In this document: one piece after another, positions 1 through 64,000 of the stretch
How the letters are laid out: the number at the start of each line of letters is the position of its first letter
Numbering within the stretch: the stretch's first letter is position 1
Source of the DNA: a candidate division WOR-3 bacterium
Lineage (GTDB): Bacteria; Hydrothermota; Tepidihabitantia; Tepidihabitantales; Tepidihabitantaceae
Length of the DNA stretch: 64,000 bases
Direction: 5' to 3'
Assembly: GCA_013177935.1 (NCBI GenBank)
Contig: JABLXZ010000002.1
Coordinates: 310,001 to 374,000 of the forward strand
Made by a program: the position numbers and the translations under genes
Notes under the pieces: generated by a model
Database searches by the model: none
The model's input: only the letters and a program-made list of their open reading frames with translations
Told to the model about the DNA's origin: nothing

Positions 1-380
1 AGGAGGATGACAATTGAAAAGAGAAAGCCGAGGGTCCAGAGTGAGGCGAAGAGTTGGCGGAAACTAACTTGATTTTTGCACATCTTGCGTTCGACAAGAA
101 GGGGTAGGGCACAAACATCAAAGGTGCTGGAGATAAAACCACCACCAACGGTGGTGATGGTTTCGCCCACGCGGTAGGCGTCAACAATCGGCATGGTACC
201 AAAAATATGAGCAAGAAGCAGTTCGCGCACAAATCCCAGGACTTTGGAAAGGGCGGTTAACAGGGTGACGGTAAGGGCGCGAGAGATGGTTGAGTGCGAA
301 ATGCCCAAAGTAGCATGTGAAGTATTGGCAACGATGTGCGGTAAGGAGTCTTCCGGGAGCGCAGGGCGGGAAAATGCCAT
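1..380 (-). CDS. MurJ/MviN-like flippase, N-terminal part (runs off window)
   Basis: An open frame of 126 codons starts at ATG 380, 3 nt after the stop of the aminotransferase gene, and continues past the window edge. It begins MAFSRPALPEDSL. Around residues 35-60 it carries the MurJ-type first helix pattern (ALSKVLGFVRELLLAHIFG) followed by a VDAY segment, very like the N-terminus of the full MurJ gene at 8332. Family knowledge: MATE/MVF-fold membrane flippases that move lipid-linked sugars across the inner membrane. Its place at the end of a nucleotide-sugar operon suggests it exports a polysaccharide precursor rather than lipid II. The partner substrate is inference, and the C-terminus is not visible. 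Confidence 0.8.
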   Translation of the reverse strand, partial: MAFSRPALPEDSLPHIVANTSHATLGISHSTISRALTVTLLTALSKVLGFVRELLLAHIFGTMPIVDAYRVGETITTVGGGFISSTFDVCALPLLVERKMCKNQVSFRQLFASLWTLGFLFSIVIL

Positions 381-383
381 TGG

Positions 384-1532
384 TTAGACCGCTACCGTTT
401 CTCGGGAACAAAGACACTCTTCAACACGCTGGACGACAAATGCAATCTCTTCGGGTTCCAGAAGCGGTTCAATGGGCAGGGAGAGGACTTCACGCGCTGC
501 TCTTTCTGCTTCTTTCAGATCACCGGCGATGCGGCAGCGAGAAGCAAACAGTTTCATCTTATGCAGGGGTATGGGGTAATAGACCATCGTCGCCACTTTT
601 GCCTGGTCAAGGTGCTGTTTCAATCGGTCCCGTTCCGGGTGGCGAATGGTGTACTGGTGAAACACATGTTCTCCGTTTACCGGAAGCTGGGGAACGGTGA
701 GCGCCGGAATCGTGCTGAGTGCGGCATTGTAGGCGGTGGCGATTTTGACCCGTCGGGTATTGAACTCTTCCAGTGCGGAGAAGCGGGCAAGCAGGATTGC
801 CGCCTGCAGGGTGTCAAGCCGGCTGTTGTAACCGAGATAGTCAACATTGTATTTGTCTTTGCCGCCGTGGCGGCGCAGGATGTCAACGAACTCGGCGATG
901 GTTTGGTCGTCAGTTGTTACGATACCGCCGTCACCAAATCCGCCCAGATTTTTGCTCGGGAAAAAGCTGAAGGCACCGGCGTCACCCCAGGCACCACATT
1001 TTCTGCCCTGATAAGAGGCACCGAACGCCTGGGCGACATCTTCAAGGATAAAGAGGTTGTGTTTTTGAGCGAGCTCTTTCAGTTGCGCCATCGGGCAAGT
1101 CTGACCATAGAGGTGAACCGGGATGATGCCGACGGTGTTTTTTGTCAGCGCCCTTTCAACCAGTGCGGGGTTGATGTTAAAAGTTAGCGGGTCGATGTCG
1201 ACAAACACCGGTGTTGCACCGGCGCGAAGGATGGCGTCAGCGGTCGCGGCAAAAGTGAAAGGGGTTGTGATTACCTCAGCATCAGGGGTCCAGAAATCAT
1301 TGCCGGTGCGTTTGTACGCCAGGGCGCGCAGGGCGAGGACAAGGGCGTCGGTTCCTGAAGCGACACCGATGGCATATCGGGTTCCAATGTACTGAGCGAC
1401 TTTCTGCTCCAGGTCTCGAACCTCCGGACCCATAATCCACTGCTGATGATTAAGTGCCGTTTCCAGCCGCTGGTCAATGGCAGCTTTGAGATAACGATAC
1501 TGACGTTTCAGGTCAAGGATTGGGACTTCCAT
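384..1532 (-). CDS. DegT/DnrJ/EryC1 sugar aminotransferase (WbpE/WlbC-like)
   Basis: This 382-residue PLP-dependent sugar aminotransferase has the usual family length. Visible motifs are SGTDALVLAL (cofactor phosphate loop, about 59-68), LEDVAQAFGA with Asp165 (PLP ring nitrogen), and FFPSKNLGGFGDGG with the Schiff-base Lys194. The start ATG 1532 directly abuts the stop of the upstream oxidoreductase/acetyltransferase and has an AAAGGAG ribosome site inside that gene. Together the two proteins match three consecutive steps in making UDP-2,3-diacetamido-2,3-dideoxy-hexuronic acids: 3-oxidation, 3-amination and N-acetylation. The aminotransferase would make the 3-amino sugar from the 3-keto intermediate. 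Exact sugar is inferred from the fusion partner, since DegT family members are hard to tell apart. Confidence 0.9.
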   Translation of the reverse strand: MEVPILDLKRQYRYLKAAIDQRLETALNHQQWIMGPEVRDLEQKVAQYIGTRYAIGVASGTDALVLALRALAYKRTGNDFWTPDAEVITTPFTFAATADAILRAGATPVFVDIDPLTFNINPALVERALTKNTVGIIPVHLYGQTCPMAQLKELAQKHNLFILEDVAQAFGASYQGRKCGAWGDAGAFSFFPSKNLGGFGDGGIVTTDDQTIAEFVDILRRHGGKDKYNVDYLGYNSRLDTLQAAILLARFSALEEFNTRRVKIATAYNAALSTIPALTVPQLPVNGEHVFHQYTIRHPERDRLKQHLDQAKVATMVYYPIPLHKMKLFASRCRIAGDLKEAERAAREVLSLPIEPLLEPEEIAFVVQRVEECLCSRETVAV

Positions 1533-3272
1533 TTACTTCTCCTTTAGCGGTTTTAAACCACCTTCATCATCGGGTTGATACTCATTGCCACAGTGCGGGC
1601 AGCGGGCACGGTGGTCATCGACCACCAGTTTGGTGCCACATTTGCACACCCAGCCAATAGGCCGCGCCGGAACACCGGCGACCAGGGCGTAATCAGGAAC
1701 ATCTCTGGTGACAACCGCGCCGGCGCCGATGAGGGCGTAACGGCCAATAGTGTTACCGCACACAATCGTTGCATTGGCACCAATTGAGGCGCCCTTTTTC
1801 ACCAGGGTGGGTTTGAATTCGGCTTTGCGCTCAATAAAGGCGCGCGGGTTGATGACATTGGTAAAGACACAGGAAGGACCACAAAACACCCCTTCTTCAA
1901 GGCAGACCCCTTTGTAGAGTGATACATTGTTCTGAACTTTGCAATTGTCACCGACGGTTACCCCTTCGGCGACAAACACATTCTGCCCGAATACGCAGTT
2001 CTTGCCGATACGGACATTGGCGGAGATGTGGCTGAAATGCCAGATTTTGGTTCCCGAGCCGATTGAAGCCCCGGGGTCAACAATGGCAGTGGGATGAATG
2101 AAGGGCGCGGTTTCCGGCTCTTTCGCATCCTCAGATAGCGTTGGCACGGCATAGGCAACTTCTTCTTCAACAGGTGTTGATAAGGGGAAAGCGGTGCTGG
2201 GTTGGAGCTGGGCAACGGTCGCGGTCAGGACCGGCTTTCGCTCCTTGAGCGTAACCACCATTTTTTGGGCGCTGCCGTTACGAATCTGGTGAAGCGGTAT
2301 TACCTTACCACCCTTTTGCAGTGACTGTTGCGCCGCAGTCAGGACCTCTAACACCCGCAAGCCTTCGTTGCCATCGGTGCGCGGCGGAATGCGTGTGGCG
2401 ATGCTTTCGAGGAAATGTTCGCACTCCAGACGCAGGGGTTCTTCATTGGGAAGTTCAATCAGACTCTTTTCCCCTTTCAGCGCAACCGGAATCCTTCCCT
2501 GATGCCAGCGAATGTCATGCGGATAACAGGCAAGGGTGGGCTGGGAGTTACCGTCTTCAAATACCACCATCTGTTTTGAGCCAACCACCACCAACCGCTG
2601 CTCCTTGAACGGATGCAACCAGGAGACAAATGTGTAGGCGTGAACCCCGGAAGGAAATTCAAGAGTGGTCAGTGTTACATCAGGAATGTTTTTCTGGAGA
2701 AAAGCCTCACCGTGGGCAGATACCATCGCGGGACGCTCCTGGACAAGGGCAAGGATGACGCTGATGTCGTGCGGGGCAAAACTCCAGAGGATATTCTCTT
2801 CGGTGCGCAGGCGGCCAAGGTTGAGACGATTAGAATAGATGTAGTCAATCCTGCCCAGTTCGCCTTTTTCAATCATCTCGCTTAACTGGACAATAGCGGG
2901 ATGGTAGCGCAGGATATGGCCGACCATCAAAATCCGCTCTTTTTTCTCGGCGAGGCGGACCAGTTCTTCAGCCTGAGAGAGGTCCAGGGCAAGCGGTTTT
3001 TCCACGAACACATCCTTTTCTGCCAGCAGCGCGGAACGAACAAATTCATAATGAGTGACCGCTGGGGTAGCAATGGCAACCGCGGTAATCTCCGGGTCGT
3101 TGAGAACGGTAGTAAAATCGTTTGTGAGACGGACACCATTTGAGATTGGTAACCCGCTTAGTGCGGCGGGATTGGTATCGCAAACGGTGTGCAAACTTTT
3201 CAAACTGTCAAACACCCGCACCAGGTTTTTCCCCCAAGTGCCGGCGCCGACAACCGCAATTGAGCGACTCAT
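1533..3272 (-). CDS. Fused sugar 3-dehydrogenase and N-acetyltransferase (WbpB-WbpD-like)
   Basis: This 579-residue protein fuses two enzymes. Residues 1-330 are a Gfo/Idh/MocA oxidoreductase: [10 protein letters not shown] at 7-16 binds NAD and EKPLAL holds Lys92. Residues of about 370-545 are a left-handed beta-helix hexapeptide acyltransferase ([20 protein letters not shown] and later turns). A C-terminal four-cysteine zinc ribbon (CKCG then CPHCG) follows. In Pseudomonas-type pathways WbpB oxidises UDP-GlcNAcA at C3 and WbpD acetylates the 3-amine; here both are one chain, with the WbpE-like aminotransferase immediately downstream. The ATG has a good AGGAGG site (spacing about 5). A sigma70-like promoter lies about 210 nt upstream. 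The dehydrogenase WbpA and epimerase WbpI are not in the window. Confidence 0.9.
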
Positions 3273-3296
3273 TTTTCCCTCCTTCCCTAAAAATTT

Positions 3297-3410
3297 TTAT
3301 ACCCCACGCAGGGGCGAAAAACGGTACTCTTGTGCGGTTACTGCTTTTTTAACTTTTTGTTTTTCCGGGGAGGGTATGGTTCTGGCTCCCCCGGTAGCCA
3401 ATTGTTCCAT
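3297..3410 (-). CDS. Possible 37-residue leader or small protein upstream of the sugar operon
   Basis: A 37-codon frame starts at ATG 3410 behind a perfect AGGAGG (3418-3423) at 7-nt spacing. It ends at TAA 3297, 24 nt before the WbpB-WbpD start. The product begins MEQLATGGARTIPSPEKQK and ends RFSPLRGV. It is hydrophilic with no domain I recognise. It lies inside the 200-nt leader that runs from the promoter at 3484-3511. It may be a real small protein, a leader peptide that governs translation of the operon, or chance. An in-frame GTG 39 nt upstream has AGGAGG too close to work well. Confidence 0.4.
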   Translation of the reverse strand: MEQLATGGARTIPSPEKQKVKKAVTAQEYRFSPLRGV

Positions 3411-3483
3411 TTGCGTTCCTCCTTGTTTTGCCCGCCCGGAGGCGAGCACTTCCTCCTTCCCCGATGTTTCCCTGCTGTACTAT

Positions 3484-3511
3484 ATTATAAACAAAAATTG
3501 TTAAAAGTCAA
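3484..3511 (-). promoter_or_regulatory. Sigma70-like promoter for the sugar-nucleotide operon
   Basis: Reading the minus strand, -35 TTGACT (3511-3506), a 16-nt spacer and a perfect -10 TATAAT (3489-3484). Transcription would start near 3477, giving a leader of about 200 nt before the WbpB-WbpD gene that contains the 37-codon frame. Confidence 0.75.
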
Positions 3512-3667
3512 CAGTTCGGCAATCAATGCGATAGAAAGATGCTATACCCGCAGGACGCTATCTGGTTTAGCAACCAGAATCACAGCGATATTGGCGACAC
3601 TTTATTCTACGGTAGCCCAAAAAAGGTTAGTTCTGGCACAGTTTTTGCGGTACTTAGTCTGATATCG

Positions 3668-3696
3668 TTGACAGAAATAATTTTTGAGCATAAGAT
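3668..3696 (+). promoter_or_regulatory. Promoter of the TIR-TPR gene, leaderless arrangement
   Basis: -35 TTGACA (3668-3673), 17-nt spacer, -10 TAAGAT (3691-3696). Only 6 nt separate the -10 box from the GTG start at 3703, so the predicted transcript start falls on the start codon. Confidence 0.7.
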
Positions 3697-3702
3697 TCGG
3701 GT

Positions 3703-4965
3703 GTGAAATATGACGTATTTATAATTTATGAGACTTTTAGCGGTAAAGACCTTGCGGAACATTTAAAAGATGGGCTGAGGAGAATTAATATCAATGCCTT
3801 TGTGGCAACTCAAGACATCCCATTAGGAGAAGATGAAATAAAAGTCCGTTATTCAACACTAAAAGAGGTAAATCATATCATTTTAATTGTTACACATGGT
3901 ATTTTTCACTCTAAAGAGGTCAAGGCGGAAATAAAGGAGGCTGTAAGAGCAGGTAAAAAAGAAAATATAATACCTTTCGTTTATGATGGTATTTCTGATG
4001 AAGAGGTTAAAAATTTTTTTAACGAATGTAATTTAGGAAATAAGCAATGGAATAGGTTTTCTCAGGACAATTCAAAAGAGGATTTAACGAGAAAGGTTCT
4101 AGGCTGGTATTCAAAAAATAGTGTACGTTCTGCTGCTGATACTAGTTATAGTCCAATTGCACCTCCGGAAGTAGAACCGCAGGTATTTACTTCCTTCTCC
4201 GACGGTTTAAAACTTATGGAAGAATATAAATGGGACGATGCGATTGGGGAGTTTCGCAAAGCATTAAAACAGGCAAAGGGCCATGAGATGGGTGCCATTT
4301 TCAACCTGATAGGGATTTGTTACTACATAACTGGACGGCTAAAAGAGGCGTTAGATAAATATGAATTATCATTAATACTTGCTAGTGAGTTAGAAGACGG
4401 ACCGGGCGAGGCAAATGCTCTCGGCAACATTGGTTTCATCTATCAGATGAGGGGCGAATTGGATAGGGCTCTGGAGTATTACGCGAAGGCAAAGGGACTT
4501 AATGAGGGTGTAGGCAATAGAATGGGTGTGGCAATTAACATTAACAACATTGGTTTGGTCTATCAGGTTAGGGGCGAACTGGATAATGCGCTGAGGTGTT
4601 TTGAGGAAGCATTGGGGATTTATAAAGACATTGGTAGCAGACCGGGCGAGGCAAATGCTCTCGGCAACATTGGTTTCATCTATCAGATGAGGGGCGAATT
4701 GGATAGGGCTCTGGAGTATTACGCGAAGGCAAAGGGACTTAATGAGGGTGTAGGCAATAGAATGGGTGTGGCAATTAACATTAACAACATTGGTTTGGTC
4801 TATCAGGTTAGGGGCGAACTCAATAAGGCGCTCGAGTGTTTTAGTGCGGCGCTAAAAATCTTTAAAGAAATCGGCACCCAGAGGGAAATTAAGATGGCCG
4901 AAAATAACATCCAGGCGCTGCTGATAATAGCGGGAACTACAGGGCAAGATGGGCATAAAAGATAA
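3703..4965 (+). CDS. TIR-domain protein with C-terminal TPR repeats
   Basis: 420 residues. Residues 1-140 look like a TIR domain: YDVFIIYETFSGKDLAEHL at the first strand/loop, a long central helix, and SKEVKAEIKEA at 70-80 in which Glu76 aligns with the catalytic glutamate of NAD-cleaving TIR enzymes (by pattern only). Residues of about 165-410 are tetratricopeptide repeats of 40 residues with N-IG-Y--RG-LD-AL-YY signatures. Two of these form a unit duplicated exactly at DNA level (4400-4580 and 4640-4820). The first half of the gene is clearly more AT-rich than the flanking genes, suggesting recent acquisition. Bacterial TIR-TPR proteins are often defence effectors whose TPR part senses or assembles; no partner gene is visible. 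After the stop TAA the same frame stays open to 5124 without a start codon. Confidence 0.82.
   Translation: MKYDVFIIYETFSGKDLAEHLKDGLRRININAFVATQDIPLGEDEIKVRYSTLKEVNHIILIVTHGIFHSKEVKAEIKEAVRAGKKENIIPFVYDGISDEEVKNFFNECNLGNKQWNRFSQDNSKEDLTRKVLGWYSKNSVRSAADTSYSPIAPPEVEPQVFTSFSDGLKLMEEYKWDDAIGEFRKALKQAKGHEMGAIFNLIGICYYITGRLKEALDKYELSLILASELEDGPGEANALGNIGFIYQMRGELDRALEYYAKAKGLNEGVGNRMGVAININNIGLVYQVRGELDNALRCFEEALGIYKDIGSRPGEANALGNIGFIYQMRGELDRALEYYAKAKGLNEGVGNRMGVAININNIGLVYQVRGELNKALECFSAALKIFKEIGTQREIKMAENNIQALLIIAGTTGQDGHKR
4400..4820 (+). repeat. Exact 181-bp internal duplication in the TPR region
   Basis: Positions 4400-4580 and 4640-4820 read identically at a 240-bp offset. The offset equals 80 codons, or two 40-residue TPR units. 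The intervening codons (4581-4639) differ, so only part of each two-TPR unit has been homogenised or recently copied. Confidence 0.95.
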
Positions 4966-5130
4966 TGGGTTGATGTTTATAAAGTTAAAAGCCGGCACTA
5001 CATAAGAAATGTGAAGCACAAGTTGCCTGACGTAAAAGTTCTCTTTATTGCATTGGACAGGACAGCTGTGCGTTTTCTTAATGAGCGAGTTCATCAGGTA
5101 ACCAATTTATTTTATTTAAGGTAGGTTTTA

Positions 5131-7494
5131 TTACGGCCGGATGTCGTAGACGGCGCCGAGGTTGTTTTTGGTGACGCGGAGCAGGGTGAATCTTAAGCTG
5201 CCGGCGATGGTGTGCTCGGCATCGTCCATTGAGGAGAAGAGGCTGAGGTGTTCGCGCGGGTCGTCAAAGAGCCAGAGGGCAAGAATCGGGGTGTAGTCGT
5301 CAATTGACTTCTGCCGGCTGAAGATTTGCCGGGAGACGGTGCGGTAGTCAAGGATTTGCGGTCTTAAATGGGTGGTGCTGGGCAAAGGCGGGATATCGGC
5401 AAAGGGCCAGAGGACGGTTTTGTAGGTGTTGACAAAGCCGGTGTCGGCAAGGGTTGCGGCGAGGTCGTCAAGGGTCTGTTTGAGTCGGGAGTTTTCATAC
5501 TTAATATCAGGGAGGAGGCGGAGGGTGTCAGCCCGGGCAAAGTAGTACTGCCGGTCCGGATAGGCAAGGGTGAGGGCCGCGTTGAGATAGCCGTAGTCTT
5601 TGGCATAGACGAGCGGACCCTGCAGGTCGAGCCGGTTGTAGGAAAAGCCGGTGCCGAAGTGGTCGCAGAAGACGAGGGCGTTTTTGATGCCGGCACGGCG
5701 GACCGCTTTGTGGACAATGGCACTGACCCCACCGTAAACATGGTAAAGTTTATACAAGGGGGGCAGGGCGATGGTTGTGGTGAAGAGTAGAGTCAGGGGT
5801 ATCGCCCGGAGGAGAAAGCGGTTTGGGTTAGGAGCGGGGTTGAGTCCGAAGGTGTGGCTGAGAAGCCGGGGGAGTTCTTTAATGCCGCGGGCAGCAAGTA
5901 AAAAGAGGCAGGCGCTCGCTTCGTAGAGGAAGCGGGGTCCAAAGCAGACATTGTGAAACCAATAGAAGAAGTAGGCGATGGGTAAGGCGAGGAAGCCGGC
6001 AAAAAGGAGCCAGTCGTAGCGGTTGCGATTGGGAAGGGCGAACGGGATAAGGATGAGAAGTAAGGCGGGCCATGGTGATTCAAACAGGAATTTGTTGATC
6101 AGGTTGAAGTTGTTGCCCATATTCAAGAGTCCCTGATATGGGGTGTGCGGCGGTCCCCAGCCAGAACGGCCAAATCCGACTTCGTGGCCCGGTCCCCACT
6201 TGACCACATAGCCAAACAAAAGCGGGTTGCCATTGGCGAGGTAGTTGTAGAGGAAAACGAGGCTGGTTACCGCACCGGTGCTAAGGGCGATTAAGATAAA
6301 GGGTAAGAGGTAGCGACGGGGCTGACGCACGAGGAGGAAGAGGGCGTATAGAGCAAAGGGCGCAGCGATGGCGAGCGCGGTGTAGGGCCGGATGTTGGCA
6401 ACCGCACCAAGGGTGATGCCGGCAAAGAGGGCGCTCAGAACCGGTTTTCTGCCCTTGACGGTGCGAAAGTAGAAGAGGATGAACAGGGTGGCAAAGAGGA
6501 GCGCGGAGGCGTGGTTCATATATTCGGCGGACATATTGATAATATAGGGCGAGAAGGTGGCAAGGAGGGTGGCGGTGCGGGCGATAGTTTCGTCGTAAAG
6601 TTCTTTGCCGAGAGCGTAAAGCGCGAACAGAAACAGGGTGCCAAGCAAGGGGTTTAAGAGCCAGGGTGTGCCGAGGAAGACAAAGAACATCAAGAGGAAG
6701 GAGTGAAGCCAGGGGTACTGGGAGTACCAGTTGCCGTTGTTGATGATGTGGGTGTAGTCAAAGAAGTCCGGGAAGGGTGGAGAAGGGAGGTGGATTTTGC
6801 CCTGGGAAAAGATGCGCGCCTGAAAGAGCTGGGAGATGGAGTCCTGAATGTGGGGGATGTGTTCAAAGACAAAATAGGAGACGAGGTTGGCAAGGAGGAA
6901 GAAAAAGCCGGCGGTAAGTAATAGGAAGTAACGAGGTTTGAGGTTGAGGAGCCAGTTGAAGGTGGTGGTGAGCGGTTTTTCTAAGAAATCGAGCGCCGGG
7001 TACAGGGCAAACATAAGGAAGATAAAGCCAGCAGTGGCAAGAGAGAGGTAGAGCATAAACTGGGCACCGGTTTCATTCTGTTTCGCGGTAAGGAAGTCCC
7101 AGGGGTAGAGGGTGAAGAGGAAAAAGGCAAGGGTGAAGAAGAAGGGCAGGGCGGCCGCTTTTGATTTAAACAGGTGGGCAAGACCGGTTCGGAAGGGGCG
7201 AAACAGAAAGCCAAATAGGAGCAGAAGCAGGGCGATGCCCAAAAGGAGCCAAGAGAGGGGAAAGTAGTAAAACTGTTCGGGCGGCATTGCTGGCAGGCGG
7301 AAGAATACGGTGGATTTGTCGGTAACAAACCAGCGGTTGGCAAAGAGGTAGTTAGAGGAGTTGTAGCTGGTAACCGCGGCAAGGAAAAGGAATATGGCAC
7401 CGAGGAAAAAGGCGGGCAATCTTAACCCCAAGTGGACAGGGTGACGGGCACCCGGGCTGGTTTCAGGAAACGTCGTCAAGGGTTGTCGCACCAA
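5131..7494 (-). CDS. GT-C fold membrane glycosyltransferase (PMT/ArnT-like)
   Basis: A 787-residue multi-pass membrane protein with about a dozen hydrophobic segments spread over residues 25-570 and a soluble C-terminal part. A luminal loop after one early helix reads HIPHIQDSISQLFQARIF, which resembles the acidic first-loop motif of dolichyl/undecaprenyl-phosphate-sugar transferases. The following SQYPWLHSF and NMSAEYMNHAS segments are typical of this class. Family role: transfer of a sugar from a polyprenyl carrier to protein or lipid on the periplasmic face. Start: TTG 7494 lies 6 nt from a perfect -10 TATAAT; GTG 7491 is an alternative. It stands alone between the TIR gene and a CofE-like gene. 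Substrate unknown. Confidence 0.8.
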   Translation of the reverse strand: MVRQPLTTFPETSPGARHPVHLGLRLPAFFLGAIFLFLAAVTSYNSSNYLFANRWFVTDKSTVFFRLPAMPPEQFYYFPLSWLLLGIALLLLLFGFLFRPFRTGLAHLFKSKAAALPFFFTLAFFLFTLYPWDFLTAKQNETGAQFMLYLSLATAGFIFLMFALYPALDFLEKPLTTTFNWLLNLKPRYFLLLTAGFFFLLANLVSYFVFEHIPHIQDSISQLFQARIFSQGKIHLPSPPFPDFFDYTHIINNGNWYSQYPWLHSFLLMFFVFLGTPWLLNPLLGTLFLFALYALGKELYDETIARTATLLATFSPYIINMSAEYMNHASALLFATLFILFYFRTVKGRKPVLSALFAGITLGAVANIRPYTALAIAAPFALYALFLLVRQPRRYLLPFILIALSTGAVTSLVFLYNYLANGNPLLFGYVVKWGPGHEVGFGRSGWGPPHTPYQGLLNMGNNFNLINKFLFESPWPALLLILIPFALPNRNRYDWLLFAGFLALPIAYFFYWFHNVCFGPRFLYEASACLFLLAARGIKELPRLLSHTFGLNPAPNPNRFLLRAIPLTLLFTTTIALPPLYKLYHVYGGVSAIVHKAVRRAGIKNALVFCDHFGTGFSYNRLDLQGPLVYAKDYGYLNAALTLAYPDRQYYFARADTLRLLPDIKYENSRLKQTLDDLAATLADTGFVNTYKTVLWPFADIPPLPSTTHLRPQILDYRTVSRQIFSRQKSIDDYTPILALWLFDDPREHLSLFSSMDDAEHTIAGSLRFTLLRVTKNNLGAVYDIRP

Positions 7495-7500
7495 TGGTTA

Positions 7501-7528
7501 ATTATAAGGCGTGGCGTTTTTGTTTCAA
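7501..7528 (-). promoter_or_regulatory. Leaderless-type promoter of the GT-C gene
   Basis: Minus strand: -35 TTGAAA (7528-7523), 16-nt spacer, -10 TATAAT (7506-7501), then 6 nt to TTG 7494 or 9 nt to GTG 7491. The -35 box overlaps the 3' end of the upstream CofE-like gene. Confidence 0.7.
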
Positions 7529-8220
7529 GGTGTGGCGGCTGGGTGTGGCCGGAGGATGACGATTGGTGTCAGGTCACCACCCTGCCCTGCCGGGTTGTCG
7601 CGCATCGCTTCGGAAACCAGCGTGGCGTCCAGACCCGGGGAAGCGCCGACCACGGTGCAGCCAAAGATGTCATTGGCGTCAACCACCGCCACCGGACAGG
7701 AAAGCGCCTGCGCAAGGCGCCGGGCAACACCGTCCGGGTCTTTGGGTCCGAGGATGACGCACTCGTAAAACTCTTTCACACCCGAGGTGTGGGCGGCGTC
7801 AATCATCGCCGCCTGCTTGCCCGCAATGCGATAGAAGATGCCGCTGATACCGAAGAGTTTGCCGAAACCGCCGGCAAGGGCGGCGATAAGGATACGGGGT
7901 AAGCCAACCTCGTCAATGGCGCACTGCATTGAGTAGGGGCTGCGCAAGCCGATACCATAAGGCACCTTCTTGACAAACCGCCAGAGCAGGCGCGCCCAGA
8001 TGCCGGGTTTTATCTCGGTTAGCGGAATCGCCCTGCCCTGGGTTGCGGCAACCGGGCTTTCGGCAATCGTCAGGATGTCACCGGGTTGCAGCAGGGCACC
8101 GGCATAGTGCTGGACTGCGGCAATTAAATCGTCGCCTTTGTTGAGGACATGGGTTTTCACCCGGATGCGCTCAACCGGACCACGGCTGGTCTGAATGATG
8201 GGCGGTTTTTCTTTTGGCAC
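7525..8220 (-). CDS. CofE/F420-0:glutamate ligase-like protein
   Basis: About 231 residues from GTG 8220. The chain matches the F420_ligase (COG1478) pattern: VKTHVLNKGDDL near the N-terminus, GDILTIAESPVAATQGR (about 45-60), PYSMQCAIDEVGLPR (95-110), then AMIDAAHTSGVKEFYECVILGPKD and a late VVDANDIFGCTVVGAS. In F420 producers this enzyme adds glutamates to F420-0. No other F420 gene is present here, so the substrate may differ. I moved the start from TTG 8253 to GTG 8220 because -35 TTGATT and -10 TAAATT lie between them with 5 nt to this GTG, the same leaderless layout seen at other genes here. It is divergent from murJ. Confidence 0.78.
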   Translation of the reverse strand: MPKEKPPIIQTSRGPVERIRVKTHVLNKGDDLIAAVQHYAGALLQPGDILTIAESPVAATQGRAIPLTEIKPGIWARLLWRFVKKVPYGIGLRSPYSMQCAIDEVGLPRILIAALAGGFGKLFGISGIFYRIAGKQAAMIDAAHTSGVKEFYECVILGPKDPDGVARRLAQALSCPVAVVDANDIFGCTVVGASPGLDATLVSEAMRDNPAGQGGDLTPIVILRPHPAATP

Positions 8221-8225
8221 AATTG

Positions 8226-8253
8226 AATTTAGCAATCGCGGGCAGAAAATCAA
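8226..8253 (-). promoter_or_regulatory. Leaderless-type promoter of the CofE-like gene
   Basis: Minus strand: -35 TTGATT (8253-8248), 16-nt spacer, -10 TAAATT (8231-8226), 5 nt to GTG 8220. It decides the start of the CofE-like gene. Confidence 0.6.
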
Positions 8254-8297
8254 TTTTAAAACAGGGGTGGTTGCCGGAGTTTGCGGGCAACCGTTTT

Positions 8298-8326
8298 TTG
8301 ACTTTTTCGCAGGTAAGATTTATACT
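8298..8326 (+). promoter_or_regulatory. Leaderless-type promoter of murJ
   Basis: -35 TTGACT (8298-8303), 17-nt spacer, -10 TATACT (8321-8326), then 5 nt to the GTG start at 8332. Confidence 0.7.
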
Positions 8327-8331
8327 CGGCT

Positions 8332-9930
8332 GTGGCTTCGGATTCAGACACATCGACCGTTACTTCGGGACGGTTTACCCGTCGGGTCGGGCTGTTTACT
8401 ATCGGCACTTTGATTTCCCGGCTTTTGGGCGTGGCGCGGGAGTCGGTTTTTGCGTATCTGTTCGGTGCGGGAATGGCAACCGATGCGTTTAATGTTGCGT
8501 TCCGGATTCCAAACTTTCTGCGCGACCTGTTTGCCGAGAGTGCGCTTTCCGCAGCGTTTGTTCCGACCTTTGTTTCCCGGCGTCAAGCAGGCGATGAGCG
8601 GCGCACCTGGCGGTTTGCCGCCAATATGTTTAACACGATTGCGCTGTTTATCGGTTTACTGGTAATTTTAGGGATGATTTTTGCGCCCCAGGTGGTCCAG
8701 GTCATTGCCTGGGGTTTTCGCACCAACCCGGAAAAGTTAGCACTGACCACGACATTGACGAGGATAATGTTCCCGTTTCTGTTGTTTGTTGTCCTTGCTG
8801 CCTGGGCGATGGGCATTCTCAACGCCTGCGGTAGTTTTTTTATTCCGGCGAGCGCACCAGCCGCATTCAATCTCTTTTCTGCCCTATTGCCGATTGCCCT
8901 TTACGGATTTTTGCGGCAGCGCGGGGTTGAGCCGATAACCGGCATGGCTTATGGTGTCACCCTGGGCGCGGTCGCACAACTGGTGGTGCAGTTGCCGCGA
9001 TTGCGCACTTTTGGTTTTCGTTATCAGCCGGTGCTGGACCTGAGGGATAGCGATTTGCACCAGGTGGTGCGGCGCTGGGTGCCGATGATTCTTGGTTTTG
9101 CCAGCTGGCAGGTGAACTTTTTGGTCAACACCCTGCTCTTGACATTTCTGCCCCAGGGTTCGGTCACCTGGGTGAGTTATGCCTACCGGATTCAGCATCT
9201 ACCCGCCGGGCTGTTTGGCGTAGCGATTGGCACCGTGGCGCTTGCCGAGTACTCGGGGAGCGCGGCAACCGAAAGGTGCATTGTGCCGGCGCGGTTTAAC
9301 CACGCCCTGAAACTGGCAGCGGTATTGACACTACCCGCGGGTGTGCTGCTTTTGGTGCTGGCGGTGCCGGTGGTAAGACTGGTTTATGAGCATGGCAGGT
9401 TTACACCTTTTGATACGATGCTCACGGCTCAGGCGCTGGCGCTTTATGCGCTCGGGGTTTTGCCTGCGGCGTTGACCCGCAACTGTGCCGCGGGGTTTTA
9501 TGCGCTGGGCGATACCAAAACGCCGGCGCTGGTTGCGCTCGGCGTGGTCGCGGGCAACATTGTACTCAATCTAATCTTGATGCGATTTATCGGGTTTCGC
9601 TCTTTTCCCCTTGCCGCATCGTTCACCAGTTTTCTAAACTTTCTACTTCTATTTTACCTTCTAATGCGGCGCCAGCCTAATCTGGGTGACCGCACCCTTT
9701 TGGGGATGTTTTGCCGGACTTTGTTTGCAGCACTGATAGGCGGTGCGCTTGCTTTGGGCAGCCGTTTTGTCTACGAATCGTTTTTACCGATAAACCGGGT
9801 GGTGTTCCAACTGGTTGAGGTGATTATTACGGGTGGGTTCGGGCTAATTGGTTACTATTTGATGGCGCGGATTTTGCATATTGATGAGGTGAAGGAGGCG
9901 ATTAAAAGTCTAATCCAGCGGGGCGGATGA
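8332..9930 (+). CDS. murJ: MurJ lipid II flippase
   Basis: A 532-residue integral membrane protein of normal MurJ length, with about 14 hydrophobic segments. The N-terminal signature ISRLLGVARESVFAYLFG, the ATDAFNVAFRIPNFLRDLFA loop and AFVPTF at about 85 are diagnostic. The motif YRIQHLPAGLFGVAIGT near 285-301 and later GRFTPFDT are also conserved. It translocates lipid-linked peptidoglycan precursor across the inner membrane. The GTG start is preceded closely by its own promoter. A second, partial MurJ-like gene lies at the left edge among polysaccharide genes, so this copy is the better candidate for the essential peptidoglycan enzyme. Confidence 0.95.
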   Translation: MASDSDTSTVTSGRFTRRVGLFTIGTLISRLLGVARESVFAYLFGAGMATDAFNVAFRIPNFLRDLFAESALSAAFVPTFVSRRQAGDERRTWRFAANMFNTIALFIGLLVILGMIFAPQVVQVIAWGFRTNPEKLALTTTLTRIMFPFLLFVVLAAWAMGILNACGSFFIPASAPAAFNLFSALLPIALYGFLRQRGVEPITGMAYGVTLGAVAQLVVQLPRLRTFGFRYQPVLDLRDSDLHQVVRRWVPMILGFASWQVNFLVNTLLLTFLPQGSVTWVSYAYRIQHLPAGLFGVAIGTVALAEYSGSAATERCIVPARFNHALKLAAVLTLPAGVLLLVLAVPVVRLVYEHGRFTPFDTMLTAQALALYALGVLPAALTRNCAAGFYALGDTKTPALVALGVVAGNIVLNLILMRFIGFRSFPLAASFTSFLNFLLLFYLLMRRQPNLGDRTLLGMFCRTLFAALIGGALALGSRFVYESFLPINRVVFQLVEVIITGGFGLIGYYLMARILHIDEVKEAIKSLIQRGG

Positions 9931-10200
9931 AAGTTCCGGCTGTGGTAGGTTGTATACTTTAAAGTATAAACTTGGTAGAGCGGTATTTTGGGTTAAGGTG
10001 TTTATTATCAATGGGTTGAGCCGTTTTGGGCAACTTTTCCCTACCCAACCCCGGTACGGTCTCGGGGATGGTATGGGAAATTGCTTTTGTTGCGGTTCAA
10101 CCGGCGACTTCAATAATTAAAACCGGTTTTACAAACGGCACTGCGGGTAGAGTTAAAACAGGGGCAAAAAGGTGCTAATATCCGTCAGGTATAATAATGG
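9931..10200. other. Intergenic stretch with a 16-bp perfect palindrome
   Basis: No convincing gene on either strand. The one notable structure is TATACTTTAAAGTATA at 9953-9968, a perfect 16-bp palindrome 22 nt after the murJ stop. It is AT-rich and lacks a following T-run, so it looks more like a protein-binding site than a terminator. The remainder holds a few short GC-rich inverted repeats. Confidence 0.5.
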
Positions 10201-10229
10201 TTGATAATCGGATAATTTTATGTTAGAAT
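10201..10229 (+). promoter_or_regulatory. Promoter of the PAC2-family gene, near-leaderless
   Basis: -35 TTGATA (10201-10206), 17-nt spacer, -10 TAGAAT (10224-10229), 10 nt to ATG 10240, giving a predicted leader of about 4 nt. Confidence 0.6.
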
Positions 10230-10239
10230 TAAAGGGTAT

Positions 10240-11196
10240 ATGCCAGTTAGATATTTGAGTGAAACGAAGGTGAAAGCGCCCGCGCTTGTTGCCTGCTGGC
10301 CCGGGATGGGTCATGTGGGGATTCTCGCGGCGAGTTATCTGCGGATGAAGTTGAATGGTGTGCCGTATGCGGAGATTGATGCGACGCCCTATTTTTTACC
10401 CGATGCGATTGAGGTTACCGATGGCATTGGTACGATTCCAGCGCCACCAAGGCAGATGGTTTATCAGATTGCGGAGCCGCCACTTCTGGTGTTTGAGGGT
10501 GAGGCGCAGATTTCGGGTGAACCGGGTATTAAGATTGCCAGTGAACTTTTAGATGTTGCCCAGGAGGCGGGTGTGGGAACGGTTTATACCGGTGCGGCGT
10601 TTGCGATGCCGATGAGTTTTCGTCAGGCGGTAAAGGTGTACGGGGTTGCGACCGATGAGACACTGCGCAGCCGGTTTACGGCGTTAGGGGTTGAGCCGTT
10701 GAAGGAGGGCAGGGTTTCCGGGCTTAACGGGCTTTTGCTCGGGCTGGCAAAGTCAAGGGGTTTGAGCGCGGCTTCGTTTCTCGCGACAATTCCCCAGTAT
10801 GCGATTGAAGCGCCGAATCCGAAGGCGTCCAAGGCGATTGTTCAGGTTTTTGAGCGGATTTTCAATACGACGGTGGATATGACCGAGATTGATGAACGGA
10901 TTAATGAAACCGACCGGATGATGGGCGAGTTTGAACGCCGGGTCGCGGCGGCGATTGAGGCGCTGCGCCGTAATACCGAGGAGCGGTTTGCCGCTGAGGA
11001 AGGGGAAGGGGTTGAACACGGGGAAAGGCCCGAGCCCCATGAGCTGATGGCGCACATCGAGCGGCTTTTTGAAGAGGCGCAGCGCGACCGGAGTAAGATT
11101 CAGGAGTTGAAAGAGGAACTGGACCGCTGGGGACTTTTCTCGCTTTACGAAGACCGGTTTTTAGACCTTTTCAGTAAAAAAGAGAACCGCGAATAA
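10240..11196 (+). CDS. PAC2-family (proteasome assembly chaperone-like) protein
   Basis: 318 residues. Residues 1-225 follow the PAC2/COG1938 pattern: a WPGMGHVG nucleotide-binding-like loop at about 20-27, YLRMKLNGVPYAEID, then LLVFEGEAQI, VGTVYTGAAFAMP and GLNGLLLGLAKSRG. Residues 226-318 are a charged, helical tail with heptad-like spacing, probably a coiled coil. PAC2 proteins in archaea and bacteria are of uncertain function; some are linked to proteasome assembly or ATP-grasp-like ligases. No proteasome genes are nearby. A GNAT gene follows after 18 nt and is probably co-transcribed. Confidence 0.85.
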   Translation: MPVRYLSETKVKAPALVACWPGMGHVGILAASYLRMKLNGVPYAEIDATPYFLPDAIEVTDGIGTIPAPPRQMVYQIAEPPLLVFEGEAQISGEPGIKIASELLDVAQEAGVGTVYTGAAFAMPMSFRQAVKVYGVATDETLRSRFTALGVEPLKEGRVSGLNGLLLGLAKSRGLSAASFLATIPQYAIEAPNPKASKAIVQVFERIFNTTVDMTEIDERINETDRMMGEFERRVAAAIEALRRNTEERFAAEEGEGVEHGERPEPHELMAHIERLFEEAQRDRSKIQELKEELDRWGLFSLYEDRFLDLFSKKENRE

Positions 11197-11214
11197 ACCG
11201 CAATTGATGATATA

Positions 11215-11979
11215 ATGATGAGGGATACGATTGCGGTTCTTGACGAGTTTTTCTCAAAATACTTAGAGTGTGATTTTGGTAATGTGGCGCCAGGTCGGGT
11301 CTGGGTGATTCCTTCGGACCGGCGCGATGCCCGGGAAGAGCGGTATGACAACATCATTGCCCTCTGGCTGATTGCGAGCGGTAATCGGTGTGTCGTTTCG
11401 GTCCAGAGGGGTGTTGAGGAGGCGGTGAAAAGGGTTGTGAGCCGGCTGGCGCTGGGCGATTTTCGTACCCCTTACGGGCAGAAGGCGCTCTTGGAGGCGC
11501 TGGCGGGAAAGGTTAAAAAGCCGCAGGCGGTAACGGGCAATTCCGGACCGATATTTTTTGCCACGAGCGCCACTTTTCGGCGGATTCCGACGGGTAACTG
11601 CCGGCTTGTTAGCGAGGCGGATATTCCGGCATTGCAGGCGGTCGGGCTTTACGGCAAGTATCTTGATAAGAGTATTGCCGAGGGTACCTGTTTTGCCGCC
11701 TTTGTTGGTACCGAGCCGGTGGCGGTTGCCGGTACCTGGGATGTGCCCCATATGGCAGACCGGGTTGCGGATATCTGCGTGCCCGGAACGATTCCGGCCC
11801 GAAGAAGGGAAGGTTTTGGTAAGCAGGTTGTTGCATGCACTACTGAGGCGGTGCTGAAGAGTGGCCGGGTGCCAGTATATGTGACTTCAGATTTAAACTT
11901 TGCCTCAATCGCTACCGCTAAAGCGGTTGGTTATCAGCCTTACGGCTGGCAGTTTCGGGTTGAGGTTGTTCCGGAGTAA
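11215..11979 (+). CDS. GNAT-family acetyltransferase-like protein
   Basis: 254 residues. The first 120 residues form a domain I do not recognise (VWVIPSDRRDAREERYDNI). The C-terminal half resembles a GNAT fold: FAAFVGTEPVAVAGTWDV (strand beta4-like), VADICVPGTIPARRREGFGK (acetyl-CoA pyrophosphate loop region, with R-x-x-G-x-G-like spacing), then TSDLNFASIATAKAVGYQPYG. It would act on a small molecule or protein in the cytoplasm; substrate unknown. The start may be ATG 11215 or the adjacent ATG 11218. It lies 18 nt after the PAC2 gene, so the two probably form one transcript. Confidence 0.75.
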   Translation: MMRDTIAVLDEFFSKYLECDFGNVAPGRVWVIPSDRRDAREERYDNIIALWLIASGNRCVVSVQRGVEEAVKRVVSRLALGDFRTPYGQKALLEALAGKVKKPQAVTGNSGPIFFATSATFRRIPTGNCRLVSEADIPALQAVGLYGKYLDKSIAEGTCFAAFVGTEPVAVAGTWDVPHMADRVADICVPGTIPARRREGFGKQVVACTTEAVLKSGRVPVYVTSDLNFASIATAKAVGYQPYGWQFRVEVVPE

Positions 11980-12012
11980 AAAAGGGGCGAAAGCCGGATG
12001 GTAATTTTCTGC

Positions 12013-12040
12013 TTGACAGGAATGGAGAAATTGGTAATTT
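12013..12040 (+). promoter_or_regulatory. Promoter before the small charged protein
   Basis: -35 TTGACA (12013-12018), 16-nt spacer, -10 TAATTT (12035-12040). A TTG at 12045 would be leaderless. The better ribosome site is 100 nt further on, before ATG 12150. Confidence 0.55.
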
Positions 12041-12149
12041 CAGTTTGAGAACAGGCGGTACCGGCGATGAGATTCTTGAGCAAGACATCGATTGCCGGAA
12101 GGTGGGGATACATTATGAGAGGGAGAGAAGTTTTCGAAGGAGGAAGGCG

Positions 12150-12338
12150 ATGAAGTCAAAGAAGAAGATCCGGAGAAAAAGGTCGGTGCGGCTGCGGGGT
12201 CATCCCGAGCCGGAAGCGGTTATAGAAGAAGACCAGTTTCTCAAGGAAGACGAGGAGTTGAACAGCGAATTCTTTGAGCTTGATGAGCCGGATAACTTCG
12301 ACATCAATCTGCGACCGGATGACGAGACGGAATGGTGA
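12150..12338 (+). CDS. Small charged protein of unknown function
   Basis: 62 residues from ATG 12150, with AAGGAGG six nt upstream. The N-terminal 20 residues are strongly basic (MKSKKKIRRKRSVRLRG) and the rest strongly acidic (DEELNSEFFELDEPDNFD), a split-charge pattern. I do not recognise the family. A longer form of 97 residues could begin at TTG 12045, just after a -10 box. In another frame a 28-codon ORF (12067-12153, MRFLSKTSIAGRW start) ends in an ATGA overlap with this start, so translational coupling is possible. A tRNA gene with its own promoter follows. Confidence 0.6.
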   Translation: MKSKKKIRRKRSVRLRGHPEPEAVIEEDQFLKEDEELNSEFFELDEPDNFDINLRPDDETEW

Positions 12339-12344
12339 ACTGAA

Positions 12345-12373
12345 TTGACCGGCGCCGGGGTTCAAGTTATCAT
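12345..12373 (+). promoter_or_regulatory. Promoter of the tRNA(CAU) gene
   Basis: -35 TTGACC (12345-12350), 17-nt spacer, -10 TATCAT (12368-12373). The transcript would start at about 12380, right at the first base of the tRNA. Confidence 0.65.
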
Positions 12374-12380
12374 ATCATAC

Positions 12381-12457
12381 GGGCCCGTAGCTCAGATGGT
12401 CAGAGCAACTGACTCATAATCAGTTGGTCGTCCGTTCGACCCGGACCGGGCCCACCA
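12381..12457 (+). tRNA. tRNA with CAU anticodon (elongator Met or Ile2)
   Basis: A complete 77-nt cloverleaf including encoded CCA. Acceptor GGGCCCG pairs with CGGGCCC, the D-arm is GCTC/GAGC, the anticodon arm ACTGA-CTCATAA-TCAGT reads CAU, and the T-arm contains GTTCGACC. The G1-C72 pair and lack of GGG/CCC in the anticodon stem exclude initiator tRNA. The variable loop TGGTC and overall arm sequences resemble bacterial tRNA-Ile2, whose CAU is modified to lysidine, but elongator Met cannot be excluded by eye. Confidence 0.93.
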
Positions 12458-12474
12458 CTTATAAAGGTGCCGAC

Positions 12475-12900
12475 TTGACCGCAACTGAGGAGCAGATTTC
12501 CTGGAAGGTGCATCGGGCAAAGGAGATGCCGGTGCGCACGGTGCTGGTGGGTATTTTTATTATTGCCTTTCTCGTTTTCACCTTGCTGGCGTTTGGCTTT
12601 CTGCTGTTCGGGGTGGCGGTGGTTGTACTGTTCGGTGCCACACACACCTATTTTTTGCCGGTGCGCTATACGCTCTCTTCTCAGGGTGTGACGGTGGACA
12701 AAGGGATATTTTCCTACACCTATGAGTGGAGCCGGTTCCGGCGCTTCTTTCTTACAAGTGGCGGGGTTGTACTTTCACCTTTTCCGAAGCAAAACTTCCT
12801 GGACAACTTTCGCGGGGTGCATCTTCTGCTGCCGGCAGAAGCGACGCCAATCCTTGACTATCTAAAAAACCGGTTTGCCCGGGCTGATGATGTTTCTTGA
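12475..12900 (+). CDS. Small membrane protein with two TM segments
   Basis: About 141 residues from TTG 12475, which has AAGGTG five nt upstream. Longer frames would start inside the tRNA and are not credible. Two adjacent hydrophobic segments (TVLVGIFIIAFLVFTLLAF and LLFGVAVVVLFGAT) are followed by a soluble part, YTLSSQGVTVDKGIFSYTYEW, that resembles bacterial PH-like (YdbT/YcxB-type) membrane proteins. It begins 17 nt after the tRNA, so it is probably read from the tRNA promoter and released by tRNA processing. Function unknown. Confidence 0.7.
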   Translation: MTATEEQISWKVHRAKEMPVRTVLVGIFIIAFLVFTLLAFGFLLFGVAVVVLFGATHTYFLPVRYTLSSQGVTVDKGIFSYTYEWSRFRRFFLTSGGVVLSPFPKQNFLDNFRGVHLLLPAEATPILDYLKNRFARADDVS

Positions 12901-12935
12901 CTTTGGGTGTTGGCTGAATATGATGAGCGGATAAG

Positions 12936-13166
12936 ATGAAACAGAAATCTGAGAAGATTCAAAAAGCGAAGGTACCACCCGCCAGTAAAACTCCAGCAAT
13001 GCCCGAGTTGAAATTGACCAAAAAGAACTACGGGCTAATGGCGGCTGGTTTAGTAACGATTATTGCCGGTTTTATCACCTTGGCAGGAGGCTCGACAACG
13101 GTGGCGCCAATTCTCCTGGTTTTAGGCTATTGCGTACTTATGCCGCTGGCGTTGCTTTTGAAATGA
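12936..13166 (+). CDS. Small two-helix membrane protein (DUF3098-like)
   Basis: 76 residues: a basic N-terminus of 30 residues, then KKNYGLMAAGLVTIIAGF and APILLVLGYCVLMPLALLL as two membrane helices. The pattern fits the small DUF3098-type proteins of diderm bacteria, whose role is unknown. Its TGA overlaps the pyrR start in ATGA form, so it is translated in the pyr operon. Confidence 0.7.
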   Translation: MKQKSEKIQKAKVPPASKTPAMPELKLTKKNYGLMAAGLVTIIAGFITLAGGSTTVAPILLVLGYCVLMPLALLLK

Positions 13167-13681
13167 AGCGGCGAATCCTTTCTGCAGGAGAGATTGGCAC
13201 GCTGATTCGCAGTTTGACCGCCGAGGTGGCACGGAGCAACCAGGACCGGGGAGATTTGCTGCTGGTGGGAATTCAGCGCCGGGGCGTGCCTTTGGCACAG
13301 CGCATTGCGGTAGGCTTGGGCGGCGTACCGGTTGGTTCGATTGACATTACCCTTTACCGCGACGACCTGCAACTGGTTGCGGAGACACCAATAGTCCGGG
13401 GCTCAAACATCGAATTTGATATCAACGATAAAACGGTCGTTTTAGTGGATGATGTGATTTTTACCGGACGGACGGTACGGGCAGCGCTGACCGAGTTGCT
13501 CGATTTTGGCAGGCCCAGGGCGGTGCAACTTCTGGTGCTGATTGACCGGGGACATCGGGAACTGCCGATTCAGCCAGACTTTGTTGGGCGCCGGATTGAA
13601 ACCCGGCGGGACGATATTGTTGACATCTATCTAAAAGAGACTGATGGCCGAGATGAGGTTGTGTTAATCCGGAAGGAGTAA
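13163..13681 (+). CDS. pyrR: PyrR, pyrimidine operon regulator / uracil phosphoribosyltransferase
   Basis: 172 residues from ATG 13163, in ATGA overlap with the preceding gene. The PRPP-binding loop VVLVDDVIFTGRTVRAAL (about 92-109) and the LLVGIQRRGVPLA segment (28-40) are characteristic of PyrR. In many bacteria it binds pyr mRNA in the presence of UMP to promote termination and has weak UPRTase activity. I did not find an obvious PyrR-binding attenuator in the 35 nt before the preceding small gene, so the target RNA, if any, is elsewhere. Confidence 0.93.
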   Translation: MKRRILSAGEIGTLIRSLTAEVARSNQDRGDLLLVGIQRRGVPLAQRIAVGLGGVPVGSIDITLYRDDLQLVAETPIVRGSNIEFDINDKTVVLVDDVIFTGRTVRAALTELLDFGRPRAVQLLVLIDRGHRELPIQPDFVGRRIETRRDDIVDIYLKETDGRDEVVLIRKE

Positions 13682-14623
13682 ATGGCAGGACTCAAGCATC
13701 TGCTCGGAATTGCCGAACTGACCGGAGATGATATTCTGGCGATACTGGAGCAGGCGCGCCGGTTTCGCGAGGTTCTGGATCGGCCGATTCCGATTGTGCC
13801 GGTATTGCGGGGCAAGACGATTGTCAATCTGTTCTTTGAGCCTTCGACCCGCACGATAACTTCATTTAACCTGGCAGCAAGCCGGCTTTCGGCGCAGTGT
13901 CTCAACTTTGCGGTGGGTGGTTCAGCGGTCAAAAAGGGCGAAAGTATCCTTGACACTGTTGCCAATATCGAGGCGATGCGGGTTGACGGAATTGTCATTC
14001 GCCACAGTGCGGCAGGTGTGCCTCATTTTCTGGCACGGCATGTCTCCTGTTTTGTCGTCAATGCCGGTGATGGTTGCCACGAGCATCCGACCCAGGCGTT
14101 GCTCGATGCATTTACGCTTATTGAACATTTTGGCACTCTAAAAGGGAAACGGGTGTTGATTGTGGGCGATATTGCCCATTCGCGGGTGGCACGGTCCAAT
14201 ATCCTGCTTTTGAACAAGTTAGGGGCGCAGGTTGCGGTGTGCGGTCCACCGACCCTTTTGCCCGCAGGCATTGAAGAAATGGGTTGTGAGGTTTTCTATC
14301 ATCTGGACCGGATATTGTCCGAGGTGGATGTTGTCAATATGCTGCGGCTGCAGACCGAAAGGATGACGGCGAACTTTATCCCGAGTCTGCGTGAGTACCG
14401 GCGGTTTTACGGGTTGACCCGGGAACGGCTGGCGAAGATTAAGCCGGAAGCGGTTATCATGCATCCCGGACCGGTAAACTGGGGTGTGGAGATGGACTAC
14501 GATGTGCGGGAGTTTTCCCAGACATTGATTATGAATCAGGTGAAGAACGGCGTAGCGGTGCGGATGGCGGTTTTCTACATCCTTGCTTTGAAGCGGGGCA
14601 TCTTGAGTGAGGAGGCAAAATGA
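13682..14623 (+). CDS. pyrB: Aspartate carbamoyltransferase catalytic chain
   Basis: A 313-residue ATCase of normal catalytic-chain length. FFEPSTRTITSF at about 51-62 binds carbamoyl phosphate, HEHPTQALLDAFT at about 134-146 and HPGPVNWG near 263 complete the active site. It condenses carbamoyl phosphate with aspartate, the first committed pyrimidine step. It begins immediately after the pyrR stop with a GGAAGGAG ribosome site. No pyrI regulatory chain is nearby; PyrR is present instead. Confidence 0.96.
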   Translation: MAGLKHLLGIAELTGDDILAILEQARRFREVLDRPIPIVPVLRGKTIVNLFFEPSTRTITSFNLAASRLSAQCLNFAVGGSAVKKGESILDTVANIEAMRVDGIVIRHSAAGVPHFLARHVSCFVVNAGDGCHEHPTQALLDAFTLIEHFGTLKGKRVLIVGDIAHSRVARSNILLLNKLGAQVAVCGPPTLLPAGIEEMGCEVFYHLDRILSEVDVVNMLRLQTERMTANFIPSLREYRRFYGLTRERLAKIKPEAVIMHPGPVNWGVEMDYDVREFSQTLIMNQVKNGVAVRMAVFYILALKRGILSEEAK

Positions 14624-15894
14624 GCCGACGGCTTTTTACCGGTGGTCGGGTGATTGACCCGCTTAAAGGCACAATTAAGATTGCCGATGTTCTGGTTGAG
14701 GATGGCAGAATCAAGGCGGTGGGGAAAAATTTGCGTGCCGCCGATGCGGAAAAGATTGACTGCCGTAACCGATATCTGGCACCGGGCTTTATCGACCTGC
14801 ACTGCCATCTGCGCCAGCCGGGTGAGGAGCAAAAGGAGAGTATCGCTTCCGGATGCCGGGCAGCATTTGCCGGTGGCTGGACCCAGATTTGTCCGATGCC
14901 CAATACGGTACCGCCGATTGATTCTGAGGCGCTGGTGCGATTTGAACTGGAGGCGGCACGGGCAGCAGATGCGGCGCGGGTTATTCCAGTGGGCTGTTGC
15001 ACCAAGGGCCGGCAGGGTAAAGAGCTGGCGGAGCTGGGCGAGATGTGGCAGGCAGGAGCAAGGGCGATTTCTGATGACGGCTCCTGGGTGAGTGACGCTG
15101 GGTTGTTTCGCCGGATTCTCGAGTATGCCAAGACATTTGACTTACTGGTGATGTCCCATTGCGAGGTGCCAGAACTGGTGCCGGAACTGGCGGATGAAGG
15201 GGTTGTTAGTACCCGTCTGGGTTTGCACGGGGCGCCGGGTGTAGGTGAGGCGATTGCGGCGATGCGGGACATCCTTCTTGCCCACTGGACCAGGACCCGG
15301 CTCCACATCTGCCATGTTTCCAGTGCGGAGACGGTAGAAGTACTGCGCTGGGCAAAGGAGCGGGGTATTGCGGTGACCGCGGAAACCTGTCCCCACTATT
15401 TAGCCCTGACGGTTGACGCGCTCAACGGCTTTGAAGCCAATTACAAAGTTAATCCACCTTTACGGAGTGAGGCGGACCGAAAATCGCTCATTCGGGCAGT
15501 GGTTGATGGGACAATTGATGCGATTGCCACCGACCATGCACCGCACGCACCCGAGGACAAGGACAAGGAGTTTAGTAATGCGGCGAGCGGCATCATCGGA
15601 TTTGAAACCGCTTTCAGTGTTCTTTACGAGACACTGGTTTTGAAAAAGGCGCTGACCCTGCCGGAACTGATTGCCCGGTTGACGGTTGTGCCGGCGCAGA
15701 TTTTAGGGATTGAGCCGCCGCGGATTGCGCCAGAAGCGGAGGCGAACCTCGTTGTCCTTGACACCGAAGTATCCTGGGTCCTCAGCCGGGATAAGATTGT
15801 TTCCTGTTCCCATAATACCCCGTGGTTAGGAAAGAAGTTACGGGGGCGGGTCATAGCAACCCTGCTCGGAGAAAGTTTTAGAGTAAACCAGTAA
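14620..15894 (+). CDS. pyrC: Dihydroorotase, class I
   Basis: 424 residues with class I features: GFIDLHCHLRQPG at about 57-69 (metal ligands His-x-His), ISDDGSWVSD near 150, HCEVPELV, and TDHAPHAPEDKDKEF at about 305-319. It cyclises carbamoyl-aspartate to dihydroorotate. The ATG overlaps the pyrB stop as ATGA. Together pyrR-pyrB-pyrC supply early UMP synthesis steps; carAB, pyrD, pyrE and pyrF are outside the window. Confidence 0.95.
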   Translation: MSRRLFTGGRVIDPLKGTIKIADVLVEDGRIKAVGKNLRAADAEKIDCRNRYLAPGFIDLHCHLRQPGEEQKESIASGCRAAFAGGWTQICPMPNTVPPIDSEALVRFELEAARAADAARVIPVGCCTKGRQGKELAELGEMWQAGARAISDDGSWVSDAGLFRRILEYAKTFDLLVMSHCEVPELVPELADEGVVSTRLGLHGAPGVGEAIAAMRDILLAHWTRTRLHICHVSSAETVEVLRWAKERGIAVTAETCPHYLALTVDALNGFEANYKVNPPLRSEADRKSLIRAVVDGTIDAIATDHAPHAPEDKDKEFSNAASGIIGFETAFSVLYETLVLKKALTLPELIARLTVVPAQILGIEPPRIAPEAEANLVVLDTEVSWVLSRDKIVSCSHNTPWLGKKLRGRVIATLLGESFRVNQ

Positions 15895-15925
15895 TACAGT
15901 TAGAGTGCGGCAGCGCATAAGTTAG

Positions 15926-18064
15926 ATGGTGCGAAAATTGGGCTTCCTAAATTTGGCAGTAATCCATTTTAGTGCGCTCAGTGCTTTCTGCTCTTCTATT
16001 CTTGTTTTTAGTGTTGCGTCGGGTGCGGAAAGGGTCCTGGAAGCGCGGTACACAACAACCCGGCCGGTTATTGATGGTGTGATTGAAGAGGTTTGGGCAA
16101 GGGCGGATTCGGCTTATGGGTTTATTCAACAGCGACCCGAGGCGGGAAAACCGGCAAGCGAAGCGACAACGGTTTATCTACTTTATGACGACGACAACCT
16201 GTATGTGGCGTTTCGGTGTGCGGTTTCGGATATCACCCAGGTTCACGACCGGTTGAGTGAAGATGCCGATGGTGTGCGTTTGCTCCTGGACACATTTCGA
16301 GACCGAACCACCTGTTACAGTTTTAGCGTCGGTTTCAACGGCGTGGAGTCAAGTTACCGGGGAATTGCGGATGGTTCGGTGTTTGAATCCTGGGAAGGGG
16401 TGTGGTGGTCTGCGGTCCAGCGTTTTCCCTGGGGTTATGGCGTGGAAATGGTGATTCCATTTAAGACGCTGCGCTATTATCCGGATGCGGATGAGTGGGG
16501 GATTGACTTTGCCCGGCGGCTGGTTGGGGAAAATGAGATGGCTTTCTGGGCAGAGCATGAGCGGACCGGATTCAAGGTGTCGCGGATGGGGCGGCTCAAG
16601 GGAATCAAACCAGGCCGCCGTGGGTTGCATCTGGAACTGTATCCGGTTGGTCTGTTGCGTCAGGAGAAGGCCGGTCAGGATGAAACGGGCTGGCAAGACC
16701 GGGTGCAAGGGGCGGTTGGTTTTGACGGCGCCTACTTCCCGACACCAAGCGCCAATATTCAGTTGACAGCGTTTCCCGATTTTGCGCAGATTGAAGCCGA
16801 CCCTTATCAGGTGAACCTTTCCCGGTACGAGTTGTGGCTCAGTGAGCGCCGGCCCTTTTTTACCGAGGCGGTAGAAACTTTTGGTGGGAGCAGTCAGCCG
16901 ATAAAACTGTTTTACTCCCGGCGGATTGGAAAACCGCTATCAAGTGGCGCGGTGGTGCCGATTTTAGGAGGGGTCAAGTACACCGACCGGGTCGCTTCAG
17001 GGCAAATCGGTGCCCTCGCTGCGGTTACCGGGAAATGTCAGGATGAACCGGTGAGTCTGTTCTCAGTTCTGGCGCTCCGGCGCCAAATTTTAGGCAACTC
17101 CGAGGTCGGTCTGCTCTATGCGGGTAAAGACAACCCGGTTTATTCCAATCATGGTGGGGCAATTGACGGTATCTTCCGCAAGGGCGGCTTTAATAGCCGA
17201 ATTTTCTTTGCCGGCAGTCAATGGGGAGACAGTGTGGACTGGGCGCTCTCGACCGAACTCGGGTTTCAGTCGCCCTCGCTTATCAGCCAGTTTACCTACC
17301 GGCAGATTCAGCCCGAGTTCGATATGAATGGACCGGGTTATACTACTTGGCGCGGACAGTATTTGAGCGCCTATGCCGGTCCGGCTTTTTACAATCGGGG
17401 TGTACTGATTTCCGCAACCCTCATACCCGGGATAGAGATTCAGCGGGAATGGGGTGATTCAGACCCCGGTTTTGCCGGGATTGGGTTTGTCAACTGGGAG
17501 AGTCAGTTTAAGAACAACCACTACGCCGGGTGCTGGGTTGGTTTTGGGCGGTGCCGGGATATGGGGCTCTGGTATCATCGGTCTTATTTCGGTGGTTACG
17601 CCGGTACCGATGAGACAAAACCGGTCAGCGTTTCGCTCTGGGGCAATTATGAGAGCAGGGCGGCAAACTATCGCCGGGGAATACTTGCGCCAGCAGCACA
17701 AGGGGGCATAAGGATTAACATGCGGATTGGCGACCGGCTGGCAATAGGTCTGGAGAATTCGGTTGTTGTTGAGGCGGACAGTGCGAGCAAGGTGAACTTC
17801 CCGCAGGATGTGACGGTCATTTTACGCCCATCTGCTGATTACAGTCTTTCTGCTAAGTCGTCACTGCGTCTCAGTGGCGAACTGGTGCGGGGTTACGATA
17901 GTCAATCGGCGCAGTACTGGAACAACTGGACGCTTTTCGGACTCTACACCTGGCAGTTCCGGCCCCGCTCCCATTTTTACTTTGCGGTAAATTGGAGCCG
18001 GGATGCGGCTGGTGGCTTAAAGTTAATTCAGGTGGTCAAAATCCGTTATCTCTTCAATATCTAA
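15926..18064 (+). CDS. DUF5916/CBM9-like outer-membrane protein
   Basis: 712 residues. A signal peptide (about 1-34, ending around VASGA) is followed by a CBM9-like beta-sandwich (35-215: RPVIDGVIEEVWARAD, VYLLYDDDNLYVAFRC, WGYGVEMVIPFKTLRY). Residues 216-712 have the alternating aromatic/polar strands of an outer-membrane barrel (LELYPVGLLRQ, FPDFAQIEADPYQVNLSRYE, RRPFFTE), as in DUF5916 proteins. It ends in a hydrophobic-aromatic strand with terminal RYLFNI, like a barrel C-terminus. Possible role in carbohydrate binding or uptake at the outer membrane; ligand unknown. Start may be ATG 15926 or GTG 15929. Confidence 0.8.
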   Translation: MVRKLGFLNLAVIHFSALSAFCSSILVFSVASGAERVLEARYTTTRPVIDGVIEEVWARADSAYGFIQQRPEAGKPASEATTVYLLYDDDNLYVAFRCAVSDITQVHDRLSEDADGVRLLLDTFRDRTTCYSFSVGFNGVESSYRGIADGSVFESWEGVWWSAVQRFPWGYGVEMVIPFKTLRYYPDADEWGIDFARRLVGENEMAFWAEHERTGFKVSRMGRLKGIKPGRRGLHLELYPVGLLRQEKAGQDETGWQDRVQGAVGFDGAYFPTPSANIQLTAFPDFAQIEADPYQVNLSRYELWLSERRPFFTEAVETFGGSSQPIKLFYSRRIGKPLSSGAVVPILGGVKYTDRVASGQIGALAAVTGKCQDEPVSLFSVLALRRQILGNSEVGLLYAGKDNPVYSNHGGAIDGIFRKGGFNSRIFFAGSQWGDSVDWALSTELGFQSPSLISQFTYRQIQPEFDMNGPGYTTWRGQYLSAYAGPAFYNRGVLISATLIPGIEIQREWGDSDPGFAGIGFVNWESQFKNNHYAGCWVGFGRCRDMGLWYHRSYFGGYAGTDETKPVSVSLWGNYESRAANYRRGILAPAAQGGIRINMRIGDRLAIGLENSVVVEADSASKVNFPQDVTVILRPSADYSLSAKSSLRLSGELVRGYDSQSAQYWNNWTLFGLYTWQFRPRSHFYFAVNWSRDAAGGLKLIQVVKIRYLFNI

Positions 18065-18072
18065 AAAGTAAA

Positions 18073-18095
18073 GGGGGATGGTAAAACCATCCCCC
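18073..18095 (-). terminator. Hairpin terminator between convergent genes
   Basis: A 10-bp perfect stem (GGGGGATGGT with ACCATCCCCC) with an AAA loop. On the minus strand it is followed by CTTTACTTTTTAG, so it mainly terminates the lipoprotein gene read leftward. It can also act for the DUF5916 gene, which ends 9 nt before it. Confidence 0.8.
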
Positions 18096-18114
18096 GATGT
18101 TTAGAGGTGTCGTT

Positions 18115-20241
18115 TTAGCGTCGGAATGTACCGAACTTGCCGGTGTGGCGGATGTCGTGCCGGAACATCGGCCAGGCACTTGGCATCAGATAACCACTAT
18201 TGCGACCGGCAACCGCAAAGATGCCCCGGGTGGTGGCGATGTAGATGATGCCGTACTGGTCAAGCACGGGCGAAGGGAAGATGTCGATGAAGAGATTCCG
18301 GGGTTTAGAACCGGAGCCTTTACGGTCGGTCGAAAAGGTCAAGGTTGTTTCCCACAGTTTGGCGCCGTTGGAGATGTTGATGGCGCACAGTTTCTCGGTT
18401 GTGGTATCGGCAGCGCCGGCAATGTAGAGGACACCATCCGCGGTTAGTACCGGGGTACTGCTTAATGAAGCATTGGGCCAAACTTCGCAATCCCACTCAA
18501 AGTTACCGGAAGAATTTAGTTTGTAGACCCGGCCGTTCTCGCAGCCGAAATAGATATTGCCGTCAATGTCAATGACCGGTGACGAGTTGATGTCGTTGTA
18601 CTCACCTGGTACATGGTAGGTCCAGCGCCAGTTACCATCGGATGTAAGCGAAATCAGGTCGCCCTGGTCGGTGCCGATATAGATATTGCCGTTCTGGTCA
18701 ACCGCGGGTGACGATGTGACGCCGGCGTCAATCAGGTACTGCCAGGACAGTGTGCCGCCCGCCGTAACACAAGTAACATAACCGGAGTCGTCCACAACCA
18801 CAACACGACCATCGGGCAGAATAACCGGCGAAGAGTTGACATCGGTGGGTAAGGCGTAGTTCCAGAGTTCGGTCCAGGAGTTGCCGTTGTCCTGTAGTTT
18901 GCGCAGGGTTTTGTCTTCACCGGCGATGTAGATTGAGTTGCCATCGACCGCGGCGGAACCGGAGAAGGCGTTCTGCGTCAAGGTGTCCGGAAATCCCCAC
19001 TTGATGTTACCGCTCGTGTTGAAGGCGTAGAATCTTCCATTTTCGTTTCCGATATAGATTGTGCCATCACTGCCGATTGCGGGTGAAGAGAGAAACTCCT
19101 CCCAGGTGCCAACACCTTCCGCCGAGACAAACAGGGTTTCAGCCTGATACGGGTCGTAGGCATAAAGCCGCTCATCAGTGCCACCAACAATCAATGCGGG
19201 CCGAGTTTCACTGCCCCGCGCCGCATAACTGAAGGCGGGTGAGGAGACAAACTCTTCACCCGGTAAACCCCACAAAAGTGCGCCTTCACCAACCACAGTA
19301 AACGACTTGACAGCCGATGTTTCAGACACAAGCCCGAGTGAGTCCTGAGCAATTGCCCGGATTTGATAGGTGCCGGTTTGGCTGTAGCGAACCGAATCCA
19401 TTCCGATGCCACCGCTGGGCAGGAACGGCGTCCACTCTGATTCTCGGCCATCACCCCAGATAAACTTATAACGCACCCGGTCGCCTTGCGGGTCGATGGT
19501 GCGAGCGTAAAATCGGTAATAAGGACCGCTGGCGATACCCCGGTTTGGTCCACTGACTACCGGTGCCGGCGGCGCGGTGTTTGTCTGCAGCGCGATGAAA
19601 ACCTTCACCGGTGAAGTGTCGGATATAAGACCGGTTTTATCCCAGGCGACACAGCGGATATTTTTTACCCCGCGATAAAAATATCTTACGGAATCGGTCA
19701 CCGTATCACCGGACGCAACAAGCGGGCTCAAAAGTGAGGTCTGCCCTTCGTCCCAGAGAAACTTTATCTTTACCGAGTCACCATTCGGGTCGATTGCCAC
19801 CGCCTTAAACACCTGCCATTCACCCACCCAGCCCGAATCAGGACCGATTGGCGCACCGACTACCGGTGGCAGATTTTCACCAAGAACAACATTCACAACC
19901 AAGGTATCACTCCACTCCGCGCTGAAGTTTCCCTTGTCGTCTTTGGCGCGCACCCGCACCGGGTAGGTTCCGACCGCCTCCCACAGATGAGTGGCATAAA
20001 CCGTGTCACCGGATGGCACAAGGGCTGAAGTGTCAAACTTCCCATCACCCCAGTCCCAGATGTAGAGCACCCGGTCACGATTGGGGTCGGTGGTAACCGA
20101 GTGATAAGTTGCGCTGTCCCCGAGGGTGACGAGGGTATTGCCAATTGGTTTTGCAGGTATCTGCGGTGGTTTGTTGCGGCAGCCAACTCCGAGGGCGACA
20201 ACCATAATCAGAATTGCTGCCAGAACTAACCTTTTTCCCAT
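18115..20241 (-). CDS. Lipoprotein A: three PKD-like domains plus PQQ-type beta-propeller
   Basis: 708 residues. Signal peptide with a Cys21 after ALGVG (lipobox-like, not fully canonical). Three Ig/PKD-like domains follow at about 29-121, 123-217 and 220-316, each with a D-P-x-x-D-x-V-x-y/f-x-W-D/G-D-G core and S-G-D-T strands. Residues 318-708 are blades of a PQQ-like/WD-type propeller (SSPAIGSDGTIYIGNENGRF repeats). Probably surface-exposed, possibly protein-protein or polysaccharide binding. It has its own TTGACA/TATAAT promoter and an AGGAGG site. Residues 1-121 are identical to the N-terminus of the chimeric gene at 23874, because the 5,750-bp duplication begins inside this gene. Confidence 0.85.
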   Translation of the reverse strand: MGKRLVLAAILIMVVALGVGCRNKPPQIPAKPIGNTLVTLGDSATYHSVTTDPNRDRVLYIWDWGDGKFDTSALVPSGDTVYATHLWEAVGTYPVRVRAKDDKGNFSAEWSDTLVVNVVLGENLPPVVGAPIGPDSGWVGEWQVFKAVAIDPNGDSVKIKFLWDEGQTSLLSPLVASGDTVTDSVRYFYRGVKNIRCVAWDKTGLISDTSPVKVFIALQTNTAPPAPVVSGPNRGIASGPYYRFYARTIDPQGDRVRYKFIWGDGRESEWTPFLPSGGIGMDSVRYSQTGTYQIRAIAQDSLGLVSETSAVKSFTVVGEGALLWGLPGEEFVSSPAFSYAARGSETRPALIVGGTDERLYAYDPYQAETLFVSAEGVGTWEEFLSSPAIGSDGTIYIGNENGRFYAFNTSGNIKWGFPDTLTQNAFSGSAAVDGNSIYIAGEDKTLRKLQDNGNSWTELWNYALPTDVNSSPVILPDGRVVVVDDSGYVTCVTAGGTLSWQYLIDAGVTSSPAVDQNGNIYIGTDQGDLISLTSDGNWRWTYHVPGEYNDINSSPVIDIDGNIYFGCENGRVYKLNSSGNFEWDCEVWPNASLSSTPVLTADGVLYIAGAADTTTEKLCAINISNGAKLWETTLTFSTDRKGSGSKPRNLFIDIFPSPVLDQYGIIYIATTRGIFAVAGRNSGYLMPSAWPMFRHDIRHTGKFGTFRR

Positions 20242-20258
20242 GTATCCTCCTTTTTGTT

Positions 20259-20288
20259 ATTATAAAATGTTTACTATCATTATGTCAA
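20259..20288 (-). promoter_or_regulatory. Promoter of lipoprotein A
   Basis: Minus strand: -35 TTGACA (20288-20283), 18-nt spacer, -10 TATAAT (20264-20259), then a short leader with AGGAGG before ATG 20241. The -35 overlaps the 3' end of the upstream isomerase gene. Confidence 0.8.
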
Positions 20289-21595
20289 GGAGAGTTGTTT
20301 TCCTGATTTGGGCTTTTGACCTCAACATAGATGTTGCGTTCCACCCGGTTAAGGTATTGCCGTAGGCGCTCGGCAAAGGTCTGTTCATAGAGATAGTTGC
20401 GAATCGCATCCTGGACTTCAAGAAATGATAGGATACGGGTAGGTTCTTTGGCGAGAATTTTGATGATGTGAAACCCATGTTCGGAAAGTACCGGTTCGCT
20501 GACCGCACCAGAGTCCAGTTGACTGATTACCTGGTCAAAAGGCGGCATCAATCCATCAATGTAAAAGGTCCCGAGGTAGCCTCCTTGTTTACCGGTTTCG
20601 GGGTCATCGGAGTAGCGGCGGGCAAGGGATTCAAACGGGACATCCTGTTTGAGCATACTTTTTATCTTACGCGCGGTCGCAAGGGCACGCAGGGTGTCGC
20701 TGCGGGTGATGGGTACCGCGATTAAGATTGAACGAAAACGGAGCCGGTTTTTACTTCTTTCGGTTAATTGAGCAATGCAGTAGCCAGTACGGATGCGAAA
20801 GGGCGGAGAAATCTGCCCGGGTTTTAACTGATTAAGGACCAGTTTAAACTCCCAGGGTATGGCATTGGTGTCTTGCCAGCCCCAATCGCCGCCACGGCTG
20901 GCGGTTTTTTTGTCATCCGAGAAGGAGCGGGCAAGGGTGGCAAAGTCGCCGCCTTTTGCAAGGAGGGTCAATATGTCCTGGGCACGCTGGCCAGCGGCCG
21001 CTTCGGCAGAATCGGATGGTTTTGGAGCAATGAGGATGTGACTCAGTTCTACCCTGCCGGGAACACGGGCAATTGAGTCTTTATGCGTGTTGTAGAACTG
21101 TTCGGCTTCGGCGGGCGAGATGTAAATCTGGGTCAGTCCTTCTTTTTCAAGCAGTTTGCGGGCAAGGAGGTTACGGCGGACCTCTTTGCCGATTCGGTCG
21201 CGAAGCTGTTTTTCGGTTAGACCTTCGGCGGCGAGGGTCTGCCGAAAATCTTCTTCCGAAGCGAATCGTTGCTTTAACGAGTTAAGGTTTTCCCCAACTT
21301 CGGCGGCAACCTCTTCACGGGTGACATCAATCGACTCCTGTTCTGCCTGTTCGGAGAGGAGCGCTTCATCAATCAACCGGCGGAGGACGCCGTTCCGGAG
21401 TGTACTGTCATCGGTAACAGTGTCGCCGCTCATAAGTCGCAGGTAGGTCATCAGTTGTAGAACTTCGCTTTCGAGGATGATTTTATTGCCAACGATGGCG
21501 GCGATGCGGTCAGCACTGCCGGCAAAGGCAGCGCCGTCGAAAAGCGAAAGTAGCAAGAGTAAAAGAGAAGCCAGACCGCGACGGGACCGAAACAT
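20285..21595 (-). CDS. SurA-like periplasmic peptidyl-prolyl isomerase, copy 1
   Basis: 436 residues. Signal peptide (cleavage near AAFAG, about 26), a SurA N-terminal chaperone domain (DRIAAIVGNKIILESEVLQL, 29-48), then two parvulin domains at about 180-280 and 285-390 (VELSHILIAP with SFSDDKKTASRGGDWGW; RYSDDPETGKQGGYLG). Parvulins isomerise X-Pro bonds in outer-membrane and secreted proteins. Last gene of a three-isomerase operon, 6 nt after the previous one. Identical to the copy at 26035. Confidence 0.92.
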   Translation of the reverse strand: MFRSRRGLASLLLLLLSLFDGAAFAGSADRIAAIVGNKIILESEVLQLMTYLRLMSGDTVTDDSTLRNGVLRRLIDEALLSEQAEQESIDVTREEVAAEVGENLNSLKQRFASEEDFRQTLAAEGLTEKQLRDRIGKEVRRNLLARKLLEKEGLTQIYISPAEAEQFYNTHKDSIARVPGRVELSHILIAPKPSDSAEAAAGQRAQDILTLLAKGGDFATLARSFSDDKKTASRGGDWGWQDTNAIPWEFKLVLNQLKPGQISPPFRIRTGYCIAQLTERSKNRLRFRSILIAVPITRSDTLRALATARKIKSMLKQDVPFESLARRYSDDPETGKQGGYLGTFYIDGLMPPFDQVISQLDSGAVSEPVLSEHGFHIIKILAKEPTRILSFLEVQDAIRNYLYEQTFAERLRQYLNRVERNIYVEVKSPNQENNSP

Positions 21596-21601
21596 TGACT
21601 G

Positions 21602-22441
21602 TTAGCGCCGGCTGTACTCTTCCGGTTTCAGAGTGATTTTTGCCTTCTCCCGGAGGCTGTTGAGAAGACTGTCCAGAGTGGTACGCCGTTGCTCACTCTT
21701 TAACGCTTCCGAAATGTAGTACTGGGTAATTTCGTTAAAACTGGGATTTTCATTGATTTTTTTCTTCTCTAACACTTTGACAATCTGGTAGCCGAGCGGG
21801 GTGGCAATAACTGGCGACACCTCTCCCGGGTTAAGGGCAAATACCTTTTCTTCATCGCGCAGGCTCCAGCCCAGCGACATACCGACGCCGCGCGTTGGGT
21901 AACCGGGGATGTTGAGCGCGGTGGTGTCCATAGAGCGTTCGCGCGTCAGACGGACAAAATCGGCGCCCTGTTTAAGTTCGCTTAAGGTCTGTTCGGCGGT
22001 GATGGAGTCGGGCAACACCATCAGCATCAACTTTAAACCGAGGGTAAAATCGGTGCGGTGCTCTTGAAAGTATGCGGAGATTTGCTCGGGCGTGGGTTCG
22101 ATTGATTCCGCAATCCGGGAGGCGAGTTCGTTGGCTAAAAACATCCGTTCCATCCAGGCAAGGCCCGAAGCAACCTTTTCGTCTTTTAGATAACCCCGGC
22201 GCACCGCCTCCTCGGCAAGCAAGGCGATTGAGGTCATCCGGTCAAGGATTTTGGGTAAGTTGCTGGGTGAAACCTGAGCCCGCAGTTGTTCGGCGACATA
22301 GTCCACCTGGGGTGCAGTGATTTGGTCACGGTTGACTTGGGCGACGACCTTGCCTTTGGGAGGATGTAATCCAGATGGACTATTGGTGCAATTTAGAAGA
22401 AGCACAATTAAAATAAAACAAATTGTCAACAGGTTTTTCAT
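21602..22441 (-). CDS. Parvulin-type lipoprotein isomerase (PrsA-like), copy 1
   Basis: 279 residues. Signal peptide with lipobox-like LLLNC (Cys18). A SurA_N-like helical part (VVAQVNRDQITAPQVDYVAE) and a single parvulin-like domain at about 135-230 (MVLPDSITAEQTLSELKQGA, then MSLGWSLRDEEKVFALNPGE and GYQIVKVLEKK). Start ATG 22441 with AAGGAG site lying over the stop of the upstream gene, 3 nt apart. Middle gene of the operon. Identical to the copy at 27352. Confidence 0.88.
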   Translation of the reverse strand: MKNLLTICFILIVLLLNCTNSPSGLHPPKGKVVAQVNRDQITAPQVDYVAEQLRAQVSPSNLPKILDRMTSIALLAEEAVRRGYLKDEKVASGLAWMERMFLANELASRIAESIEPTPEQISAYFQEHRTDFTLGLKLMLMVLPDSITAEQTLSELKQGADFVRLTRERSMDTTALNIPGYPTRGVGMSLGWSLRDEEKVFALNPGEVSPVIATPLGYQIVKVLEKKKINENPSFNEITQYYISEALKSEQRRTTLDSLLNSLREKAKITLKPEEYSRR

Positions 22442-22444
22442 CGT

Positions 22445-23776
22445 TCACTCCTTTGTTTGCTTTTCTTTATGCTTTTGGGCAATTTCGGCGGCGACCCTTT
22501 TGAGTACGCCCTGGTTGACACTGATTTTTGCCCGAGAGCGGAGCTGGGCGAGATACTCCTGATACCGGGCGGTGCGTTGTTCCAGGATTAAGTTGTTGCG
22601 GATGAGCGGGGCAACCAGAGCGAAATCTTCTCCCGGATAACGGTCGCGGTGATTCTGATAGTAGTTATAGACATCAGAGTCCGAAACCTGAATCTTACTG
22701 GTTATCATACGGTTATAAAGAGTTTCGTAAAGCAGTTTACGCCGTCGGCGCTCAATTTGTTCTTTGACCTTTGGTGTTTGGTCAAGACGACGCTGCAAGC
22801 CGTCTTCGTACATCAGGTCGTCTTCAATTGCCCGCTTAATCGCATAGGTGCGGATGGCGGTGTCCAAACCGGCTGGAAAGCGGCGTGCGATGTGCAATAG
22901 CCGCCCCACTTTGACATACTTACTTGAATCCCGCACTGCAACCCACACCTCTTTTTCCGCCTCGGTGATTGAATCGACCGGTTTGTAGAATACAGATAAG
23001 CCCTGGGGGTTGTAAACAAGGCGTGCTCTTAACCGGGTAACATACTCATTTGCCGCCTTGCGCTGTCGGGAGATTTTAATCTGCTCTTCAAGTTGCTGCT
23101 TCGCCTCGCCAAATGGTGGAAGGGGTGGGTCGGTTGGACCCCGGTCCAGCAAAAGGACAATCTGATAAGTGGAGTCAAAAAAAATCGGTTTGGTGTACTC
23201 GCCCGGTTGCAGTGCCATAACCGCGCTGCGCATCGGCTCCTCAATATAGTAAACGGGAATCGTACCAACATCGCCCGCGCGGGTGCGGCTCGGGTGTATT
23301 GAATGACGGACCGCGAGGCTTTCAAATTGGGCACCGCTTTGCAGTTCCCGGTAAAGACGTTGAGCAACAGTTTCCTCTTTTACGACGATGACCCGACAAT
23401 GAACCTGAACGCTCAACAAATTGTAAGTTTGCTGTAACTCCTGGGCGCGAACCGGTGGACTGGAGCGAGCGATATCAGAAAAAAGTTCAGAAATTACCAG
23501 ACCCTTCTTTTCCAGTTCTAAGGGATAGGCGATGGCGGAGTCCAGACCCAGGCGTATCGCCTCCTGAACGAACAGCTCCTGATTTATTAATCCCTCGAGA
23601 CACTCCTGAACCGCAATGGACTCTTTTCCCGGCTCAATCGATTGTGGCACAGAACTGATAAGGGCGGACTTTCTTATTGAAATATTGTCTACCCGAGCAA
23701 CTACCGGGTCGGCACTGCTACAGGAGCCGGAGAGGAAAGTTAAAATTAGTGCGAACAAAATAGCGATGGGGCGCAT
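22445..23776 (-). CDS. Parvulin-type lipoprotein isomerase, longer form, copy 1
   Basis: About 443 residues from ATG 23776 (MRPIAILFALILTFLSGSC), giving a clear lipoprotein signal with Cys19. An upstream in-frame ATG at 23860 would add a non-signal extension across a terminator and promoter, so I reject it. A SurA_N-like region (VVARVDNISIRKSALISSVP), a parvulin domain near 155-250 (CRVIVVKEETVAQRLYREL, RHSIHPSRTRAGDVGT) and a helical C-terminal half follow. First gene of the operon, with a leaderless-type promoter 7 nt upstream. Identical to the copy at 28195. Confidence 0.85.
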   Translation of the reverse strand: MRPIAILFALILTFLSGSCSSADPVVARVDNISIRKSALISSVPQSIEPGKESIAVQECLEGLINQELFVQEAIRLGLDSAIAYPLELEKKGLVISELFSDIARSSPPVRAQELQQTYNLLSVQVHCRVIVVKEETVAQRLYRELQSGAQFESLAVRHSIHPSRTRAGDVGTIPVYYIEEPMRSAVMALQPGEYTKPIFFDSTYQIVLLLDRGPTDPPLPPFGEAKQQLEEQIKISRQRKAANEYVTRLRARLVYNPQGLSVFYKPVDSITEAEKEVWVAVRDSSKYVKVGRLLHIARRFPAGLDTAIRTYAIKRAIEDDLMYEDGLQRRLDQTPKVKEQIERRRRKLLYETLYNRMITSKIQVSDSDVYNYYQNHRDRYPGEDFALVAPLIRNNLILEQRTARYQEYLAQLRSRAKISVNQGVLKRVAAEIAQKHKEKQTKE

Positions 23777-23783
23777 CAAACAA

Positions 23784-23811
23784 ACATTACCGGCAATCGG
23801 CTTAAAGTCAA
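23784..23811 (-). promoter_or_regulatory. Leaderless-type promoter of the isomerase operon, copy 1
   Basis: Minus strand: -35 TTGACT (23811-23806), 16-nt spacer, -10 TAATGT (23789-23784), 7 nt to ATG 23776. Confidence 0.65.
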
Positions 23812-23820
23812 GATAAAAAA

Positions 23821-23845
23821 CAGGGGGATGGAAACCATCCCCCTG
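23821..23845 (-). terminator. Rho-independent terminator after the chimeric lipoprotein
   Basis: An 11-bp perfect stem (CAGGGGGATGG with CCATCCCCCTG) and a 3-nt loop, followed on the minus strand by TTTTTT. It separates the lipoprotein transcript from the isomerase operon promoter just downstream. Confidence 0.88.
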
Positions 23846-23873
23846 CGCGTGTAGGAGCAAATAATTATGTGCC

Positions 23874-25991
23874 CTACTTTTTACCGGTGTTGTACTCGTC
23901 TTTTTGCCACTTGGGCCAGGGCGCGCCCTGCATTAGGGTGCCGTCTGTGGGACCGATGACACAGTACATATAGTTACTACCGACGACGATGATATCACCG
24001 GTTGGACCAACCGCAAGGCTCGGGTAGCTTTCTTCAAGCAGACGGCGCGGCCGATGCGTCCTGCTTCGCCCTGCAACCTGTGTATAGCAGTCAGCAACCC
24101 ACTTGAGGTCTCCGGTTGCCTGGTCCAGCGCCCACAGTTGGTCCTCATCATCCATAAAATAGAGGTAGCCGTTGGCAGCAAGGAGCGGGGAGCCGATGAT
24201 TTCGTTTGTTGTGTGCTGCTGGCTCCAGCCTTCGTTGCCGTTAGCGGGCTGGAGGGCAACAACCTTACCACCACTGGTGGCGACAAACAGATACGATGGG
24301 CTTAAAACCAGCCCGGCAATTCCTGCCGGGTCAACAAGTTTTTCCCACTTCTTGGAGCCGTCTTCGTTTATCGCATAAACATAACCGGAGTCGTCACCAA
24401 CATAGATGACACCGTCGTCACCCATTACCGGTGAACCCAGAGCAGAGTTCAGACGAAGCGTGCAGACCCATGCCGGGCTCTGGATATTCGGTTCCATCTT
24501 ATAAACTGTTCCGTTGTCGAGCGCGACCAAAACATAGCCGGAACGGTCAATGACCGGTGCACCAACAACACTCGCCGGCAGTTTGTAGGCACCAAGACGA
24601 TTACAGGCACTGCCCGCATCCTGGAGGTAATATAAGGTGTCGTTGGCATCGGATACGATGTAGATGTTATTGCCGTTGATTGCCGGTGTACCCCAGCCGT
24701 GCTCAGTGGTGTCGGGCTGCCATTTCCACGCCTGACTCAGACCGCTGGCTTCCAGTGCATAAAGGTAGCCGTCGTCGCTTCCGATGATAATGTGTGCCAG
24801 GTTTGCACAGTAGGCAGGATTGCCCTGGAAGATGTAAGATTCCGGGTCCGGTTTACTGCTGTTTGCCGAATTCTTTTTTCTGCCGTCACCGTATTTGACC
24901 GAGTAGAAGTAACCGTCATCGCAGTAGGTGTAAATCAATGTGTCGACACCGCTAATGACCACCGCCGGTGATGCGATGGGTGGTTCTGAGTCTCCGCTAA
25001 CTGTCCCGGCGAAGTACCAGCGGACGCGTCCCTGGGCAACAACGGTAATCACGGTTGATTCCGGGGCGCACTCTGAGCGCTTTTTATCCCGGGCTTTTAC
25101 CTTTACCGTAAAGTTGCCAGTGTCGTCGTATTGGTGAGTATAGGAAAGTGTTTCCCCAGAAGCGACAAATGTGCCAACCCATCCCTTGGAACCGTCGCCG
25201 AAGTCGAAATAAAACTCAATCGAATCGCCTTCTGGGTCGGTGGCGCTGGCGATGAACTCCTGGTCAACCTTCTTCGGGACTAAGTTTGGTACCCAGAACC
25301 AGAGGTTTTCCGGTGGGTTGTTGGGCAGCACGCGAATCTGTTTTGCCTCAGACCATTCCGAGATTTTTGTCGGGTCTTCGTCAAGATAGGCAGCGACTTT
25401 GTAGCTGAATGTTCCGACCTGGGTCCATTTTGGAGTGATGACAACGGTGTCACCACTTGGCGACACATCGGAGGTGTCCATTTTGCCATCAGGCTGACCG
25501 AGGTCAACGATGAACCGGACATCTTTGTTCCCGGAAACAGATGTGAACACCCGGATTGAGGTCGTGGCGTTGACCCAGGTTGATTCCGGTGAATAGGAGA
25601 TTATCGGCGTTGAGGGTGCCTTGGACTTGCCAAGAACAACATTCACAACCAAGGTATCACTCCACTCCGCGCTGAAGTTTCCCTTGTCGTCTTTGGCGCG
25701 CACCCGCACCGGGTAGGTTCCGACCGCCTCCCACAGATGAGTGGCATAAACCGTGTCACCGGATGGCACAAGGGCTGAAGTGTCAAACTTCCCATCACCC
25801 CAGTCCCAGATGTAGAGCACCCGGTCACGATTGGGGTCGGTGGTAACCGAGTGATAAGTTGCGCTGTCCCCGAGGGTGACGAGGGTATTGCCAATTGGTT
25901 TTGCAGGTATCTGCGGTGGTTTGTTGCGGCAGCCAACTCCGAGGGCGACAACCATAATCAGAATTGCTGCCAGAACTAACCTTTTTCCCAT
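23874..25991 (-). CDS. Chimeric lipoprotein A/B created at the duplication joint
   Basis: 705 residues: residues 1-121 equal lipoprotein A (signal, Cys21, first PKD-like domain) and residues 122-705 equal residues 24-607 of lipoprotein B (two further PKD-like domains and a propeller). The switch (LVVNVVLG then KSKAPST) falls exactly at the tandem-repeat joint 25629/25630 and keeps the reading frame. The gene has the promoter and AGGAGG site of gene A and the terminator of gene B. It would be an exported lipoprotein with one extra PKD domain compared with B. Whether it exists in the cell depends on the duplication being real. Confidence 0.85.
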   Translation of the reverse strand: MGKRLVLAAILIMVVALGVGCRNKPPQIPAKPIGNTLVTLGDSATYHSVTTDPNRDRVLYIWDWGDGKFDTSALVPSGDTVYATHLWEAVGTYPVRVRAKDDKGNFSAEWSDTLVVNVVLGKSKAPSTPIISYSPESTWVNATTSIRVFTSVSGNKDVRFIVDLGQPDGKMDTSDVSPSGDTVVITPKWTQVGTFSYKVAAYLDEDPTKISEWSEAKQIRVLPNNPPENLWFWVPNLVPKKVDQEFIASATDPEGDSIEFYFDFGDGSKGWVGTFVASGETLSYTHQYDDTGNFTVKVKARDKKRSECAPESTVITVVAQGRVRWYFAGTVSGDSEPPIASPAVVISGVDTLIYTYCDDGYFYSVKYGDGRKKNSANSSKPDPESYIFQGNPAYCANLAHIIIGSDDGYLYALEASGLSQAWKWQPDTTEHGWGTPAINGNNIYIVSDANDTLYYLQDAGSACNRLGAYKLPASVVGAPVIDRSGYVLVALDNGTVYKMEPNIQSPAWVCTLRLNSALGSPVMGDDGVIYVGDDSGYVYAINEDGSKKWEKLVDPAGIAGLVLSPSYLFVATSGGKVVALQPANGNEGWSQQHTTNEIIGSPLLAANGYLYFMDDEDQLWALDQATGDLKWVADCYTQVAGRSRTHRPRRLLEESYPSLAVGPTGDIIVVGSNYMYCVIGPTDGTLMQGAPWPKWQKDEYNTGKK

Positions 25992-26008
25992 GTATCCTCC
26001 TTTTTGTT

Positions 26009-26038
26009 ATTATAAAATGTTTACTATCATTATGTCAA
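26009..26038 (-). promoter_or_regulatory. Promoter of the chimeric lipoprotein
   Basis: Exact copy of the lipoprotein A promoter: -35 TTGACA, 18-nt spacer, -10 TATAAT on the minus strand. Confidence 0.8.
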
Positions 26039-27345
26039 GGAGAGTTGTTTTCCTGATTTGGGCTTTTGACCTCAACATAGATGTTGCGTTCCACCCGGTT
26101 AAGGTATTGCCGTAGGCGCTCGGCAAAGGTCTGTTCATAGAGATAGTTGCGAATCGCATCCTGGACTTCAAGAAATGATAGGATACGGGTAGGTTCTTTG
26201 GCGAGAATTTTGATGATGTGAAACCCATGTTCGGAAAGTACCGGTTCGCTGACCGCACCAGAGTCCAGTTGACTGATTACCTGGTCAAAAGGCGGCATCA
26301 ATCCATCAATGTAAAAGGTCCCGAGGTAGCCTCCTTGTTTACCGGTTTCGGGGTCATCGGAGTAGCGGCGGGCAAGGGATTCAAACGGGACATCCTGTTT
26401 GAGCATACTTTTTATCTTACGCGCGGTCGCAAGGGCACGCAGGGTGTCGCTGCGGGTGATGGGTACCGCGATTAAGATTGAACGAAAACGGAGCCGGTTT
26501 TTACTTCTTTCGGTTAATTGAGCAATGCAGTAGCCAGTACGGATGCGAAAGGGCGGAGAAATCTGCCCGGGTTTTAACTGATTAAGGACCAGTTTAAACT
26601 CCCAGGGTATGGCATTGGTGTCTTGCCAGCCCCAATCGCCGCCACGGCTGGCGGTTTTTTTGTCATCCGAGAAGGAGCGGGCAAGGGTGGCAAAGTCGCC
26701 GCCTTTTGCAAGGAGGGTCAATATGTCCTGGGCACGCTGGCCAGCGGCCGCTTCGGCAGAATCGGATGGTTTTGGAGCAATGAGGATGTGACTCAGTTCT
26801 ACCCTGCCGGGAACACGGGCAATTGAGTCTTTATGCGTGTTGTAGAACTGTTCGGCTTCGGCGGGCGAGATGTAAATCTGGGTCAGTCCTTCTTTTTCAA
26901 GCAGTTTGCGGGCAAGGAGGTTACGGCGGACCTCTTTGCCGATTCGGTCGCGAAGCTGTTTTTCGGTTAGACCTTCGGCGGCGAGGGTCTGCCGAAAATC
27001 TTCTTCCGAAGCGAATCGTTGCTTTAACGAGTTAAGGTTTTCCCCAACTTCGGCGGCAACCTCTTCACGGGTGACATCAATCGACTCCTGTTCTGCCTGT
27101 TCGGAGAGGAGCGCTTCATCAATCAACCGGCGGAGGACGCCGTTCCGGAGTGTACTGTCATCGGTAACAGTGTCGCCGCTCATAAGTCGCAGGTAGGTCA
27201 TCAGTTGTAGAACTTCGCTTTCGAGGATGATTTTATTGCCAACGATGGCGGCGATGCGGTCAGCACTGCCGGCAAAGGCAGCGCCGTCGAAAAGCGAAAG
27301 TAGCAAGAGTAAAAGAGAAGCCAGACCGCGACGGGACCGAAACAT
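26035..27345 (-). CDS. SurA-like peptidyl-prolyl isomerase, copy 2
   Basis: 436 residues, identical to the protein at 20285-21595: signal peptide, SurA_N domain and two parvulin domains. It exists because of the 5,750-bp tandem duplication. Last gene of the second isomerase operon. If the duplication is genuine the cell makes a double dose of the three chaperones. Confidence 0.92.
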   Translation of the reverse strand: MFRSRRGLASLLLLLLSLFDGAAFAGSADRIAAIVGNKIILESEVLQLMTYLRLMSGDTVTDDSTLRNGVLRRLIDEALLSEQAEQESIDVTREEVAAEVGENLNSLKQRFASEEDFRQTLAAEGLTEKQLRDRIGKEVRRNLLARKLLEKEGLTQIYISPAEAEQFYNTHKDSIARVPGRVELSHILIAPKPSDSAEAAAGQRAQDILTLLAKGGDFATLARSFSDDKKTASRGGDWGWQDTNAIPWEFKLVLNQLKPGQISPPFRIRTGYCIAQLTERSKNRLRFRSILIAVPITRSDTLRALATARKIKSMLKQDVPFESLARRYSDDPETGKQGGYLGTFYIDGLMPPFDQVISQLDSGAVSEPVLSEHGFHIIKILAKEPTRILSFLEVQDAIRNYLYEQTFAERLRQYLNRVERNIYVEVKSPNQENNSP

Positions 27346-27351
27346 TGACTG

Positions 27352-28191
27352 TTAGCGCCGGCTGTACTCTTCCGGTTTCAGAGTGATTTTTGCCTTCTCC
27401 CGGAGGCTGTTGAGAAGACTGTCCAGAGTGGTACGCCGTTGCTCACTCTTTAACGCTTCCGAAATGTAGTACTGGGTAATTTCGTTAAAACTGGGATTTT
27501 CATTGATTTTTTTCTTCTCTAACACTTTGACAATCTGGTAGCCGAGCGGGGTGGCAATAACTGGCGACACCTCTCCCGGGTTAAGGGCAAATACCTTTTC
27601 TTCATCGCGCAGGCTCCAGCCCAGCGACATACCGACGCCGCGCGTTGGGTAACCGGGGATGTTGAGCGCGGTGGTGTCCATAGAGCGTTCGCGCGTCAGA
27701 CGGACAAAATCGGCGCCCTGTTTAAGTTCGCTTAAGGTCTGTTCGGCGGTGATGGAGTCGGGCAACACCATCAGCATCAACTTTAAACCGAGGGTAAAAT
27801 CGGTGCGGTGCTCTTGAAAGTATGCGGAGATTTGCTCGGGCGTGGGTTCGATTGATTCCGCAATCCGGGAGGCGAGTTCGTTGGCTAAAAACATCCGTTC
27901 CATCCAGGCAAGGCCCGAAGCAACCTTTTCGTCTTTTAGATAACCCCGGCGCACCGCCTCCTCGGCAAGCAAGGCGATTGAGGTCATCCGGTCAAGGATT
28001 TTGGGTAAGTTGCTGGGTGAAACCTGAGCCCGCAGTTGTTCGGCGACATAGTCCACCTGGGGTGCAGTGATTTGGTCACGGTTGACTTGGGCGACGACCT
28101 TGCCTTTGGGAGGATGTAATCCAGATGGACTATTGGTGCAATTTAGAAGAAGCACAATTAAAATAAAACAAATTGTCAACAGGTTTTTCAT
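27352..28191 (-). CDS. Parvulin-type lipoprotein isomerase (PrsA-like), copy 2
   Basis: 279 residues, identical to the protein at 21602-22441 (lipobox-like LLLNC, one parvulin domain). Same spacing and ribosome site as copy 1. Confidence 0.88.
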   Translation of the reverse strand: MKNLLTICFILIVLLLNCTNSPSGLHPPKGKVVAQVNRDQITAPQVDYVAEQLRAQVSPSNLPKILDRMTSIALLAEEAVRRGYLKDEKVASGLAWMERMFLANELASRIAESIEPTPEQISAYFQEHRTDFTLGLKLMLMVLPDSITAEQTLSELKQGADFVRLTRERSMDTTALNIPGYPTRGVGMSLGWSLRDEEKVFALNPGEVSPVIATPLGYQIVKVLEKKKINENPSFNEITQYYISEALKSEQRRTTLDSLLNSLREKAKITLKPEEYSRR

Positions 28192-28194
28192 CGT

Positions 28195-29526
28195 TCACTC
28201 CTTTGTTTGCTTTTCTTTATGCTTTTGGGCAATTTCGGCGGCGACCCTTTTGAGTACGCCCTGGTTGACACTGATTTTTGCCCGAGAGCGGAGCTGGGCG
28301 AGATACTCCTGATACCGGGCGGTGCGTTGTTCCAGGATTAAGTTGTTGCGGATGAGCGGGGCAACCAGAGCGAAATCTTCTCCCGGATAACGGTCGCGGT
28401 GATTCTGATAGTAGTTATAGACATCAGAGTCCGAAACCTGAATCTTACTGGTTATCATACGGTTATAAAGAGTTTCGTAAAGCAGTTTACGCCGTCGGCG
28501 CTCAATTTGTTCTTTGACCTTTGGTGTTTGGTCAAGACGACGCTGCAAGCCGTCTTCGTACATCAGGTCGTCTTCAATTGCCCGCTTAATCGCATAGGTG
28601 CGGATGGCGGTGTCCAAACCGGCTGGAAAGCGGCGTGCGATGTGCAATAGCCGCCCCACTTTGACATACTTACTTGAATCCCGCACTGCAACCCACACCT
28701 CTTTTTCCGCCTCGGTGATTGAATCGACCGGTTTGTAGAATACAGATAAGCCCTGGGGGTTGTAAACAAGGCGTGCTCTTAACCGGGTAACATACTCATT
28801 TGCCGCCTTGCGCTGTCGGGAGATTTTAATCTGCTCTTCAAGTTGCTGCTTCGCCTCGCCAAATGGTGGAAGGGGTGGGTCGGTTGGACCCCGGTCCAGC
28901 AAAAGGACAATCTGATAAGTGGAGTCAAAAAAAATCGGTTTGGTGTACTCGCCCGGTTGCAGTGCCATAACCGCGCTGCGCATCGGCTCCTCAATATAGT
29001 AAACGGGAATCGTACCAACATCGCCCGCGCGGGTGCGGCTCGGGTGTATTGAATGACGGACCGCGAGGCTTTCAAATTGGGCACCGCTTTGCAGTTCCCG
29101 GTAAAGACGTTGAGCAACAGTTTCCTCTTTTACGACGATGACCCGACAATGAACCTGAACGCTCAACAAATTGTAAGTTTGCTGTAACTCCTGGGCGCGA
29201 ACCGGTGGACTGGAGCGAGCGATATCAGAAAAAAGTTCAGAAATTACCAGACCCTTCTTTTCCAGTTCTAAGGGATAGGCGATGGCGGAGTCCAGACCCA
29301 GGCGTATCGCCTCCTGAACGAACAGCTCCTGATTTATTAATCCCTCGAGACACTCCTGAACCGCAATGGACTCTTTTCCCGGCTCAATCGATTGTGGCAC
29401 AGAACTGATAAGGGCGGACTTTCTTATTGAAATATTGTCTACCCGAGCAACTACCGGGTCGGCACTGCTACAGGAGCCGGAGAGGAAAGTTAAAATTAGT
29501 GCGAACAAAATAGCGATGGGGCGCAT
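28195..29526 (-). CDS. Parvulin-type lipoprotein isomerase, longer form, copy 2
   Basis: About 443 residues from ATG 29526, identical to the protein at 22445-23776. It has the same leaderless-type promoter and is the first gene of the second isomerase operon. Confidence 0.85.
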   Translation of the reverse strand: MRPIAILFALILTFLSGSCSSADPVVARVDNISIRKSALISSVPQSIEPGKESIAVQECLEGLINQELFVQEAIRLGLDSAIAYPLELEKKGLVISELFSDIARSSPPVRAQELQQTYNLLSVQVHCRVIVVKEETVAQRLYRELQSGAQFESLAVRHSIHPSRTRAGDVGTIPVYYIEEPMRSAVMALQPGEYTKPIFFDSTYQIVLLLDRGPTDPPLPPFGEAKQQLEEQIKISRQRKAANEYVTRLRARLVYNPQGLSVFYKPVDSITEAEKEVWVAVRDSSKYVKVGRLLHIARRFPAGLDTAIRTYAIKRAIEDDLMYEDGLQRRLDQTPKVKEQIERRRRKLLYETLYNRMITSKIQVSDSDVYNYYQNHRDRYPGEDFALVAPLIRNNLILEQRTARYQEYLAQLRSRAKISVNQGVLKRVAAEIAQKHKEKQTKE

Positions 29527-29533
29527 CAAACAA

Positions 29534-29561
29534 ACATTACCGGCAATCGGCTTAAAGTCAA
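29534..29561 (-). promoter_or_regulatory. Leaderless-type promoter of the isomerase operon, copy 2
   Basis: Exact copy of the promoter at 23784-23811: -35 TTGACT, 16-nt spacer, -10 TAATGT, 7 nt to ATG 29526. Confidence 0.65.
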
Positions 29562-29570
29562 GATAAAAAA

Positions 29571-29595
29571 CAGGGGGATGGAAACCATCCCCCTG
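29571..29595 (-). terminator. Rho-independent terminator after lipoprotein B
   Basis: Same 11-bp stem, 3-nt loop and T6 tract (minus strand) as at 23821-23845. Confidence 0.88.
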
Positions 29596-29623
29596 CGCGT
29601 GTAGGAGCAAATAATTATGTGCC

Positions 29624-31447
29624 CTACTTTTTACCGGTGTTGTACTCGTCTTTTTGCCACTTGGGCCAGGGCGCGCCCTGCATTAGGGTGCCGTCTGTGG
29701 GACCGATGACACAGTACATATAGTTACTACCGACGACGATGATATCACCGGTTGGACCAACCGCAAGGCTCGGGTAGCTTTCTTCAAGCAGACGGCGCGG
29801 CCGATGCGTCCTGCTTCGCCCTGCAACCTGTGTATAGCAGTCAGCAACCCACTTGAGGTCTCCGGTTGCCTGGTCCAGCGCCCACAGTTGGTCCTCATCA
29901 TCCATAAAATAGAGGTAGCCGTTGGCAGCAAGGAGCGGGGAGCCGATGATTTCGTTTGTTGTGTGCTGCTGGCTCCAGCCTTCGTTGCCGTTAGCGGGCT
30001 GGAGGGCAACAACCTTACCACCACTGGTGGCGACAAACAGATACGATGGGCTTAAAACCAGCCCGGCAATTCCTGCCGGGTCAACAAGTTTTTCCCACTT
30101 CTTGGAGCCGTCTTCGTTTATCGCATAAACATAACCGGAGTCGTCACCAACATAGATGACACCGTCGTCACCCATTACCGGTGAACCCAGAGCAGAGTTC
30201 AGACGAAGCGTGCAGACCCATGCCGGGCTCTGGATATTCGGTTCCATCTTATAAACTGTTCCGTTGTCGAGCGCGACCAAAACATAGCCGGAACGGTCAA
30301 TGACCGGTGCACCAACAACACTCGCCGGCAGTTTGTAGGCACCAAGACGATTACAGGCACTGCCCGCATCCTGGAGGTAATATAAGGTGTCGTTGGCATC
30401 GGATACGATGTAGATGTTATTGCCGTTGATTGCCGGTGTACCCCAGCCGTGCTCAGTGGTGTCGGGCTGCCATTTCCACGCCTGACTCAGACCGCTGGCT
30501 TCCAGTGCATAAAGGTAGCCGTCGTCGCTTCCGATGATAATGTGTGCCAGGTTTGCACAGTAGGCAGGATTGCCCTGGAAGATGTAAGATTCCGGGTCCG
30601 GTTTACTGCTGTTTGCCGAATTCTTTTTTCTGCCGTCACCGTATTTGACCGAGTAGAAGTAACCGTCATCGCAGTAGGTGTAAATCAATGTGTCGACACC
30701 GCTAATGACCACCGCCGGTGATGCGATGGGTGGTTCTGAGTCTCCGCTAACTGTCCCGGCGAAGTACCAGCGGACGCGTCCCTGGGCAACAACGGTAATC
30801 ACGGTTGATTCCGGGGCGCACTCTGAGCGCTTTTTATCCCGGGCTTTTACCTTTACCGTAAAGTTGCCAGTGTCGTCGTATTGGTGAGTATAGGAAAGTG
30901 TTTCCCCAGAAGCGACAAATGTGCCAACCCATCCCTTGGAACCGTCGCCGAAGTCGAAATAAAACTCAATCGAATCGCCTTCTGGGTCGGTGGCGCTGGC
31001 GATGAACTCCTGGTCAACCTTCTTCGGGACTAAGTTTGGTACCCAGAACCAGAGGTTTTCCGGTGGGTTGTTGGGCAGCACGCGAATCTGTTTTGCCTCA
31101 GACCATTCCGAGATTTTTGTCGGGTCTTCGTCAAGATAGGCAGCGACTTTGTAGCTGAATGTTCCGACCTGGGTCCATTTTGGAGTGATGACAACGGTGT
31201 CACCACTTGGCGACACATCGGAGGTGTCCATTTTGCCATCAGGCTGACCGAGGTCAACGATGAACCGGACATCTTTGTTCCCGGAAACAGATGTGAACAC
31301 CCGGATTGAGGTCGTGGCGTTGACCCAGGTTGATTCCGGTGAATAGGAGATTATCGGCGTTGAGGGTGCCTTGGACTTGGGGCAGCCAAGGGATATGAGT
31401 CCCACGAATGCCGCAACCAAAGCGACTAGACCGAAACTTCTTTTCAT
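29624..31447 (-). CDS. Lipoprotein B: PKD-like domains plus PQQ-type beta-propeller
   Basis: 607 residues. Signal peptide with Cys22 after LISLG (lipobox-like). Two PKD/Ig-like domains at about 27-125 and 128-222 (DPEGDSIEFYFDFGDGSKGW carries the D-P-x-G-D and F-D-F-G-D-G core). A propeller of repeated blades at 225-607 (IIIGSDDGYLYALEASG, VIYVGDDSGYVYAINEDGSK). The start has GGGAGG at 7-nt spacing. It follows the Ig-repeat gene by 30 nt and probably shares its promoter. From residue 24 onward it is identical to the chimera at 23874. Likely surface or periplasmic, partner unknown. Confidence 0.85.
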   Translation of the reverse strand: MKRSFGLVALVAAFVGLISLGCPKSKAPSTPIISYSPESTWVNATTSIRVFTSVSGNKDVRFIVDLGQPDGKMDTSDVSPSGDTVVITPKWTQVGTFSYKVAAYLDEDPTKISEWSEAKQIRVLPNNPPENLWFWVPNLVPKKVDQEFIASATDPEGDSIEFYFDFGDGSKGWVGTFVASGETLSYTHQYDDTGNFTVKVKARDKKRSECAPESTVITVVAQGRVRWYFAGTVSGDSEPPIASPAVVISGVDTLIYTYCDDGYFYSVKYGDGRKKNSANSSKPDPESYIFQGNPAYCANLAHIIIGSDDGYLYALEASGLSQAWKWQPDTTEHGWGTPAINGNNIYIVSDANDTLYYLQDAGSACNRLGAYKLPASVVGAPVIDRSGYVLVALDNGTVYKMEPNIQSPAWVCTLRLNSALGSPVMGDDGVIYVGDDSGYVYAINEDGSKKWEKLVDPAGIAGLVLSPSYLFVATSGGKVVALQPANGNEGWSQQHTTNEIIGSPLLAANGYLYFMDDEDQLWALDQATGDLKWVADCYTQVAGRSRTHRPRRLLEESYPSLAVGPTGDIIVVGSNYMYCVIGPTDGTLMQGAPWPKWQKDEYNTGKK

Positions 31448-31477
31448 AACATTTCCTCCCTTTTCATTTTTTGTTTA

Positions 31478-32503
31478 TTATCTTGTTACAACTGGTCCGT
31501 GGAAATAGCCAATTTCCGGATAACGGCAGAAACCGCCTTTACCGTCTTCAAAGTAGAAGTAATAGTTGTGGAACGCGCCCGGATATAGCCGGGTTTGGTA
31601 CCGGTAGAGACCAGTGTGGGGTTTACCGCCGACCAGACGCATCTCAAAGGGTTTACCATTTATATAGATTTCGGCTCGAGCCGGTGGGTCGTTGTTCGGG
31701 TCCCGGTATTCTACATAGTAGGTAAAAACGGTATTGGGATAGCCGGCAGCGGGTTCAACCTTTTCACCCATCAAAGCGGGCGAGCGATTTTCCAGTTCAC
31801 CAACTTTTGGTCCGAAGATGACGCCGTGCTTTGGGTGAAGCACGCAGGAGCCGCAGTCGTCAATGCCTACAAAGTAGTACACATGGTTACCCGGGGTTAA
31901 AGTGGTTTTGTAGTAATAGATTCCAGCAGCGGGTGTACCCTGAAGTAGTGCCATATCGTAGGGTATCCCGTCAATTACTACGCGCACCGCCTTTGGGTTT
32001 TTGCCGTCTTTATCGAGGTACTCAACGGTAAATGTGTACATATTGGTCCCGGTGATATAATCTTCATGAACGCCACCGTTACTGAGCACCGGCAGCCGGT
32101 CGTAAATCTGTTTCCCAGTGCCCACAAACGGTCCGGGTTTTTCGCCGTAGCGGGGGAAGCGAATTGACATTCCCCGCACATCCTCGGCGTAGAAGTAGTA
32201 CTTGTGTTCACCCGGGGGCAGGGTCAACCGTGCCTGATAAATACCGGCGGATGGCTTGCCTTTTACACGGCGCATTGGATAAGCGATGCCATCGATATAA
32301 ACCTCAACCTTTGCTGGCGGGTCGTTGTCCGGATCAGAATACCGGACCTGGGCGATATAAACATTTCTGGCGCTTCCCTGGATTGGCGTTATCTTTGCCC
32401 CGCAAAGGCAAGGGCTGTTGTTTGCCATTTCGGCAAAGACGGGCAGGGTAAGAGCCAGAAATATTATCGCAGCTGCCGCAAAAGCGATACCTTCTTTGCG
32501 CAT
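31478..32503 (-). CDS. Secreted protein with three Ig-like repeats
   Basis: 341 residues from ATG 32503 (MRKEGIAFAAAAIIFLALT), chosen over ATG 32533 because AAGGAGG sits four nt before it. Signal peptide cleaved near VFAE. Then three similar units of about 100 residues, each with Y-x-D-x-x-x-x-P-x-x-V/A-x-V/I-x-I-D/N-G, a G-x-P-x-x-G-I/L-Y turn and P-G-x-H-x-Y-Y-F, and each ending in a G-P-x-V/F-like boundary. Two pairs of Cys lie between repeats. This is a beta-sandwich repeat of the kind used in extracellular adhesion or cell-surface assembly. No enzyme motif. Probably co-transcribed with lipoprotein B. Confidence 0.8.
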   Translation of the reverse strand: MRKEGIAFAAAAIIFLALTLPVFAEMANNSPCLCGAKITPIQGSARNVYIAQVRYSDPDNDPPAKVEVYIDGIAYPMRRVKGKPSAGIYQARLTLPPGEHKYYFYAEDVRGMSIRFPRYGEKPGPFVGTGKQIYDRLPVLSNGGVHEDYITGTNMYTFTVEYLDKDGKNPKAVRVVIDGIPYDMALLQGTPAAGIYYYKTTLTPGNHVYYFVGIDDCGSCVLHPKHGVIFGPKVGELENRSPALMGEKVEPAAGYPNTVFTYYVEYRDPNNDPPARAEIYINGKPFEMRLVGGKPHTGLYRYQTRLYPGAFHNYYFYFEDGKGGFCRYPEIGYFHGPVVTR

Positions 32504-32542
32504 TCTTCCTCCTTTTAGGTTGCAGCTTGCCAAGTTAGGTAA

Positions 32543-32570
32543 ATTATAAGTTTAAGTTGTTCAATGTCAA
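32543..32570 (-). promoter_or_regulatory. Promoter of the Ig-repeat/lipoprotein B transcript
   Basis: Minus strand: -35 TTGACA (32570-32565), 16-nt spacer, -10 TATAAT (32548-32543), a leader of about 33 nt with AAGGAGG. Confidence 0.8.
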
Positions 32571-32600
32571 GCAAAGGATTGTTGCCGGTAAAATACCGGT

Positions 32601-32628
32601 TTGACAGTCCACAGGGCTGATTTATCAT
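32601..32628 (+). promoter_or_regulatory. Leaderless-type promoter of the DUF72 gene
   Basis: -35 TTGACA (32601-32606), 16-nt spacer, -10 TATCAT (32623-32628), 5 nt to GTG 32634. Confidence 0.65.
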
Positions 32629-32633
32629 TAACA

Positions 32634-33359
32634 GTGCGCGTTTTTGTTGGAACCTCAGGCTGGTTCTACTCCTGGAATCCAGAGCGGCGGCTGGACTGGT
32701 TTGTTTCCCGGTCGGGTCTGAATGCGGTTGAACTGAACGCCTCGTTTTACCGGTTTCCATTTCCGAATCAGGTTAAATCGTGGGCGAATAAGGGCAAAAA
32801 TTTGCGCTGGGCAGTAAAGGTTTCCCGGCTGGTTACACACCAATACCGTTTCAGCGAAGAAGGTTATAAAGCGTGGGAAAAGTTCCGTGCGCTTTTTGAG
32901 CCGCTGGATTTCCTGATTGATTTTTATTTATTTCAACTTCCACCCCAATTGACCCCGCAAACAAAGCAGCGAATTGGCGATTTTGTTCGCCAGACCGGTT
33001 TGGGCAAAAGGTTTGCCCTGGAGTGCCGGAACAACGAATGGTTGAACCCCGAGACCGAACTGTGGGCAAAGGAACTGGGAATTACTCTTGTTTCGGTAGA
33101 TGCGCCGACGCTCTCCCGCGAGATTTTCAATAGTTCCGGGCTTATTTATCTTCGTATGCACGGGAGAGAGGGTTGGTATCACCACAATTACACCAGCCGC
33201 GAGTTACGAGAAGTGGTCCAAAAAGTCCGGGCGAAGAAACCGAAGGCGGCATATGTTTTCTTCAACAATGATGAGGCTATGCTCAATAATGCCCGGATGA
33301 TGCTCAAACTGCTTTCCCATCACCCAGACCTCTCCCGCAAGGGGAGAGGAGAAATGTAA
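32634..33359 (+). CDS. DUF72 (YecE-like) protein with a repeat-derived tail
   Basis: About 241 residues from GTG 32634. The TIM-barrel DUF72 signature is clear: VRVFVGTSGWFYSWNP at the start, AVELNASFYRFP (about 35-46), RWAVKVSRLVTH, FQLPPQ, FALECRNNEWL, LIYLRMHGREGWYHHNYT and YVFFNNDEAMLNNA. Function unknown in the family. The start was moved from TTG 32601, which is the -35 box itself. The last dozen codons (HHPDLSRKGRGEM) are encoded by a hairpin repeat element (R2), so the natural C-terminus seems to have been replaced or extended by the insertion. Confidence 0.88.
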   Translation: MRVFVGTSGWFYSWNPERRLDWFVSRSGLNAVELNASFYRFPFPNQVKSWANKGKNLRWAVKVSRLVTHQYRFSEEGYKAWEKFRALFEPLDFLIDFYLFQLPPQLTPQTKQRIGDFVRQTGLGKRFALECRNNEWLNPETELWAKELGITLVSVDAPTLSREIFNSSGLIYLRMHGREGWYHHNYTSRELREVVQKVRAKKPKAAYVFFNNDEAMLNNARMMLKLLSHHPDLSRKGRGEM

Positions 33360-33484
33360 GAGGAGAGTTTTTCCCGCAAGGGGAAGTGGAAAAGAGTAGC
33401 GCAGAAGAGCAGAGGTGCAGAAGCCCTCACCCTACCCCTCTCCCACAAGGGGCGAGGGGAGAAGAGCAGAAGAGGAGGGGCGCA
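33322..33484. repeat. Composite R1/R2 repeat cluster
   Basis: Three GC-rich hairpins and two purine-rich segments in a row. R2 hairpins: 33329-33349 (CCTCTCCC / GGGAGAGG, 8 bp), 33368-33386 (weaker), and 33424-33461 (CCCTCACCCTACCCCTCTCC through GGGGCGAGGGG). R1 segments of the GCAGAAGAGCAGAGG type lie at 33394-33423 and 33461-33480. The same R1-R2-R1 order recurs at 40209-40322. The first hairpin forms the end of the DUF72 gene. Confidence 0.85.
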
Positions 33485-33713
33485 GTACTTTAGATATACT
33501 CCCGGTAAGGGTTCAGGGAACGGTTCCCCCAACGACTCCCGGAATGATTCACTCAGTGATTTCCCAAATGATAGTGAAGGTCCATTCAGGGTTTAATAGA
33601 CTGTTAGCCCTTTGTTCAGTTTAAATTTTAATAAGACCGGACCAGTTACCCGGGATATTGCTGAAAAAGGTTGGGTTCTTGATAGACAGGATGGTTAATT
33701 TGTGTTGTAAAAC
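33485..33713. other. Upstream region of the redox operon, no gene seen
   Basis: No plausible coding frame. Two short inverted repeats are visible: GGGAAC-G-GTTCCC at 33516-33528 and TCACT-C-AGTGA at 33549-33559. They could be operator half-sites for a regulator of the redox operon, but nothing else supports this. Confidence 0.4.
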
Positions 33714-33742
33714 TGGACAGGGGAAAATTACGGGGTTATAAT
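33714..33742 (+). promoter_or_regulatory. Promoter of the Flx/Hdr redox operon
   Basis: -35 TGGACA (33714-33719), 17-nt spacer, -10 TATAAT (33737-33742). Predicted transcript start about 33749, only some 7 nt before ATG 33756. No other strong promoter is seen until after 50186. Confidence 0.75.
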
Positions 33743-33755
33743 TTTGACTTCAACT

Positions 33756-34184
33756 ATGGCGGAGTCATCTAAGTTTGAGCCTAAGATTGTGGCATTTCTG
33801 TGTAACTGGTGTTCTTACGCGGGCGCGGATTTGGCTGGTATTTCCCGAATGCAGTATCCACCCAATGTGCGGGTTTTGCGGGTTCCCTGTTCTGCCAGGG
33901 TTGACCCGTTTTTTATTTTACAGGCATTACAACAGGGTGCGGATGGTGTTTTAGTCTCAGGATGCCATCCTGGAGACTGCCATTATCTGACCGGGAATTA
34001 TGTTGCCCGGCGGCGGTTTGCGGTGTTGCACGACCTGCTTCAGTTCTGCGGATTGGAACCGGGCAGGGTGACCTTTGCCTGGGTTTCGGCATCCGAAGGT
34101 GAGCGTTTTGCCCAACTGGTGCGCGAGGTTACAGATAACGTCAGGCAACTTGGTCCGAATCGAAAGTTAATAAAGGAGCAGTGA
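33756..34184 (+). CDS. MvhD/FlxD-type iron-sulfur electron adaptor (first copy)
   Basis: 142 residues from ATG 33756 (TTG 33744 is too close to the -10 box). The MvhD/FlpD pattern is complete: FLCNWCSYAGADLAG (about 13-27), VPCSARVDPFF (45-55), GCHPGDCHYLTGNY (72-85). These cysteines bind a [2Fe-2S] cluster. MvhD/FlxD passes electrons from a hydrogenase, formate or NADH module to HdrA. A second copy lies at 44786. First gene of a 13-gene co-directional operon with mostly overlapping stops and starts. Confidence 0.92.
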   Translation: MAESSKFEPKIVAFLCNWCSYAGADLAGISRMQYPPNVRVLRVPCSARVDPFFILQALQQGADGVLVSGCHPGDCHYLTGNYVARRRFAVLHDLLQFCGLEPGRVTFAWVSASEGERFAQLVREVTDNVRQLGPNRKLIKEQ

Positions 34185-34187
34185 GCG

Positions 34188-35021
34188 GTGGATAAGGTGG
34201 CGCGGTTGCGGGAGCGGGCAAAAGAGTTGCTGGAAAAGCAGGAGGTGGTCGGGGTTCTGGGATACAGGGCGAGTTCGCGGCCCGGAATTTCCCAGGTGGC
34301 GTTTATTACGAGACCAGAGGAAGTGGACCGGCTGATTTTTGATTCAGCCTGCAGTCAGAATCTGGCGAATTACCTGTTGAAGGTAAAAGATAAGGGGAAG
34401 GTGGCGGTGGTGGCGCGGGGTTGTGACTCCCGCTCTATTGTGGTTCTTTTGCAGGAAAAGCAGATTGAAAGGGAAAAGGTCTATATCTTAGGTGTTGGTT
34501 GTGAAGGCGTTGTGGTGCAAGGGGAGAAGTCGGTTGCCTGCAGGAGTTGCCGATATCCGAATCCGGTGATTTACGATGAGATGGTAGGAGAAGAGGTGCA
34601 TTTTGAGCCGGAGACGGTGGAGGATGAGTTTGACCGGTTGACGCCGGATGAGTGGTGGGAGGTTTTGAGTGCGGAGGTGGCTCGGTGTATTCGGTGTTAT
34701 GCCTGCCGCCAGGTGTGTCCGAACTGTTACTGTCCGGTGTGTTTTGTTGATGCATCGATGCCGGCGCTGGTTGGTAAGACGCACAATGTTTCGGACAATA
34801 TAGTGTTTCACATTATGCGGGCGCTGCATATGGCGGGCCGATGCGTTGAGTGCGGTGCGTGCCATCGTGCCTGCCCGATGGGGATTGACCTGATGCGGTT
34901 TAATCGCCAGGTGGCAAAGATTGTCCGGGAACGGTTCGGGCTGGTTGCCGGTGCCAAGCCGGATGAGATGCCGGCACTGACGATTTTTAAGCCCGATGAC
35001 CCGCAGGAGTTTATCCGATGA
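34188..35021 (+). CDS. FlxC/FdhB-like iron-sulfur protein
   Basis: 277 residues from GTG 34188. The N-terminal half (VVARGCDSRSIVVLL, YILGVGCEGVVV) resembles FrhB/FdhB-type proteins. Residues 165-180 (CIRCYACRQVCPNCYC) and 221-232 (CVECGACHRACP) give two [4Fe-4S] motifs. In Flx-Hdr operons of sulfate reducers a similar dicluster protein links the NADH-oxidising subunit to Hdr. It has only a 3-nt gap to the MvhD gene, and its stop overlaps the next start as ATGA. Naming is by position and motif; it could equally be called a coenzyme F420 hydrogenase beta-like protein. Confidence 0.8.
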   Translation: MDKVARLRERAKELLEKQEVVGVLGYRASSRPGISQVAFITRPEEVDRLIFDSACSQNLANYLLKVKDKGKVAVVARGCDSRSIVVLLQEKQIEREKVYILGVGCEGVVVQGEKSVACRSCRYPNPVIYDEMVGEEVHFEPETVEDEFDRLTPDEWWEVLSAEVARCIRCYACRQVCPNCYCPVCFVDASMPALVGKTHNVSDNIVFHIMRALHMAGRCVECGACHRACPMGIDLMRFNRQVAKIVRERFGLVAGAKPDEMPALTIFKPDDPQEFIR

Positions 35022-36043
35022 AGGTGTTTCTGAAGAGCGAGGATTTGAAGAAACTGCTGGAGCAATTTGCCGGCGCGGGCAAATTGTTTGCACCGGTGAA
35101 GAAGGGCGGGTATTCAGGCTGGGCGCGGGTGAGTTCAATAGATGAGGTTGTATTGAGCGGCGCGCAAGCGGTGTTGCAAGGTGAAGAGGTCAACACACGG
35201 AAGCCGGCAAAGGTTTTTGTGTTTCCCCAAAGCGAGGTGATGTTTGAGTTTGATGGGGAGCGGGCGGTTGAAGTTACTGAGGTGCCGGAGGTGGTAGTTT
35301 TCGGGTTGAGGCCCTGTGATGGTAGGGCGATGGCGTTTTTAGAGCGGTTTTTTGTGGAGAATAAGCCAGAGGACCCTTTGGTGCGGGAGAGGCGGGAGAA
35401 GGCAACTTTGATTGGAGTTGCCTGCAACAGTCCGGCGGAGAGTTGCTTCTGCACAGCGGTGGGTGGTGGTCCACACGAGGGTAAGGGGCTGGATGTTTTG
35501 TTAAGGGAGGTAAACGGCGGTTTTGTGGGTGAGGCGGTGACCGAGAAGGGCGAAAAAGTTCTGGCGGGGTTTCCGGCGCCGAGCAAAGAGGCTGAGGTGG
35601 AGGCGGAAAAAAGGCGGCAGGAGGCAGAAGGGAAAATGGCGCTGAGGATTGACCTGAAACGGCTGAAGGAGGTGCTGGATAAAGGGTTTAATTCCCCAGT
35701 ATGGGAGCGGCTGACACTGGAGTGCGTAAACTGCGGTGCCTGCACATTTCTCTGCCCGACCTGCCACTGTTTTGATATTACCGACGAAACGGTGCGGGGC
35801 AAGAAGAAGAGAAGCCGGGTGTGGGATTCGTGCCAGTTTACCCTGTACTCCCAGCACGCATCCGGACACAACCCCCGGCTCAATCCCGCCGGCCGTTACC
35901 GAAATCGGGTTATGGATAAGTTTAAGTACACCGTGGATATGGTTGGTGAACTGTCGTGTGTTGGGTGCGGGCGGTGTGTGCGGGTTTGTCCAGCCGGGAT
36001 TGACATCCGCGTGGCGGTAGCAGAGATTTTAGAGGGTGTATGA
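35018..36043 (+). CDS. FlxB / sulfhydrogenase beta-like (AsrA-like) Fe-S protein
   Basis: 341 residues. The first 220 residues match the sulfhydrogenase beta / anaerobic sulfite reductase A pattern (GLRPCDGRAMAFLERFF, LIGVACNSPAESCFCTAVGG). Two ferredoxin-like motifs follow: CVNCGACTFLCPTCHCFD at about 235-252, and CVGCGRCVRVCPAGID at about 313-328, separated by the conserved SRVWDSCQF segment. It should transfer electrons between the FAD/NAD(P) subunit downstream and the other Fe-S proteins. ATGA overlaps at both ends. Confidence 0.87.
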   Translation: MKVFLKSEDLKKLLEQFAGAGKLFAPVKKGGYSGWARVSSIDEVVLSGAQAVLQGEEVNTRKPAKVFVFPQSEVMFEFDGERAVEVTEVPEVVVFGLRPCDGRAMAFLERFFVENKPEDPLVRERREKATLIGVACNSPAESCFCTAVGGGPHEGKGLDVLLREVNGGFVGEAVTEKGEKVLAGFPAPSKEAEVEAEKRRQEAEGKMALRIDLKRLKEVLDKGFNSPVWERLTLECVNCGACTFLCPTCHCFDITDETVRGKKKRSRVWDSCQFTLYSQHASGHNPRLNPAGRYRNRVMDKFKYTVDMVGELSCVGCGRCVRVCPAGIDIRVAVAEILEGV

Positions 36044-36954
36044 TAGAGCAGAAGAGCAGAAGCGCAGAAGAGCAGAGGGGAATGACGGCGGGCAATCCTT
36101 ATAAGCCGGTACCGGTGCGGATTGAGCGGGTGACGATTGAAAATGACGCGCGGGATTTGAAAACTTTTGACCTGCGGTTTGTTGATGAGAGCGAAAGGGG
36201 TAAGTGGAGTTTTTTGCCCGGGCAGTTTGCCTTTCTTTCCATTGCTGGTGTGGGTGAGGCGCCGTTCGGGATTGCGAGTGCGCCGGATGAGGAGTTGTTG
36301 AAATTCACCGTGAAGCGCGTGGGCGCTTTTACGACCGCTTTGCATGAGATGGATGAGGGTGCGGTCATCGGCTTGCGCGGACCGTTCGGTTCCACCTATC
36401 CCTGGACATTGATGTCGGGTCGGGATATTTTAATTGTTTCGGGCGGTTTCTCCTTCACCACCCTGCGCGCGGTGATTGTCCACATTCTGAAAAAAGAGAA
36501 CCGGCCCAATTACGGCAGATTGGTTGTGGTTTATGGCGCCCGAACACCAGGAGAACTGCTTTACAAAGTGGAGTTAAAAGCGTGGAGCAAAAGCCCGGAA
36601 CTGGAGTTGAATTTGTGCGCGGACCGGGTCTGTGGCGCCGACTTTTTTGTCCAGGATAATGAAGGCGAAACAGCGGTGCGCGAGGGTCTGGTGCCGGAGA
36701 TTTTAAAAGGGGTGAAGATTGAAGCGGGCAATGCGGTGGCGCTGGTGTGCGGACCGCCAATAATGCTGCGCTTTACCCATCCGGTTTTGAAGGATATGGG
36801 ATTTAAGCCCGAGCAGGTTTTCCTGTCCCTGGAGAATCGGATGAAGTGCGGGATTGGTAAGTGCGGCCGCTGTAACATCGGTCCGAAGTATGTGTGCAAA
36901 GATGGTCCGGTTTTTTCCTATGAGGAGTTGCTCCGGCTACCGGAGGATTATTGA
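36040..36954 (+). CDS. FlxA / sulfhydrogenase gamma-like NAD(P)H:flavin oxidoreductase
   Basis: 304 residues from ATG 36040 (ATGA overlap); the first 14 are encoded by the purine repeat (EQKSRSAEEQR), and ATG 36082 with a GAGGGGA site could give the conserved protein alone. Domains: FAD-binding barrel (WSFLPGQFAFLSIAG, about 50-64), NAD(P) part (GLRGPFGSTYPW near 112, ILIVSGGFSFTTLRAV), CGPPIMLRFT, and a C-terminal [2Fe-2S] motif MKCGIGKCGRCNIGPKYVC. It would oxidise NADH or NADPH and feed the Fe-S chain. This is the only NAD(P)-binding FNR-type subunit in the operon. Confidence 0.9.
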   Translation: MIEQKSRSAEEQRGMTAGNPYKPVPVRIERVTIENDARDLKTFDLRFVDESERGKWSFLPGQFAFLSIAGVGEAPFGIASAPDEELLKFTVKRVGAFTTALHEMDEGAVIGLRGPFGSTYPWTLMSGRDILIVSGGFSFTTLRAVIVHILKKENRPNYGRLVVVYGARTPGELLYKVELKAWSKSPELELNLCADRVCGADFFVQDNEGETAVREGLVPEILKGVKIEAGNAVALVCGPPIMLRFTHPVLKDMGFKPEQVFLSLENRMKCGIGKCGRCNIGPKYVCKDGPVFSYEELLRLPEDY

Positions 36955-36956
36955 GA

Positions 36957-36999
36957 TGAGAGCGGATAGAGTAAAGCAGAAAAGCAGAAGCGCAGAATA
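36957..36999 (+). repeat. R1 purine repeat with its own ATG and stop
   Basis: Between flxA and hdrC, ATG 36957 starts a 14-codon frame (MRADRVKQKSRSAE, then TAG) made largely of the R1 repeat. Its reading frame relative to the repeat is the same as at the coding copies (36040, 40206, 45209, 53442). Confidence 0.7.
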
Positions 37000-37008
37000 G
37001 GGTGAGGT

Positions 37009-37398
37009 ATGAATAGAACACCAGAGGAGTTGGTGCGCGAAATTGAAACACTGTCCGGACAGCGCATTGCGGACTGCTATCAGTGCGGCTGTTGCAGTGC
37101 CGGCTGTCCGATTGGGACCGCAATGGAGCCGCCACCCAGTAAGGCGATTCGGCTTTTACAGTTAGGACGGGTTGAGGAGTTGCTCCAGAGCGAGGGTATC
37201 TGGCTCTGCGCCTCCTGCTTGGTTTGCGGGACACGCTGTCCCCGTGGTGTGGATTATGCGCGCATTGCGGAGGCGTGCCGGCTATTAATCTTGCGGACGA
37301 AGCGCAGCGTGGTTGACCCGGATTGTGTTGTGCCCGCGGACCTTGAGGATGTGCCCCAGCAGGCGTTTATTGCCAGTTTCCGGAAGTTTTCGGTATGA
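37009..37398 (+). CDS. hdrC: HdrC-like iron-sulfur subunit
   Basis: 129 residues, short as expected for HdrC. Two [4Fe-4S] motifs: CYQCGCCSAGCPIG at about 23-36 and CASCLVCGTRCPRG at about 64-77. HdrC carries electrons from HdrA to the HdrB catalytic subunit. Start ATG 37009 with GTGAGG upstream, directly after the R1 repeat. The stop overlaps hdrB as ATGA. Confidence 0.93.
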   Translation: MNRTPEELVREIETLSGQRIADCYQCGCCSAGCPIGTAMEPPPSKAIRLLQLGRVEELLQSEGIWLCASCLVCGTRCPRGVDYARIAEACRLLILRTKRSVVDPDCVVPADLEDVPQQAFIASFRKFSV

Positions 37399-38267
37399 GG
37401 TATCTGTACTATCCCGGTTGTACACTCTACTCGAAGGCAAAGAACCTTGACCGGTGCGCCAGAAGAGCCGCGGAGCGGGTCGGAATAACCCTTGAGGAGT
37501 TGCCGTCGTGGAACTGCTGTGGCGCGATTTTTAATACGGGCAGTGATGATATTGCGGGTCAGGTGGGACCGGTGCGGGTACTGGCAAAGGCAAGTCAGCT
37601 GGGAGATAGGCTGGTGACACTTTGTGCCGCCTGCTACAATGTTTTGAAGCGGGCGGGGGCGCGGCTGAACATACCGGGTAATGAGCTGGAGCGACAGCGG
37701 GTTTTAGAGTTTGTGGAGGAGAAGATGGAGCGGGATGTGAGGGTGGTGCACTATCTTGAGGTGCTGAAGGAGGATATAGGGTGGGAAGGGGTGCGAAGGC
37801 GGGTGAGTAAGCCGTTGAACGGGTTGAAGGTTGCGTGTTATTATGGGTGTTTGATGGTGCGGCCGAAGGAGGTTTTGAGTTTTGACGACCCGGAGAATCC
37901 GATGGTGATGGATGAACTGGTGGCGGAGCTGGGCGGGGAGCCGGTGCGGTTTGATTTTAAGGCGGAGTGCTGTGGTGGCTATCTGGTAGTAAATCGGCGC
38001 GAGGTGGCACAGGAGTGTTCGATGCGGGTTGTGGAGAATGCCCGGAGTTGGGGAGCGGAGTTAATCGTGACAACATGTCCGCTGTGTCAGTATAATCTGG
38101 AGATGGCGCAGAAGAGCGTAGGGGCACGTAGGAACTTGCCCGTACTGCCGGTTTTGTATTTTACACAACTTTTGGGTCTGGCGCTGGGTTTGCCCGAGGA
38201 GGAGTTAGGGTTTGAGGATAATAAGTTGAATCCGGTGGATTTTTTGAAGGAGAAGGGGTTGTTGTGA
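37395..38267 (+). CDS. hdrB: HdrB-like heterodisulfide reductase catalytic subunit
   Basis: 290 residues with two CCG domains: YYPGC, then NCCGAIF and CAACY; and CYYGC, then ECCGGY and CPLCQ. These are the ligands of the non-cubane clusters that reduce a disulfide in HdrB. The bacterial substrate is unknown; in Flx-Hdr systems of sulfate reducers DsrC has been proposed. It is the only HdrB in the operon although there are three HdrC modules and five HdrA modules. Confidence 0.93.
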   Translation: MRYLYYPGCTLYSKAKNLDRCARRAAERVGITLEELPSWNCCGAIFNTGSDDIAGQVGPVRVLAKASQLGDRLVTLCAACYNVLKRAGARLNIPGNELERQRVLEFVEEKMERDVRVVHYLEVLKEDIGWEGVRRRVSKPLNGLKVACYYGCLMVRPKEVLSFDDPENPMVMDELVAELGGEPVRFDFKAECCGGYLVVNRREVAQECSMRVVENARSWGAELIVTTCPLCQYNLEMAQKSVGARRNLPVLPVLYFTQLLGLALGLPEEELGFEDNKLNPVDFLKEKGLL

Positions 38268-38271
38268 GACT

Positions 38272-40209
38272 ATGAAGCGGGTTGGTGTTTTTATCTGTCA
38301 CTGCGGGATTAATATTGCGGGTGTGGTTAAGGTGCCGGAGTTGCGGGAGCGGGTGAAGGGTTTGCCCGGGGTGGTGAGTTGTATTGACTATGTGTACTGC
38401 TGTTCGGACCCGGGGCAGCGTTTAATCCGGGAGACAATTGAGAAGGAGAATCTAAGAGGGGTGGTTGTTGCCTGCTGTTCGCCGAGTCTGCATGAGGCGA
38501 CCTTCCGGAAGGCGACCGAAGAGGCGGGTCTGAACCGGTATCTGTGTGAAATTGCCAATATTCGGGAGCAGTGTTCCTGGGTGACCGCAGACCGGGATGC
38601 GGCAACAAGGAAGGCAGAGGGAATTATTGCGACTGTGGTTGAGAAGGTGCGGATGGATGAACCGCTGGAGCGGGTAAAGGTGCCAATGAAGAAGCGGTGT
38701 CTGGTGGTTGGAGCGGGTATTGCCGGGATTCAGGCGGCGCTGGATGTGGCGAATGCGGGTTACGAGGTGGTTCTGGTTGAGAAGGAGCCTTCAATTGGCG
38801 GTCATATGGCACAGCTGTCCGAGACCTTTCCGACCCTGGACTGTTCGCAGTGTATTTTGACCCCGCGCACTGTGGAGGCTGGGAGACATCCCAACATTAA
38901 ACTATTAACCTATTCTGAAGTGGTAGATGTTTCCGGTTTTGTCGGCAATTTTCGGGTGAAGATTCGGCAGAAGCCGCGTTATGTTGATATTGAGAAGTGC
39001 ACGGGTTGCGGAATCTGCCTTGAGAAGTGTCCGGTGCGGGTCCCGGCGAGTTTTGACCGAAACCTGACCCGGCGCCGGGCAATTTACCGGCTGTTTCCCC
39101 AGGCGGTGCCGAACAAAGTGGTGATTGATAGCGAAAACTGCCGGCAGTTGCATGGCAAGAAGTGCGGGGTGTGTGCGAAGGTGTGTCCGGCAGATGCGAT
39201 ACGGTATGATGACCAGGAGCGGTTTATTGAGGAGGAGGTGGGCGCGATTATCCTTGCCACTGGTTATGAGTTGTTTGACCAGAACCGGCTGGGATATTAC
39301 GGCGGCGGTGCGGTGCCGGATGTGATTGACGGACTGGCATTTGAGCGGATACTCTCGGCATCAGGTCCATTTGCGGGTGAGGTGCGCAGGCCTTCGGATG
39401 GCAAGGTGCCGCAAAGGGTGGTGTTTGTGCAGTGCGCCGGTTCCCGGGACTCAACTCAGGGTGTGCCTTACTGTTCAAAAATTTGCTGTATGTACACCGC
39501 CAAGCATGCGCTATTGTACAAGCACCGGGTGCATAACGGTGAGGCGATTGTGTGTTACATCGATGTCCGCACCCCGGGTAAGGGTTTTGAAGAGTTTTAC
39601 CGCCGGGCAACTGACGAGGGGGTACAGTATCTGCGCGGCAAGGTGTCCAAGATTTTCCGGCGGGGTGATAAGGTGGTGGTCTGGGCAGCAGATACCCTTG
39701 CCGGCAAAAAGGTTGAAATTGAGGCGGATATGGTGGTCTTAGCGACCGCGGTTGTGCCGAATCCGGCGGGTGTGACGCTGGCGCGTAAGTTGAAAGTGGC
39801 GCTGGACGCCAATGGGTTCCAGACTGAGGCACATCCCAAATTAAGGCCCGTTGAGACGCTGGCAGCGGGGTTTTTCCTTGCCGGCTGCGGCCAGGGACCA
39901 AAGGATATTCCCGAGACCGTGGCACAGGCATCAGCAGCGGCGGCAAAGGTATTGTCGATGTTTGGCACAACCGAACTTTACCACGAACCGGTCGTGGCTG
40001 AGGTTGATGAGGAGATTTGTGTCGGCTGCGGCAATTGTGAACGAACCTGTGCTTATGAGGCGGTTAAGGTTGACCCGGTGCGCGGCAAGGCGGTGGTGCA
40101 GTTGGCAATGTGTGAAGGGTGTGGTGCCTGTTCGGTTTCCTGTCCTTCTGGAGCGATGAATTTAAAGAACTGGACAAAGAAGGCGCTGGCAAGGATGGTG
40201 GATGTATGA
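38272..40209 (+). CDS. hdrA: HdrA, full-length flavin subunit
   Basis: 645 residues, the normal HdrA layout. N-terminal Cys-containing domain (FICHCGINIAG, CCSDPGQ, CCSPSLHEATF, REQCSW), FAD-binding GAGIAG at 147-152, TLDCSQCILTPR near 190, an inserted ferredoxin pair (CTGCGICLEKCP and CGVCAKVCP), VQCAGSRD, and a C-terminal two-cluster ferredoxin (CVGCGNCERTC, CEGCGACSVSCP). HdrA bifurcates electrons between ferredoxin and the HdrBC branch. Start ATG 38272, 4 nt after hdrB. Confidence 0.95.
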   Translation: MKRVGVFICHCGINIAGVVKVPELRERVKGLPGVVSCIDYVYCCSDPGQRLIRETIEKENLRGVVVACCSPSLHEATFRKATEEAGLNRYLCEIANIREQCSWVTADRDAATRKAEGIIATVVEKVRMDEPLERVKVPMKKRCLVVGAGIAGIQAALDVANAGYEVVLVEKEPSIGGHMAQLSETFPTLDCSQCILTPRTVEAGRHPNIKLLTYSEVVDVSGFVGNFRVKIRQKPRYVDIEKCTGCGICLEKCPVRVPASFDRNLTRRRAIYRLFPQAVPNKVVIDSENCRQLHGKKCGVCAKVCPADAIRYDDQERFIEEEVGAIILATGYELFDQNRLGYYGGGAVPDVIDGLAFERILSASGPFAGEVRRPSDGKVPQRVVFVQCAGSRDSTQGVPYCSKICCMYTAKHALLYKHRVHNGEAIVCYIDVRTPGKGFEEFYRRATDEGVQYLRGKVSKIFRRGDKVVVWAADTLAGKKVEIEADMVVLATAVVPNPAGVTLARKLKVALDANGFQTEAHPKLRPVETLAAGFFLAGCGQGPKDIPETVAQASAAAAKVLSMFGTTELYHEPVVAEVDEEICVGCGNCERTCAYEAVKVDPVRGKAVVQLAMCEGCGACSVSCPSGAMNLKNWTKKALARMVDV

Positions 40210-40322
40210 TTGAGCAGGAGAGCAGGAGAGCAGAAGAGCAGAAGGGCAGAAGCCCTCACCCCTACCCCTCTCCCACAAGGGGCGAGGGGAGAATGAGCGG
40301 AAGGGCTGAAGAGCAGAAGGGT
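40206..40322 (+). repeat. R1-R2-R1 repeat inside the start of the fused HdrA gene
   Basis: R1 (40209-40252), the R2 hairpin (40253-40295; CCCCTCTCCCACAAGGGGCG core) and R1 again (40296-40322). Translated as EQESRRAEEQKGRS, PHPYPSPTRGEGR, MSGRAEEQKG. The hairpin's right arm plus ATG (GAGGGGAGAATG at 40284-40295) also makes an internal ribosome site and start. Confidence 0.85.
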
Positions 40323-43300
40323 GTACGGGCAATTCATGAATTGCCCGTACAGGGTGCGGCGCTCGTGGTTGGTGCCGGCATCGCCGGGATTCAGGCGGCG
40401 CTGGAGATGGCGGAGTCCGGGTTTAAGGTTTACCTGGTGGACCGGGCACCGGCAATCGGCGGGGTGATGGCGATGCTGGACAAGACATTTCCGACCAACG
40501 ACTGTTCAATGTGCATTCTCGCGCCGAAGCTGGTGGGAACCGGCAGACATCCGAATATTGAAATCATTACCGGTTGTGAGATAACCGGGTTTGAGGGTGA
40601 GCCGGGTTCGTTTACGGTGCGGTTACGGCAGAAGCCCAGGTTTGTGAATCTTGAAAAGTGCACCGGTTGTATGGAGTGTGTTAAGGTTTGTCCGGTGCGG
40701 GTGCCAGACCAGTACAATCAGGCGCTTTCGGCACGGGGCGCGGTTTACAAACTTTTTGCCCAGGCGATTCCCAATGCGGTCGTAATTGAAAAGAATACCA
40801 ATCGGGCGCCATGCCGGCTTGCCTGTCCAGCCGGAGTGAATGCCCAGGGGTATGTGGCGCTCACCCGGGCGCGGAAGTTCCGGGAGGCTTATCTTTTGGT
40901 GCGGGAGCGGTTGCCATTTGTCGGTGTTTGCGGAAGGGTGTGCCACCACCCCTGTGAGCAGGAGTGTAACCGTAAAGAGATTGACGAGGCGGTTGCGATA
41001 AGGTCGGTTAAACGGTTTTTGTTTGACTGGGTGGAGAAAAATGAACCGGTGCCCTATAAAAAAGAGGAAGGCGCAGTATCGGGCAGTGGTGCCCGGGTAG
41101 CGGTAATTGGTGCGGGACCAGCAGGTTTGACCTGTGCCCTGGACCTTACCTTAAAAGGTTATCAGGTCACGGTGTTTGAAAAGAGCGAAAAGCCCGGCGG
41201 AATGATGCGCTGGGGAATTCCGGCATACCGGTTGCCCCGGGAGGTGCTGGATAAAGAGATTCAACTGATTGTTGATGCGGGAGTGGAGCTGAAATTGAAT
41301 AGCCCAGTGAGTTCGACCGCGGAGCTGGAACAACTGTTAAAGGATGGTTATCAAGCGGTGTTTGTTGCGCTGGGGTGCCACAAGAGCCGGACTTTAACAA
41401 TTCCCGGAATGGATTTAAAAGGGGTCTGGCATGCGGTTGAGTTTTTAAGGGCAGTAAATGGAGGAACCGAGGGCAATGTACAAATCGGACGGCGGGTTGT
41501 GGTTATTGGTGGCGGAAATGTGGCGGTGGACTGCGCGATGTGTGCGAAAAGGTTAGGTGCGGAAGAGGTGACAATGGTCTGCCTGGAAAAACGGGAAGAG
41601 ATGCCCGCCCATCCCTGGGAAATTGAGGAGGCGCTAACCGATGGCGTTAAATTAATGCCGGGCTGGGGACCGAAAGCGATTCGGGGCGAAAACGGGGTAG
41701 TGAGCGGTCTGGAAACAGTGGAGTGTGTGCGGGTGTTTGATCAAGAGCACCGGTTCAATCCGGAGTTTAACCAGAAAAACACCGGATTTGTGCCGGGGGA
41801 TACGGTGATTGTGGCGATTGGACAGGCGGTGGCAGCAGAGGGGTTTGACGGTATTGAACGGGGTCCGGCAGGAACCTGGAAGGTGGACCCGGTTTCACTG
41901 GCGGTGCAGGGTTTAAAAGGTGTGTTTGCGGGTGGTGATATGGTTTCGGGCCCGGCATCGGTGATTGAAGCGGTTCAGGCCGGACACGAGGCAGCAATTT
42001 CGATTGAGAGATTTCTAAAAGGGGAGGATTTAACCGTGGGGCGGGCTCAACCCAAGCCGCTGCCGGCAAAGTTGGAGGAATCAGCGGCAGCACGGTGGGG
42101 AAAGATTGAGAAAAAAACCCGGAAAAAGGAAGCGGTGCTTGAAGGTGAGAAAAGACTGGGAGGCTGGGTAGAGATTAATCGGGGTTTTGATGAGGAAACG
42201 GCGGTAAGAGAGGCGGAGCGCTGTCTTGATTGCGGGGTGTGTTCGGAATGTTTGCAGTGCGTTGCGGCGTGTGAGGCAGAGGCGCTCGTGCATCAGGACC
42301 GGGAAAGGGAACTGGAGTTGAAGGTTGGGGCGGTGGTTCTGGCGCCCGGGTTTAAGGAGCATAAGCCGGTTAAGGAGTGGGAGTACGGTTACCGGCGGTA
42401 TCCGAATGTGGTGACGAGCCTGGAGTTTGAACGGATTCTGTCCGCAACCGGTCCTTATGAAGGTCAGGTGTTGCGGCCAGGAGATAAGAGTCACCCGAAG
42501 AAGATCGCCTGGATCCAGTGCGTTGGTTCCCGAAACGAAGAGCATTACTACTGTTCCTCGGTCTGCTGTATGTTTGCCACCAAAGAGGCGGTGATTGCGA
42601 AGGAGCATTGTGCCGGTGACCTTGAATGCCACATCTACTATATGGATATGCGCTGTTTCGGCAAGGGGTTTGAACGGTATTACGAGCGGGCAGAAAAGGA
42701 GTACGGGGTAAAGTATCGGCGGTCAAGAGTGGCACGGGTAGAAGCGGCGTCCGACGGTCAGGACCTGATTATCTCGTATGAAGATGAGAACGGCGTATTG
42801 CACCAGGAGGTTTACAATATGGTGGTTTTGTCCAGTGCGCTAACCGCGGACCCGGCAACGAGAGAGTTGTGTGAGCGGCTGGGCGTGCAGACCGATGAGC
42901 AGGGGTTTGTGAAAACCGACCCCGAATATCCGGTCGCGACATCCCGTGCTGGGGTTTATGCCTGCGGGGTTTGCGTTGAGCCCAAGGACATTCCGGAGAC
43001 CGTAACCGAAGCGACCGGTTGCGCCGGTGCGGTTGAGGCGCTCCTTGCCCCGGCACGAGGTACCCTGGTCACGAAAAAGGAGTATCCACCAGAGCGGGAT
43101 GTCTCTCTTGAGGAGCCGCGGATCGGTGTCTTTGTCTGTAACTGCGGGATTAACATCGGTGGTGTGGTGCGGGTGCCGGAGGTTGTGGAGTTTGCCCGCA
43201 GTTTGCCCGGTGTGGTTTACGCCGAGGAGAACCTGTTCACCTGCTCCCAGGACACCCAGGAGCGGATTCGCAAGGCGATTGTCGAGCACCGGTTAAATCG

Positions 43301-44789
43301 GGTTGTGGTGGCGTCGTGCACGCCCCGCACCCATGAGCCGCTGTTTCAGGAAACGATGCGCGAGGCGGCTCTTAACCCCCATCTTTTCACGATGGCAAAC
43401 ATTCGTGACCAGTGCTCCTGGGTCCATATGCACATACCCGAAAAGGCGACAGTAAAATCCAAGGAACTGGTGCGGATGGCGGTGGCAAATGCCCGGCGGT
43501 TGAAGCCGCTGCGTGCGGGAAAGCAGGCAATTGTGCAGAAGGCGCTGGTAATCGGTGGCGGTCTGGCGGGAATGACCGCAGCGCGGGCGATTGCCGAACA
43601 GGGTTTCGAGGTTTACCTTGTGGAAAAGGAGCGGGTGCTGGGCGGAACATTGCGCCGGCTCAGGTACGATGAACAAGGCAGAGAGACTTCCGAGTTGCTT
43701 TCCCGTTTGGAAAGGCAGGTGCGGGAAAATCCGAAAATCGAGGTTCTGACCGGGGCTGAGGTTGAAGGTGTTTCCGGTTATCTGGGCAACTATCGGACCA
43801 GATTGAAGACCGAAGCCGGGGAGCGGGAACTGGTGCACGGGGTTTTTGTCGTGGCATGTGGTGCTTCAGAGTACAAGCCGAGCGAGTATTTTTACGGTGC
43901 TGCAGAACGGGTGATGACCCAGCTTGAACTGGAACAGGCGATTGAGAACGGGCAGGTGGGAAACGAGGAAACCGGCCAGGTGATTGCAATGGTTCAGTGT
44001 GTTGGTTCAAGGGATAAAGAGCATCCCTGGTGTTCACGGGTGTGCTGCACTGAGGCGATTAAGAATGCCCTGCGTTTGCGGCGAATAAACCCGAACAACC
44101 AAGTCTACATCTTTTACCGGGACATCAGGACTTACGGGTTCCGGGAGAAATTGTACCGCGAGGCGCGGGAAGCCGGTGTGGTCTTCATCAGATTTGACCC
44201 GGATGAACAGGAACGGGCGCTCGTTGTTGAACGAGAGGGTGGCAGGTTTCACATTTCAGCGTTTGACCCGGTCTTACAGGCGCGGGTGGGCGTGAAAGCA
44301 GACCTTCTGGTGCTTTCCAGCGGTGTTGTACCTGCAGCGGATAACCCGAAACTGGCACAACTTTTAAAAGTGCCGTTGAACGAGGATGGGTTCTTCCTTG
44401 AGGCGCATATGAAGTTGCGACCGGTTGATTTCAATACGGCCGGGATTTTTATGGCGGGAATGTGCCATTCACCAAGGTTTATACCCGAGACCATCGCCCA
44501 GGCACTGGCAGCAGCGGCGCGGGCCTGTGCGGTGATAAGCCAGAGCGAAATAACAACCCAGGCGGTGGTGGCACGGGTGCGCGAGCGGTGGTGTGTTGGT
44601 TGTGGTGTCTGCGAGCGCATCTGCCAGTACGAGGCGGTGCGGGTCAATCAGGCAACGGGCAAGAGCGAGGTAACGCCGGTGTTATGCCAGGGGTGCGGTG
44701 CCTGTGCCGCAGCCTGCCCGTCAAATGCAATTGAGTTGCAGGGGTTTGAGTCCCGACAGTTATTGTCAATGGTAGAGGAGGCGTTGTGA
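40206..44789 (+). CDS. Giant HdrA fusion: HdrA interrupted by a GltD/NfnL module, plus second HdrA
   Basis: 1,527 residues from ATG 40206 (ATGA overlap with hdrA); ATG 40293 would remove most of the repeat-encoded N-terminus. Residues 50-195: HdrA flavin core (VVGAGIAGIQAALEM, TFPTNDCSMCILAPK, CTGCMECVKVCP). Residues 197-670: a complete GltD/NfnL-type module (APCRLACPAGVNAQGY, CGRVCHHPCEQEC, VIGAGPAGLTCALDL near 300, VIGGGNVAVDCAM near 431, VFAGGDMVSGPASV). Residues 672-970: rest of HdrA (CLDCGVCSECLQCVAACEA, VQCVGSRNEEHYYCSS). Residues 971-1527: second HdrA with N-terminal domain and C-terminal ferredoxin (CVGCGVCERIC, CQGCGACAAACP). At least three FAD sites. GltD-like units oxidise NADPH, so this may add an NADPH entry point. 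Confidence 0.9.
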   Translation: MIEQESRRAEEQKGRSPHPYPSPTRGEGRMSGRAEEQKGVRAIHELPVQGAALVVGAGIAGIQAALEMAESGFKVYLVDRAPAIGGVMAMLDKTFPTNDCSMCILAPKLVGTGRHPNIEIITGCEITGFEGEPGSFTVRLRQKPRFVNLEKCTGCMECVKVCPVRVPDQYNQALSARGAVYKLFAQAIPNAVVIEKNTNRAPCRLACPAGVNAQGYVALTRARKFREAYLLVRERLPFVGVCGRVCHHPCEQECNRKEIDEAVAIRSVKRFLFDWVEKNEPVPYKKEEGAVSGSGARVAVIGAGPAGLTCALDLTLKGYQVTVFEKSEKPGGMMRWGIPAYRLPREVLDKEIQLIVDAGVELKLNSPVSSTAELEQLLKDGYQAVFVALGCHKSRTLTIPGMDLKGVWHAVEFLRAVNGGTEGNVQIGRRVVVIGGGNVAVDCAMCAKRLGAEEVTMVCLEKREEMPAHPWEIEEALTDGVKLMPGWGPKAIRGENGVVSGLETVECVRVFDQEHRFNPEFNQKNTGFVPGDTVIVAIGQAVAAEGFDGIERGPAGTWKVDPVSLAVQGLKGVFAGGDMVSGPASVIEAVQAGHEAAISIERFLKGEDLTVGRAQPKPLPAKLEESAAARWGKIEKKTRKKEAVLEGEKRLGGWVEINRGFDEETAVREAERCLDCGVCSECLQCVAACEAEALVHQDRERELELKVGAVVLAPGFKEHKPVKEWEYGYRRYPNVVTSLEFERILSATGPYEGQVLRPGDKSHPKKIAWIQCVGSRNEEHYYCSSVCCMFATKEAVIAKEHCAGDLECHIYYMDMRCFGKGFERYYERAEKEYGVKYRRSRVARVEAASDGQDLIISYEDENGVLHQEVYNMVVLSSALTADPATRELCERLGVQTDEQGFVKTDPEYPVATSRAGVYACGVCVEPKDIPETVTEATGCAGAVEALLAPARGTLVTKKEYPPERDVSLEEPRIGVFVCNCGINIGGVVRVPEVVEFARSLPGVVYAEENLFTCSQDTQERIRKAIVEHRLNRVVVASCTPRTHEPLFQETMREAALNPHLFTMANIRDQCSWVHMHIPEKATVKSKELVRMAVANARRLKPLRAGKQAIVQKALVIGGGLAGMTAARAIAEQGFEVYLVEKERVLGGTLRRLRYDEQGRETSELLSRLERQVRENPKIEVLTGAEVEGVSGYLGNYRTRLKTEAGERELVHGVFVVACGASEYKPSEYFYGAAERVMTQLELEQAIENGQVGNEETGQVIAMVQCVGSRDKEHPWCSRVCCTEAIKNALRLRRINPNNQVYIFYRDIRTYGFREKLYREAREAGVVFIRFDPDEQERALVVEREGGRFHISAFDPVLQARVGVKADLLVLSSGVVPAADNPKLAQLLKVPLNEDGFFLEAHMKLRPVDFNTAGIFMAGMCHSPRFIPETIAQALAAAARACAVISQSEITTQAVVARVRERWCVGCGVCERICQYEAVRVNQATGKSEVTPVLCQGCGACAAACPSNAIELQGFESRQLLSMVEEAL

Positions 44790-45208
44790 GTGAATTTGAA
44801 CCAAGGATTGTAGGTTTTCTCTGTAACTGGTGTACCTATGCCGGTGCCGACCTTGCCGGAACATCACGGATTCAGTATCCACCTAATATGAAACCGATTA
44901 GGGTGATGTGCTCGGCAGCGGTTGATTCGGTTTACATTGTCCGCGCCCTGATGGAAGGTGCGGACGGTGTGTTTATCGGCGGTTGCCATCCTGGTGACTG
45001 TCACTATGTCTCAGGAAATTACAAAACCCGACGCCGGATGGTTTTGTTTAATTCCATTATGCGTTCATTGGGTCTGGACCAGGAGCGGGTGCTGCTGCGC
45101 TGGATTTCTGCTGCGGAAGGAAAGAAGTTTGCGGATACGATTACCGAATTTACCGAGAAGCTGCGCAAGAAGGGACCCAGTCCATTTAAGACGCTGTGGG
45201 AGGTGTAA
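44786..45208 (+). CDS. MvhD/FlxD-type iron-sulfur electron adaptor (second copy)
   Basis: 140 residues from GTG 44786, in GTGA overlap with the fused HdrA. Same motifs as the first copy: FLCNWCTYAGADLAG, MCSAAVDSVYIVRAL, GCHPGDCHYVSGNY. It differs from the first copy along its length, so it is an old paralogue and not part of a recent duplication. It opens the second half-set (MvhD, FdhB-like, HdrCC, HdrAA) of the operon. Confidence 0.92.
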   Translation: MSEFEPRIVGFLCNWCTYAGADLAGTSRIQYPPNMKPIRVMCSAAVDSVYIVRALMEGADGVFIGGCHPGDCHYVSGNYKTRRRMVLFNSIMRSLGLDQERVLLRWISAAEGKKFADTITEFTEKLRKKGPSPFKTLWEV

Positions 45209-45256
45209 ATGAGTACCGAAGAGCAGAAGAGCAGAAGCGCAGAAGAGGAGGGGCGA
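45209..45256 (+). repeat. R1 purine repeat at the start of the FdhB-like gene
   Basis: GAAGAGCAGAAGAGCAGAAG and continuation up to GAGGAGGGGCGA directly before ATG 45257. The repeat's 3' end supplies an AGGAGG ribosome site for the downstream ATG. The block GGAGGGGCGAATGATTATTC recurs at 53354-53373. Confidence 0.8.
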
Positions 45257-46387
45257 ATGATTATTCGACCGTACAAGTTAAAGGTTGAGGGTGGAAATCC
45301 GGTAGAGACAGTTAAGGCGGTTTGTGCCCGGTGGTTAAAAGAGGGGGTTTTAAACGCGGTTATGATGCCCGCGTTTTCTCGCAATGGAGTTGCCGCGCCG
45401 GTGCTCTTCTCAGACCCGGAAGCGATACGCGACAGTGGCGTACCATTTCTGCCGGCGATGGGGGTCAATACGGCTTCGGTGGTGGATGAAATTGCCTTCA
45501 ATCCGGCACCGGGTGTGAAGGTTGGGGTGTTCTTGCGGCCCTGTGAGGCGCGGGCGGTGGTAGAACTGGTAAAATTACAACAGGTGGTTTTAGACGGTCT
45601 GGTTTTAATCGGCGTTGATTGTCCGGGCACCTACCGTGCGCTGGATTTCTTTGAAGTCGCGGGGAGCGATGCCACCAGTTTTGTCAATCGTTTTTTGCAG
45701 GAGCAGGACCGGTACCTTGCCGAGAACAGGTTCCGTACCGCCTGTACAATGTGCGAGTTTCCGACCCCGCTGGTTTTTGACCTGCACATTGGGTTCTTAG
45801 GGATGAATCCCAGTGAGGCGTTGTGGGTGGCAGTGGGAAGTGAGAAAGGGGCAGAGCTGCTTAAAGGGCTTAATATTGAGGTGATGCAAGAGCCGGAGTC
45901 GAGGCAGAAGTTTATCGAGGAGTTGCGAACAAAACGACAGATGCGCGCCGAAGAACAGATTAAAGAGTTGGACAAAAAGGCGTTGGGTCCGGAGAATTTA
46001 GTGAGGTACTTCGCCGCCTGTTTGAACTGCCACAACTGTATGAAGGTGTGTCCGGTGTGCTACTGTCGGGAGTGCTTTTTTGAGTCCGAAGCGCTGGAAC
46101 GGGACCTGGATGAGGTGGTGCGCATCTCTCGCCATAAAGGACAGACCCGGATGCCCCAGGGCACGCTGCTTTTCCACATCACCCGGATGAATCATATGAT
46201 GACATCCTGTGTCCAGTGTGGAATTTGTGAAGACTCCTGCCCAGTGAAGATTGGTTTAAGCGTGTTGTTCAAGAAGGTTTCCCGCAACGCCCAGAAGGAG
46301 TTTGACTATCTGTCCGGGCGGTCGCTCGATGAGCCGTTGCCACTGGTGACATTCCGGGAGGACGAATTTCGGACAATCGGAGAGTGA
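45209..46387 (+). CDS. FdhB/FrhB-like Fe-S protein with repeat-derived N-terminus
   Basis: 392 residues from ATG 45209, immediately after the MvhD stop; ATG 45257 (MIIRPYKLKVEGG) with AGGAGG upstream is the likely ancestral start, since the first 16 residues (STEEQKSRSAEEEGR) come from R1. Middle part resembles FrhB/FdhB (VGVFLRPCEARAVVEL, LIGVDCPGTYRALDF, CTMCEFPTPLVF). Two [4Fe-4S] motifs: CLNCHNCMKVCPVCYC at about 272-287 and CVQCGICEDSCPVKIG at about 333-348. Larger relative of the protein at 34188. It is probably the electron input or output partner of the second MvhD. Confidence 0.82.
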   Translation: MSTEEQKSRSAEEEGRMIIRPYKLKVEGGNPVETVKAVCARWLKEGVLNAVMMPAFSRNGVAAPVLFSDPEAIRDSGVPFLPAMGVNTASVVDEIAFNPAPGVKVGVFLRPCEARAVVELVKLQQVVLDGLVLIGVDCPGTYRALDFFEVAGSDATSFVNRFLQEQDRYLAENRFRTACTMCEFPTPLVFDLHIGFLGMNPSEALWVAVGSEKGAELLKGLNIEVMQEPESRQKFIEELRTKRQMRAEEQIKELDKKALGPENLVRYFAACLNCHNCMKVCPVCYCRECFFESEALERDLDEVVRISRHKGQTRMPQGTLLFHITRMNHMMTSCVQCGICEDSCPVKIGLSVLFKKVSRNAQKEFDYLSGRSLDEPLPLVTFREDEFRTIGE

Positions 46388-47118
46388 ATATGCCAGAGAT
46401 TATTCTCAATGAACTGGATACTAAGTTTCGCGACCGGATTGCGGCGAAACTGGGTGACAACAGTTTTATGCACTGCTTTGCCTGCGGCTCCTGCACCGCC
46501 GCCTGTCCGGTACGCAGACTGGATGAGAAGTACAATCCGCGGCGGCTGATTCGGATGGCGATTTTAGGGCTGAAAGAGGAGGTTTACCGGTCGGAGTTTA
46601 TCTGGATTTGTTCCTATCATGCGACCTGTCTCAAGCGCTGTCCCCAGAAGGTGAATATTGGTGCGGTCTGTGATGCGGTGGTGCGGTTGGCAGAAGAAGA
46701 GAAGCGGAGCAGCCCCTCACCCTACCCTTTCCCACAAGGGGCGAGGGAAAATGGAAAAGATGAGCGTTTCCCACGAGGGGCGAGGGTTACGAAGGAAGGG
46801 CAGGAGTTTCGAAACGCCGTGCGGAGGCTTGTGCCGGAAGTAGCCGCCTGTTTTATTTGCGGAAGTTGCACCGCAGTTTGTCCGGAGGCGCTTATTGATG
46901 AGAAAAAAGACCCGCGGCGGTTTATCCGGAAGATAAATCTCGGGCTGCGGGAGGAGGCGTTGTGCGACGAGTTTAAGGACATCTGCGCCACCCATTACCG
47001 CTGCGAGAGCCGGTGCCCGCAGGGGGTTAAGATTAACCGGTTGATGCAGGCGTTACGGGAACTGGCAGAGGAGGATGGTTATACCTATCCCGAATCTTTG
47101 AAGGAACTGGAGCGGTGA
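46384..47118 (+). CDS. Tandem HdrC-HdrC fusion with repeat-derived linker
   Basis: 244 residues from GTG 46384 (GTGA overlap) or ATG 46390. Two HdrC units: residues 28-102 (CFACGSCTAACPVR at 31-44, then CSYHATCLKRCPQK at 76-89) and 150-232 (CFICGSCTAVCPEA, then CATHYRCESRCPQG). Each unit would hold two [4Fe-4S] clusters. The linker (about 105-139, AEEEKRSSPSPYPFPQGARE and on) is encoded by the R1/R2 repeat element in frame, with two hairpins. No HdrB accompanies this half-set, so the double HdrC may link two Hdr modules instead of feeding a separate HdrB. Confidence 0.87.
   Translation: MNMPEIILNELDTKFRDRIAAKLGDNSFMHCFACGSCTAACPVRRLDEKYNPRRLIRMAILGLKEEVYRSEFIWICSYHATCLKRCPQKVNIGAVCDAVVRLAEEEKRSSPSPYPFPQGARENGKDERFPRGARVTKEGQEFRNAVRRLVPEVAACFICGSCTAVCPEALIDEKKDPRRFIRKINLGLREEALCDEFKDICATHYRCESRCPQGVKINRLMQALRELAEEDGYTYPESLKELER
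46690..46795 (+). repeat. R1/R2 element inserted in frame within the HdrCC gene
   Basis: Short R1 segment (46690-46712), R2 hairpin (46713-46753; TTTCCCACAAGGGGCGAGGG core) and a second related hairpin (46765-46791; TTTCCCACGAGGGGCGAGGG). It falls exactly between the two HdrC units and preserves the frame. Confidence 0.82.
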
Positions 47119-50100
47119 GGATGGAAAAAGAGCCGATGGTAAATAGCGCCGAAGAGCCCAGGGGTACCGGACCGGTTAATGCGGCGCTGGTGGTTGGGGG
47201 AGGAATTGGCGGGGTTCAGGCGGCGCTGGATTTAGCCGATAGCGGATGCCGGGTTTATTTAGTAGAGCGGCAGCCGGCGATTGGTGGTTATATGGCGATG
47301 CTGGACAAGACCTTTCCGACCAATGACTGCTCGATGTGCATCCTTTCGCCGAAACTGGTCACCTGTGCCCGTCATCCCAACATTGAACTGATGACCCTGA
47401 CCGAACTGAAGTCAATTCAGGGTGAGCCGGGTAACTTTAAGGTGCAACTAATTCGCTATGCCCGTTCGGTGGACCTTACGAAGTGTACCGGTTGTGGTCT
47501 CTGTTTAGAGAAGTGTCCGGTGAAAATGCCCAATGAGTTTGAAGGCGGATTGAGCCAGCGCCGGGCGATTTTCCGACTTTATGCTCAGGCGGTGCCGAAT
47601 GCACCGATGATTGACCGTACCCACTGCTTGAAGTTTACCAGAGACCGCTGCGGCAACTGTGCCCGGGTGTGCACCGCGGGTGCGATTGATTATAGCCAGA
47701 AGGATGAGGAGATAACAGTTGAAGTGGGTGCGGTGGTAATGACACCAGGAAGTGTGATTGTACAACCGCAGGTGCGGCCCGAGTATGGTTATGGTCGTTT
47801 CCCGAATGTTGTTACCAGTCTGGAGTTTGAGCGGATTATGTGCGCCTCGGGTCCGTTTGGCGGGCACATCAAGCGGCCCAGCGATGGCAAGGAGCCGAGA
47901 CGGGTCGCCTGGGTTCAGTGTTTTGGTTCCCGGGATGAAACGGTGGAGAAAGGTTACTGTTCTTCAGTTTGCTGTATGTATGCGACGAAAGAGGCGGTGA
48001 TTGCGAAGGAGCATGCCCGGCAGATTGAGCCGACAATTTTCTATATGGATATGAGGGCGTTCGGGAAGGATTTTGACCGGTATATTGAGCGGGCAGAGCG
48101 GCAATACGGGGTGCGGTTTGTGAGGGCGCGTATTGCCGAGCTGCGCGAGGAGCCGGACACGAAAGACATTGTTGTGCGCTACGCCGATGAAAGCGGGCAG
48201 CATTCCGCGCGGTTTGATATGGTGGTTCTTTCCTGCGGGTTTGTACCACCGGAAAAGGTCCAGGCGTTGAACGAGCGTTTGCAGGTGCGGTTGAACGAGT
48301 TTGCTTATCCGGATGAGGACCAATGGGAACCGGTAACAGTCCGGGAAGGGATATTTATCGCCGGAAGCGGGCAGGGTCCGAAGGACATTCCGGAGACGGT
48401 GGTTTCGGCTTCGGCGGCAGCGGCCCGGGCGTTGAAGTTGGTCAATGGTACAACTCCGAAACCGGTTGCTGAGGAAAAGCCCGAGGCGAATGACATTACC
48501 GGATTCGCGCCACGGATTGGGGTATTTGTGTGCCACTGTGGTATCAATATCGGTGGCATTGTGCGGGTGCCAGAGGTTGTGGAGTTTGCCCGCAGTTTGC
48601 CCGGCGTAGTTTATGCCGAGGAGAACCTTTACTCCTGTTCCGCGGACACACTGGAAAAACTCAAGCAGCGCATCAGGGAACAGCGCTTGAATCGGGTGGT
48701 GGTTGCCTCTTGCTCACCCCGTACCCACGAACCACTGTTTCAGGCGACCGTTGCCGAGGCGGGTTTGAATCCGCATTTGTTTGCAATGGCGAACATCCGG
48801 GACCAGTGTTCCTGGGTGCATATGGATGAACCGGATAAGGCAACCCTCAAGGCAAAGGACCTGGTGAAGATGGCGGTGGCGCGGGTGCGTCGTCAGGAGC
48901 CATTAGTGCCGGTGAAGTTGCCGGTGACCAAAGCCGGGCTTGTTATCGGAGGCGGCATTGCCGGGATGAGTGCGGCACGGGCACTGGCGGATGCCGGGTT
49001 TGATGTGTATCTGGTGGAAAGGGAAACGGAGCTGGGTGGTAATGCCCGAACAATCGCACGGACGATTGAAGGTGAAGATGTCCAGGCGCGGCTCAATAAG
49101 ATGCGCGAGATGGTGAACTCCCATCCCCGGATAAAGGTTTACACCGGCACAACCGTGAAAAGGATTGACGGTTTTGTTGGCTCATATGAAACGACCCTGG
49201 AATGCGGGGGTGATTCAATCAAGGTGAAGCACGGGGTGGTGATTGTCGCGACGGGCGCGAGGTACCGGGAACCGGTGGAGTATCTCTACGGCCAGTCAAA
49301 TCGGATAAAAACCCAGAAGGAACTGGAGACGATGATTGCGCAAGGCGAGCTGGCTAAAGGGTCGGGCAATGTGGTGATGATACAGTGCGTGGGTTCGCGT
49401 GAGGATGAGCGTCCTTACTGTTCGCGCATCTGCTGCGCCCAGGCGATTAAGAATGCCATCGCTTTGAAGGAGATAAACCCGGCGGTGGAGGTTTTTATCC
49501 TGTATCGGGACATCAGGACCTATGGTTTTAAGGAGAAGTACTATCGTAAGGCGCGCGAACTCGGGGTGAATTTCATCCGGTTTGAAAAGGAGCGCAAACC
49601 GGTGGTTGAGGTCAAGGACGGTAAACTGACCGTTCAAGTTTTTGAGCCGATATTAGGTACCGAGATTGAGATTGAACCGGACCTGTTGGTCCTCTCTTCC
49701 GGGGTCGTGCCGCAACCTGACGCCGGTGAACTGGCAAAGATGCTCAAGGTGCCCCTGCATCAGGATGGCTTTTTCCTCGAAGCCCATGCGAAACTCAGGC
49801 CGGTGGACTTTGCCACCGATGGGGTCTTTCTGTGCGGGTTGTGCCACTATCCCAAGTTTATTGACGAAGCGATTGCTTCAGCACAGGCGGCAGCAGGACG
49901 GGCGGCAACGGTTCTTGCCCGGGATTTTATTGAGGGCGAGCCCTATCAGGCGGTTGTTAACCCGGCACGGTGCTCGGCGTGCCATATGTGCGAAACGCTC
50001 TGTGCCTATCGGGCGATTGAGGTGAAACTGGTCAATGAGCGTACCGGCAAATTTGCCGCGGTGGTCAACCCGGCTTTGTGCAAAGGCTGCGGCGCCTGTG

Positions 50101-50186
50101 CGGCAAACTGTCGCAGCGAGGCGATTGACATCAAGGGGTTTAAGACCGAGAACATCGTGCGGGAAATCGCCGCACTGTTTCAGTGA
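47115..50186 (+). CDS. Tandem HdrA-HdrA fusion
   Basis: 1,023 residues from GTG 47115 (GTGA overlap) or ATG 47121. First module, about 23-450: FAD motif GGGIGG at 28-33, TFPTNDCSMCILSPKLV, ferredoxin pair (CTGCGLCLEKCP, CGNCARVCTAG), VQCFGSRDETVEKGYCSS; it lacks the N-terminal HdrA domain. Second module, about 467-1023: N-terminal domain (RIGVFVCHCGINIGG, CSPRTHEPLF), FAD GGGIAG, VQCVGSREDERPYCSR, and a C-terminal ferredoxin (CSACHMCETLC, CKGCGACAANC); it lacks the central ferredoxin. The two halves are complementary, as in the fused HdrA at 40206. Probable bifurcating flavin core of the second half-set. Confidence 0.92.
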   Translation: MRMEKEPMVNSAEEPRGTGPVNAALVVGGGIGGVQAALDLADSGCRVYLVERQPAIGGYMAMLDKTFPTNDCSMCILSPKLVTCARHPNIELMTLTELKSIQGEPGNFKVQLIRYARSVDLTKCTGCGLCLEKCPVKMPNEFEGGLSQRRAIFRLYAQAVPNAPMIDRTHCLKFTRDRCGNCARVCTAGAIDYSQKDEEITVEVGAVVMTPGSVIVQPQVRPEYGYGRFPNVVTSLEFERIMCASGPFGGHIKRPSDGKEPRRVAWVQCFGSRDETVEKGYCSSVCCMYATKEAVIAKEHARQIEPTIFYMDMRAFGKDFDRYIERAERQYGVRFVRARIAELREEPDTKDIVVRYADESGQHSARFDMVVLSCGFVPPEKVQALNERLQVRLNEFAYPDEDQWEPVTVREGIFIAGSGQGPKDIPETVVSASAAAARALKLVNGTTPKPVAEEKPEANDITGFAPRIGVFVCHCGINIGGIVRVPEVVEFARSLPGVVYAEENLYSCSADTLEKLKQRIREQRLNRVVVASCSPRTHEPLFQATVAEAGLNPHLFAMANIRDQCSWVHMDEPDKATLKAKDLVKMAVARVRRQEPLVPVKLPVTKAGLVIGGGIAGMSAARALADAGFDVYLVERETELGGNARTIARTIEGEDVQARLNKMREMVNSHPRIKVYTGTTVKRIDGFVGSYETTLECGGDSIKVKHGVVIVATGARYREPVEYLYGQSNRIKTQKELETMIAQGELAKGSGNVVMIQCVGSREDERPYCSRICCAQAIKNAIALKEINPAVEVFILYRDIRTYGFKEKYYRKARELGVNFIRFEKERKPVVEVKDGKLTVQVFEPILGTEIEIEPDLLVLSSGVVPQPDAGELAKMLKVPLHQDGFFLEAHAKLRPVDFATDGVFLCGLCHYPKFIDEAIASAQAAAGRAATVLARDFIEGEPYQAVVNPARCSACHMCETLCAYRAIEVKLVNERTGKFAAVVNPALCKGCGACAANCRSEAIDIKGFKTENIVREIAALFQ

Positions 50187-50611
50187 AAACCGAAAAGTAT
50201 CAACTCCTGGAACACACCGCTGACCTGATGGTGGCAATTTACGGCCGGGACCTGCCCGAACTTTTCCGCAATGCGGCATTTATGCTTTTTGATGTGATGG
50301 TGGAGCTGAAACAAGTTGAGCCGAACTTGACCGAAGAGGTGAAGTTGAATTCGTTTAACCTGGAGGAACTATTTCTTGACTGGTTGCGCGAACTGCTCTA
50401 TCGATTTTCCACCCGTGGTTTTGTGCCCGTTGCGGTGGTGATTGAAGAACTCAAACCGGAGGCGGGCGAACTGAAGGCAAAACTAACCGGCGAGATTTAT
50501 CAACCGGAAAAGCACGGTTTGAAGATAGAAATCAAGACCCCGACCTATCATCAGTACCGGCTGGAGAAAGGTCCGACCGGCTGGACTGCAACCGTGGTCT
50601 TAGATGTTTAG
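50183..50611 (+). CDS. Archease
   Basis: 142 residues from GTG 50183 (GTGA overlap with the HdrAA gene). The archease pattern is clear: YQLLEHTADLMVAIYG (about 5-20), ELFRNAAFMLFDVM, ELFLDWLRELLYRFST, and a C-terminal IEIKTPTYHQYRLEK with metal-binding Asp/His positions. Archease activates the RNA ligase RtcB in tRNA splicing or RNA repair. RtcB is not in the window. Translational coupling to a redox operon is odd and may simply reflect operon fusion. Its stop overlaps the convergent cysteine desulfurase gene by 4 bp. Confidence 0.92.
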   Translation: MKTEKYQLLEHTADLMVAIYGRDLPELFRNAAFMLFDVMVELKQVEPNLTEEVKLNSFNLEELFLDWLRELLYRFSTRGFVPVAVVIEELKPEAGELKAKLTGEIYQPEKHGLKIEIKTPTYHQYRLEKGPTGWTATVVLDV

Positions 50612-51777
50612 TGTGCCGATTTTAAGGGCGAAATCTCCCGCAACCTTTTGACCACCCGCTCAAAAACCTCGACGGTGTAGTCAATATCGGCTTCGGTAGT
50701 TTCGTCGCCCAATGAGAACCGGACAACCGAATTACGAAAGAGGGGCGGGATGTTGATTGCCTTGACCGTAGGTGATGGTTCTGGTTCGCCGGAAGAGCAG
50801 GCGGAACCCGAGGCAACCGCAATCCCTTCGAGGTCTAAGTTCATCAAGAGGGCTTCCCCTTCAACATAGGCGACGCTGAAGTGGCTCGTATTGACAAGCC
50901 GTTTTTCCGGATGGCCATTGAGCCGGACATCAGGCACCCGGGAGAGGATTTGTTCTTCAAGACGCTGGCGCAAGCGTAGCATCTTTGCAGCGTGGCTTTG
51001 CCACTCGTTTTTCAAGATGTTGCATGCCATACCCATTCCCACGATGCCGATGATGTTTTCGGTACCGGCACGCCGCCCCTTCTCATGATGACCGCCGTGG
51101 ATCAGGGGATGAATTTTGACACCCTCCCGGATGAAAAGGACACCAACACCTTTGGGTGCATGAATTTTGTGGCCCGAGATGGTCAATAGGTCAACACCCA
51201 GTTCCCGGACATCAATTTTCATTTTACCGGCGGCGGATACCGCATCGGTATGCAATAACACCCCGGCATTTTTACAGATAGCGGCAATCTCTTTGATAGG
51301 TTCAATCGTACCAATCTCGTTGTTGGCGAGCATTACGCTCACGAGTGCGGTCTCTTTTGTTATTGCCTTTTGCACCGCTGCCGGGTCAACAATACCGTAC
51401 GAGTCAACCGGCAGAAAGGTTACCTGCCAGCCCTGCTCGGATAGATACTGGGCGCTGCCCAAAATTGAGGCGTGTTCAATCGGGCTCGTGATGATGTGCC
51501 GGCCGCGTTCGAGCATCAGCGCCACCGCCACTCCTTTAATCGCCCAGTTGTTCGCTTCGGTGCCACCGCTGGTAAAGAAGATTTCTTCGGGTTTGGCATT
51601 TAAGAAGTCGGCAACCTGTTCGCGCGCCCGGGCGATACCTTCGGCCGCTTCCCGGCCAAAGGAGTGCAGGTTGGAAGGGTTGCCAAAGATTTCGTTCAGA
51701 AAAGGTTCAATCGCCTGCCGGACTCTTGGGTCAATTGGTGTTGTTGAGTTGTTGTCCAGATAAATCCGTCGTTTCAT
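50608..51777 (-). CDS. Cysteine desulfurase (NifS/IscS family)
   Basis: 389 residues, normal length. RRIYLDNNSTTPIDPRV at the start, GGTEANNWAIKG (PLP phosphate), TDAVSAAGKM, SGHKIHAPKGVG with the PLP lysine (about 205), RAGTENI, and the active-site loop ASGSACSSGEPEPS (Cys about 328). It releases sulfur from cysteine for Fe-S cluster assembly, fitting the many Fe-S proteins next door. It overlaps lspA by 47 bp upstream and archease by 4 bp at its end. No IscU-like scaffold is nearby. Confidence 0.95.
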   Translation of the reverse strand: MKRRIYLDNNSTTPIDPRVRQAIEPFLNEIFGNPSNLHSFGREAAEGIARAREQVADFLNAKPEEIFFTSGGTEANNWAIKGVAVALMLERGRHIITSPIEHASILGSAQYLSEQGWQVTFLPVDSYGIVDPAAVQKAITKETALVSVMLANNEIGTIEPIKEIAAICKNAGVLLHTDAVSAAGKMKIDVRELGVDLLTISGHKIHAPKGVGVLFIREGVKIHPLIHGGHHEKGRRAGTENIIGIVGMGMACNILKNEWQSHAAKMLRLRQRLEEQILSRVPDVRLNGHPEKRLVNTSHFSVAYVEGEALLMNLDLEGIAVASGSACSSGEPEPSPTVKAINIPPLFRNSVVRFSLGDETTEADIDYTVEVFERVVKRLREISPLKSAH

Positions 51778-52285
51778 GCTCTTTTGCCTCCTTTGATTTC
51801 TGCTGCCGGTTTTTGATCGTACCGGCGATTTCGTAAAGGAAAATCATTATCACCCCGATAACAACAAAGGCATCCGCCAGGTTGAAGGTAAACCAGCGGA
51901 TACGGAGCGAACGCAGTTCAAAATCAATAAAGTCGATAACAAATCCCAGCCGGAACCGGTCAATAAGGTTGCCCAAAGCGCCGCCCAGAATCAGGCCGTA
52001 GGCTGAGCCGAGCCAGGTGCTTTTGGTTTTCAGGGCAAAAATTAGGACAAGGATGATGCCGATGCCGGGCAGGATGAAGTACATCAGCCGCGGACCAAAA
52101 GGAATGCCAAAAACACCCCGGGTGTTGGTGGTGTAGGAAATCTTGAGAATGTCGCCGAGAATTCGAATCGGTGCACCACCTTCAACACCGCCGGTGATTC
52201 CGTAAACAAGGATTTTTGTCAGCTGGTCAGCAAATAGTGATGCGATGGCGGCCCAGACAAACGACCGGCGCAGGGCAGCAGCCAT
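51731..52285 (-). CDS. lspA: Lipoprotein signal peptidase LspA
   Basis: 184 residues with four hydrophobic segments. Conserved motifs: FADQLTKILV near 18-27, YTTNTRGVFG (about 51-60), GGALGNLIDRFRLGFVIDFI (catalytic Asp region, about 101-120) and FNLADAFVVIG with the second catalytic Asp (about 133). It cleaves prolipoprotein signal peptides, as required for the lipoproteins encoded at 18-31 kb. The C-terminus has an unusual hydrophilic tail of about 30 residues that overlaps the next gene. Its start overlaps the stop of the upstream zinc-ribbon gene by one base. Confidence 0.93.
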   Translation of the reverse strand: MAAALRRSFVWAAIASLFADQLTKILVYGITGGVEGGAPIRILGDILKISYTTNTRGVFGIPFGPRLMYFILPGIGIILVLIFALKTKSTWLGSAYGLILGGALGNLIDRFRLGFVIDFIDFELRSLRIRWFTFNLADAFVVIGVIMIFLYEIAGTIKNRQQKSKEAKEHETTDLSGQQLNNTN

Positions 52286-53235
52286 CAGATGATGTGCTCG
52301 GCGCCCGCAAGCAGCCGGTCGAGCGCTTCGGCGTTATAAACCCGGATGTGGTAATGCTGCGCAAACTGCTGGGCATCTTCTGAGAGGTATGGGACCGCGA
52401 TGAGGATGATGTCCTGGGCACCGACATCGTAAGCCTTGGCATAGAGTTTGATGACCTCTTCCGAGTCAACGGCGCGCTCGGCTGAGGCGAGTCCGACGAC
52501 GACCTTGTGCTCAAGCGGACCGGTGTGCTTGATGGCGAGGATGTCGATAGTGTGCTCGGCACCGGACTTCCCGAGCAGACGCGCCGATTCCTGGACATCG
52601 TAGCCCTCGCGTTTCAGTATCTCCAGCACCTTGGCGCGGGGGATGCGTTCGAGACGGAGTTTGGAGATTTGTGCCGGGTCGAGTACGAACCGATAGAGGA
52701 CCAGTTCCCGCACCCCATCTTTCGGGAAGTTGCGGTTGCAGCCCGGGCAGTGCCACTTTTCGACCGGAGTCCGGGTTATCTCCCGGCAGTTTTCACACTG
52801 GTAGCGGTTGCCCAGGTCGTCATAGTCGCTGCCAACAAGGAAAAGTTCGGCACGGCACTTGGGGCAGATGCGTTCGTCTTTGCGCTGGAAATCCTTTTCC
52901 GGTGCGGTCCAGTTGCAGGGGCGGTGTCTTAAAAGTCGCACGCGGTTTAGGTTGGGTGAACCGCACTTCGGGCAGAAAATCGTCCACTCAAGGTTATGGG
53001 AGTTGCAGACCGGGCAGAACAGAAGACGTTCGGCAAAATGGCGTTCAAGATAGCCCAGACGGTGCAGGTCACTGAGCAGCCGCTGGGCATATTCGGCATC
53101 AACCCCGAGGTGGTTTTCCACCACCGGATAACTTACCCAGCCGTCTGGACGAGGAGCAAACACTGGTTCCAGCGCCGGGAGTTTGTTCTCGGCGAGGAGT
53201 TCTAACAGGCTCAACACCTTCGGGTCGTTAATCAT
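52285..53235 (-). CDS. Zinc-ribbon protein with restriction-endonuclease-like C-terminus
   Basis: 316 residues. Residues 1-65 look like a winged-helix (VENHLGVDAEYAQRLLSDLH). Residues 73-175 hold four or five CxxC zinc-ribbon knuckles (CPVC, CPKC, CPKC, CENC, CPGC). Residues 215-316 resemble an Mrr/PD-(D/E)xK nuclease-like fold (HTIDILAIKHTGPLEHKVVV, IILIAVPYLSEDAQQFAQHY). The metal-binding domain may be of the TackOD1 type. It is likely a DNA-linked or regulatory protein of unknown role, first gene of the lspA/desulfurase transcript, with a strong promoter and TGGAGG site. Confidence 0.65.
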   Translation of the reverse strand: MINDPKVLSLLELLAENKLPALEPVFAPRPDGWVSYPVVENHLGVDAEYAQRLLSDLHRLGYLERHFAERLLFCPVCNSHNLEWTIFCPKCGSPNLNRVRLLRHRPCNWTAPEKDFQRKDERICPKCRAELFLVGSDYDDLGNRYQCENCREITRTPVEKWHCPGCNRNFPKDGVRELVLYRFVLDPAQISKLRLERIPRAKVLEILKREGYDVQESARLLGKSGAEHTIDILAIKHTGPLEHKVVVGLASAERAVDSEEVIKLYAKAYDVGAQDIILIAVPYLSEDAQQFAQHYHIRVYNAEALDRLLAGAEHII

Positions 53236-53252
53236 CTTTAGCCTCCAGAATA

Positions 53253-53281
53253 ATTATACCAGAAAAAGCCCGATAAGTCAA
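53253..53281 (-). promoter_or_regulatory. Promoter of the zinc-ribbon/lspA/desulfurase transcript
   Basis: Minus strand: -35 TTGACT (53281-53276), 17-nt spacer, -10 TATAAT (53258-53253), then a short leader with TGGAGG before ATG 53235. Confidence 0.8.
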
Positions 53282-53353
53282 AGATGTATTTTCCACCCTC
53301 CTCTTTGTCCCCTCCCATCAAGGGAGGGGAGAGAAAAAGTCCGATAAGTCAAA
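53261..53353. repeat. Hairpin element flanked by 22-bp direct repeats
   Basis: AGAAAAAGCCCGATAAGTCA and two following bases at 53261-53282 recur at 53332-53353 with one mismatch. The 49 bp between them carry a perfect 8-bp hairpin (CCCCTCCC ATCAA GGGAGGGG, 53309-53329) of the R2 type. The left repeat is part of the zinc-ribbon gene's promoter. The layout looks like an R2 insertion with a target duplication. Confidence 0.75.
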
Positions 53354-53386
53354 AGGAGGGGCGAATGATTATTCAACCGTACAAGT
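53354..53386 (+). repeat. Displaced copy of the FdhB-like gene start
   Basis: GGAGGGGCGAATGATTATTC plus AACCGTACAAGTT matches the start region of the FdhB-like gene (45249-45281) with one change. It encodes MIIQPYKF then a short unrelated tail (18 codons to TAA), so it is a fragment of that gene start carried here with the repeat. Confidence 0.75.
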
Positions 53387-53414
53387 TTGACACGATACCG
53401 GCACCGATTACACT
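53387..53414 (+). promoter_or_regulatory. Likely promoter of nrdJ
   Basis: -35 TTGACA (53387-53392), 16-nt spacer, -10 TACACT (53409-53414). Leader of about 40 nt to ATG 53460, containing an R1 purine repeat. Confidence 0.5.
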
Positions 53415-53459
53415 GAGATAAAGAAGAACAGAAGGGAAACAGTGCAGAAGAGCAGAAGT

Positions 53460-55622
53460 ATGAAGAAGGTTGAGTTATCAGCCAATGCGATTGAGGTGCT
53501 GAGGCGCCGCTATTTGCGCCGGGACGAGCAGGGTAACATCATTGAGACACCCGAAGCGATGTTTTTCCGGGTGGCAAGGACGATTGCTGAGATCGATGCC
53601 CGCTACGGTGCCAGTTCGGCTGAGGTTGAGCGGTTGACTGAGGAGTTTTACGAGTTGATGAGCGGTCTGCTATTTCTGCCCAACTCCCCCACCTTGATGA
53701 ACGCCGGGACCGAACTGGGCCAGTTGAGCGCCTGTTTTGTCCTGCCGGTGGGTGATTCAATGGAAGAGATTTTTGATGCGGTGAAGTATGCGGCGCTGAT
53801 TCACAAGTCGGGCGGTGGCACCGGGTTCAGTTTCTCGCGGCTGCGACCCAAAGGGGATGTGGTTGGCTCTACCAAGGGAGTCAGTTCCGGACCGCTCTCT
53901 TTTATGAGCGTTTTTGATGCCGCAACCGAGGCGGTAAAACAGGGTGGCAGACGCCGGGGCGCCAATATGGGGCTCTTACGGGTTGACCATCCCGATATTC
54001 AGGAGTTTATCACCTGCAAGGACGACCCAAATCGGTTCACGAACTTTAATATCTCGGTCGGCGTGACCGAGGGGTTTATGCGCGCGGTACTGGAGGACCG
54101 GGAGTACGCGCTGATCAATCCCCGTTCCCATGAGGTGGTGCAGCGGTTGCGGGCGCAGGAGGTTTTTAATTTGATTGTCCATCAGGCGTGGAAGAATGGC
54201 GAACCGGGAATAGTTTTCCTTGACCGGGTGAATGCGGCGAATCCGGTGCCGGCTGAGGGCGAAATTGAGGCAACCAACCCCTGCGGCGAACAGCCGCTTC
54301 TGCCCTATGAGTCCTGCAACCTTGGTTCAATCAATCTGGCGCGGATGGTTAAAGAGAGCACGGTCGACTGGGAACTTTTAGGTCAGGTGGTGCAAAAGGC
54401 GGTACACTTCCTTGACAATGTGATTGACGCCAACCGGTATCCGCTGCCGGTGATTGCCGAAAAGACGCGCGCCAATCGGAAGATTGGTCTCGGTGTGATG
54501 GGCTGGGCTGATATGCTGGCGCAACTCGGGATTCCGTACAATGCGGCAGAGGCGCTTGAGTTAGCCGAAGCGGTGATGAAGTTCATTCTTGAGCAGGGCA
54601 AGCGGGCGTCCCAGCAACTGGCAAAGGCAAGGGGTGTGTTTCCGAACTTTGAAAAGAGCGTTTACTATCCGGATGAAAAGTTGCGCAATGCCACGATTAC
54701 CACCATTGCGCCGACCGGCAGTTTGAGCATCATCGCCGGTTGTAGCAGCGGGATTGAGCCTTACTTTGCCCTTGCCTTTGAGCGCAACATCCTCGACGGT
54801 ACCAGGCTGAAAGAGGTTAACCCTTATTTAAGGGCGGAACTGGAAAAGCGGGGCATCTGGAATCAGGCGCTGGAACAGGCTTTATTTGCCGAGGGGAAGC
54901 TGAGTAAGATTCCCGATGTGCCGGACGATTTGAAGTTGCGGTTTGTTACCGCACTGGAGTTGACTCCAGAGGAGCACATCCGGATGCAGGCGGCGTTCCA
55001 GCGCTATGTGCAGAATGCGGTGAGCAAGACGGTGAATCTGGCAAATCAGGCGAGTGAAGAGGATGTACGCCGGGTGTTCCTTTTAGCCTATGAACTGGGT
55101 TGTAAAGGGGTGACGGTCTATCGGGACGGGTCAAGGGCAGCCCAGGTTTTGTCGGTGCAGAGTACCGCAGAGGCGGTTAAACCGCGGGGTCGGGCGCCTT
55201 TGTTAACCGGGGTGACGCGGAAGATGGCAACCGGCTGCGGCAACCTGTATGTGACGATTAACCGGGATGAGAGCGGCCGGTTGTTTGAGGTGTTTACCAA
55301 CATCGGTAAAGCCGGGGTGTGTGCTCAGGCGCAGGCGGAGGCGATGGGCCGGCTGGTTTCGCTTGCTTTGCGCAGCGGAGTTGAACCCAGGCAGATTGTC
55401 AAACAGTTGAAGGGGATTTCGTGCCAGTCGCACGCCTGGTCAAAAAATGATAAGATTACCAGTTGTGCCGATGCCATCGCCAAGGCGCTGGAACAGGAGT
55501 TGGGTGAGGTTGTGGAGGTGGAGAAGGGTAAAGAGGGCGCCTGTCCAGACTGTGGTGGCAGGGTGGAGTTTCAGGAGGGGTGTCTGGTTTGCGTCTCGTG
55601 CGGTTTCAGTAAGTGTCCGTAA
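53460..55622 (+). CDS. nrdJ: Adenosylcobalamin-dependent (class II) ribonucleotide reductase
   Basis: About 720 residues from ATG 53460; an in-frame GTG 53442 would add a repeat-derived MQKSRS. Class II RNR signatures: PNSPTLMNAGTELGQLSACF (substrate site, redox Cys), HKSGGGTGFSFSRLRP, GGRRRGANMGLLRVDHPD, TNPCGEQPLLPYESCNLGS (catalytic Cys-x-Glu), TIAPTGSLSIIAG, and a C-terminal zinc-type tail CPDCGGRV to CVSCGFSKCP. It makes deoxyribonucleotides without oxygen using adenosylcobalamin, consistent with the B12 riboswitch and BtuB-like receptor 4 kb downstream. Confidence 0.96.
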   Translation: MKKVELSANAIEVLRRRYLRRDEQGNIIETPEAMFFRVARTIAEIDARYGASSAEVERLTEEFYELMSGLLFLPNSPTLMNAGTELGQLSACFVLPVGDSMEEIFDAVKYAALIHKSGGGTGFSFSRLRPKGDVVGSTKGVSSGPLSFMSVFDAATEAVKQGGRRRGANMGLLRVDHPDIQEFITCKDDPNRFTNFNISVGVTEGFMRAVLEDREYALINPRSHEVVQRLRAQEVFNLIVHQAWKNGEPGIVFLDRVNAANPVPAEGEIEATNPCGEQPLLPYESCNLGSINLARMVKESTVDWELLGQVVQKAVHFLDNVIDANRYPLPVIAEKTRANRKIGLGVMGWADMLAQLGIPYNAAEALELAEAVMKFILEQGKRASQQLAKARGVFPNFEKSVYYPDEKLRNATITTIAPTGSLSIIAGCSSGIEPYFALAFERNILDGTRLKEVNPYLRAELEKRGIWNQALEQALFAEGKLSKIPDVPDDLKLRFVTALELTPEEHIRMQAAFQRYVQNAVSKTVNLANQASEEDVRRVFLLAYELGCKGVTVYRDGSRAAQVLSVQSTAEAVKPRGRAPLLTGVTRKMATGCGNLYVTINRDESGRLFEVFTNIGKAGVCAQAQAEAMGRLVSLALRSGVEPRQIVKQLKGISCQSHAWSKNDKITSCADAIAKALEQELGEVVEVEKGKEGACPDCGGRVEFQEGCLVCVSCGFSKCP

Positions 55623-55908
55623 TCGCAGGGTAGCCAGGGCCGTTTGTTGCCGCTGAAATTTAGGCGCTGGTTGGTTTGCCGGTTTTTTTATTTAGAACCC
55701 AAAATTGGGCGGGATTAACGGCTAAGTTTGGTAGCATACTTATAACCAACGATTTTTAAATCTGTTACGAGATTTTGTATCCCGGGCATAGGGCTTACCA
55801 ATGAGCCGTTCCGGGGGTGGTAATGGGGATAAGTTTGTTTACCCAGAAGGGTGTTGTTAAAGGGAGGGTTTGGTCCAACATAACAGGTGATATTGGGAGC
55901 GGGGCTGG
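55623..55908. other. Intergenic region, nothing recognised
   Basis: 286 bp between convergent nrdJ and the DUF554 gene. AT-rich patches and a short AACCCAAAATTGGGC inverted repeat are present. I see no gene, RNA or clear terminator. Confidence 0.4.
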
Positions 55909-56589
55909 TTAGTGGATGAAGATGAGGGCAAGGAGCGGGGCGATGATGAGGGCGGGCAGGAGGTTGAGGATTTTTATCTCCTTGATTTGGAGGAGGTTGA
56001 TACCGAGACCGATAAGGATGAGCCCGCCCACTGCGGTTAGTTCATCGGCGATGATGGGGTTTAAGGTGTTGCCGAGCAGGCGCACAATAAGGGTTAGACC
56101 GGCCTGGTAAAGGAACAGGGGCAGGACCGAGAACAGAACGCCGATGCCGAGCGCGGCGCTGAGTGCAACCGCAGCAACTCCATCCAGGAGCGCCTTGGTG
56201 AAGTAAAGGGTGGGTGGTTTGCCCAAGCCTTCTTCAATGGCACCGAGGATGGTCATTGAGCCCATACAGAACAAAAGAAATGCGGAAATCAATCCTTCGG
56301 TGAAGCGGTCGGCTTTTAAGGCAAAACGGGTTTTCAGTTTTTCAATTGCCCGGTTGAGCCGCTGGTCAATTTGGAGCAGTTCGCCGATGATGGCACCGGG
56401 CAGGATGGAAAAGACGAGAATCAGGATGTGGTGGGTTTTCAGCGCCATTGAGACGCCGAGGAACAGGGTGAAGATACCAATTGCGCCAAATGCGGTTTGG
56501 GTAAGGCGTTGGGGCAAACGGGTGTGAAGGAAGATGCCGATGAGGCTGCCGATGATGACGGTGGCGACATTGACGAGTGTGCCAAGCAC
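55909..56589 (-). CDS. DUF554 family membrane protein
   Basis: 226 residues from GTG 56589, with about seven hydrophobic segments. The N-terminus MLGTLVNVATVIIGSLIGIF, the FLGVSMALKT helix, GSMTILGAIEEGLGKPPTLY and GGLILIGLGINLL are typical of DUF554 (YdfK/YqgA). Function in the family is unknown; a transport role is assumed by others. It stands alone between nrdJ and tRNA-Arg. Confidence 0.9.
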   Translation of the reverse strand: MLGTLVNVATVIIGSLIGIFLHTRLPQRLTQTAFGAIGIFTLFLGVSMALKTHHILILVFSILPGAIIGELLQIDQRLNRAIEKLKTRFALKADRFTEGLISAFLLFCMGSMTILGAIEEGLGKPPTLYFTKALLDGVAAVALSAALGIGVLFSVLPLFLYQAGLTLIVRLLGNTLNPIIADELTAVGGLILIGLGINLLQIKEIKILNLLPALIIAPLLALIFIH

Positions 56590-56647
56590 AGATTAATGTT
56601 AGCGGCGGTTTGGTGTCAAGGCAATTGTGGAGTTTTGGGGTAAAAAC

Positions 56648-56675
56648 TTGACTTTATTGCGGAGCGGGGTAAATT
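56648..56675 (+). promoter_or_regulatory. Promoter of tRNA-Arg
   Basis: -35 TTGACT (56648-56653), 16-nt spacer, -10 TAAATT (56670-56675), with the transcript start expected about 56682, just before the tRNA. Confidence 0.55.
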
Positions 56676-56684
56676 AAGAGCGGT

Positions 56685-56758
56685 GCGCCCGTAGCTCAGA
56701 TGGATAGAGCGGCAGACTCCGGATCTGCAGGCCACGCGTTCGAATCGCGTCGGGCGCT
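56685..56758 (+). tRNA. tRNA-Arg (CCG)
   Basis: 74-nt cloverleaf: acceptor GCGCCCG/CGGGCGC, D-arm GCTC/GAGC, anticodon arm GCAGA-CTCCGGA-TCTGC reading CCG, T-arm ACGCG-TTCGAAT-CGCGT. The discriminator is T and no CCA is encoded, unlike the CAU tRNA at 12381, so CCA must be added enzymatically. A nitroreductase gene follows 20 nt later. Confidence 0.95.
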
Positions 56759-56778
56759 GGTTTTCATAAGGGGGTAAG

Positions 56779-57297
56779 ATGGATTTTTATGAGGTGATAA
56801 ATCGGCGTTTGAGTGTTCGGGCGTACAAAAGCGACCCGGTGCCGGATGAGGTCTTGAACCGAATCCTGGAGGCGGGAAGGCGGGCGCCCTCAGCGAAGAA
56901 CTATCAGCCCTGGAAGTTTATTGTGGTGAAGGACGTGGCGGTGCGCCAGGCGCTGGTGCCGGCGTGCCGCAATCAGGCGTTTATCGCCCAGGCGCCGGTG
57001 GTCATCTGCGGTTGTGCGATTGAGGAGCAGGCGTGGAAGGGTATGGGTGGTTACTGGTCCGCGGCGGTGGTGGATGTGACAATTGCGCTGGAGCACATCA
57101 TTTTGGCGGCAACCGCCGAAGGTTTAGGGACCTGCTGGATTGGCGCATTTATTGAGGAGGAGGTGCGCAAGGTGTTGGAAATTCCTGAGGGGGTAAAGCC
57201 GGTCGCGCTCACGCCATTAGGTTATCCGGCACAGGAGCCCAAACCCCGGGACCGCAAGCCGCTGAGCGAGATTGTCTGTTTTGACCGTTACCGGTAG
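56779..57297 (+). CDS. Nitroreductase-family flavoprotein
   Basis: 172 residues. MDFYEVINRRLSVRAYKSDP (FMN-binding R-x-S-x-R), RRAPSAKNYQPWKFIVV (about 34-50), DVTIALEHIILAATAEGLGTCWIGAF and LTPLGYPAQEP are typical of FMN-dependent nitroreductase-like proteins. It would reduce small molecules with NAD(P)H; substrate unknown. ATG 56779 has a GGGGG site and lies 20 nt after tRNA-Arg, so it is probably transcribed with it. Confidence 0.92.
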   Translation: MDFYEVINRRLSVRAYKSDPVPDEVLNRILEAGRRAPSAKNYQPWKFIVVKDVAVRQALVPACRNQAFIAQAPVVICGCAIEEQAWKGMGGYWSAAVVDVTIALEHIILAATAEGLGTCWIGAFIEEEVRKVLEIPEGVKPVALTPLGYPAQEPKPRDRKPLSEIVCFDRYR

Positions 57298-57309
57298 GTA
57301 AACTGCCCG

Positions 57310-57792
57310 TTACTTTCTTTCCCTGACCTCCAGTTCCATAACGATGGCGTCTTCGCCGTTCTCGTAATAGCCCCGGCGGATGTAGGTCGGAACAAAGCCG
57401 AATCGGCGGTAAAACTTTTGCGCGCCGGTGTTGGAGATGCGGACCTCAAGATAGACCGAATCGGCGCCCTGATGCCGGGCAAACTGGAGTGCGGTTTCCA
57501 TCAAACGGCTACCGATACCCTGGCGCCGGACTTCAGGGGCAACCGCGATGTTGGCGATGTGGACCTCTTCCCGTCCCCAGGCGATGAGATAGCCGACCAC
57601 GCGCCGGGAGTCTTCAGCAACGACGCACAGGGCATCAGGCCGAAAGATGTCCGAGGCAAAGAAGGAACGGCGCCAGGGGTTGGGAAAGGTCTGGGTTTCA
57701 ATCATCATCACCCGGTCAAGATCCGCTTCGGTCATCTGCCGGATAAGGACATTTCCGCGTTTATCTTCCTGGTCCATTTCTTTTCGGTTCAC
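57310..57792 (-). CDS. RimI-like ribosomal-protein N-acetyltransferase
   Basis: 160 residues from GTG 57792, or 155 from ATG 57777. GNAT fold with the RimI pattern: IRQMTEADLDRVMMIETQTF, NPWRRSFFASD, EVHIANIAVAPEVRRQGIGS (acetyl-CoA loop R-R-x-G-I-G, about 98-105) and LEVRISNTGAQKFYRRFGF, YYENGEDAIVMEL. It acetylates the N-terminus of ribosomal protein S18 in model bacteria; broader targets are possible. The GTG start lies 8 nt from a -10 box, supporting leaderless translation. Confidence 0.9.
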   Translation of the reverse strand: MNRKEMDQEDKRGNVLIRQMTEADLDRVMMIETQTFPNPWRRSFFASDIFRPDALCVVAEDSRRVVGYLIAWGREEVHIANIAVAPEVRRQGIGSRLMETALQFARHQGADSVYLEVRISNTGAQKFYRRFGFVPTYIRRGYYENGEDAIVMELEVRERK

Positions 57793-57800
57793 CGGACAAT

Positions 57801-57828
57801 ATGTTAGCCTGAGGAGCGGTTAAGTCAA
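57801..57828 (-). promoter_or_regulatory. Leaderless-type promoter of the RimI-like gene
   Basis: Minus strand: -35 TTGACT (57828-57823), 16-nt spacer, -10 TAACAT (57806-57801), 8 nt to GTG 57792. It is back to back with the riboswitch promoter. Confidence 0.6.
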
Positions 57829-57839
57829 ATTGGTTTTTC

Positions 57840-57867
57840 TTGACTGAAGAGCGCGGCAAGGTAATTT
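57840..57867 (+). promoter_or_regulatory. Promoter of the riboswitch/BtuB transcript
   Basis: -35 TTGACT (57840-57845), 16-nt spacer, -10 TAATTT (57862-57867). The transcript start near 57874 lies just before the riboswitch P1 stem. Confidence 0.7.
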
Positions 57868-57877
57868 CATTAAAAGG

Positions 57878-58066
57878 GACAGCGACAGACCGGAAGCGGA
57901 AGTCGCAAGCCGGTTGTCTCTGGCAAGAGCCGGAGGCACAGGGAACGCCGTGCAAATCGGCGACGGTCGCGCCCACTGTGAGCGGCGAAGATTGGTCCAT
58001 CAACGCCACTGGCAATGCCGGGAAGGCGATGGACGGTGCCGCAAGTCAGGAGACCTGGTCGCTGTC
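57878..58066 (+). ncRNA. Cobalamin riboswitch
   Basis: A perfect 9-bp closing stem GACAGCGAC (57878-57886) / GTCGCTGTC (58058-58066) encloses the aptamer. Conserved blocks are present: CACAGGGAACGCCGTGCAAA (B12-box upstream part), CGCCCACTGTGAGCGG, GCCACTGGCAATGCC-GGGAAGGC and AGTCAGGAGACCTGG near the 3' end. Between it and ATG 58105 the ribosome site AAAGGAG lies in the loop of a short ACGG/CCGT hairpin. So control is probably at translation initiation. It precedes a BtuB-like receptor, its classic partner. Confidence 0.95.
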
Positions 58067-58104
58067 AAGGTCGGTAAACTCTTTGCACGGAAAGGAGTGC
58101 CGTA

Positions 58105-60213
58105 ATGGTTCTACTGTTCTTAGTTTCCCTTCTTACCCCATCCGGGGTTTTCCAGGGTCAGGTTTTTGACGCCACGACAAGAGCACCGGTGCCGTTTGCC
58201 GAGGTTGAGGTTGCGCCCGCCGGGTTAAAGGTAATCGCCGATTCGCTGGGAAGTTTTCAGGTTAATACCGATGGTCTCGATGAAAAATTTACCATAACAG
58301 TATCACGGCTCGGGTACGAAACGCGGGTGTGGAAGGATGTTACTGTTGATAAAACAACGGTGTTTTACCTTTTACCCCGGGCGATTCCGGTCTCAGGGGT
58401 AACAAGCACCGCGAGCCGGCTTGGTGCGCTCGTCGCGGTTGCCCAGCCGTTAGCAGTGATAAAAAATGAGCCGAGCCGGACCCAAGGTTTTAACGATGTC
58501 GGTGGAGTTATTGGGGCGGATGGTGGTGCGCAGATAAACGACTACGGCAATCTGACCACGGTTATGCTGCGCGGGGCGAATGCCGAACAAACGGTAGTGA
58601 TGCTTGACGGTGTGCGGTTAAACTCAAGCCTTAACAACATCGCTGACCTCAGTTTGATTCCCCTGGTGTTTGCCGAGGAGGTGGAGGTGATGCGGGGTGG
58701 TGCCTCAGCCTTGTACGGAGCGAATCCGATTGGCGGTGTCGTGAACATAAAAACCCCGGAGCCGAAAAAAGGTGGTGCCAGAGTTGGTTTAGGGGTGGGT
58801 TCGCTGGGCAGGCGTAATGGTAGCGTAGTGATTTCTGTGCCGGGAACGGTGAACTTCCTTTTTGCCGGTGGTTTGTTACAGTCAAAAAATCGGTGGAGTT
58901 ATCGTGATGCGCTTGATTCGGTCCGGACCCGTTTGAACTGTGACATCAGCCGGGGTGATTTGCTTTTGAAGTCGCAAACAAGGTTCTGGGACCGGCACTA
59001 CCTGTCTTTCTCCGGGGTGCTTGGTGTTGCAGACCGGGGTTCGCCCGGTCCGATTTCCTTTCCTTCGGACAGCGCCCGGCTCCGGGATTCAAGGTTGATG
59101 ACGATTCTTGGTTACGACCTGCAGGAGTCGGACAATGCCCGGCTCAGCTGCCGTTTCTCTCATCAGCGCACCTGGCAGAACTACTTTAACCCTTCAATCT
59201 ACTTTACCGCGAACGACACCCACCAGATATATCAGACCGGTGTTAATCTCAATCAGTGGTTTAGCCCGCTGCGGTGGTTTACCGGTAATCTTGGTCTGGA
59301 GTCGTTTATTGAGCAGGCAAAGAGTACAAAGGTCGGCAGTCCGAACCGGACAACAACCGCACTGTACCTTGAAGTCGGAATCTCCGGGGGCGGGCTGGAA
59401 CTGAAACCGGCGGTGCGCTACGACCTGTTAATGAGCAAAGGTGGATTAACCGGGGAGGTACCAGTTAAACGGAGTTATGGGGCGGTTAGCCCGAAACTGG
59501 CGCTGATTGTAAGCCGATTTTACCCGATGAGTTTTTATCTGGGGGTGAACCGCTCTTTTCGTGCGCCAACATTTAATGAGTTGTGGTGGCCCGATGATGG
59601 CTGGACCGCAGGGAATGCGGGTCTGGCACCCGAATTTGGAACCGGAATTGATGGCGGTGTTGGTTATGAGATGGCGGGTAAAGGCAGGCTGCGATTGGGA
59701 GTTTATGGAACACAGTTTTCTAATCTAATTCAATGGCTACCGGACAACAACCTCAAATATCAACCGGTTAATGTGGCATCAGCCACGGTTAGTGGCGGGG
59801 AGTTAGAAGCCGATTTTGGTTTTGGGTGGTTTGGGTTCAATCTGAATGCGACATTGCAGCGGTGTCGAACCGAAGGAAAGGTGTTGCCTTACAGGCCCTT
59901 ACTTTCCGGAAAAGGTAGGGTTTGGCTGGCGTATTTGGGGAACAACGAGCCGCCGGTTGTTAAGTTACTCTTAAGCGGAAGGGCGGTATCAAATCGGTTT
60001 ACCAATAAGGATAACACCGACACGCTCCCTAAATTTGCAATCTTTGATGCCGAGATGGTGATTGACCCGATTCGCGCACTAACCTGGAAGAACAACTGGC
60101 ACTGCCAACTGGCATTGGGCTGCAGGAACATATTCAACCAGCAGTATCAGGAGATAAAAGACTATCCGTTACCAGACATGAATGTCTATTTAGAAATAGA
60201 TATTGGTTTATAG
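58105..60213 (+). CDS. BtuB-like TonB-dependent outer-membrane receptor
   Basis: 702 residues. A short signal peptide (about 1-17), a carboxypeptidase-regulatory-like domain (18-95, GQVFDATTRAPVPFAEVEV), a plug domain (about 105-220: TVMLRGANAEQTVVMLDGVR, EEVEVMRGGASALYGANPIG, GVVNIKT) and a 22-strand-type barrel ending in NVYLEIDIGL. With the cobalamin riboswitch immediately upstream it is very likely a cobalamin (or cobinamide) receptor. The inner-membrane BtuFCD and TonB are outside the window. Its 3' end overlaps the convergent M23 peptidase gene by 28 bp. Confidence 0.92.
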   Translation: MVLLFLVSLLTPSGVFQGQVFDATTRAPVPFAEVEVAPAGLKVIADSLGSFQVNTDGLDEKFTITVSRLGYETRVWKDVTVDKTTVFYLLPRAIPVSGVTSTASRLGALVAVAQPLAVIKNEPSRTQGFNDVGGVIGADGGAQINDYGNLTTVMLRGANAEQTVVMLDGVRLNSSLNNIADLSLIPLVFAEEVEVMRGGASALYGANPIGGVVNIKTPEPKKGGARVGLGVGSLGRRNGSVVISVPGTVNFLFAGGLLQSKNRWSYRDALDSVRTRLNCDISRGDLLLKSQTRFWDRHYLSFSGVLGVADRGSPGPISFPSDSARLRDSRLMTILGYDLQESDNARLSCRFSHQRTWQNYFNPSIYFTANDTHQIYQTGVNLNQWFSPLRWFTGNLGLESFIEQAKSTKVGSPNRTTTALYLEVGISGGGLELKPAVRYDLLMSKGGLTGEVPVKRSYGAVSPKLALIVSRFYPMSFYLGVNRSFRAPTFNELWWPDDGWTAGNAGLAPEFGTGIDGGVGYEMAGKGRLRLGVYGTQFSNLIQWLPDNNLKYQPVNVASATVSGGELEADFGFGWFGFNLNATLQRCRTEGKVLPYRPLLSGKGRVWLAYLGNNEPPVVKLLLSGRAVSNRFTNKDNTDTLPKFAIFDAEMVIDPIRALTWKNNWHCQLALGCRNIFNQQYQEIKDYPLPDMNVYLEIDIGL

Positions 60214-61487
60214 TTGGTGATGGATGAGTCCTGATGGTTGAGGCTGTTAACCTTCTTTATTAAAGAGAGGTAGTAATCCTTAGTTTCGTTAAATAGTTGC
60301 AGATACTTTTTGGCGACCGGCTCTGCTCTTGGCGGTATAACTTTTAGTGGATTGACCGGTTTGCCCCCTTTGCGAATTTCAAAGTGGAGGTGGGGACCGG
60401 TCGCAAGCCCGGTAGCGCCCACATAGCCTACGGTTGCGCCCTGCCGGACAAATCTGCCCTCTTTTATTCCAGGACCATACTTAGACAGATGGCCATAGCG
60501 GGAGACAAGACCGCCGGAATGTTTTATTTCTACCAGGTGGCCATAACCACCACACCAGCGCGCCCTGATCACGGTGCCGTCAGCGATGGCGCTCACCGGA
60601 GTGCCGCGCGGTGCCACATAGTCAACGCCCTGATGCGGGCGGTAAATCCTTAAAATGGGATGGAACCGCATGCCGAAGTAGGAGGACACTTTGGCAAAGG
60701 AGAGCGGCGAACGGAGCACAGTCTTGCGCAGTGATTGGCCCTTTTCGTTGTAGTAGTCCCAGCGACCTGAGGGGTCTTTAAAGTAGAAGCCGTAAACATT
60801 TTCGGTTTTGCTCTTGTAGTGGACCGCATAGATTCGGCCATAGCCGTAGGTCTTACCATCAACATTCAACTGGTCAACGAGCAGTTCAAAGGTGTCGCCG
60901 TTGTTGCATTCGGTGAAAAAGTCAATGTCGTAGCGCAGGATTTCGGCAAAGTTGACGACCAGTTCGGGAGTCCCGCCGATTTTGAGTAACGAGTTCCAGA
61001 GGGAGTTTTCAATTGTGCCCGTGAAGATGCATTTAACCGTGTCAACGGGTTTTATTATTTTTTGTGCGGTTGCATTACCCGCTGAGTCCAGAGAAACTTC
61101 ATAGGTGGTGATTAAGTTCGGGTGGTAGTCAACACGGGCAAGGTTCAAGCCTTGATAGTAGAAGGAAACCGAGTCGCCCGGCTTCATCTTGCGGAAGTCG
61201 AAGTCGGTGCGGCGGAGGGCGGCGTAGATGGTGTTGATCGTCGTTTCGGTCAGGCAAAAGCGCCGCAGGAGCTGGGCAAGCACTTCATTTTTGTCAAGGG
61301 TGGCGCCGGTATGGTAAATTGAGTCCGGGTTCGGAAGTTCGGGACCACATACCGGTGCCGGCGGGCGTTTGACCCGGAAGAGGAAAAGGGCGATCGTCGC
61401 CGCGCTGATAATCGGGATAAGGAGTAGCCAGCGGGAAAGCGGTTTTGCTGTTTTCGCGGGAGGTGGGGTTAGGGGTGGCGGAATCAT
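60186..61487 (-). CDS. M23 (LytM-type) peptidoglycan endopeptidase
   Basis: 433 residues from ATG 61487, chosen because it overlaps the feoB stop as ATGA; the longer frame from 61532 would lie inside feoB. One N-terminal membrane anchor (WLLLIPIISAATIALFLF), an OapA/LysM-like middle part, and an M23 domain at about 270-375: HQGVDYVAPRGTPV (zinc His and Asp), GYGHLVEIKHSGGLVSRYGH, and GPHLHFEIRKGG with the third zinc ligand. Probably cleaves peptidoglycan cross-links in the periplasm. Coupling to feoB is unusual. Confidence 0.9.
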   Translation of the reverse strand: MIPPPLTPPPAKTAKPLSRWLLLIPIISAATIALFLFRVKRPPAPVCGPELPNPDSIYHTGATLDKNEVLAQLLRRFCLTETTINTIYAALRRTDFDFRKMKPGDSVSFYYQGLNLARVDYHPNLITTYEVSLDSAGNATAQKIIKPVDTVKCIFTGTIENSLWNSLLKIGGTPELVVNFAEILRYDIDFFTECNNGDTFELLVDQLNVDGKTYGYGRIYAVHYKSKTENVYGFYFKDPSGRWDYYNEKGQSLRKTVLRSPLSFAKVSSYFGMRFHPILRIYRPHQGVDYVAPRGTPVSAIADGTVIRARWCGGYGHLVEIKHSGGLVSRYGHLSKYGPGIKEGRFVRQGATVGYVGATGLATGPHLHFEIRKGGKPVNPLKVIPPRAEPVAKKYLQLFNETKDYYLSLIKKVNSLNHQDSSITNYKPISISK

Positions 61488-63511
61488 AAAATGGTCCTGC
61501 CTAATTGGTAGATGCCGGTGGCGGTGAGCCACGAGACGAGAAGGGTGTAGAGTGCGGCAAAAGCCGCCCAGCGTCCGCCCAGTTCGCGCCGAATCGCTGC
61601 AAAGGTGGCAACGCAGGGAAAGTACAAAAGGGAAAAAACCATAAAGGCGTAGGCGGAAAGCGGTGTGAAGTATGACTGGAGTGCGCCGGTTAACCCTTCC
61701 GGGCTACTGCTGTGGATAGTGGCGAGGGTACTGATGACAATCTCTTTTGCCACAACACCGGCAAGGAGCGCCACCGCTGCCCACCAGTACCCGAATCCCG
61801 CGGGTTTCAACAGCGGCGCAAGCAGATTGCCAATTTTTCCTAATAGACTCTGGGCTGAGGCGTTTGGCACTCCCCAGGGTAATCTGCCCAAAAGCCAGAC
61901 AACAACCACTGCCGGTGCAATCACCACGCCGGCGCGCCGGATGAACAGCCAGGTTCGCGCCCAGGCGGGACGGAGAACGGTGCGCCAGGCAGGCGTGTGA
62001 TAGGGTGGCAATTCCATAATCAATGGGGCATCTTCTTGGCGGAAGAAGAGATGCCGCAGAAGCCGGGCGATGGCAACCGCGATGAGTACGCCCAGGAGGT
62101 AAAGGGAAAAGACGACAAGAAATCGTGCCCGGCTGAAGAAAACACTGGCAAACAGGATGTAAATGGGCAATCGCGCCGAGCAGGAGATTAGCGGGGTTGC
62201 CAGGATGGTGAGGATGCGGTCTTTGCGCGCTTCGAGCGTCCGGGCGGCAAGAACCGCCGGCACATTGCAGCCAAAGCCTAAAAGTAAAGGAATGAACGAT
62301 TTACCGTGCAAGCCCATCTTGTGCATAAATTTGTCCATAAGAAACGCCGCCCGCGCCATATAACCGGAGTCTTCAAGCAGGGCAAGGATAATGTAGAGGA
62401 TGATTATGTTGGGAATAAATTTCAGAACCGCGCCGATGCTGGTGATGAGCCCATCGGCGATCAGCGAAGTAAACCATTCGGGGACGAAGAGGTTGCTGAG
62501 GAGGGTTGCGACACCGCGGGCAAACAGGTTAAATAATCTGTCAAGGAGCTGGCTTAAAGGTGTCCCGAGGGCAAAGACAATAAAGAAGGTTAACGCCATC
62601 ATTAAAAAGAAGAGCGGGATGCCCAGGACGCGGTTGAGTACGATGGAGTCGATCACTTCGGACAGTTCCAGCGAGCGCTGGATTTTTGGTGTCTGGTGAA
62701 CGCACTCTTTCAATACCCCCCGGATGAAACCGTAGCGCCGTTCAATGATGGCGCTCTGGGCGTCGTGCCGGTGGCGCCGGGTTAATTCGGCGCGAAAGGC
62801 GGACGCGACGCGGGTTGCCTGGGTCAGGGCGGCATCAGCCAGCGGTAATGTATCAGTCCCCGCTTCTCCAGTTTCCAGCAGTTTCAGCGCCTGCCAGCGG
62901 CGCTCATCTTCCGGAACCGTCGCCGGTAATGCACTCATTATCCGGGCGACATCGCGCTCAATCTCTTCGCCGTAATCAATGCGCAAGGGTTTGGATTTTT
63001 TTTCTTCCCGGCTCAGATTGTGAATCGCCTCCTTCAACTGTTCAACTCCTTCAAGCCGGGCGGCGACAAGCGGTACAACTTTAACTCCCAGCAGCCGGCT
63101 CAGCCCTTCGGTATCAACTTCTATCCCTTTTGCCCGGGCAATGTCCATCATATTCAGGGCGACGATTACCTGAGCGCCCATCTCCAGCAGCTGGACAACA
63201 AGATAGAGATTGCGCTCCAAGTTTGAGGCATCAACGACCGCGACAACACCATCCGGCTTTTCGCTGATGAGAAAGTTACGGGCAATGCGCTCGTCAATCG
63301 TCCAGGCGTCAAGGGCATAAGTGCCGGGCAGGTCAACAACCGTGACCTCATGACCCTGATAGACCGAGCGTCCTTCATGCTTCTCCACCGTGACCCCGGG
63401 CCAGTTGCCAACCGCCACGGCGCCGCCCGTGAGGGCGTTGAAAATGGTACTTTTGCCGGAGTTGGGGTTGCCGGCGATGGCGATTTTAATCGGTCGTTTG
63501 GACTTCATCAC
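61484..63511 (-). CDS. feoB: FeoB ferrous iron transporter
   Basis: 675 residues. G domain: GNPNSGKS (14-21, G1), GVTVEKHEG (G2), DLPGTYALD (G3), NMMD (G4). Membrane part with two Gate-type repeats: LLGFGCNVPAVLAAR (about 407-421) and VAKEIVISTLATIHSS near 604, plus PCVATFAAIRRELG. It imports Fe(II) under anoxic conditions. Start ATG 63511 overlaps the feoA end by 26 bp. It lacks the long C-terminal Cys-rich tail of some enterobacterial FeoB. Confidence 0.96.
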   Translation of the reverse strand: MMKSKRPIKIAIAGNPNSGKSTIFNALTGGAVAVGNWPGVTVEKHEGRSVYQGHEVTVVDLPGTYALDAWTIDERIARNFLISEKPDGVVAVVDASNLERNLYLVVQLLEMGAQVIVALNMMDIARAKGIEVDTEGLSRLLGVKVVPLVAARLEGVEQLKEAIHNLSREEKKSKPLRIDYGEEIERDVARIMSALPATVPEDERRWQALKLLETGEAGTDTLPLADAALTQATRVASAFRAELTRRHRHDAQSAIIERRYGFIRGVLKECVHQTPKIQRSLELSEVIDSIVLNRVLGIPLFFLMMALTFFIVFALGTPLSQLLDRLFNLFARGVATLLSNLFVPEWFTSLIADGLITSIGAVLKFIPNIIILYIILALLEDSGYMARAAFLMDKFMHKMGLHGKSFIPLLLGFGCNVPAVLAARTLEARKDRILTILATPLISCSARLPIYILFASVFFSRARFLVVFSLYLLGVLIAVAIARLLRHLFFRQEDAPLIMELPPYHTPAWRTVLRPAWARTWLFIRRAGVVIAPAVVVVWLLGRLPWGVPNASAQSLLGKIGNLLAPLLKPAGFGYWWAAVALLAGVVAKEIVISTLATIHSSSPEGLTGALQSYFTPLSAYAFMVFSLLYFPCVATFAAIRRELGGRWAAFAALYTLLVSWLTATGIYQLGRTIL

Positions 63512-63959
63512 TCTCAGCGATTACCGTTATGCGACCTGCCATTCCCCGACCAATTTGCAGCAACCGACCCTGAATCTCCAGTGTGACCGGACCGGTGTGC
63601 CCGTTCTCTTTCCGCACCACCACCGCATCAGGCACAACCCCCTGACGGGCAAGTTTTGCAACCAGCCCGCGACCGCCGGAAATTCCGATAACCCTGAATC
63701 GGCCCGGTGGCGCTTCACTTAACCGATAGGTTTTAATCGGTTCCACAATCACCAGTTCTGCTTCTTCCTGACGCAGGGAGATACAGTAGCCCAGCAGTTC
63801 GTAAGCACGCGGGTCGCCCATTGGTGCGCAGCGCGAAACCCGGACCCGAACCCCGGGAACAAAACCCATCGTTTCCAGTCGGCGCCGTAGTGCCGGTTTT
63901 CCTTCAACCGTTTGGATAACGCCCCAGTCGCCCACGGCAAGTTCGCTCAGTCTTTTCAT
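63486..63959 (-). CDS. feoA: Tandem FeoA-domain protein
   Basis: 157 residues, about twice the usual FeoA length, made of two SH3-like FeoA units: residues 3-72 (LSELAVGDWGVIQTVEG, RRRLETMGFVPGVRVRVSRC) and 80-150 (LSEAPPGRFRVIGISGG, LARQGVVPDAVVVRKENG). FeoA modulates FeoB. The second unit is more diverged. Start ATG 63959 overlaps the stop of an upstream gene as ATGA, so the operon continues beyond the window. Confidence 0.93.
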   Translation of the reverse strand: MKRLSELAVGDWGVIQTVEGKPALRRRLETMGFVPGVRVRVSRCAPMGDPRAYELLGYCISLRQEEAELVIVEPIKTYRLSEAPPGRFRVIGISGGRGLVAKLARQGVVPDAVVVRKENGHTGPVTLEIQGRLLQIGRGMAGRITVIAESDEVQTTD

Positions 63960-64000
63960 CGGACTCCGAGTCGGCGGATAAATCCCATCAGGCGCTGCGC
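63956..64000 (-). CDS. C-terminal end of an upstream gene (partial)
   Basis: The last 14 codons before a TGA at 63958-63956, ending RLMGFIRRLGVR. It overlaps feoA by ATGA. Too short to identify. Position upstream of feoAB would fit an iron regulator or another transport gene, but this is only a guess from context. Confidence 0.5.
   Translation of the reverse strand, partial: AQRLMGFIRRLGVR

Follow-up and report, generated by a model that had tools for sequence, protein, structure and literature searches.

A 5,750-bp segment carrying three peptidyl-prolyl isomerase (PPIase) genes stands twice, back to back and without a mismatch, in the 64,000-nucleotide stretch of DNA from a candidate division WOR-3 bacterium analysed here (the window). 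The joint between the copies fuses the front of one lipoprotein gene (A) in frame to the back of another (B), yielding a chimeric lipoprotein gene between intact copies of both parents. Weighing the sequence, the relatives and the structure of the assembly, we conclude that this is probably a real and very recent short-junction tandem duplication, carried by at least a part of the population.

The gene order on the minus strand is 351-aa gene, B, PPIase1, PPIase2, PPIase3, chimera, PPIase1, PPIase2, PPIase3, A. Its features are given below in window coordinates, with reference to G001, the nearest species, which belongs to the same genus (~83-84% DNA identity).

18073-18095, minus strand: strong terminator-like hairpin after A, conserved in G001
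18115-20241, minus strand: lipoprotein A, intact, 708 aa; PKD repeats and PQQ/BamB-type propeller; 89% identical to the G001 orthologue
19880-25629: unit copy 1, 5,750 bp; every base equal to copy 2, maximal match
20259-20288, minus strand: A promoter, TTGACA-18-TATAAT; 12/12 consensus match, kept in G001 with the same spacing
20285-21595, minus strand: PPIase3, SurA-like, 436 aa, copy 1
21602-22441, minus strand: PPIase2, putative lipoprotein, 279 aa, copy 1
22445-23776, minus strand: PPIase1, putative lipoprotein, copy 1; ATG start chosen
23820-23846, minus strand: terminator-like hairpin after the chimera (B's terminator), 12-bp stem
23874-25991, minus strand: chimeric lipoprotein of 705 aa, made up of A 1-120, a Gly and B 24-607
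25629/25630: seam that fuses A codon 121 to B codon 24, with no base in common
25630-31379: unit copy 2, 5,750 bp; every base equal to copy 1
26009-26038, minus strand: chimera promoter (copy of A's promoter)
26035-27345, minus strand: PPIase3, copy 2
27352-28191, minus strand: PPIase2, copy 2
28195-29526, minus strand: PPIase1, copy 2; ATG start
29570-29596, minus strand: strong terminator-like hairpin after B, kept in G001 with a changed loop
29624-31447, minus strand: lipoprotein B, intact, 607 aa; PKD repeats and propeller; 92% identical to the G001 orthologue
31478-32533, minus strand: gene for a 351-aa protein, upstream of B and not part of the repeat; consensus promoter of its own at 32543-32570; same neighbour in G001

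For PPIase1 copy 1, the list of open reading frames gives a longer TTG start at 23860, which overlaps the terminator. Lipoprotein-type signal peptides were read at the N-termini of A, B, PPIase1 and PPIase2. Judged by its protein families, the locus looks like an envelope-protein folding cluster.

Comparison of 19880-25629 with 25630-31379 gave 0 mismatches over 5,750 bp in the same orientation, and the maximal match at offset 5750 comprised exactly these two intervals, extendable by not one base on either side. As a sequence feature, this is a direct tandem duplication: the two copies are adjacent and equally oriented, one new joint lies between them, and complete A and B genes stand at the outer ends. 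The initial annotation, made from the letters of the window alone, had described two abutting 5,750-bp copies, an in-frame fusion of A codon 121 to B codon 24 giving 705 residues, and a doubling of three isomerase genes. Its coordinates and numbers proved exact, with 5,750 of 5,750 bases agreeing; the open reading frame consists of A residues 1-120, a hybrid glycine and B residues 24-607, and the doubled genes encode PPIC-type PPIases, the third of them SurA-like.

We surveyed 701,515 bases for exact repeats, comprising the whole of contig C2 (543 kb) and both ends of the other contigs. The 5,750-bp repeat was the only one longer than 294 bp (the next longest of at least 100 bp within C2 measured 294 and 181 bp), and a match of this length is therefore far beyond chance. 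As it is the sole large exact repeat in 701 kb, we ruled out a general duplication problem in the assembly. The lack of divergence between the copies fits a very fresh event, but exact identity is no independent clock, since the collapse of both copies into one edge of an assembly graph would also yield it.

The relatives point to a single-copy ancestral state. G001 carries one B-PPIase1-PPIase2-PPIase3-A block in the same order and with the same neighbours on both sides, and G002 carries the same single block on a contig that begins inside B. The PPIase1-PPIase2-PPIase3-A part is kept in G006, G010 and G014, with the B homologue more than 200 kb away in G010 and on another contig in G014; further out, in G004, G005, G012 and G015, the three PPIase genes stand together without A. 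None of 17 other species of the family shows a second full-length PPIase2 or PPIase3, and two were found only in the window's genome. The initial annotation had proposed a search of related genomes for the chimera, and none of the relatives examined has a protein with A's front and B's back. When searched against named genome contigs, the chimera returned only distant Acidobacteria and archaeal PKD matches; the joint was also sought in viral contigs, with no match. Judged from these comparisons, the duplication is confined to the window's genome among the relatives compared.

At the seam, codon 121 is a hybrid that takes GG from A and C from B's Pro23 codon and reads Gly. On the A side the seam lies at 121, just past the first PKD domain (matched by Pfam at 33-114), and on the B side just past the lipid-anchor Cys22, so that every domain is left whole. 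Random co-directional duplications have a 1 in 3 chance of producing an in-frame fusion. Chance would less often place a joint between domains in both partners, and we take this feature, noticed post hoc, as no more than a hint of selection.

The absence of microhomology at the joint, as described initially, held for the seam itself, where zero bases are shared; this is expected in 56% of random joints. A weak match, CTTGG, sits at the breakpoint in A and, in B, 6 nt ahead of the breakpoint. We set it aside as an endpoint repeat because it is within reach of chance: a shared 5-mer within 6 nt occurs at 23% of random joints, and the strict form at 1.8%. The claim that the duplication lacks a mobile-element signature also stood, as no insertion sequences or long repeats beyond the unit itself were found at the unit ends and all main open reading frames within it are assigned to lipoproteins and PPIases.

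The genome comprises five contigs (1,956,872 bp), and exact overlaps between contig ends provided a check that needs no reads and from which both the method of assembly and the limits of what its repeats can prove may be judged. When the ends are read outwards, C1 at its start and C5 at its end carry the same terminal 127 bases, exactly, before they diverge; C2 at its start and C3 at its end agree over 126 bases, offset by one base. Two independent contig-end pairs that stop at 126-127 shared bases are characteristic of a de Bruijn graph with k of about 127, as used by SPAdes-type assemblers, and the assembly looks like a short-read product of this kind. In such a graph the seam should need reads that cross it, because there is no shared sequence at that point to cause a k-mer misjoin. 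By the same token, a 5,750-bp repeat cannot be spanned by short reads, and the shortest route through a loop in the graph contains two copies, so that the copy count is graph logic and not a measurement. The initial annotation had left the choice between a recent duplication and an assembly error to be settled; these observations narrow it toward a real duplication without closing it.

We propose that the ancestral minus-strand order was B-PPIase1-PPIase2-PPIase3-A and that a new joint linked A codon 121 to B codon 24, copying the 5,750 bp between them. This would leave A and B intact on the outside, with a chimeric A'-'B gene between them. The joint would be present in cells, since k-mer assembly needs reads across it, and may have been formed by end joining or template switching. 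Two identical direct copies of 5.75 kb should readily disappear through homologous recombination unless they are selected.

By analogy, the event is of an already known kind, the same as that behind the nusG'-'sigH fusions of Staphylococcus aureus. The nusG'-'sigH and rplK'-'sigH fusions arose by short-junction tandem duplication of units that measure 1.2 and 1.9 kb and have direct repeats of 7-8 bp at their flanks; they were found by selection in 1e-5 of cells or fewer, the fusion protein was seen by Western blot, and the loss rate of the duplications was about 1e-2 to 1e-3 per overnight culture (PMC3486894). Like them, the duplication in the window is direct, tandem and of kilobase scale, with one joint between sequences without long homology and intact parental genes at both outer ends. 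Unlike them, it measures 5.75 kb, has no 7-8 bp direct repeat at its endpoints (0 bp, with just CTTGG offset by 6 nt) and has a chimera whose expression is predicted from sequence. In Pseudomonas fluorescens SBW25, tandem duplications selected for a tRNA gene span 45-290 kb, and three of five isolates lacked obvious homology between the endpoints (PMC7661048); the window's duplication is likewise recent, direct and without endpoint homology but differs from that size range. At least 20% of Salmonella cells carry some duplication, and confirmed duplications in chemostat populations had at least 11 bp of microhomology (PMC3411829), whereas the joint described here has none. Together with work on the capture of promoters through duplication (PMC11111574 and the literature it cites), that study offers a further parallel, in that joints arise constantly and can fuse genes to new promoters.

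Even if the seam is real, the fixed two-copy state may be wrong: the duplication may occur in a subpopulation, in at least three copies, or as an excised 5.75-kb circle. Taken as a share of all cases, and as a subdivision of the best explanation, a real seam combined with a wrong two-copy state is quite possible, if short of an even chance. All of these forms would give the same de Bruijn loop, whose shortest path runs from the left flank through unit, seam and unit to the right flank. Duplications are, moreover, unstable, as illustrated by their losses in S. aureus (PMC3486894) and their carriage in Salmonella (PMC3411829). The sequence does not tell the forms apart, but an autonomous circle is the least likely of them, as the unit has no replication or excision genes.

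It is also conceivable, though we consider it unlikely, that the genome is single-copy and that the seam derives from a chimeric library molecule or from untrimmed joined contigs. Such an artefact could arise by random ligation, from the untrimmed circularisation junction of a ~5.7-kb mate-pair fragment, or from contigs placed end to end with an untrimmed 5,750-bp overlap. These routes would give precisely such a joint without shared bases and such exactly matching copies, the 0 bp of microhomology falls within the random range of 0-2 bp for ligation or mate-pair chimeras, and the close relatives are single-copy. Junction microhomology has been used to tell true rearrangements from ligation chimeras (PMC3411829). 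Set against at least 11 bp in Salmonella and 7-8 bp in the sigH duplications, its absence here raises the probability of an artefact but is not decisive. However, there is a single such event in 701 kb, the surveyed sequence contains zero Ns, and a lone chimeric molecule would rarely survive graph cleaning. Contig ends share only 126-127 bp (convergent) or a 36-bp dovetail repeat, and the lack of any multi-kb overlap between them speaks against an untrimmed contig overlap.

Unequal homologous crossing-over between A and B would draw on their paralogy (profile alignment E 8.5e-85) and would suit both a joint between PKD domains and a chimera near A's length. However, the joint is without shared bases, and the longest word common to the two genes, of 18 bp, is in the propeller part, well away from it. 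We also dropped the idea that the joint lies at equivalent positions in A and B: an alignment containing the chimera itself is biased in this respect, and an unbiased profile alignment made without the chimera pairs the first PKD domain of A with the first PKD domain of B, which puts the joint at non-equivalent positions. Given the absent identity at the joint, we rejected crossing-over as extremely improbable. With long-homology recombination excluded at this point, illegitimate short-junction duplication is what is left among the known routes. The joining of two diverged strain variants by the assembler, raised in the initial annotation and possible in principle for a metagenome assembly, is very improbable, as the copies agree at all 5,750 bases and a k-mer graph needs shared sequence at the joint to cross between strains, of which there is none.

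A short-junction tandem duplication would have supplied the chimera with A's promoter, ribosome-binding site, signal peptide, lipobox and first PKD domain, followed by B's PKD repeats, propeller and terminator. The initial annotation had assigned it gene A's promoter and an extra PKD domain. The promoter, a 12/12 match to consensus, lies inside the unit and was hence copied; the additional domain is extra relative to B but not to A, which already has three PKD-like repeats. Because the unit carries A's promoter and B's terminator, the chimera forms a complete predicted transcription unit, and these signals suggest that it is transcribed. It has A's architecture and nearly A's length (705 vs 708 aa). 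Homologues of A vary in length and PKD content (644 aa in G017 and 902 aa in G015, compared with 708 aa), which makes a chimera of this form plausible as a protein. Its AlphaFold model was poor (mean pLDDT 57.6, pTM 0.43), with residues 120-124 forming a low-confidence stretch between two strands.

If real, the duplication provides a fresh example of bacteria making chimeric secreted proteins by random duplication, set in a locus of periplasmic folding factors and PKD-propeller lipoproteins. Proteins of the latter type are numerous in this family, whose genomes have from about ten to about seventy matches each. We think it distinctly improbable that the chimera is a gene caught at birth, that is, a fully equipped lipoprotein (promoter, signal, three PKD modules, propeller and terminator) that is expressed and kept by selection. 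If this were true, it would show how the large PKD-propeller lipoprotein families of the lineage, which is known here only from assembled genomes, gain modules.

The gene order common to the window and G001, the nearest species of the genus, stops just past the neighbour of the 351-aa gene that lies upstream of lipoprotein B (window 32634-33317 and beyond; positions 1-3500 of L019, the stretch read from G001). Past this break, the G001 sequence (L019 1-3500) instead matches a repeat-rich part of contig C1 of the window's own genome (G000:C1:606748-612721).

The window carries further repeats. An 8-nt unit (AGAGCAGA, with variants) forms runs at 19 intergenic places within 33382-53473, and some of these runs are followed by a CCCTCACCC...CAAGGGGCGAGGG element. 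A tandem repeat with a period of 120 nt was also observed; its first and third copies are 97% alike, versus 67% in the middle register, with an exact match of 181 bp at offset 240. These features, with four of the 8-nt runs among others, and a riboswitch are located as follows:

4400-4842, tandem repeat of 120-nt period
36045-36085, 8-nt unit run
40211-40334, 8-nt unit run
45204-45260, 8-nt unit run
46690-46747, 8-nt unit run
57898-58076, plus strand, Cobalamin riboswitch (90.5 bits)

Elsewhere in this genome, a CRISPR-like array (GTTTCAATCCTTGTTTTAGTGGATACATCATCATAAC) reaches the end of contig C4 (L111). Its 36-bp repeat also forms the start of contig C5 (L089), so the two contigs are probably joined at the array.

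In G012, a relative from another genus, a 308-bp stretch that takes in the last part of PPIase3 and the sequence directly behind it (contig C257, L117 5936-6243) recurs 2,010 bp downstream (7946-8253) at 95.5% identity. This repeat is an independent partial duplication at the same isomerase gene as in the window.

The PKD-propeller lipoproteins also occur in two other species, G015 and G017. At least five of their genes stand in a row on G015 contig C278 (L118 3000-11928), split two to three between the strands, and neighbouring genes share DNA stretches that are 71-80% identical. This row is an older tandem expansion of the same family. Homologues of the intact lipoprotein A differ in their PKD repeats:

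G015, L037 832-3540, 902 aa, extra PKD repeats
G017, L040 1042-2976, 644 aa, fewer PKD repeats

These differences indicate that PKD number shifts within the family over time.
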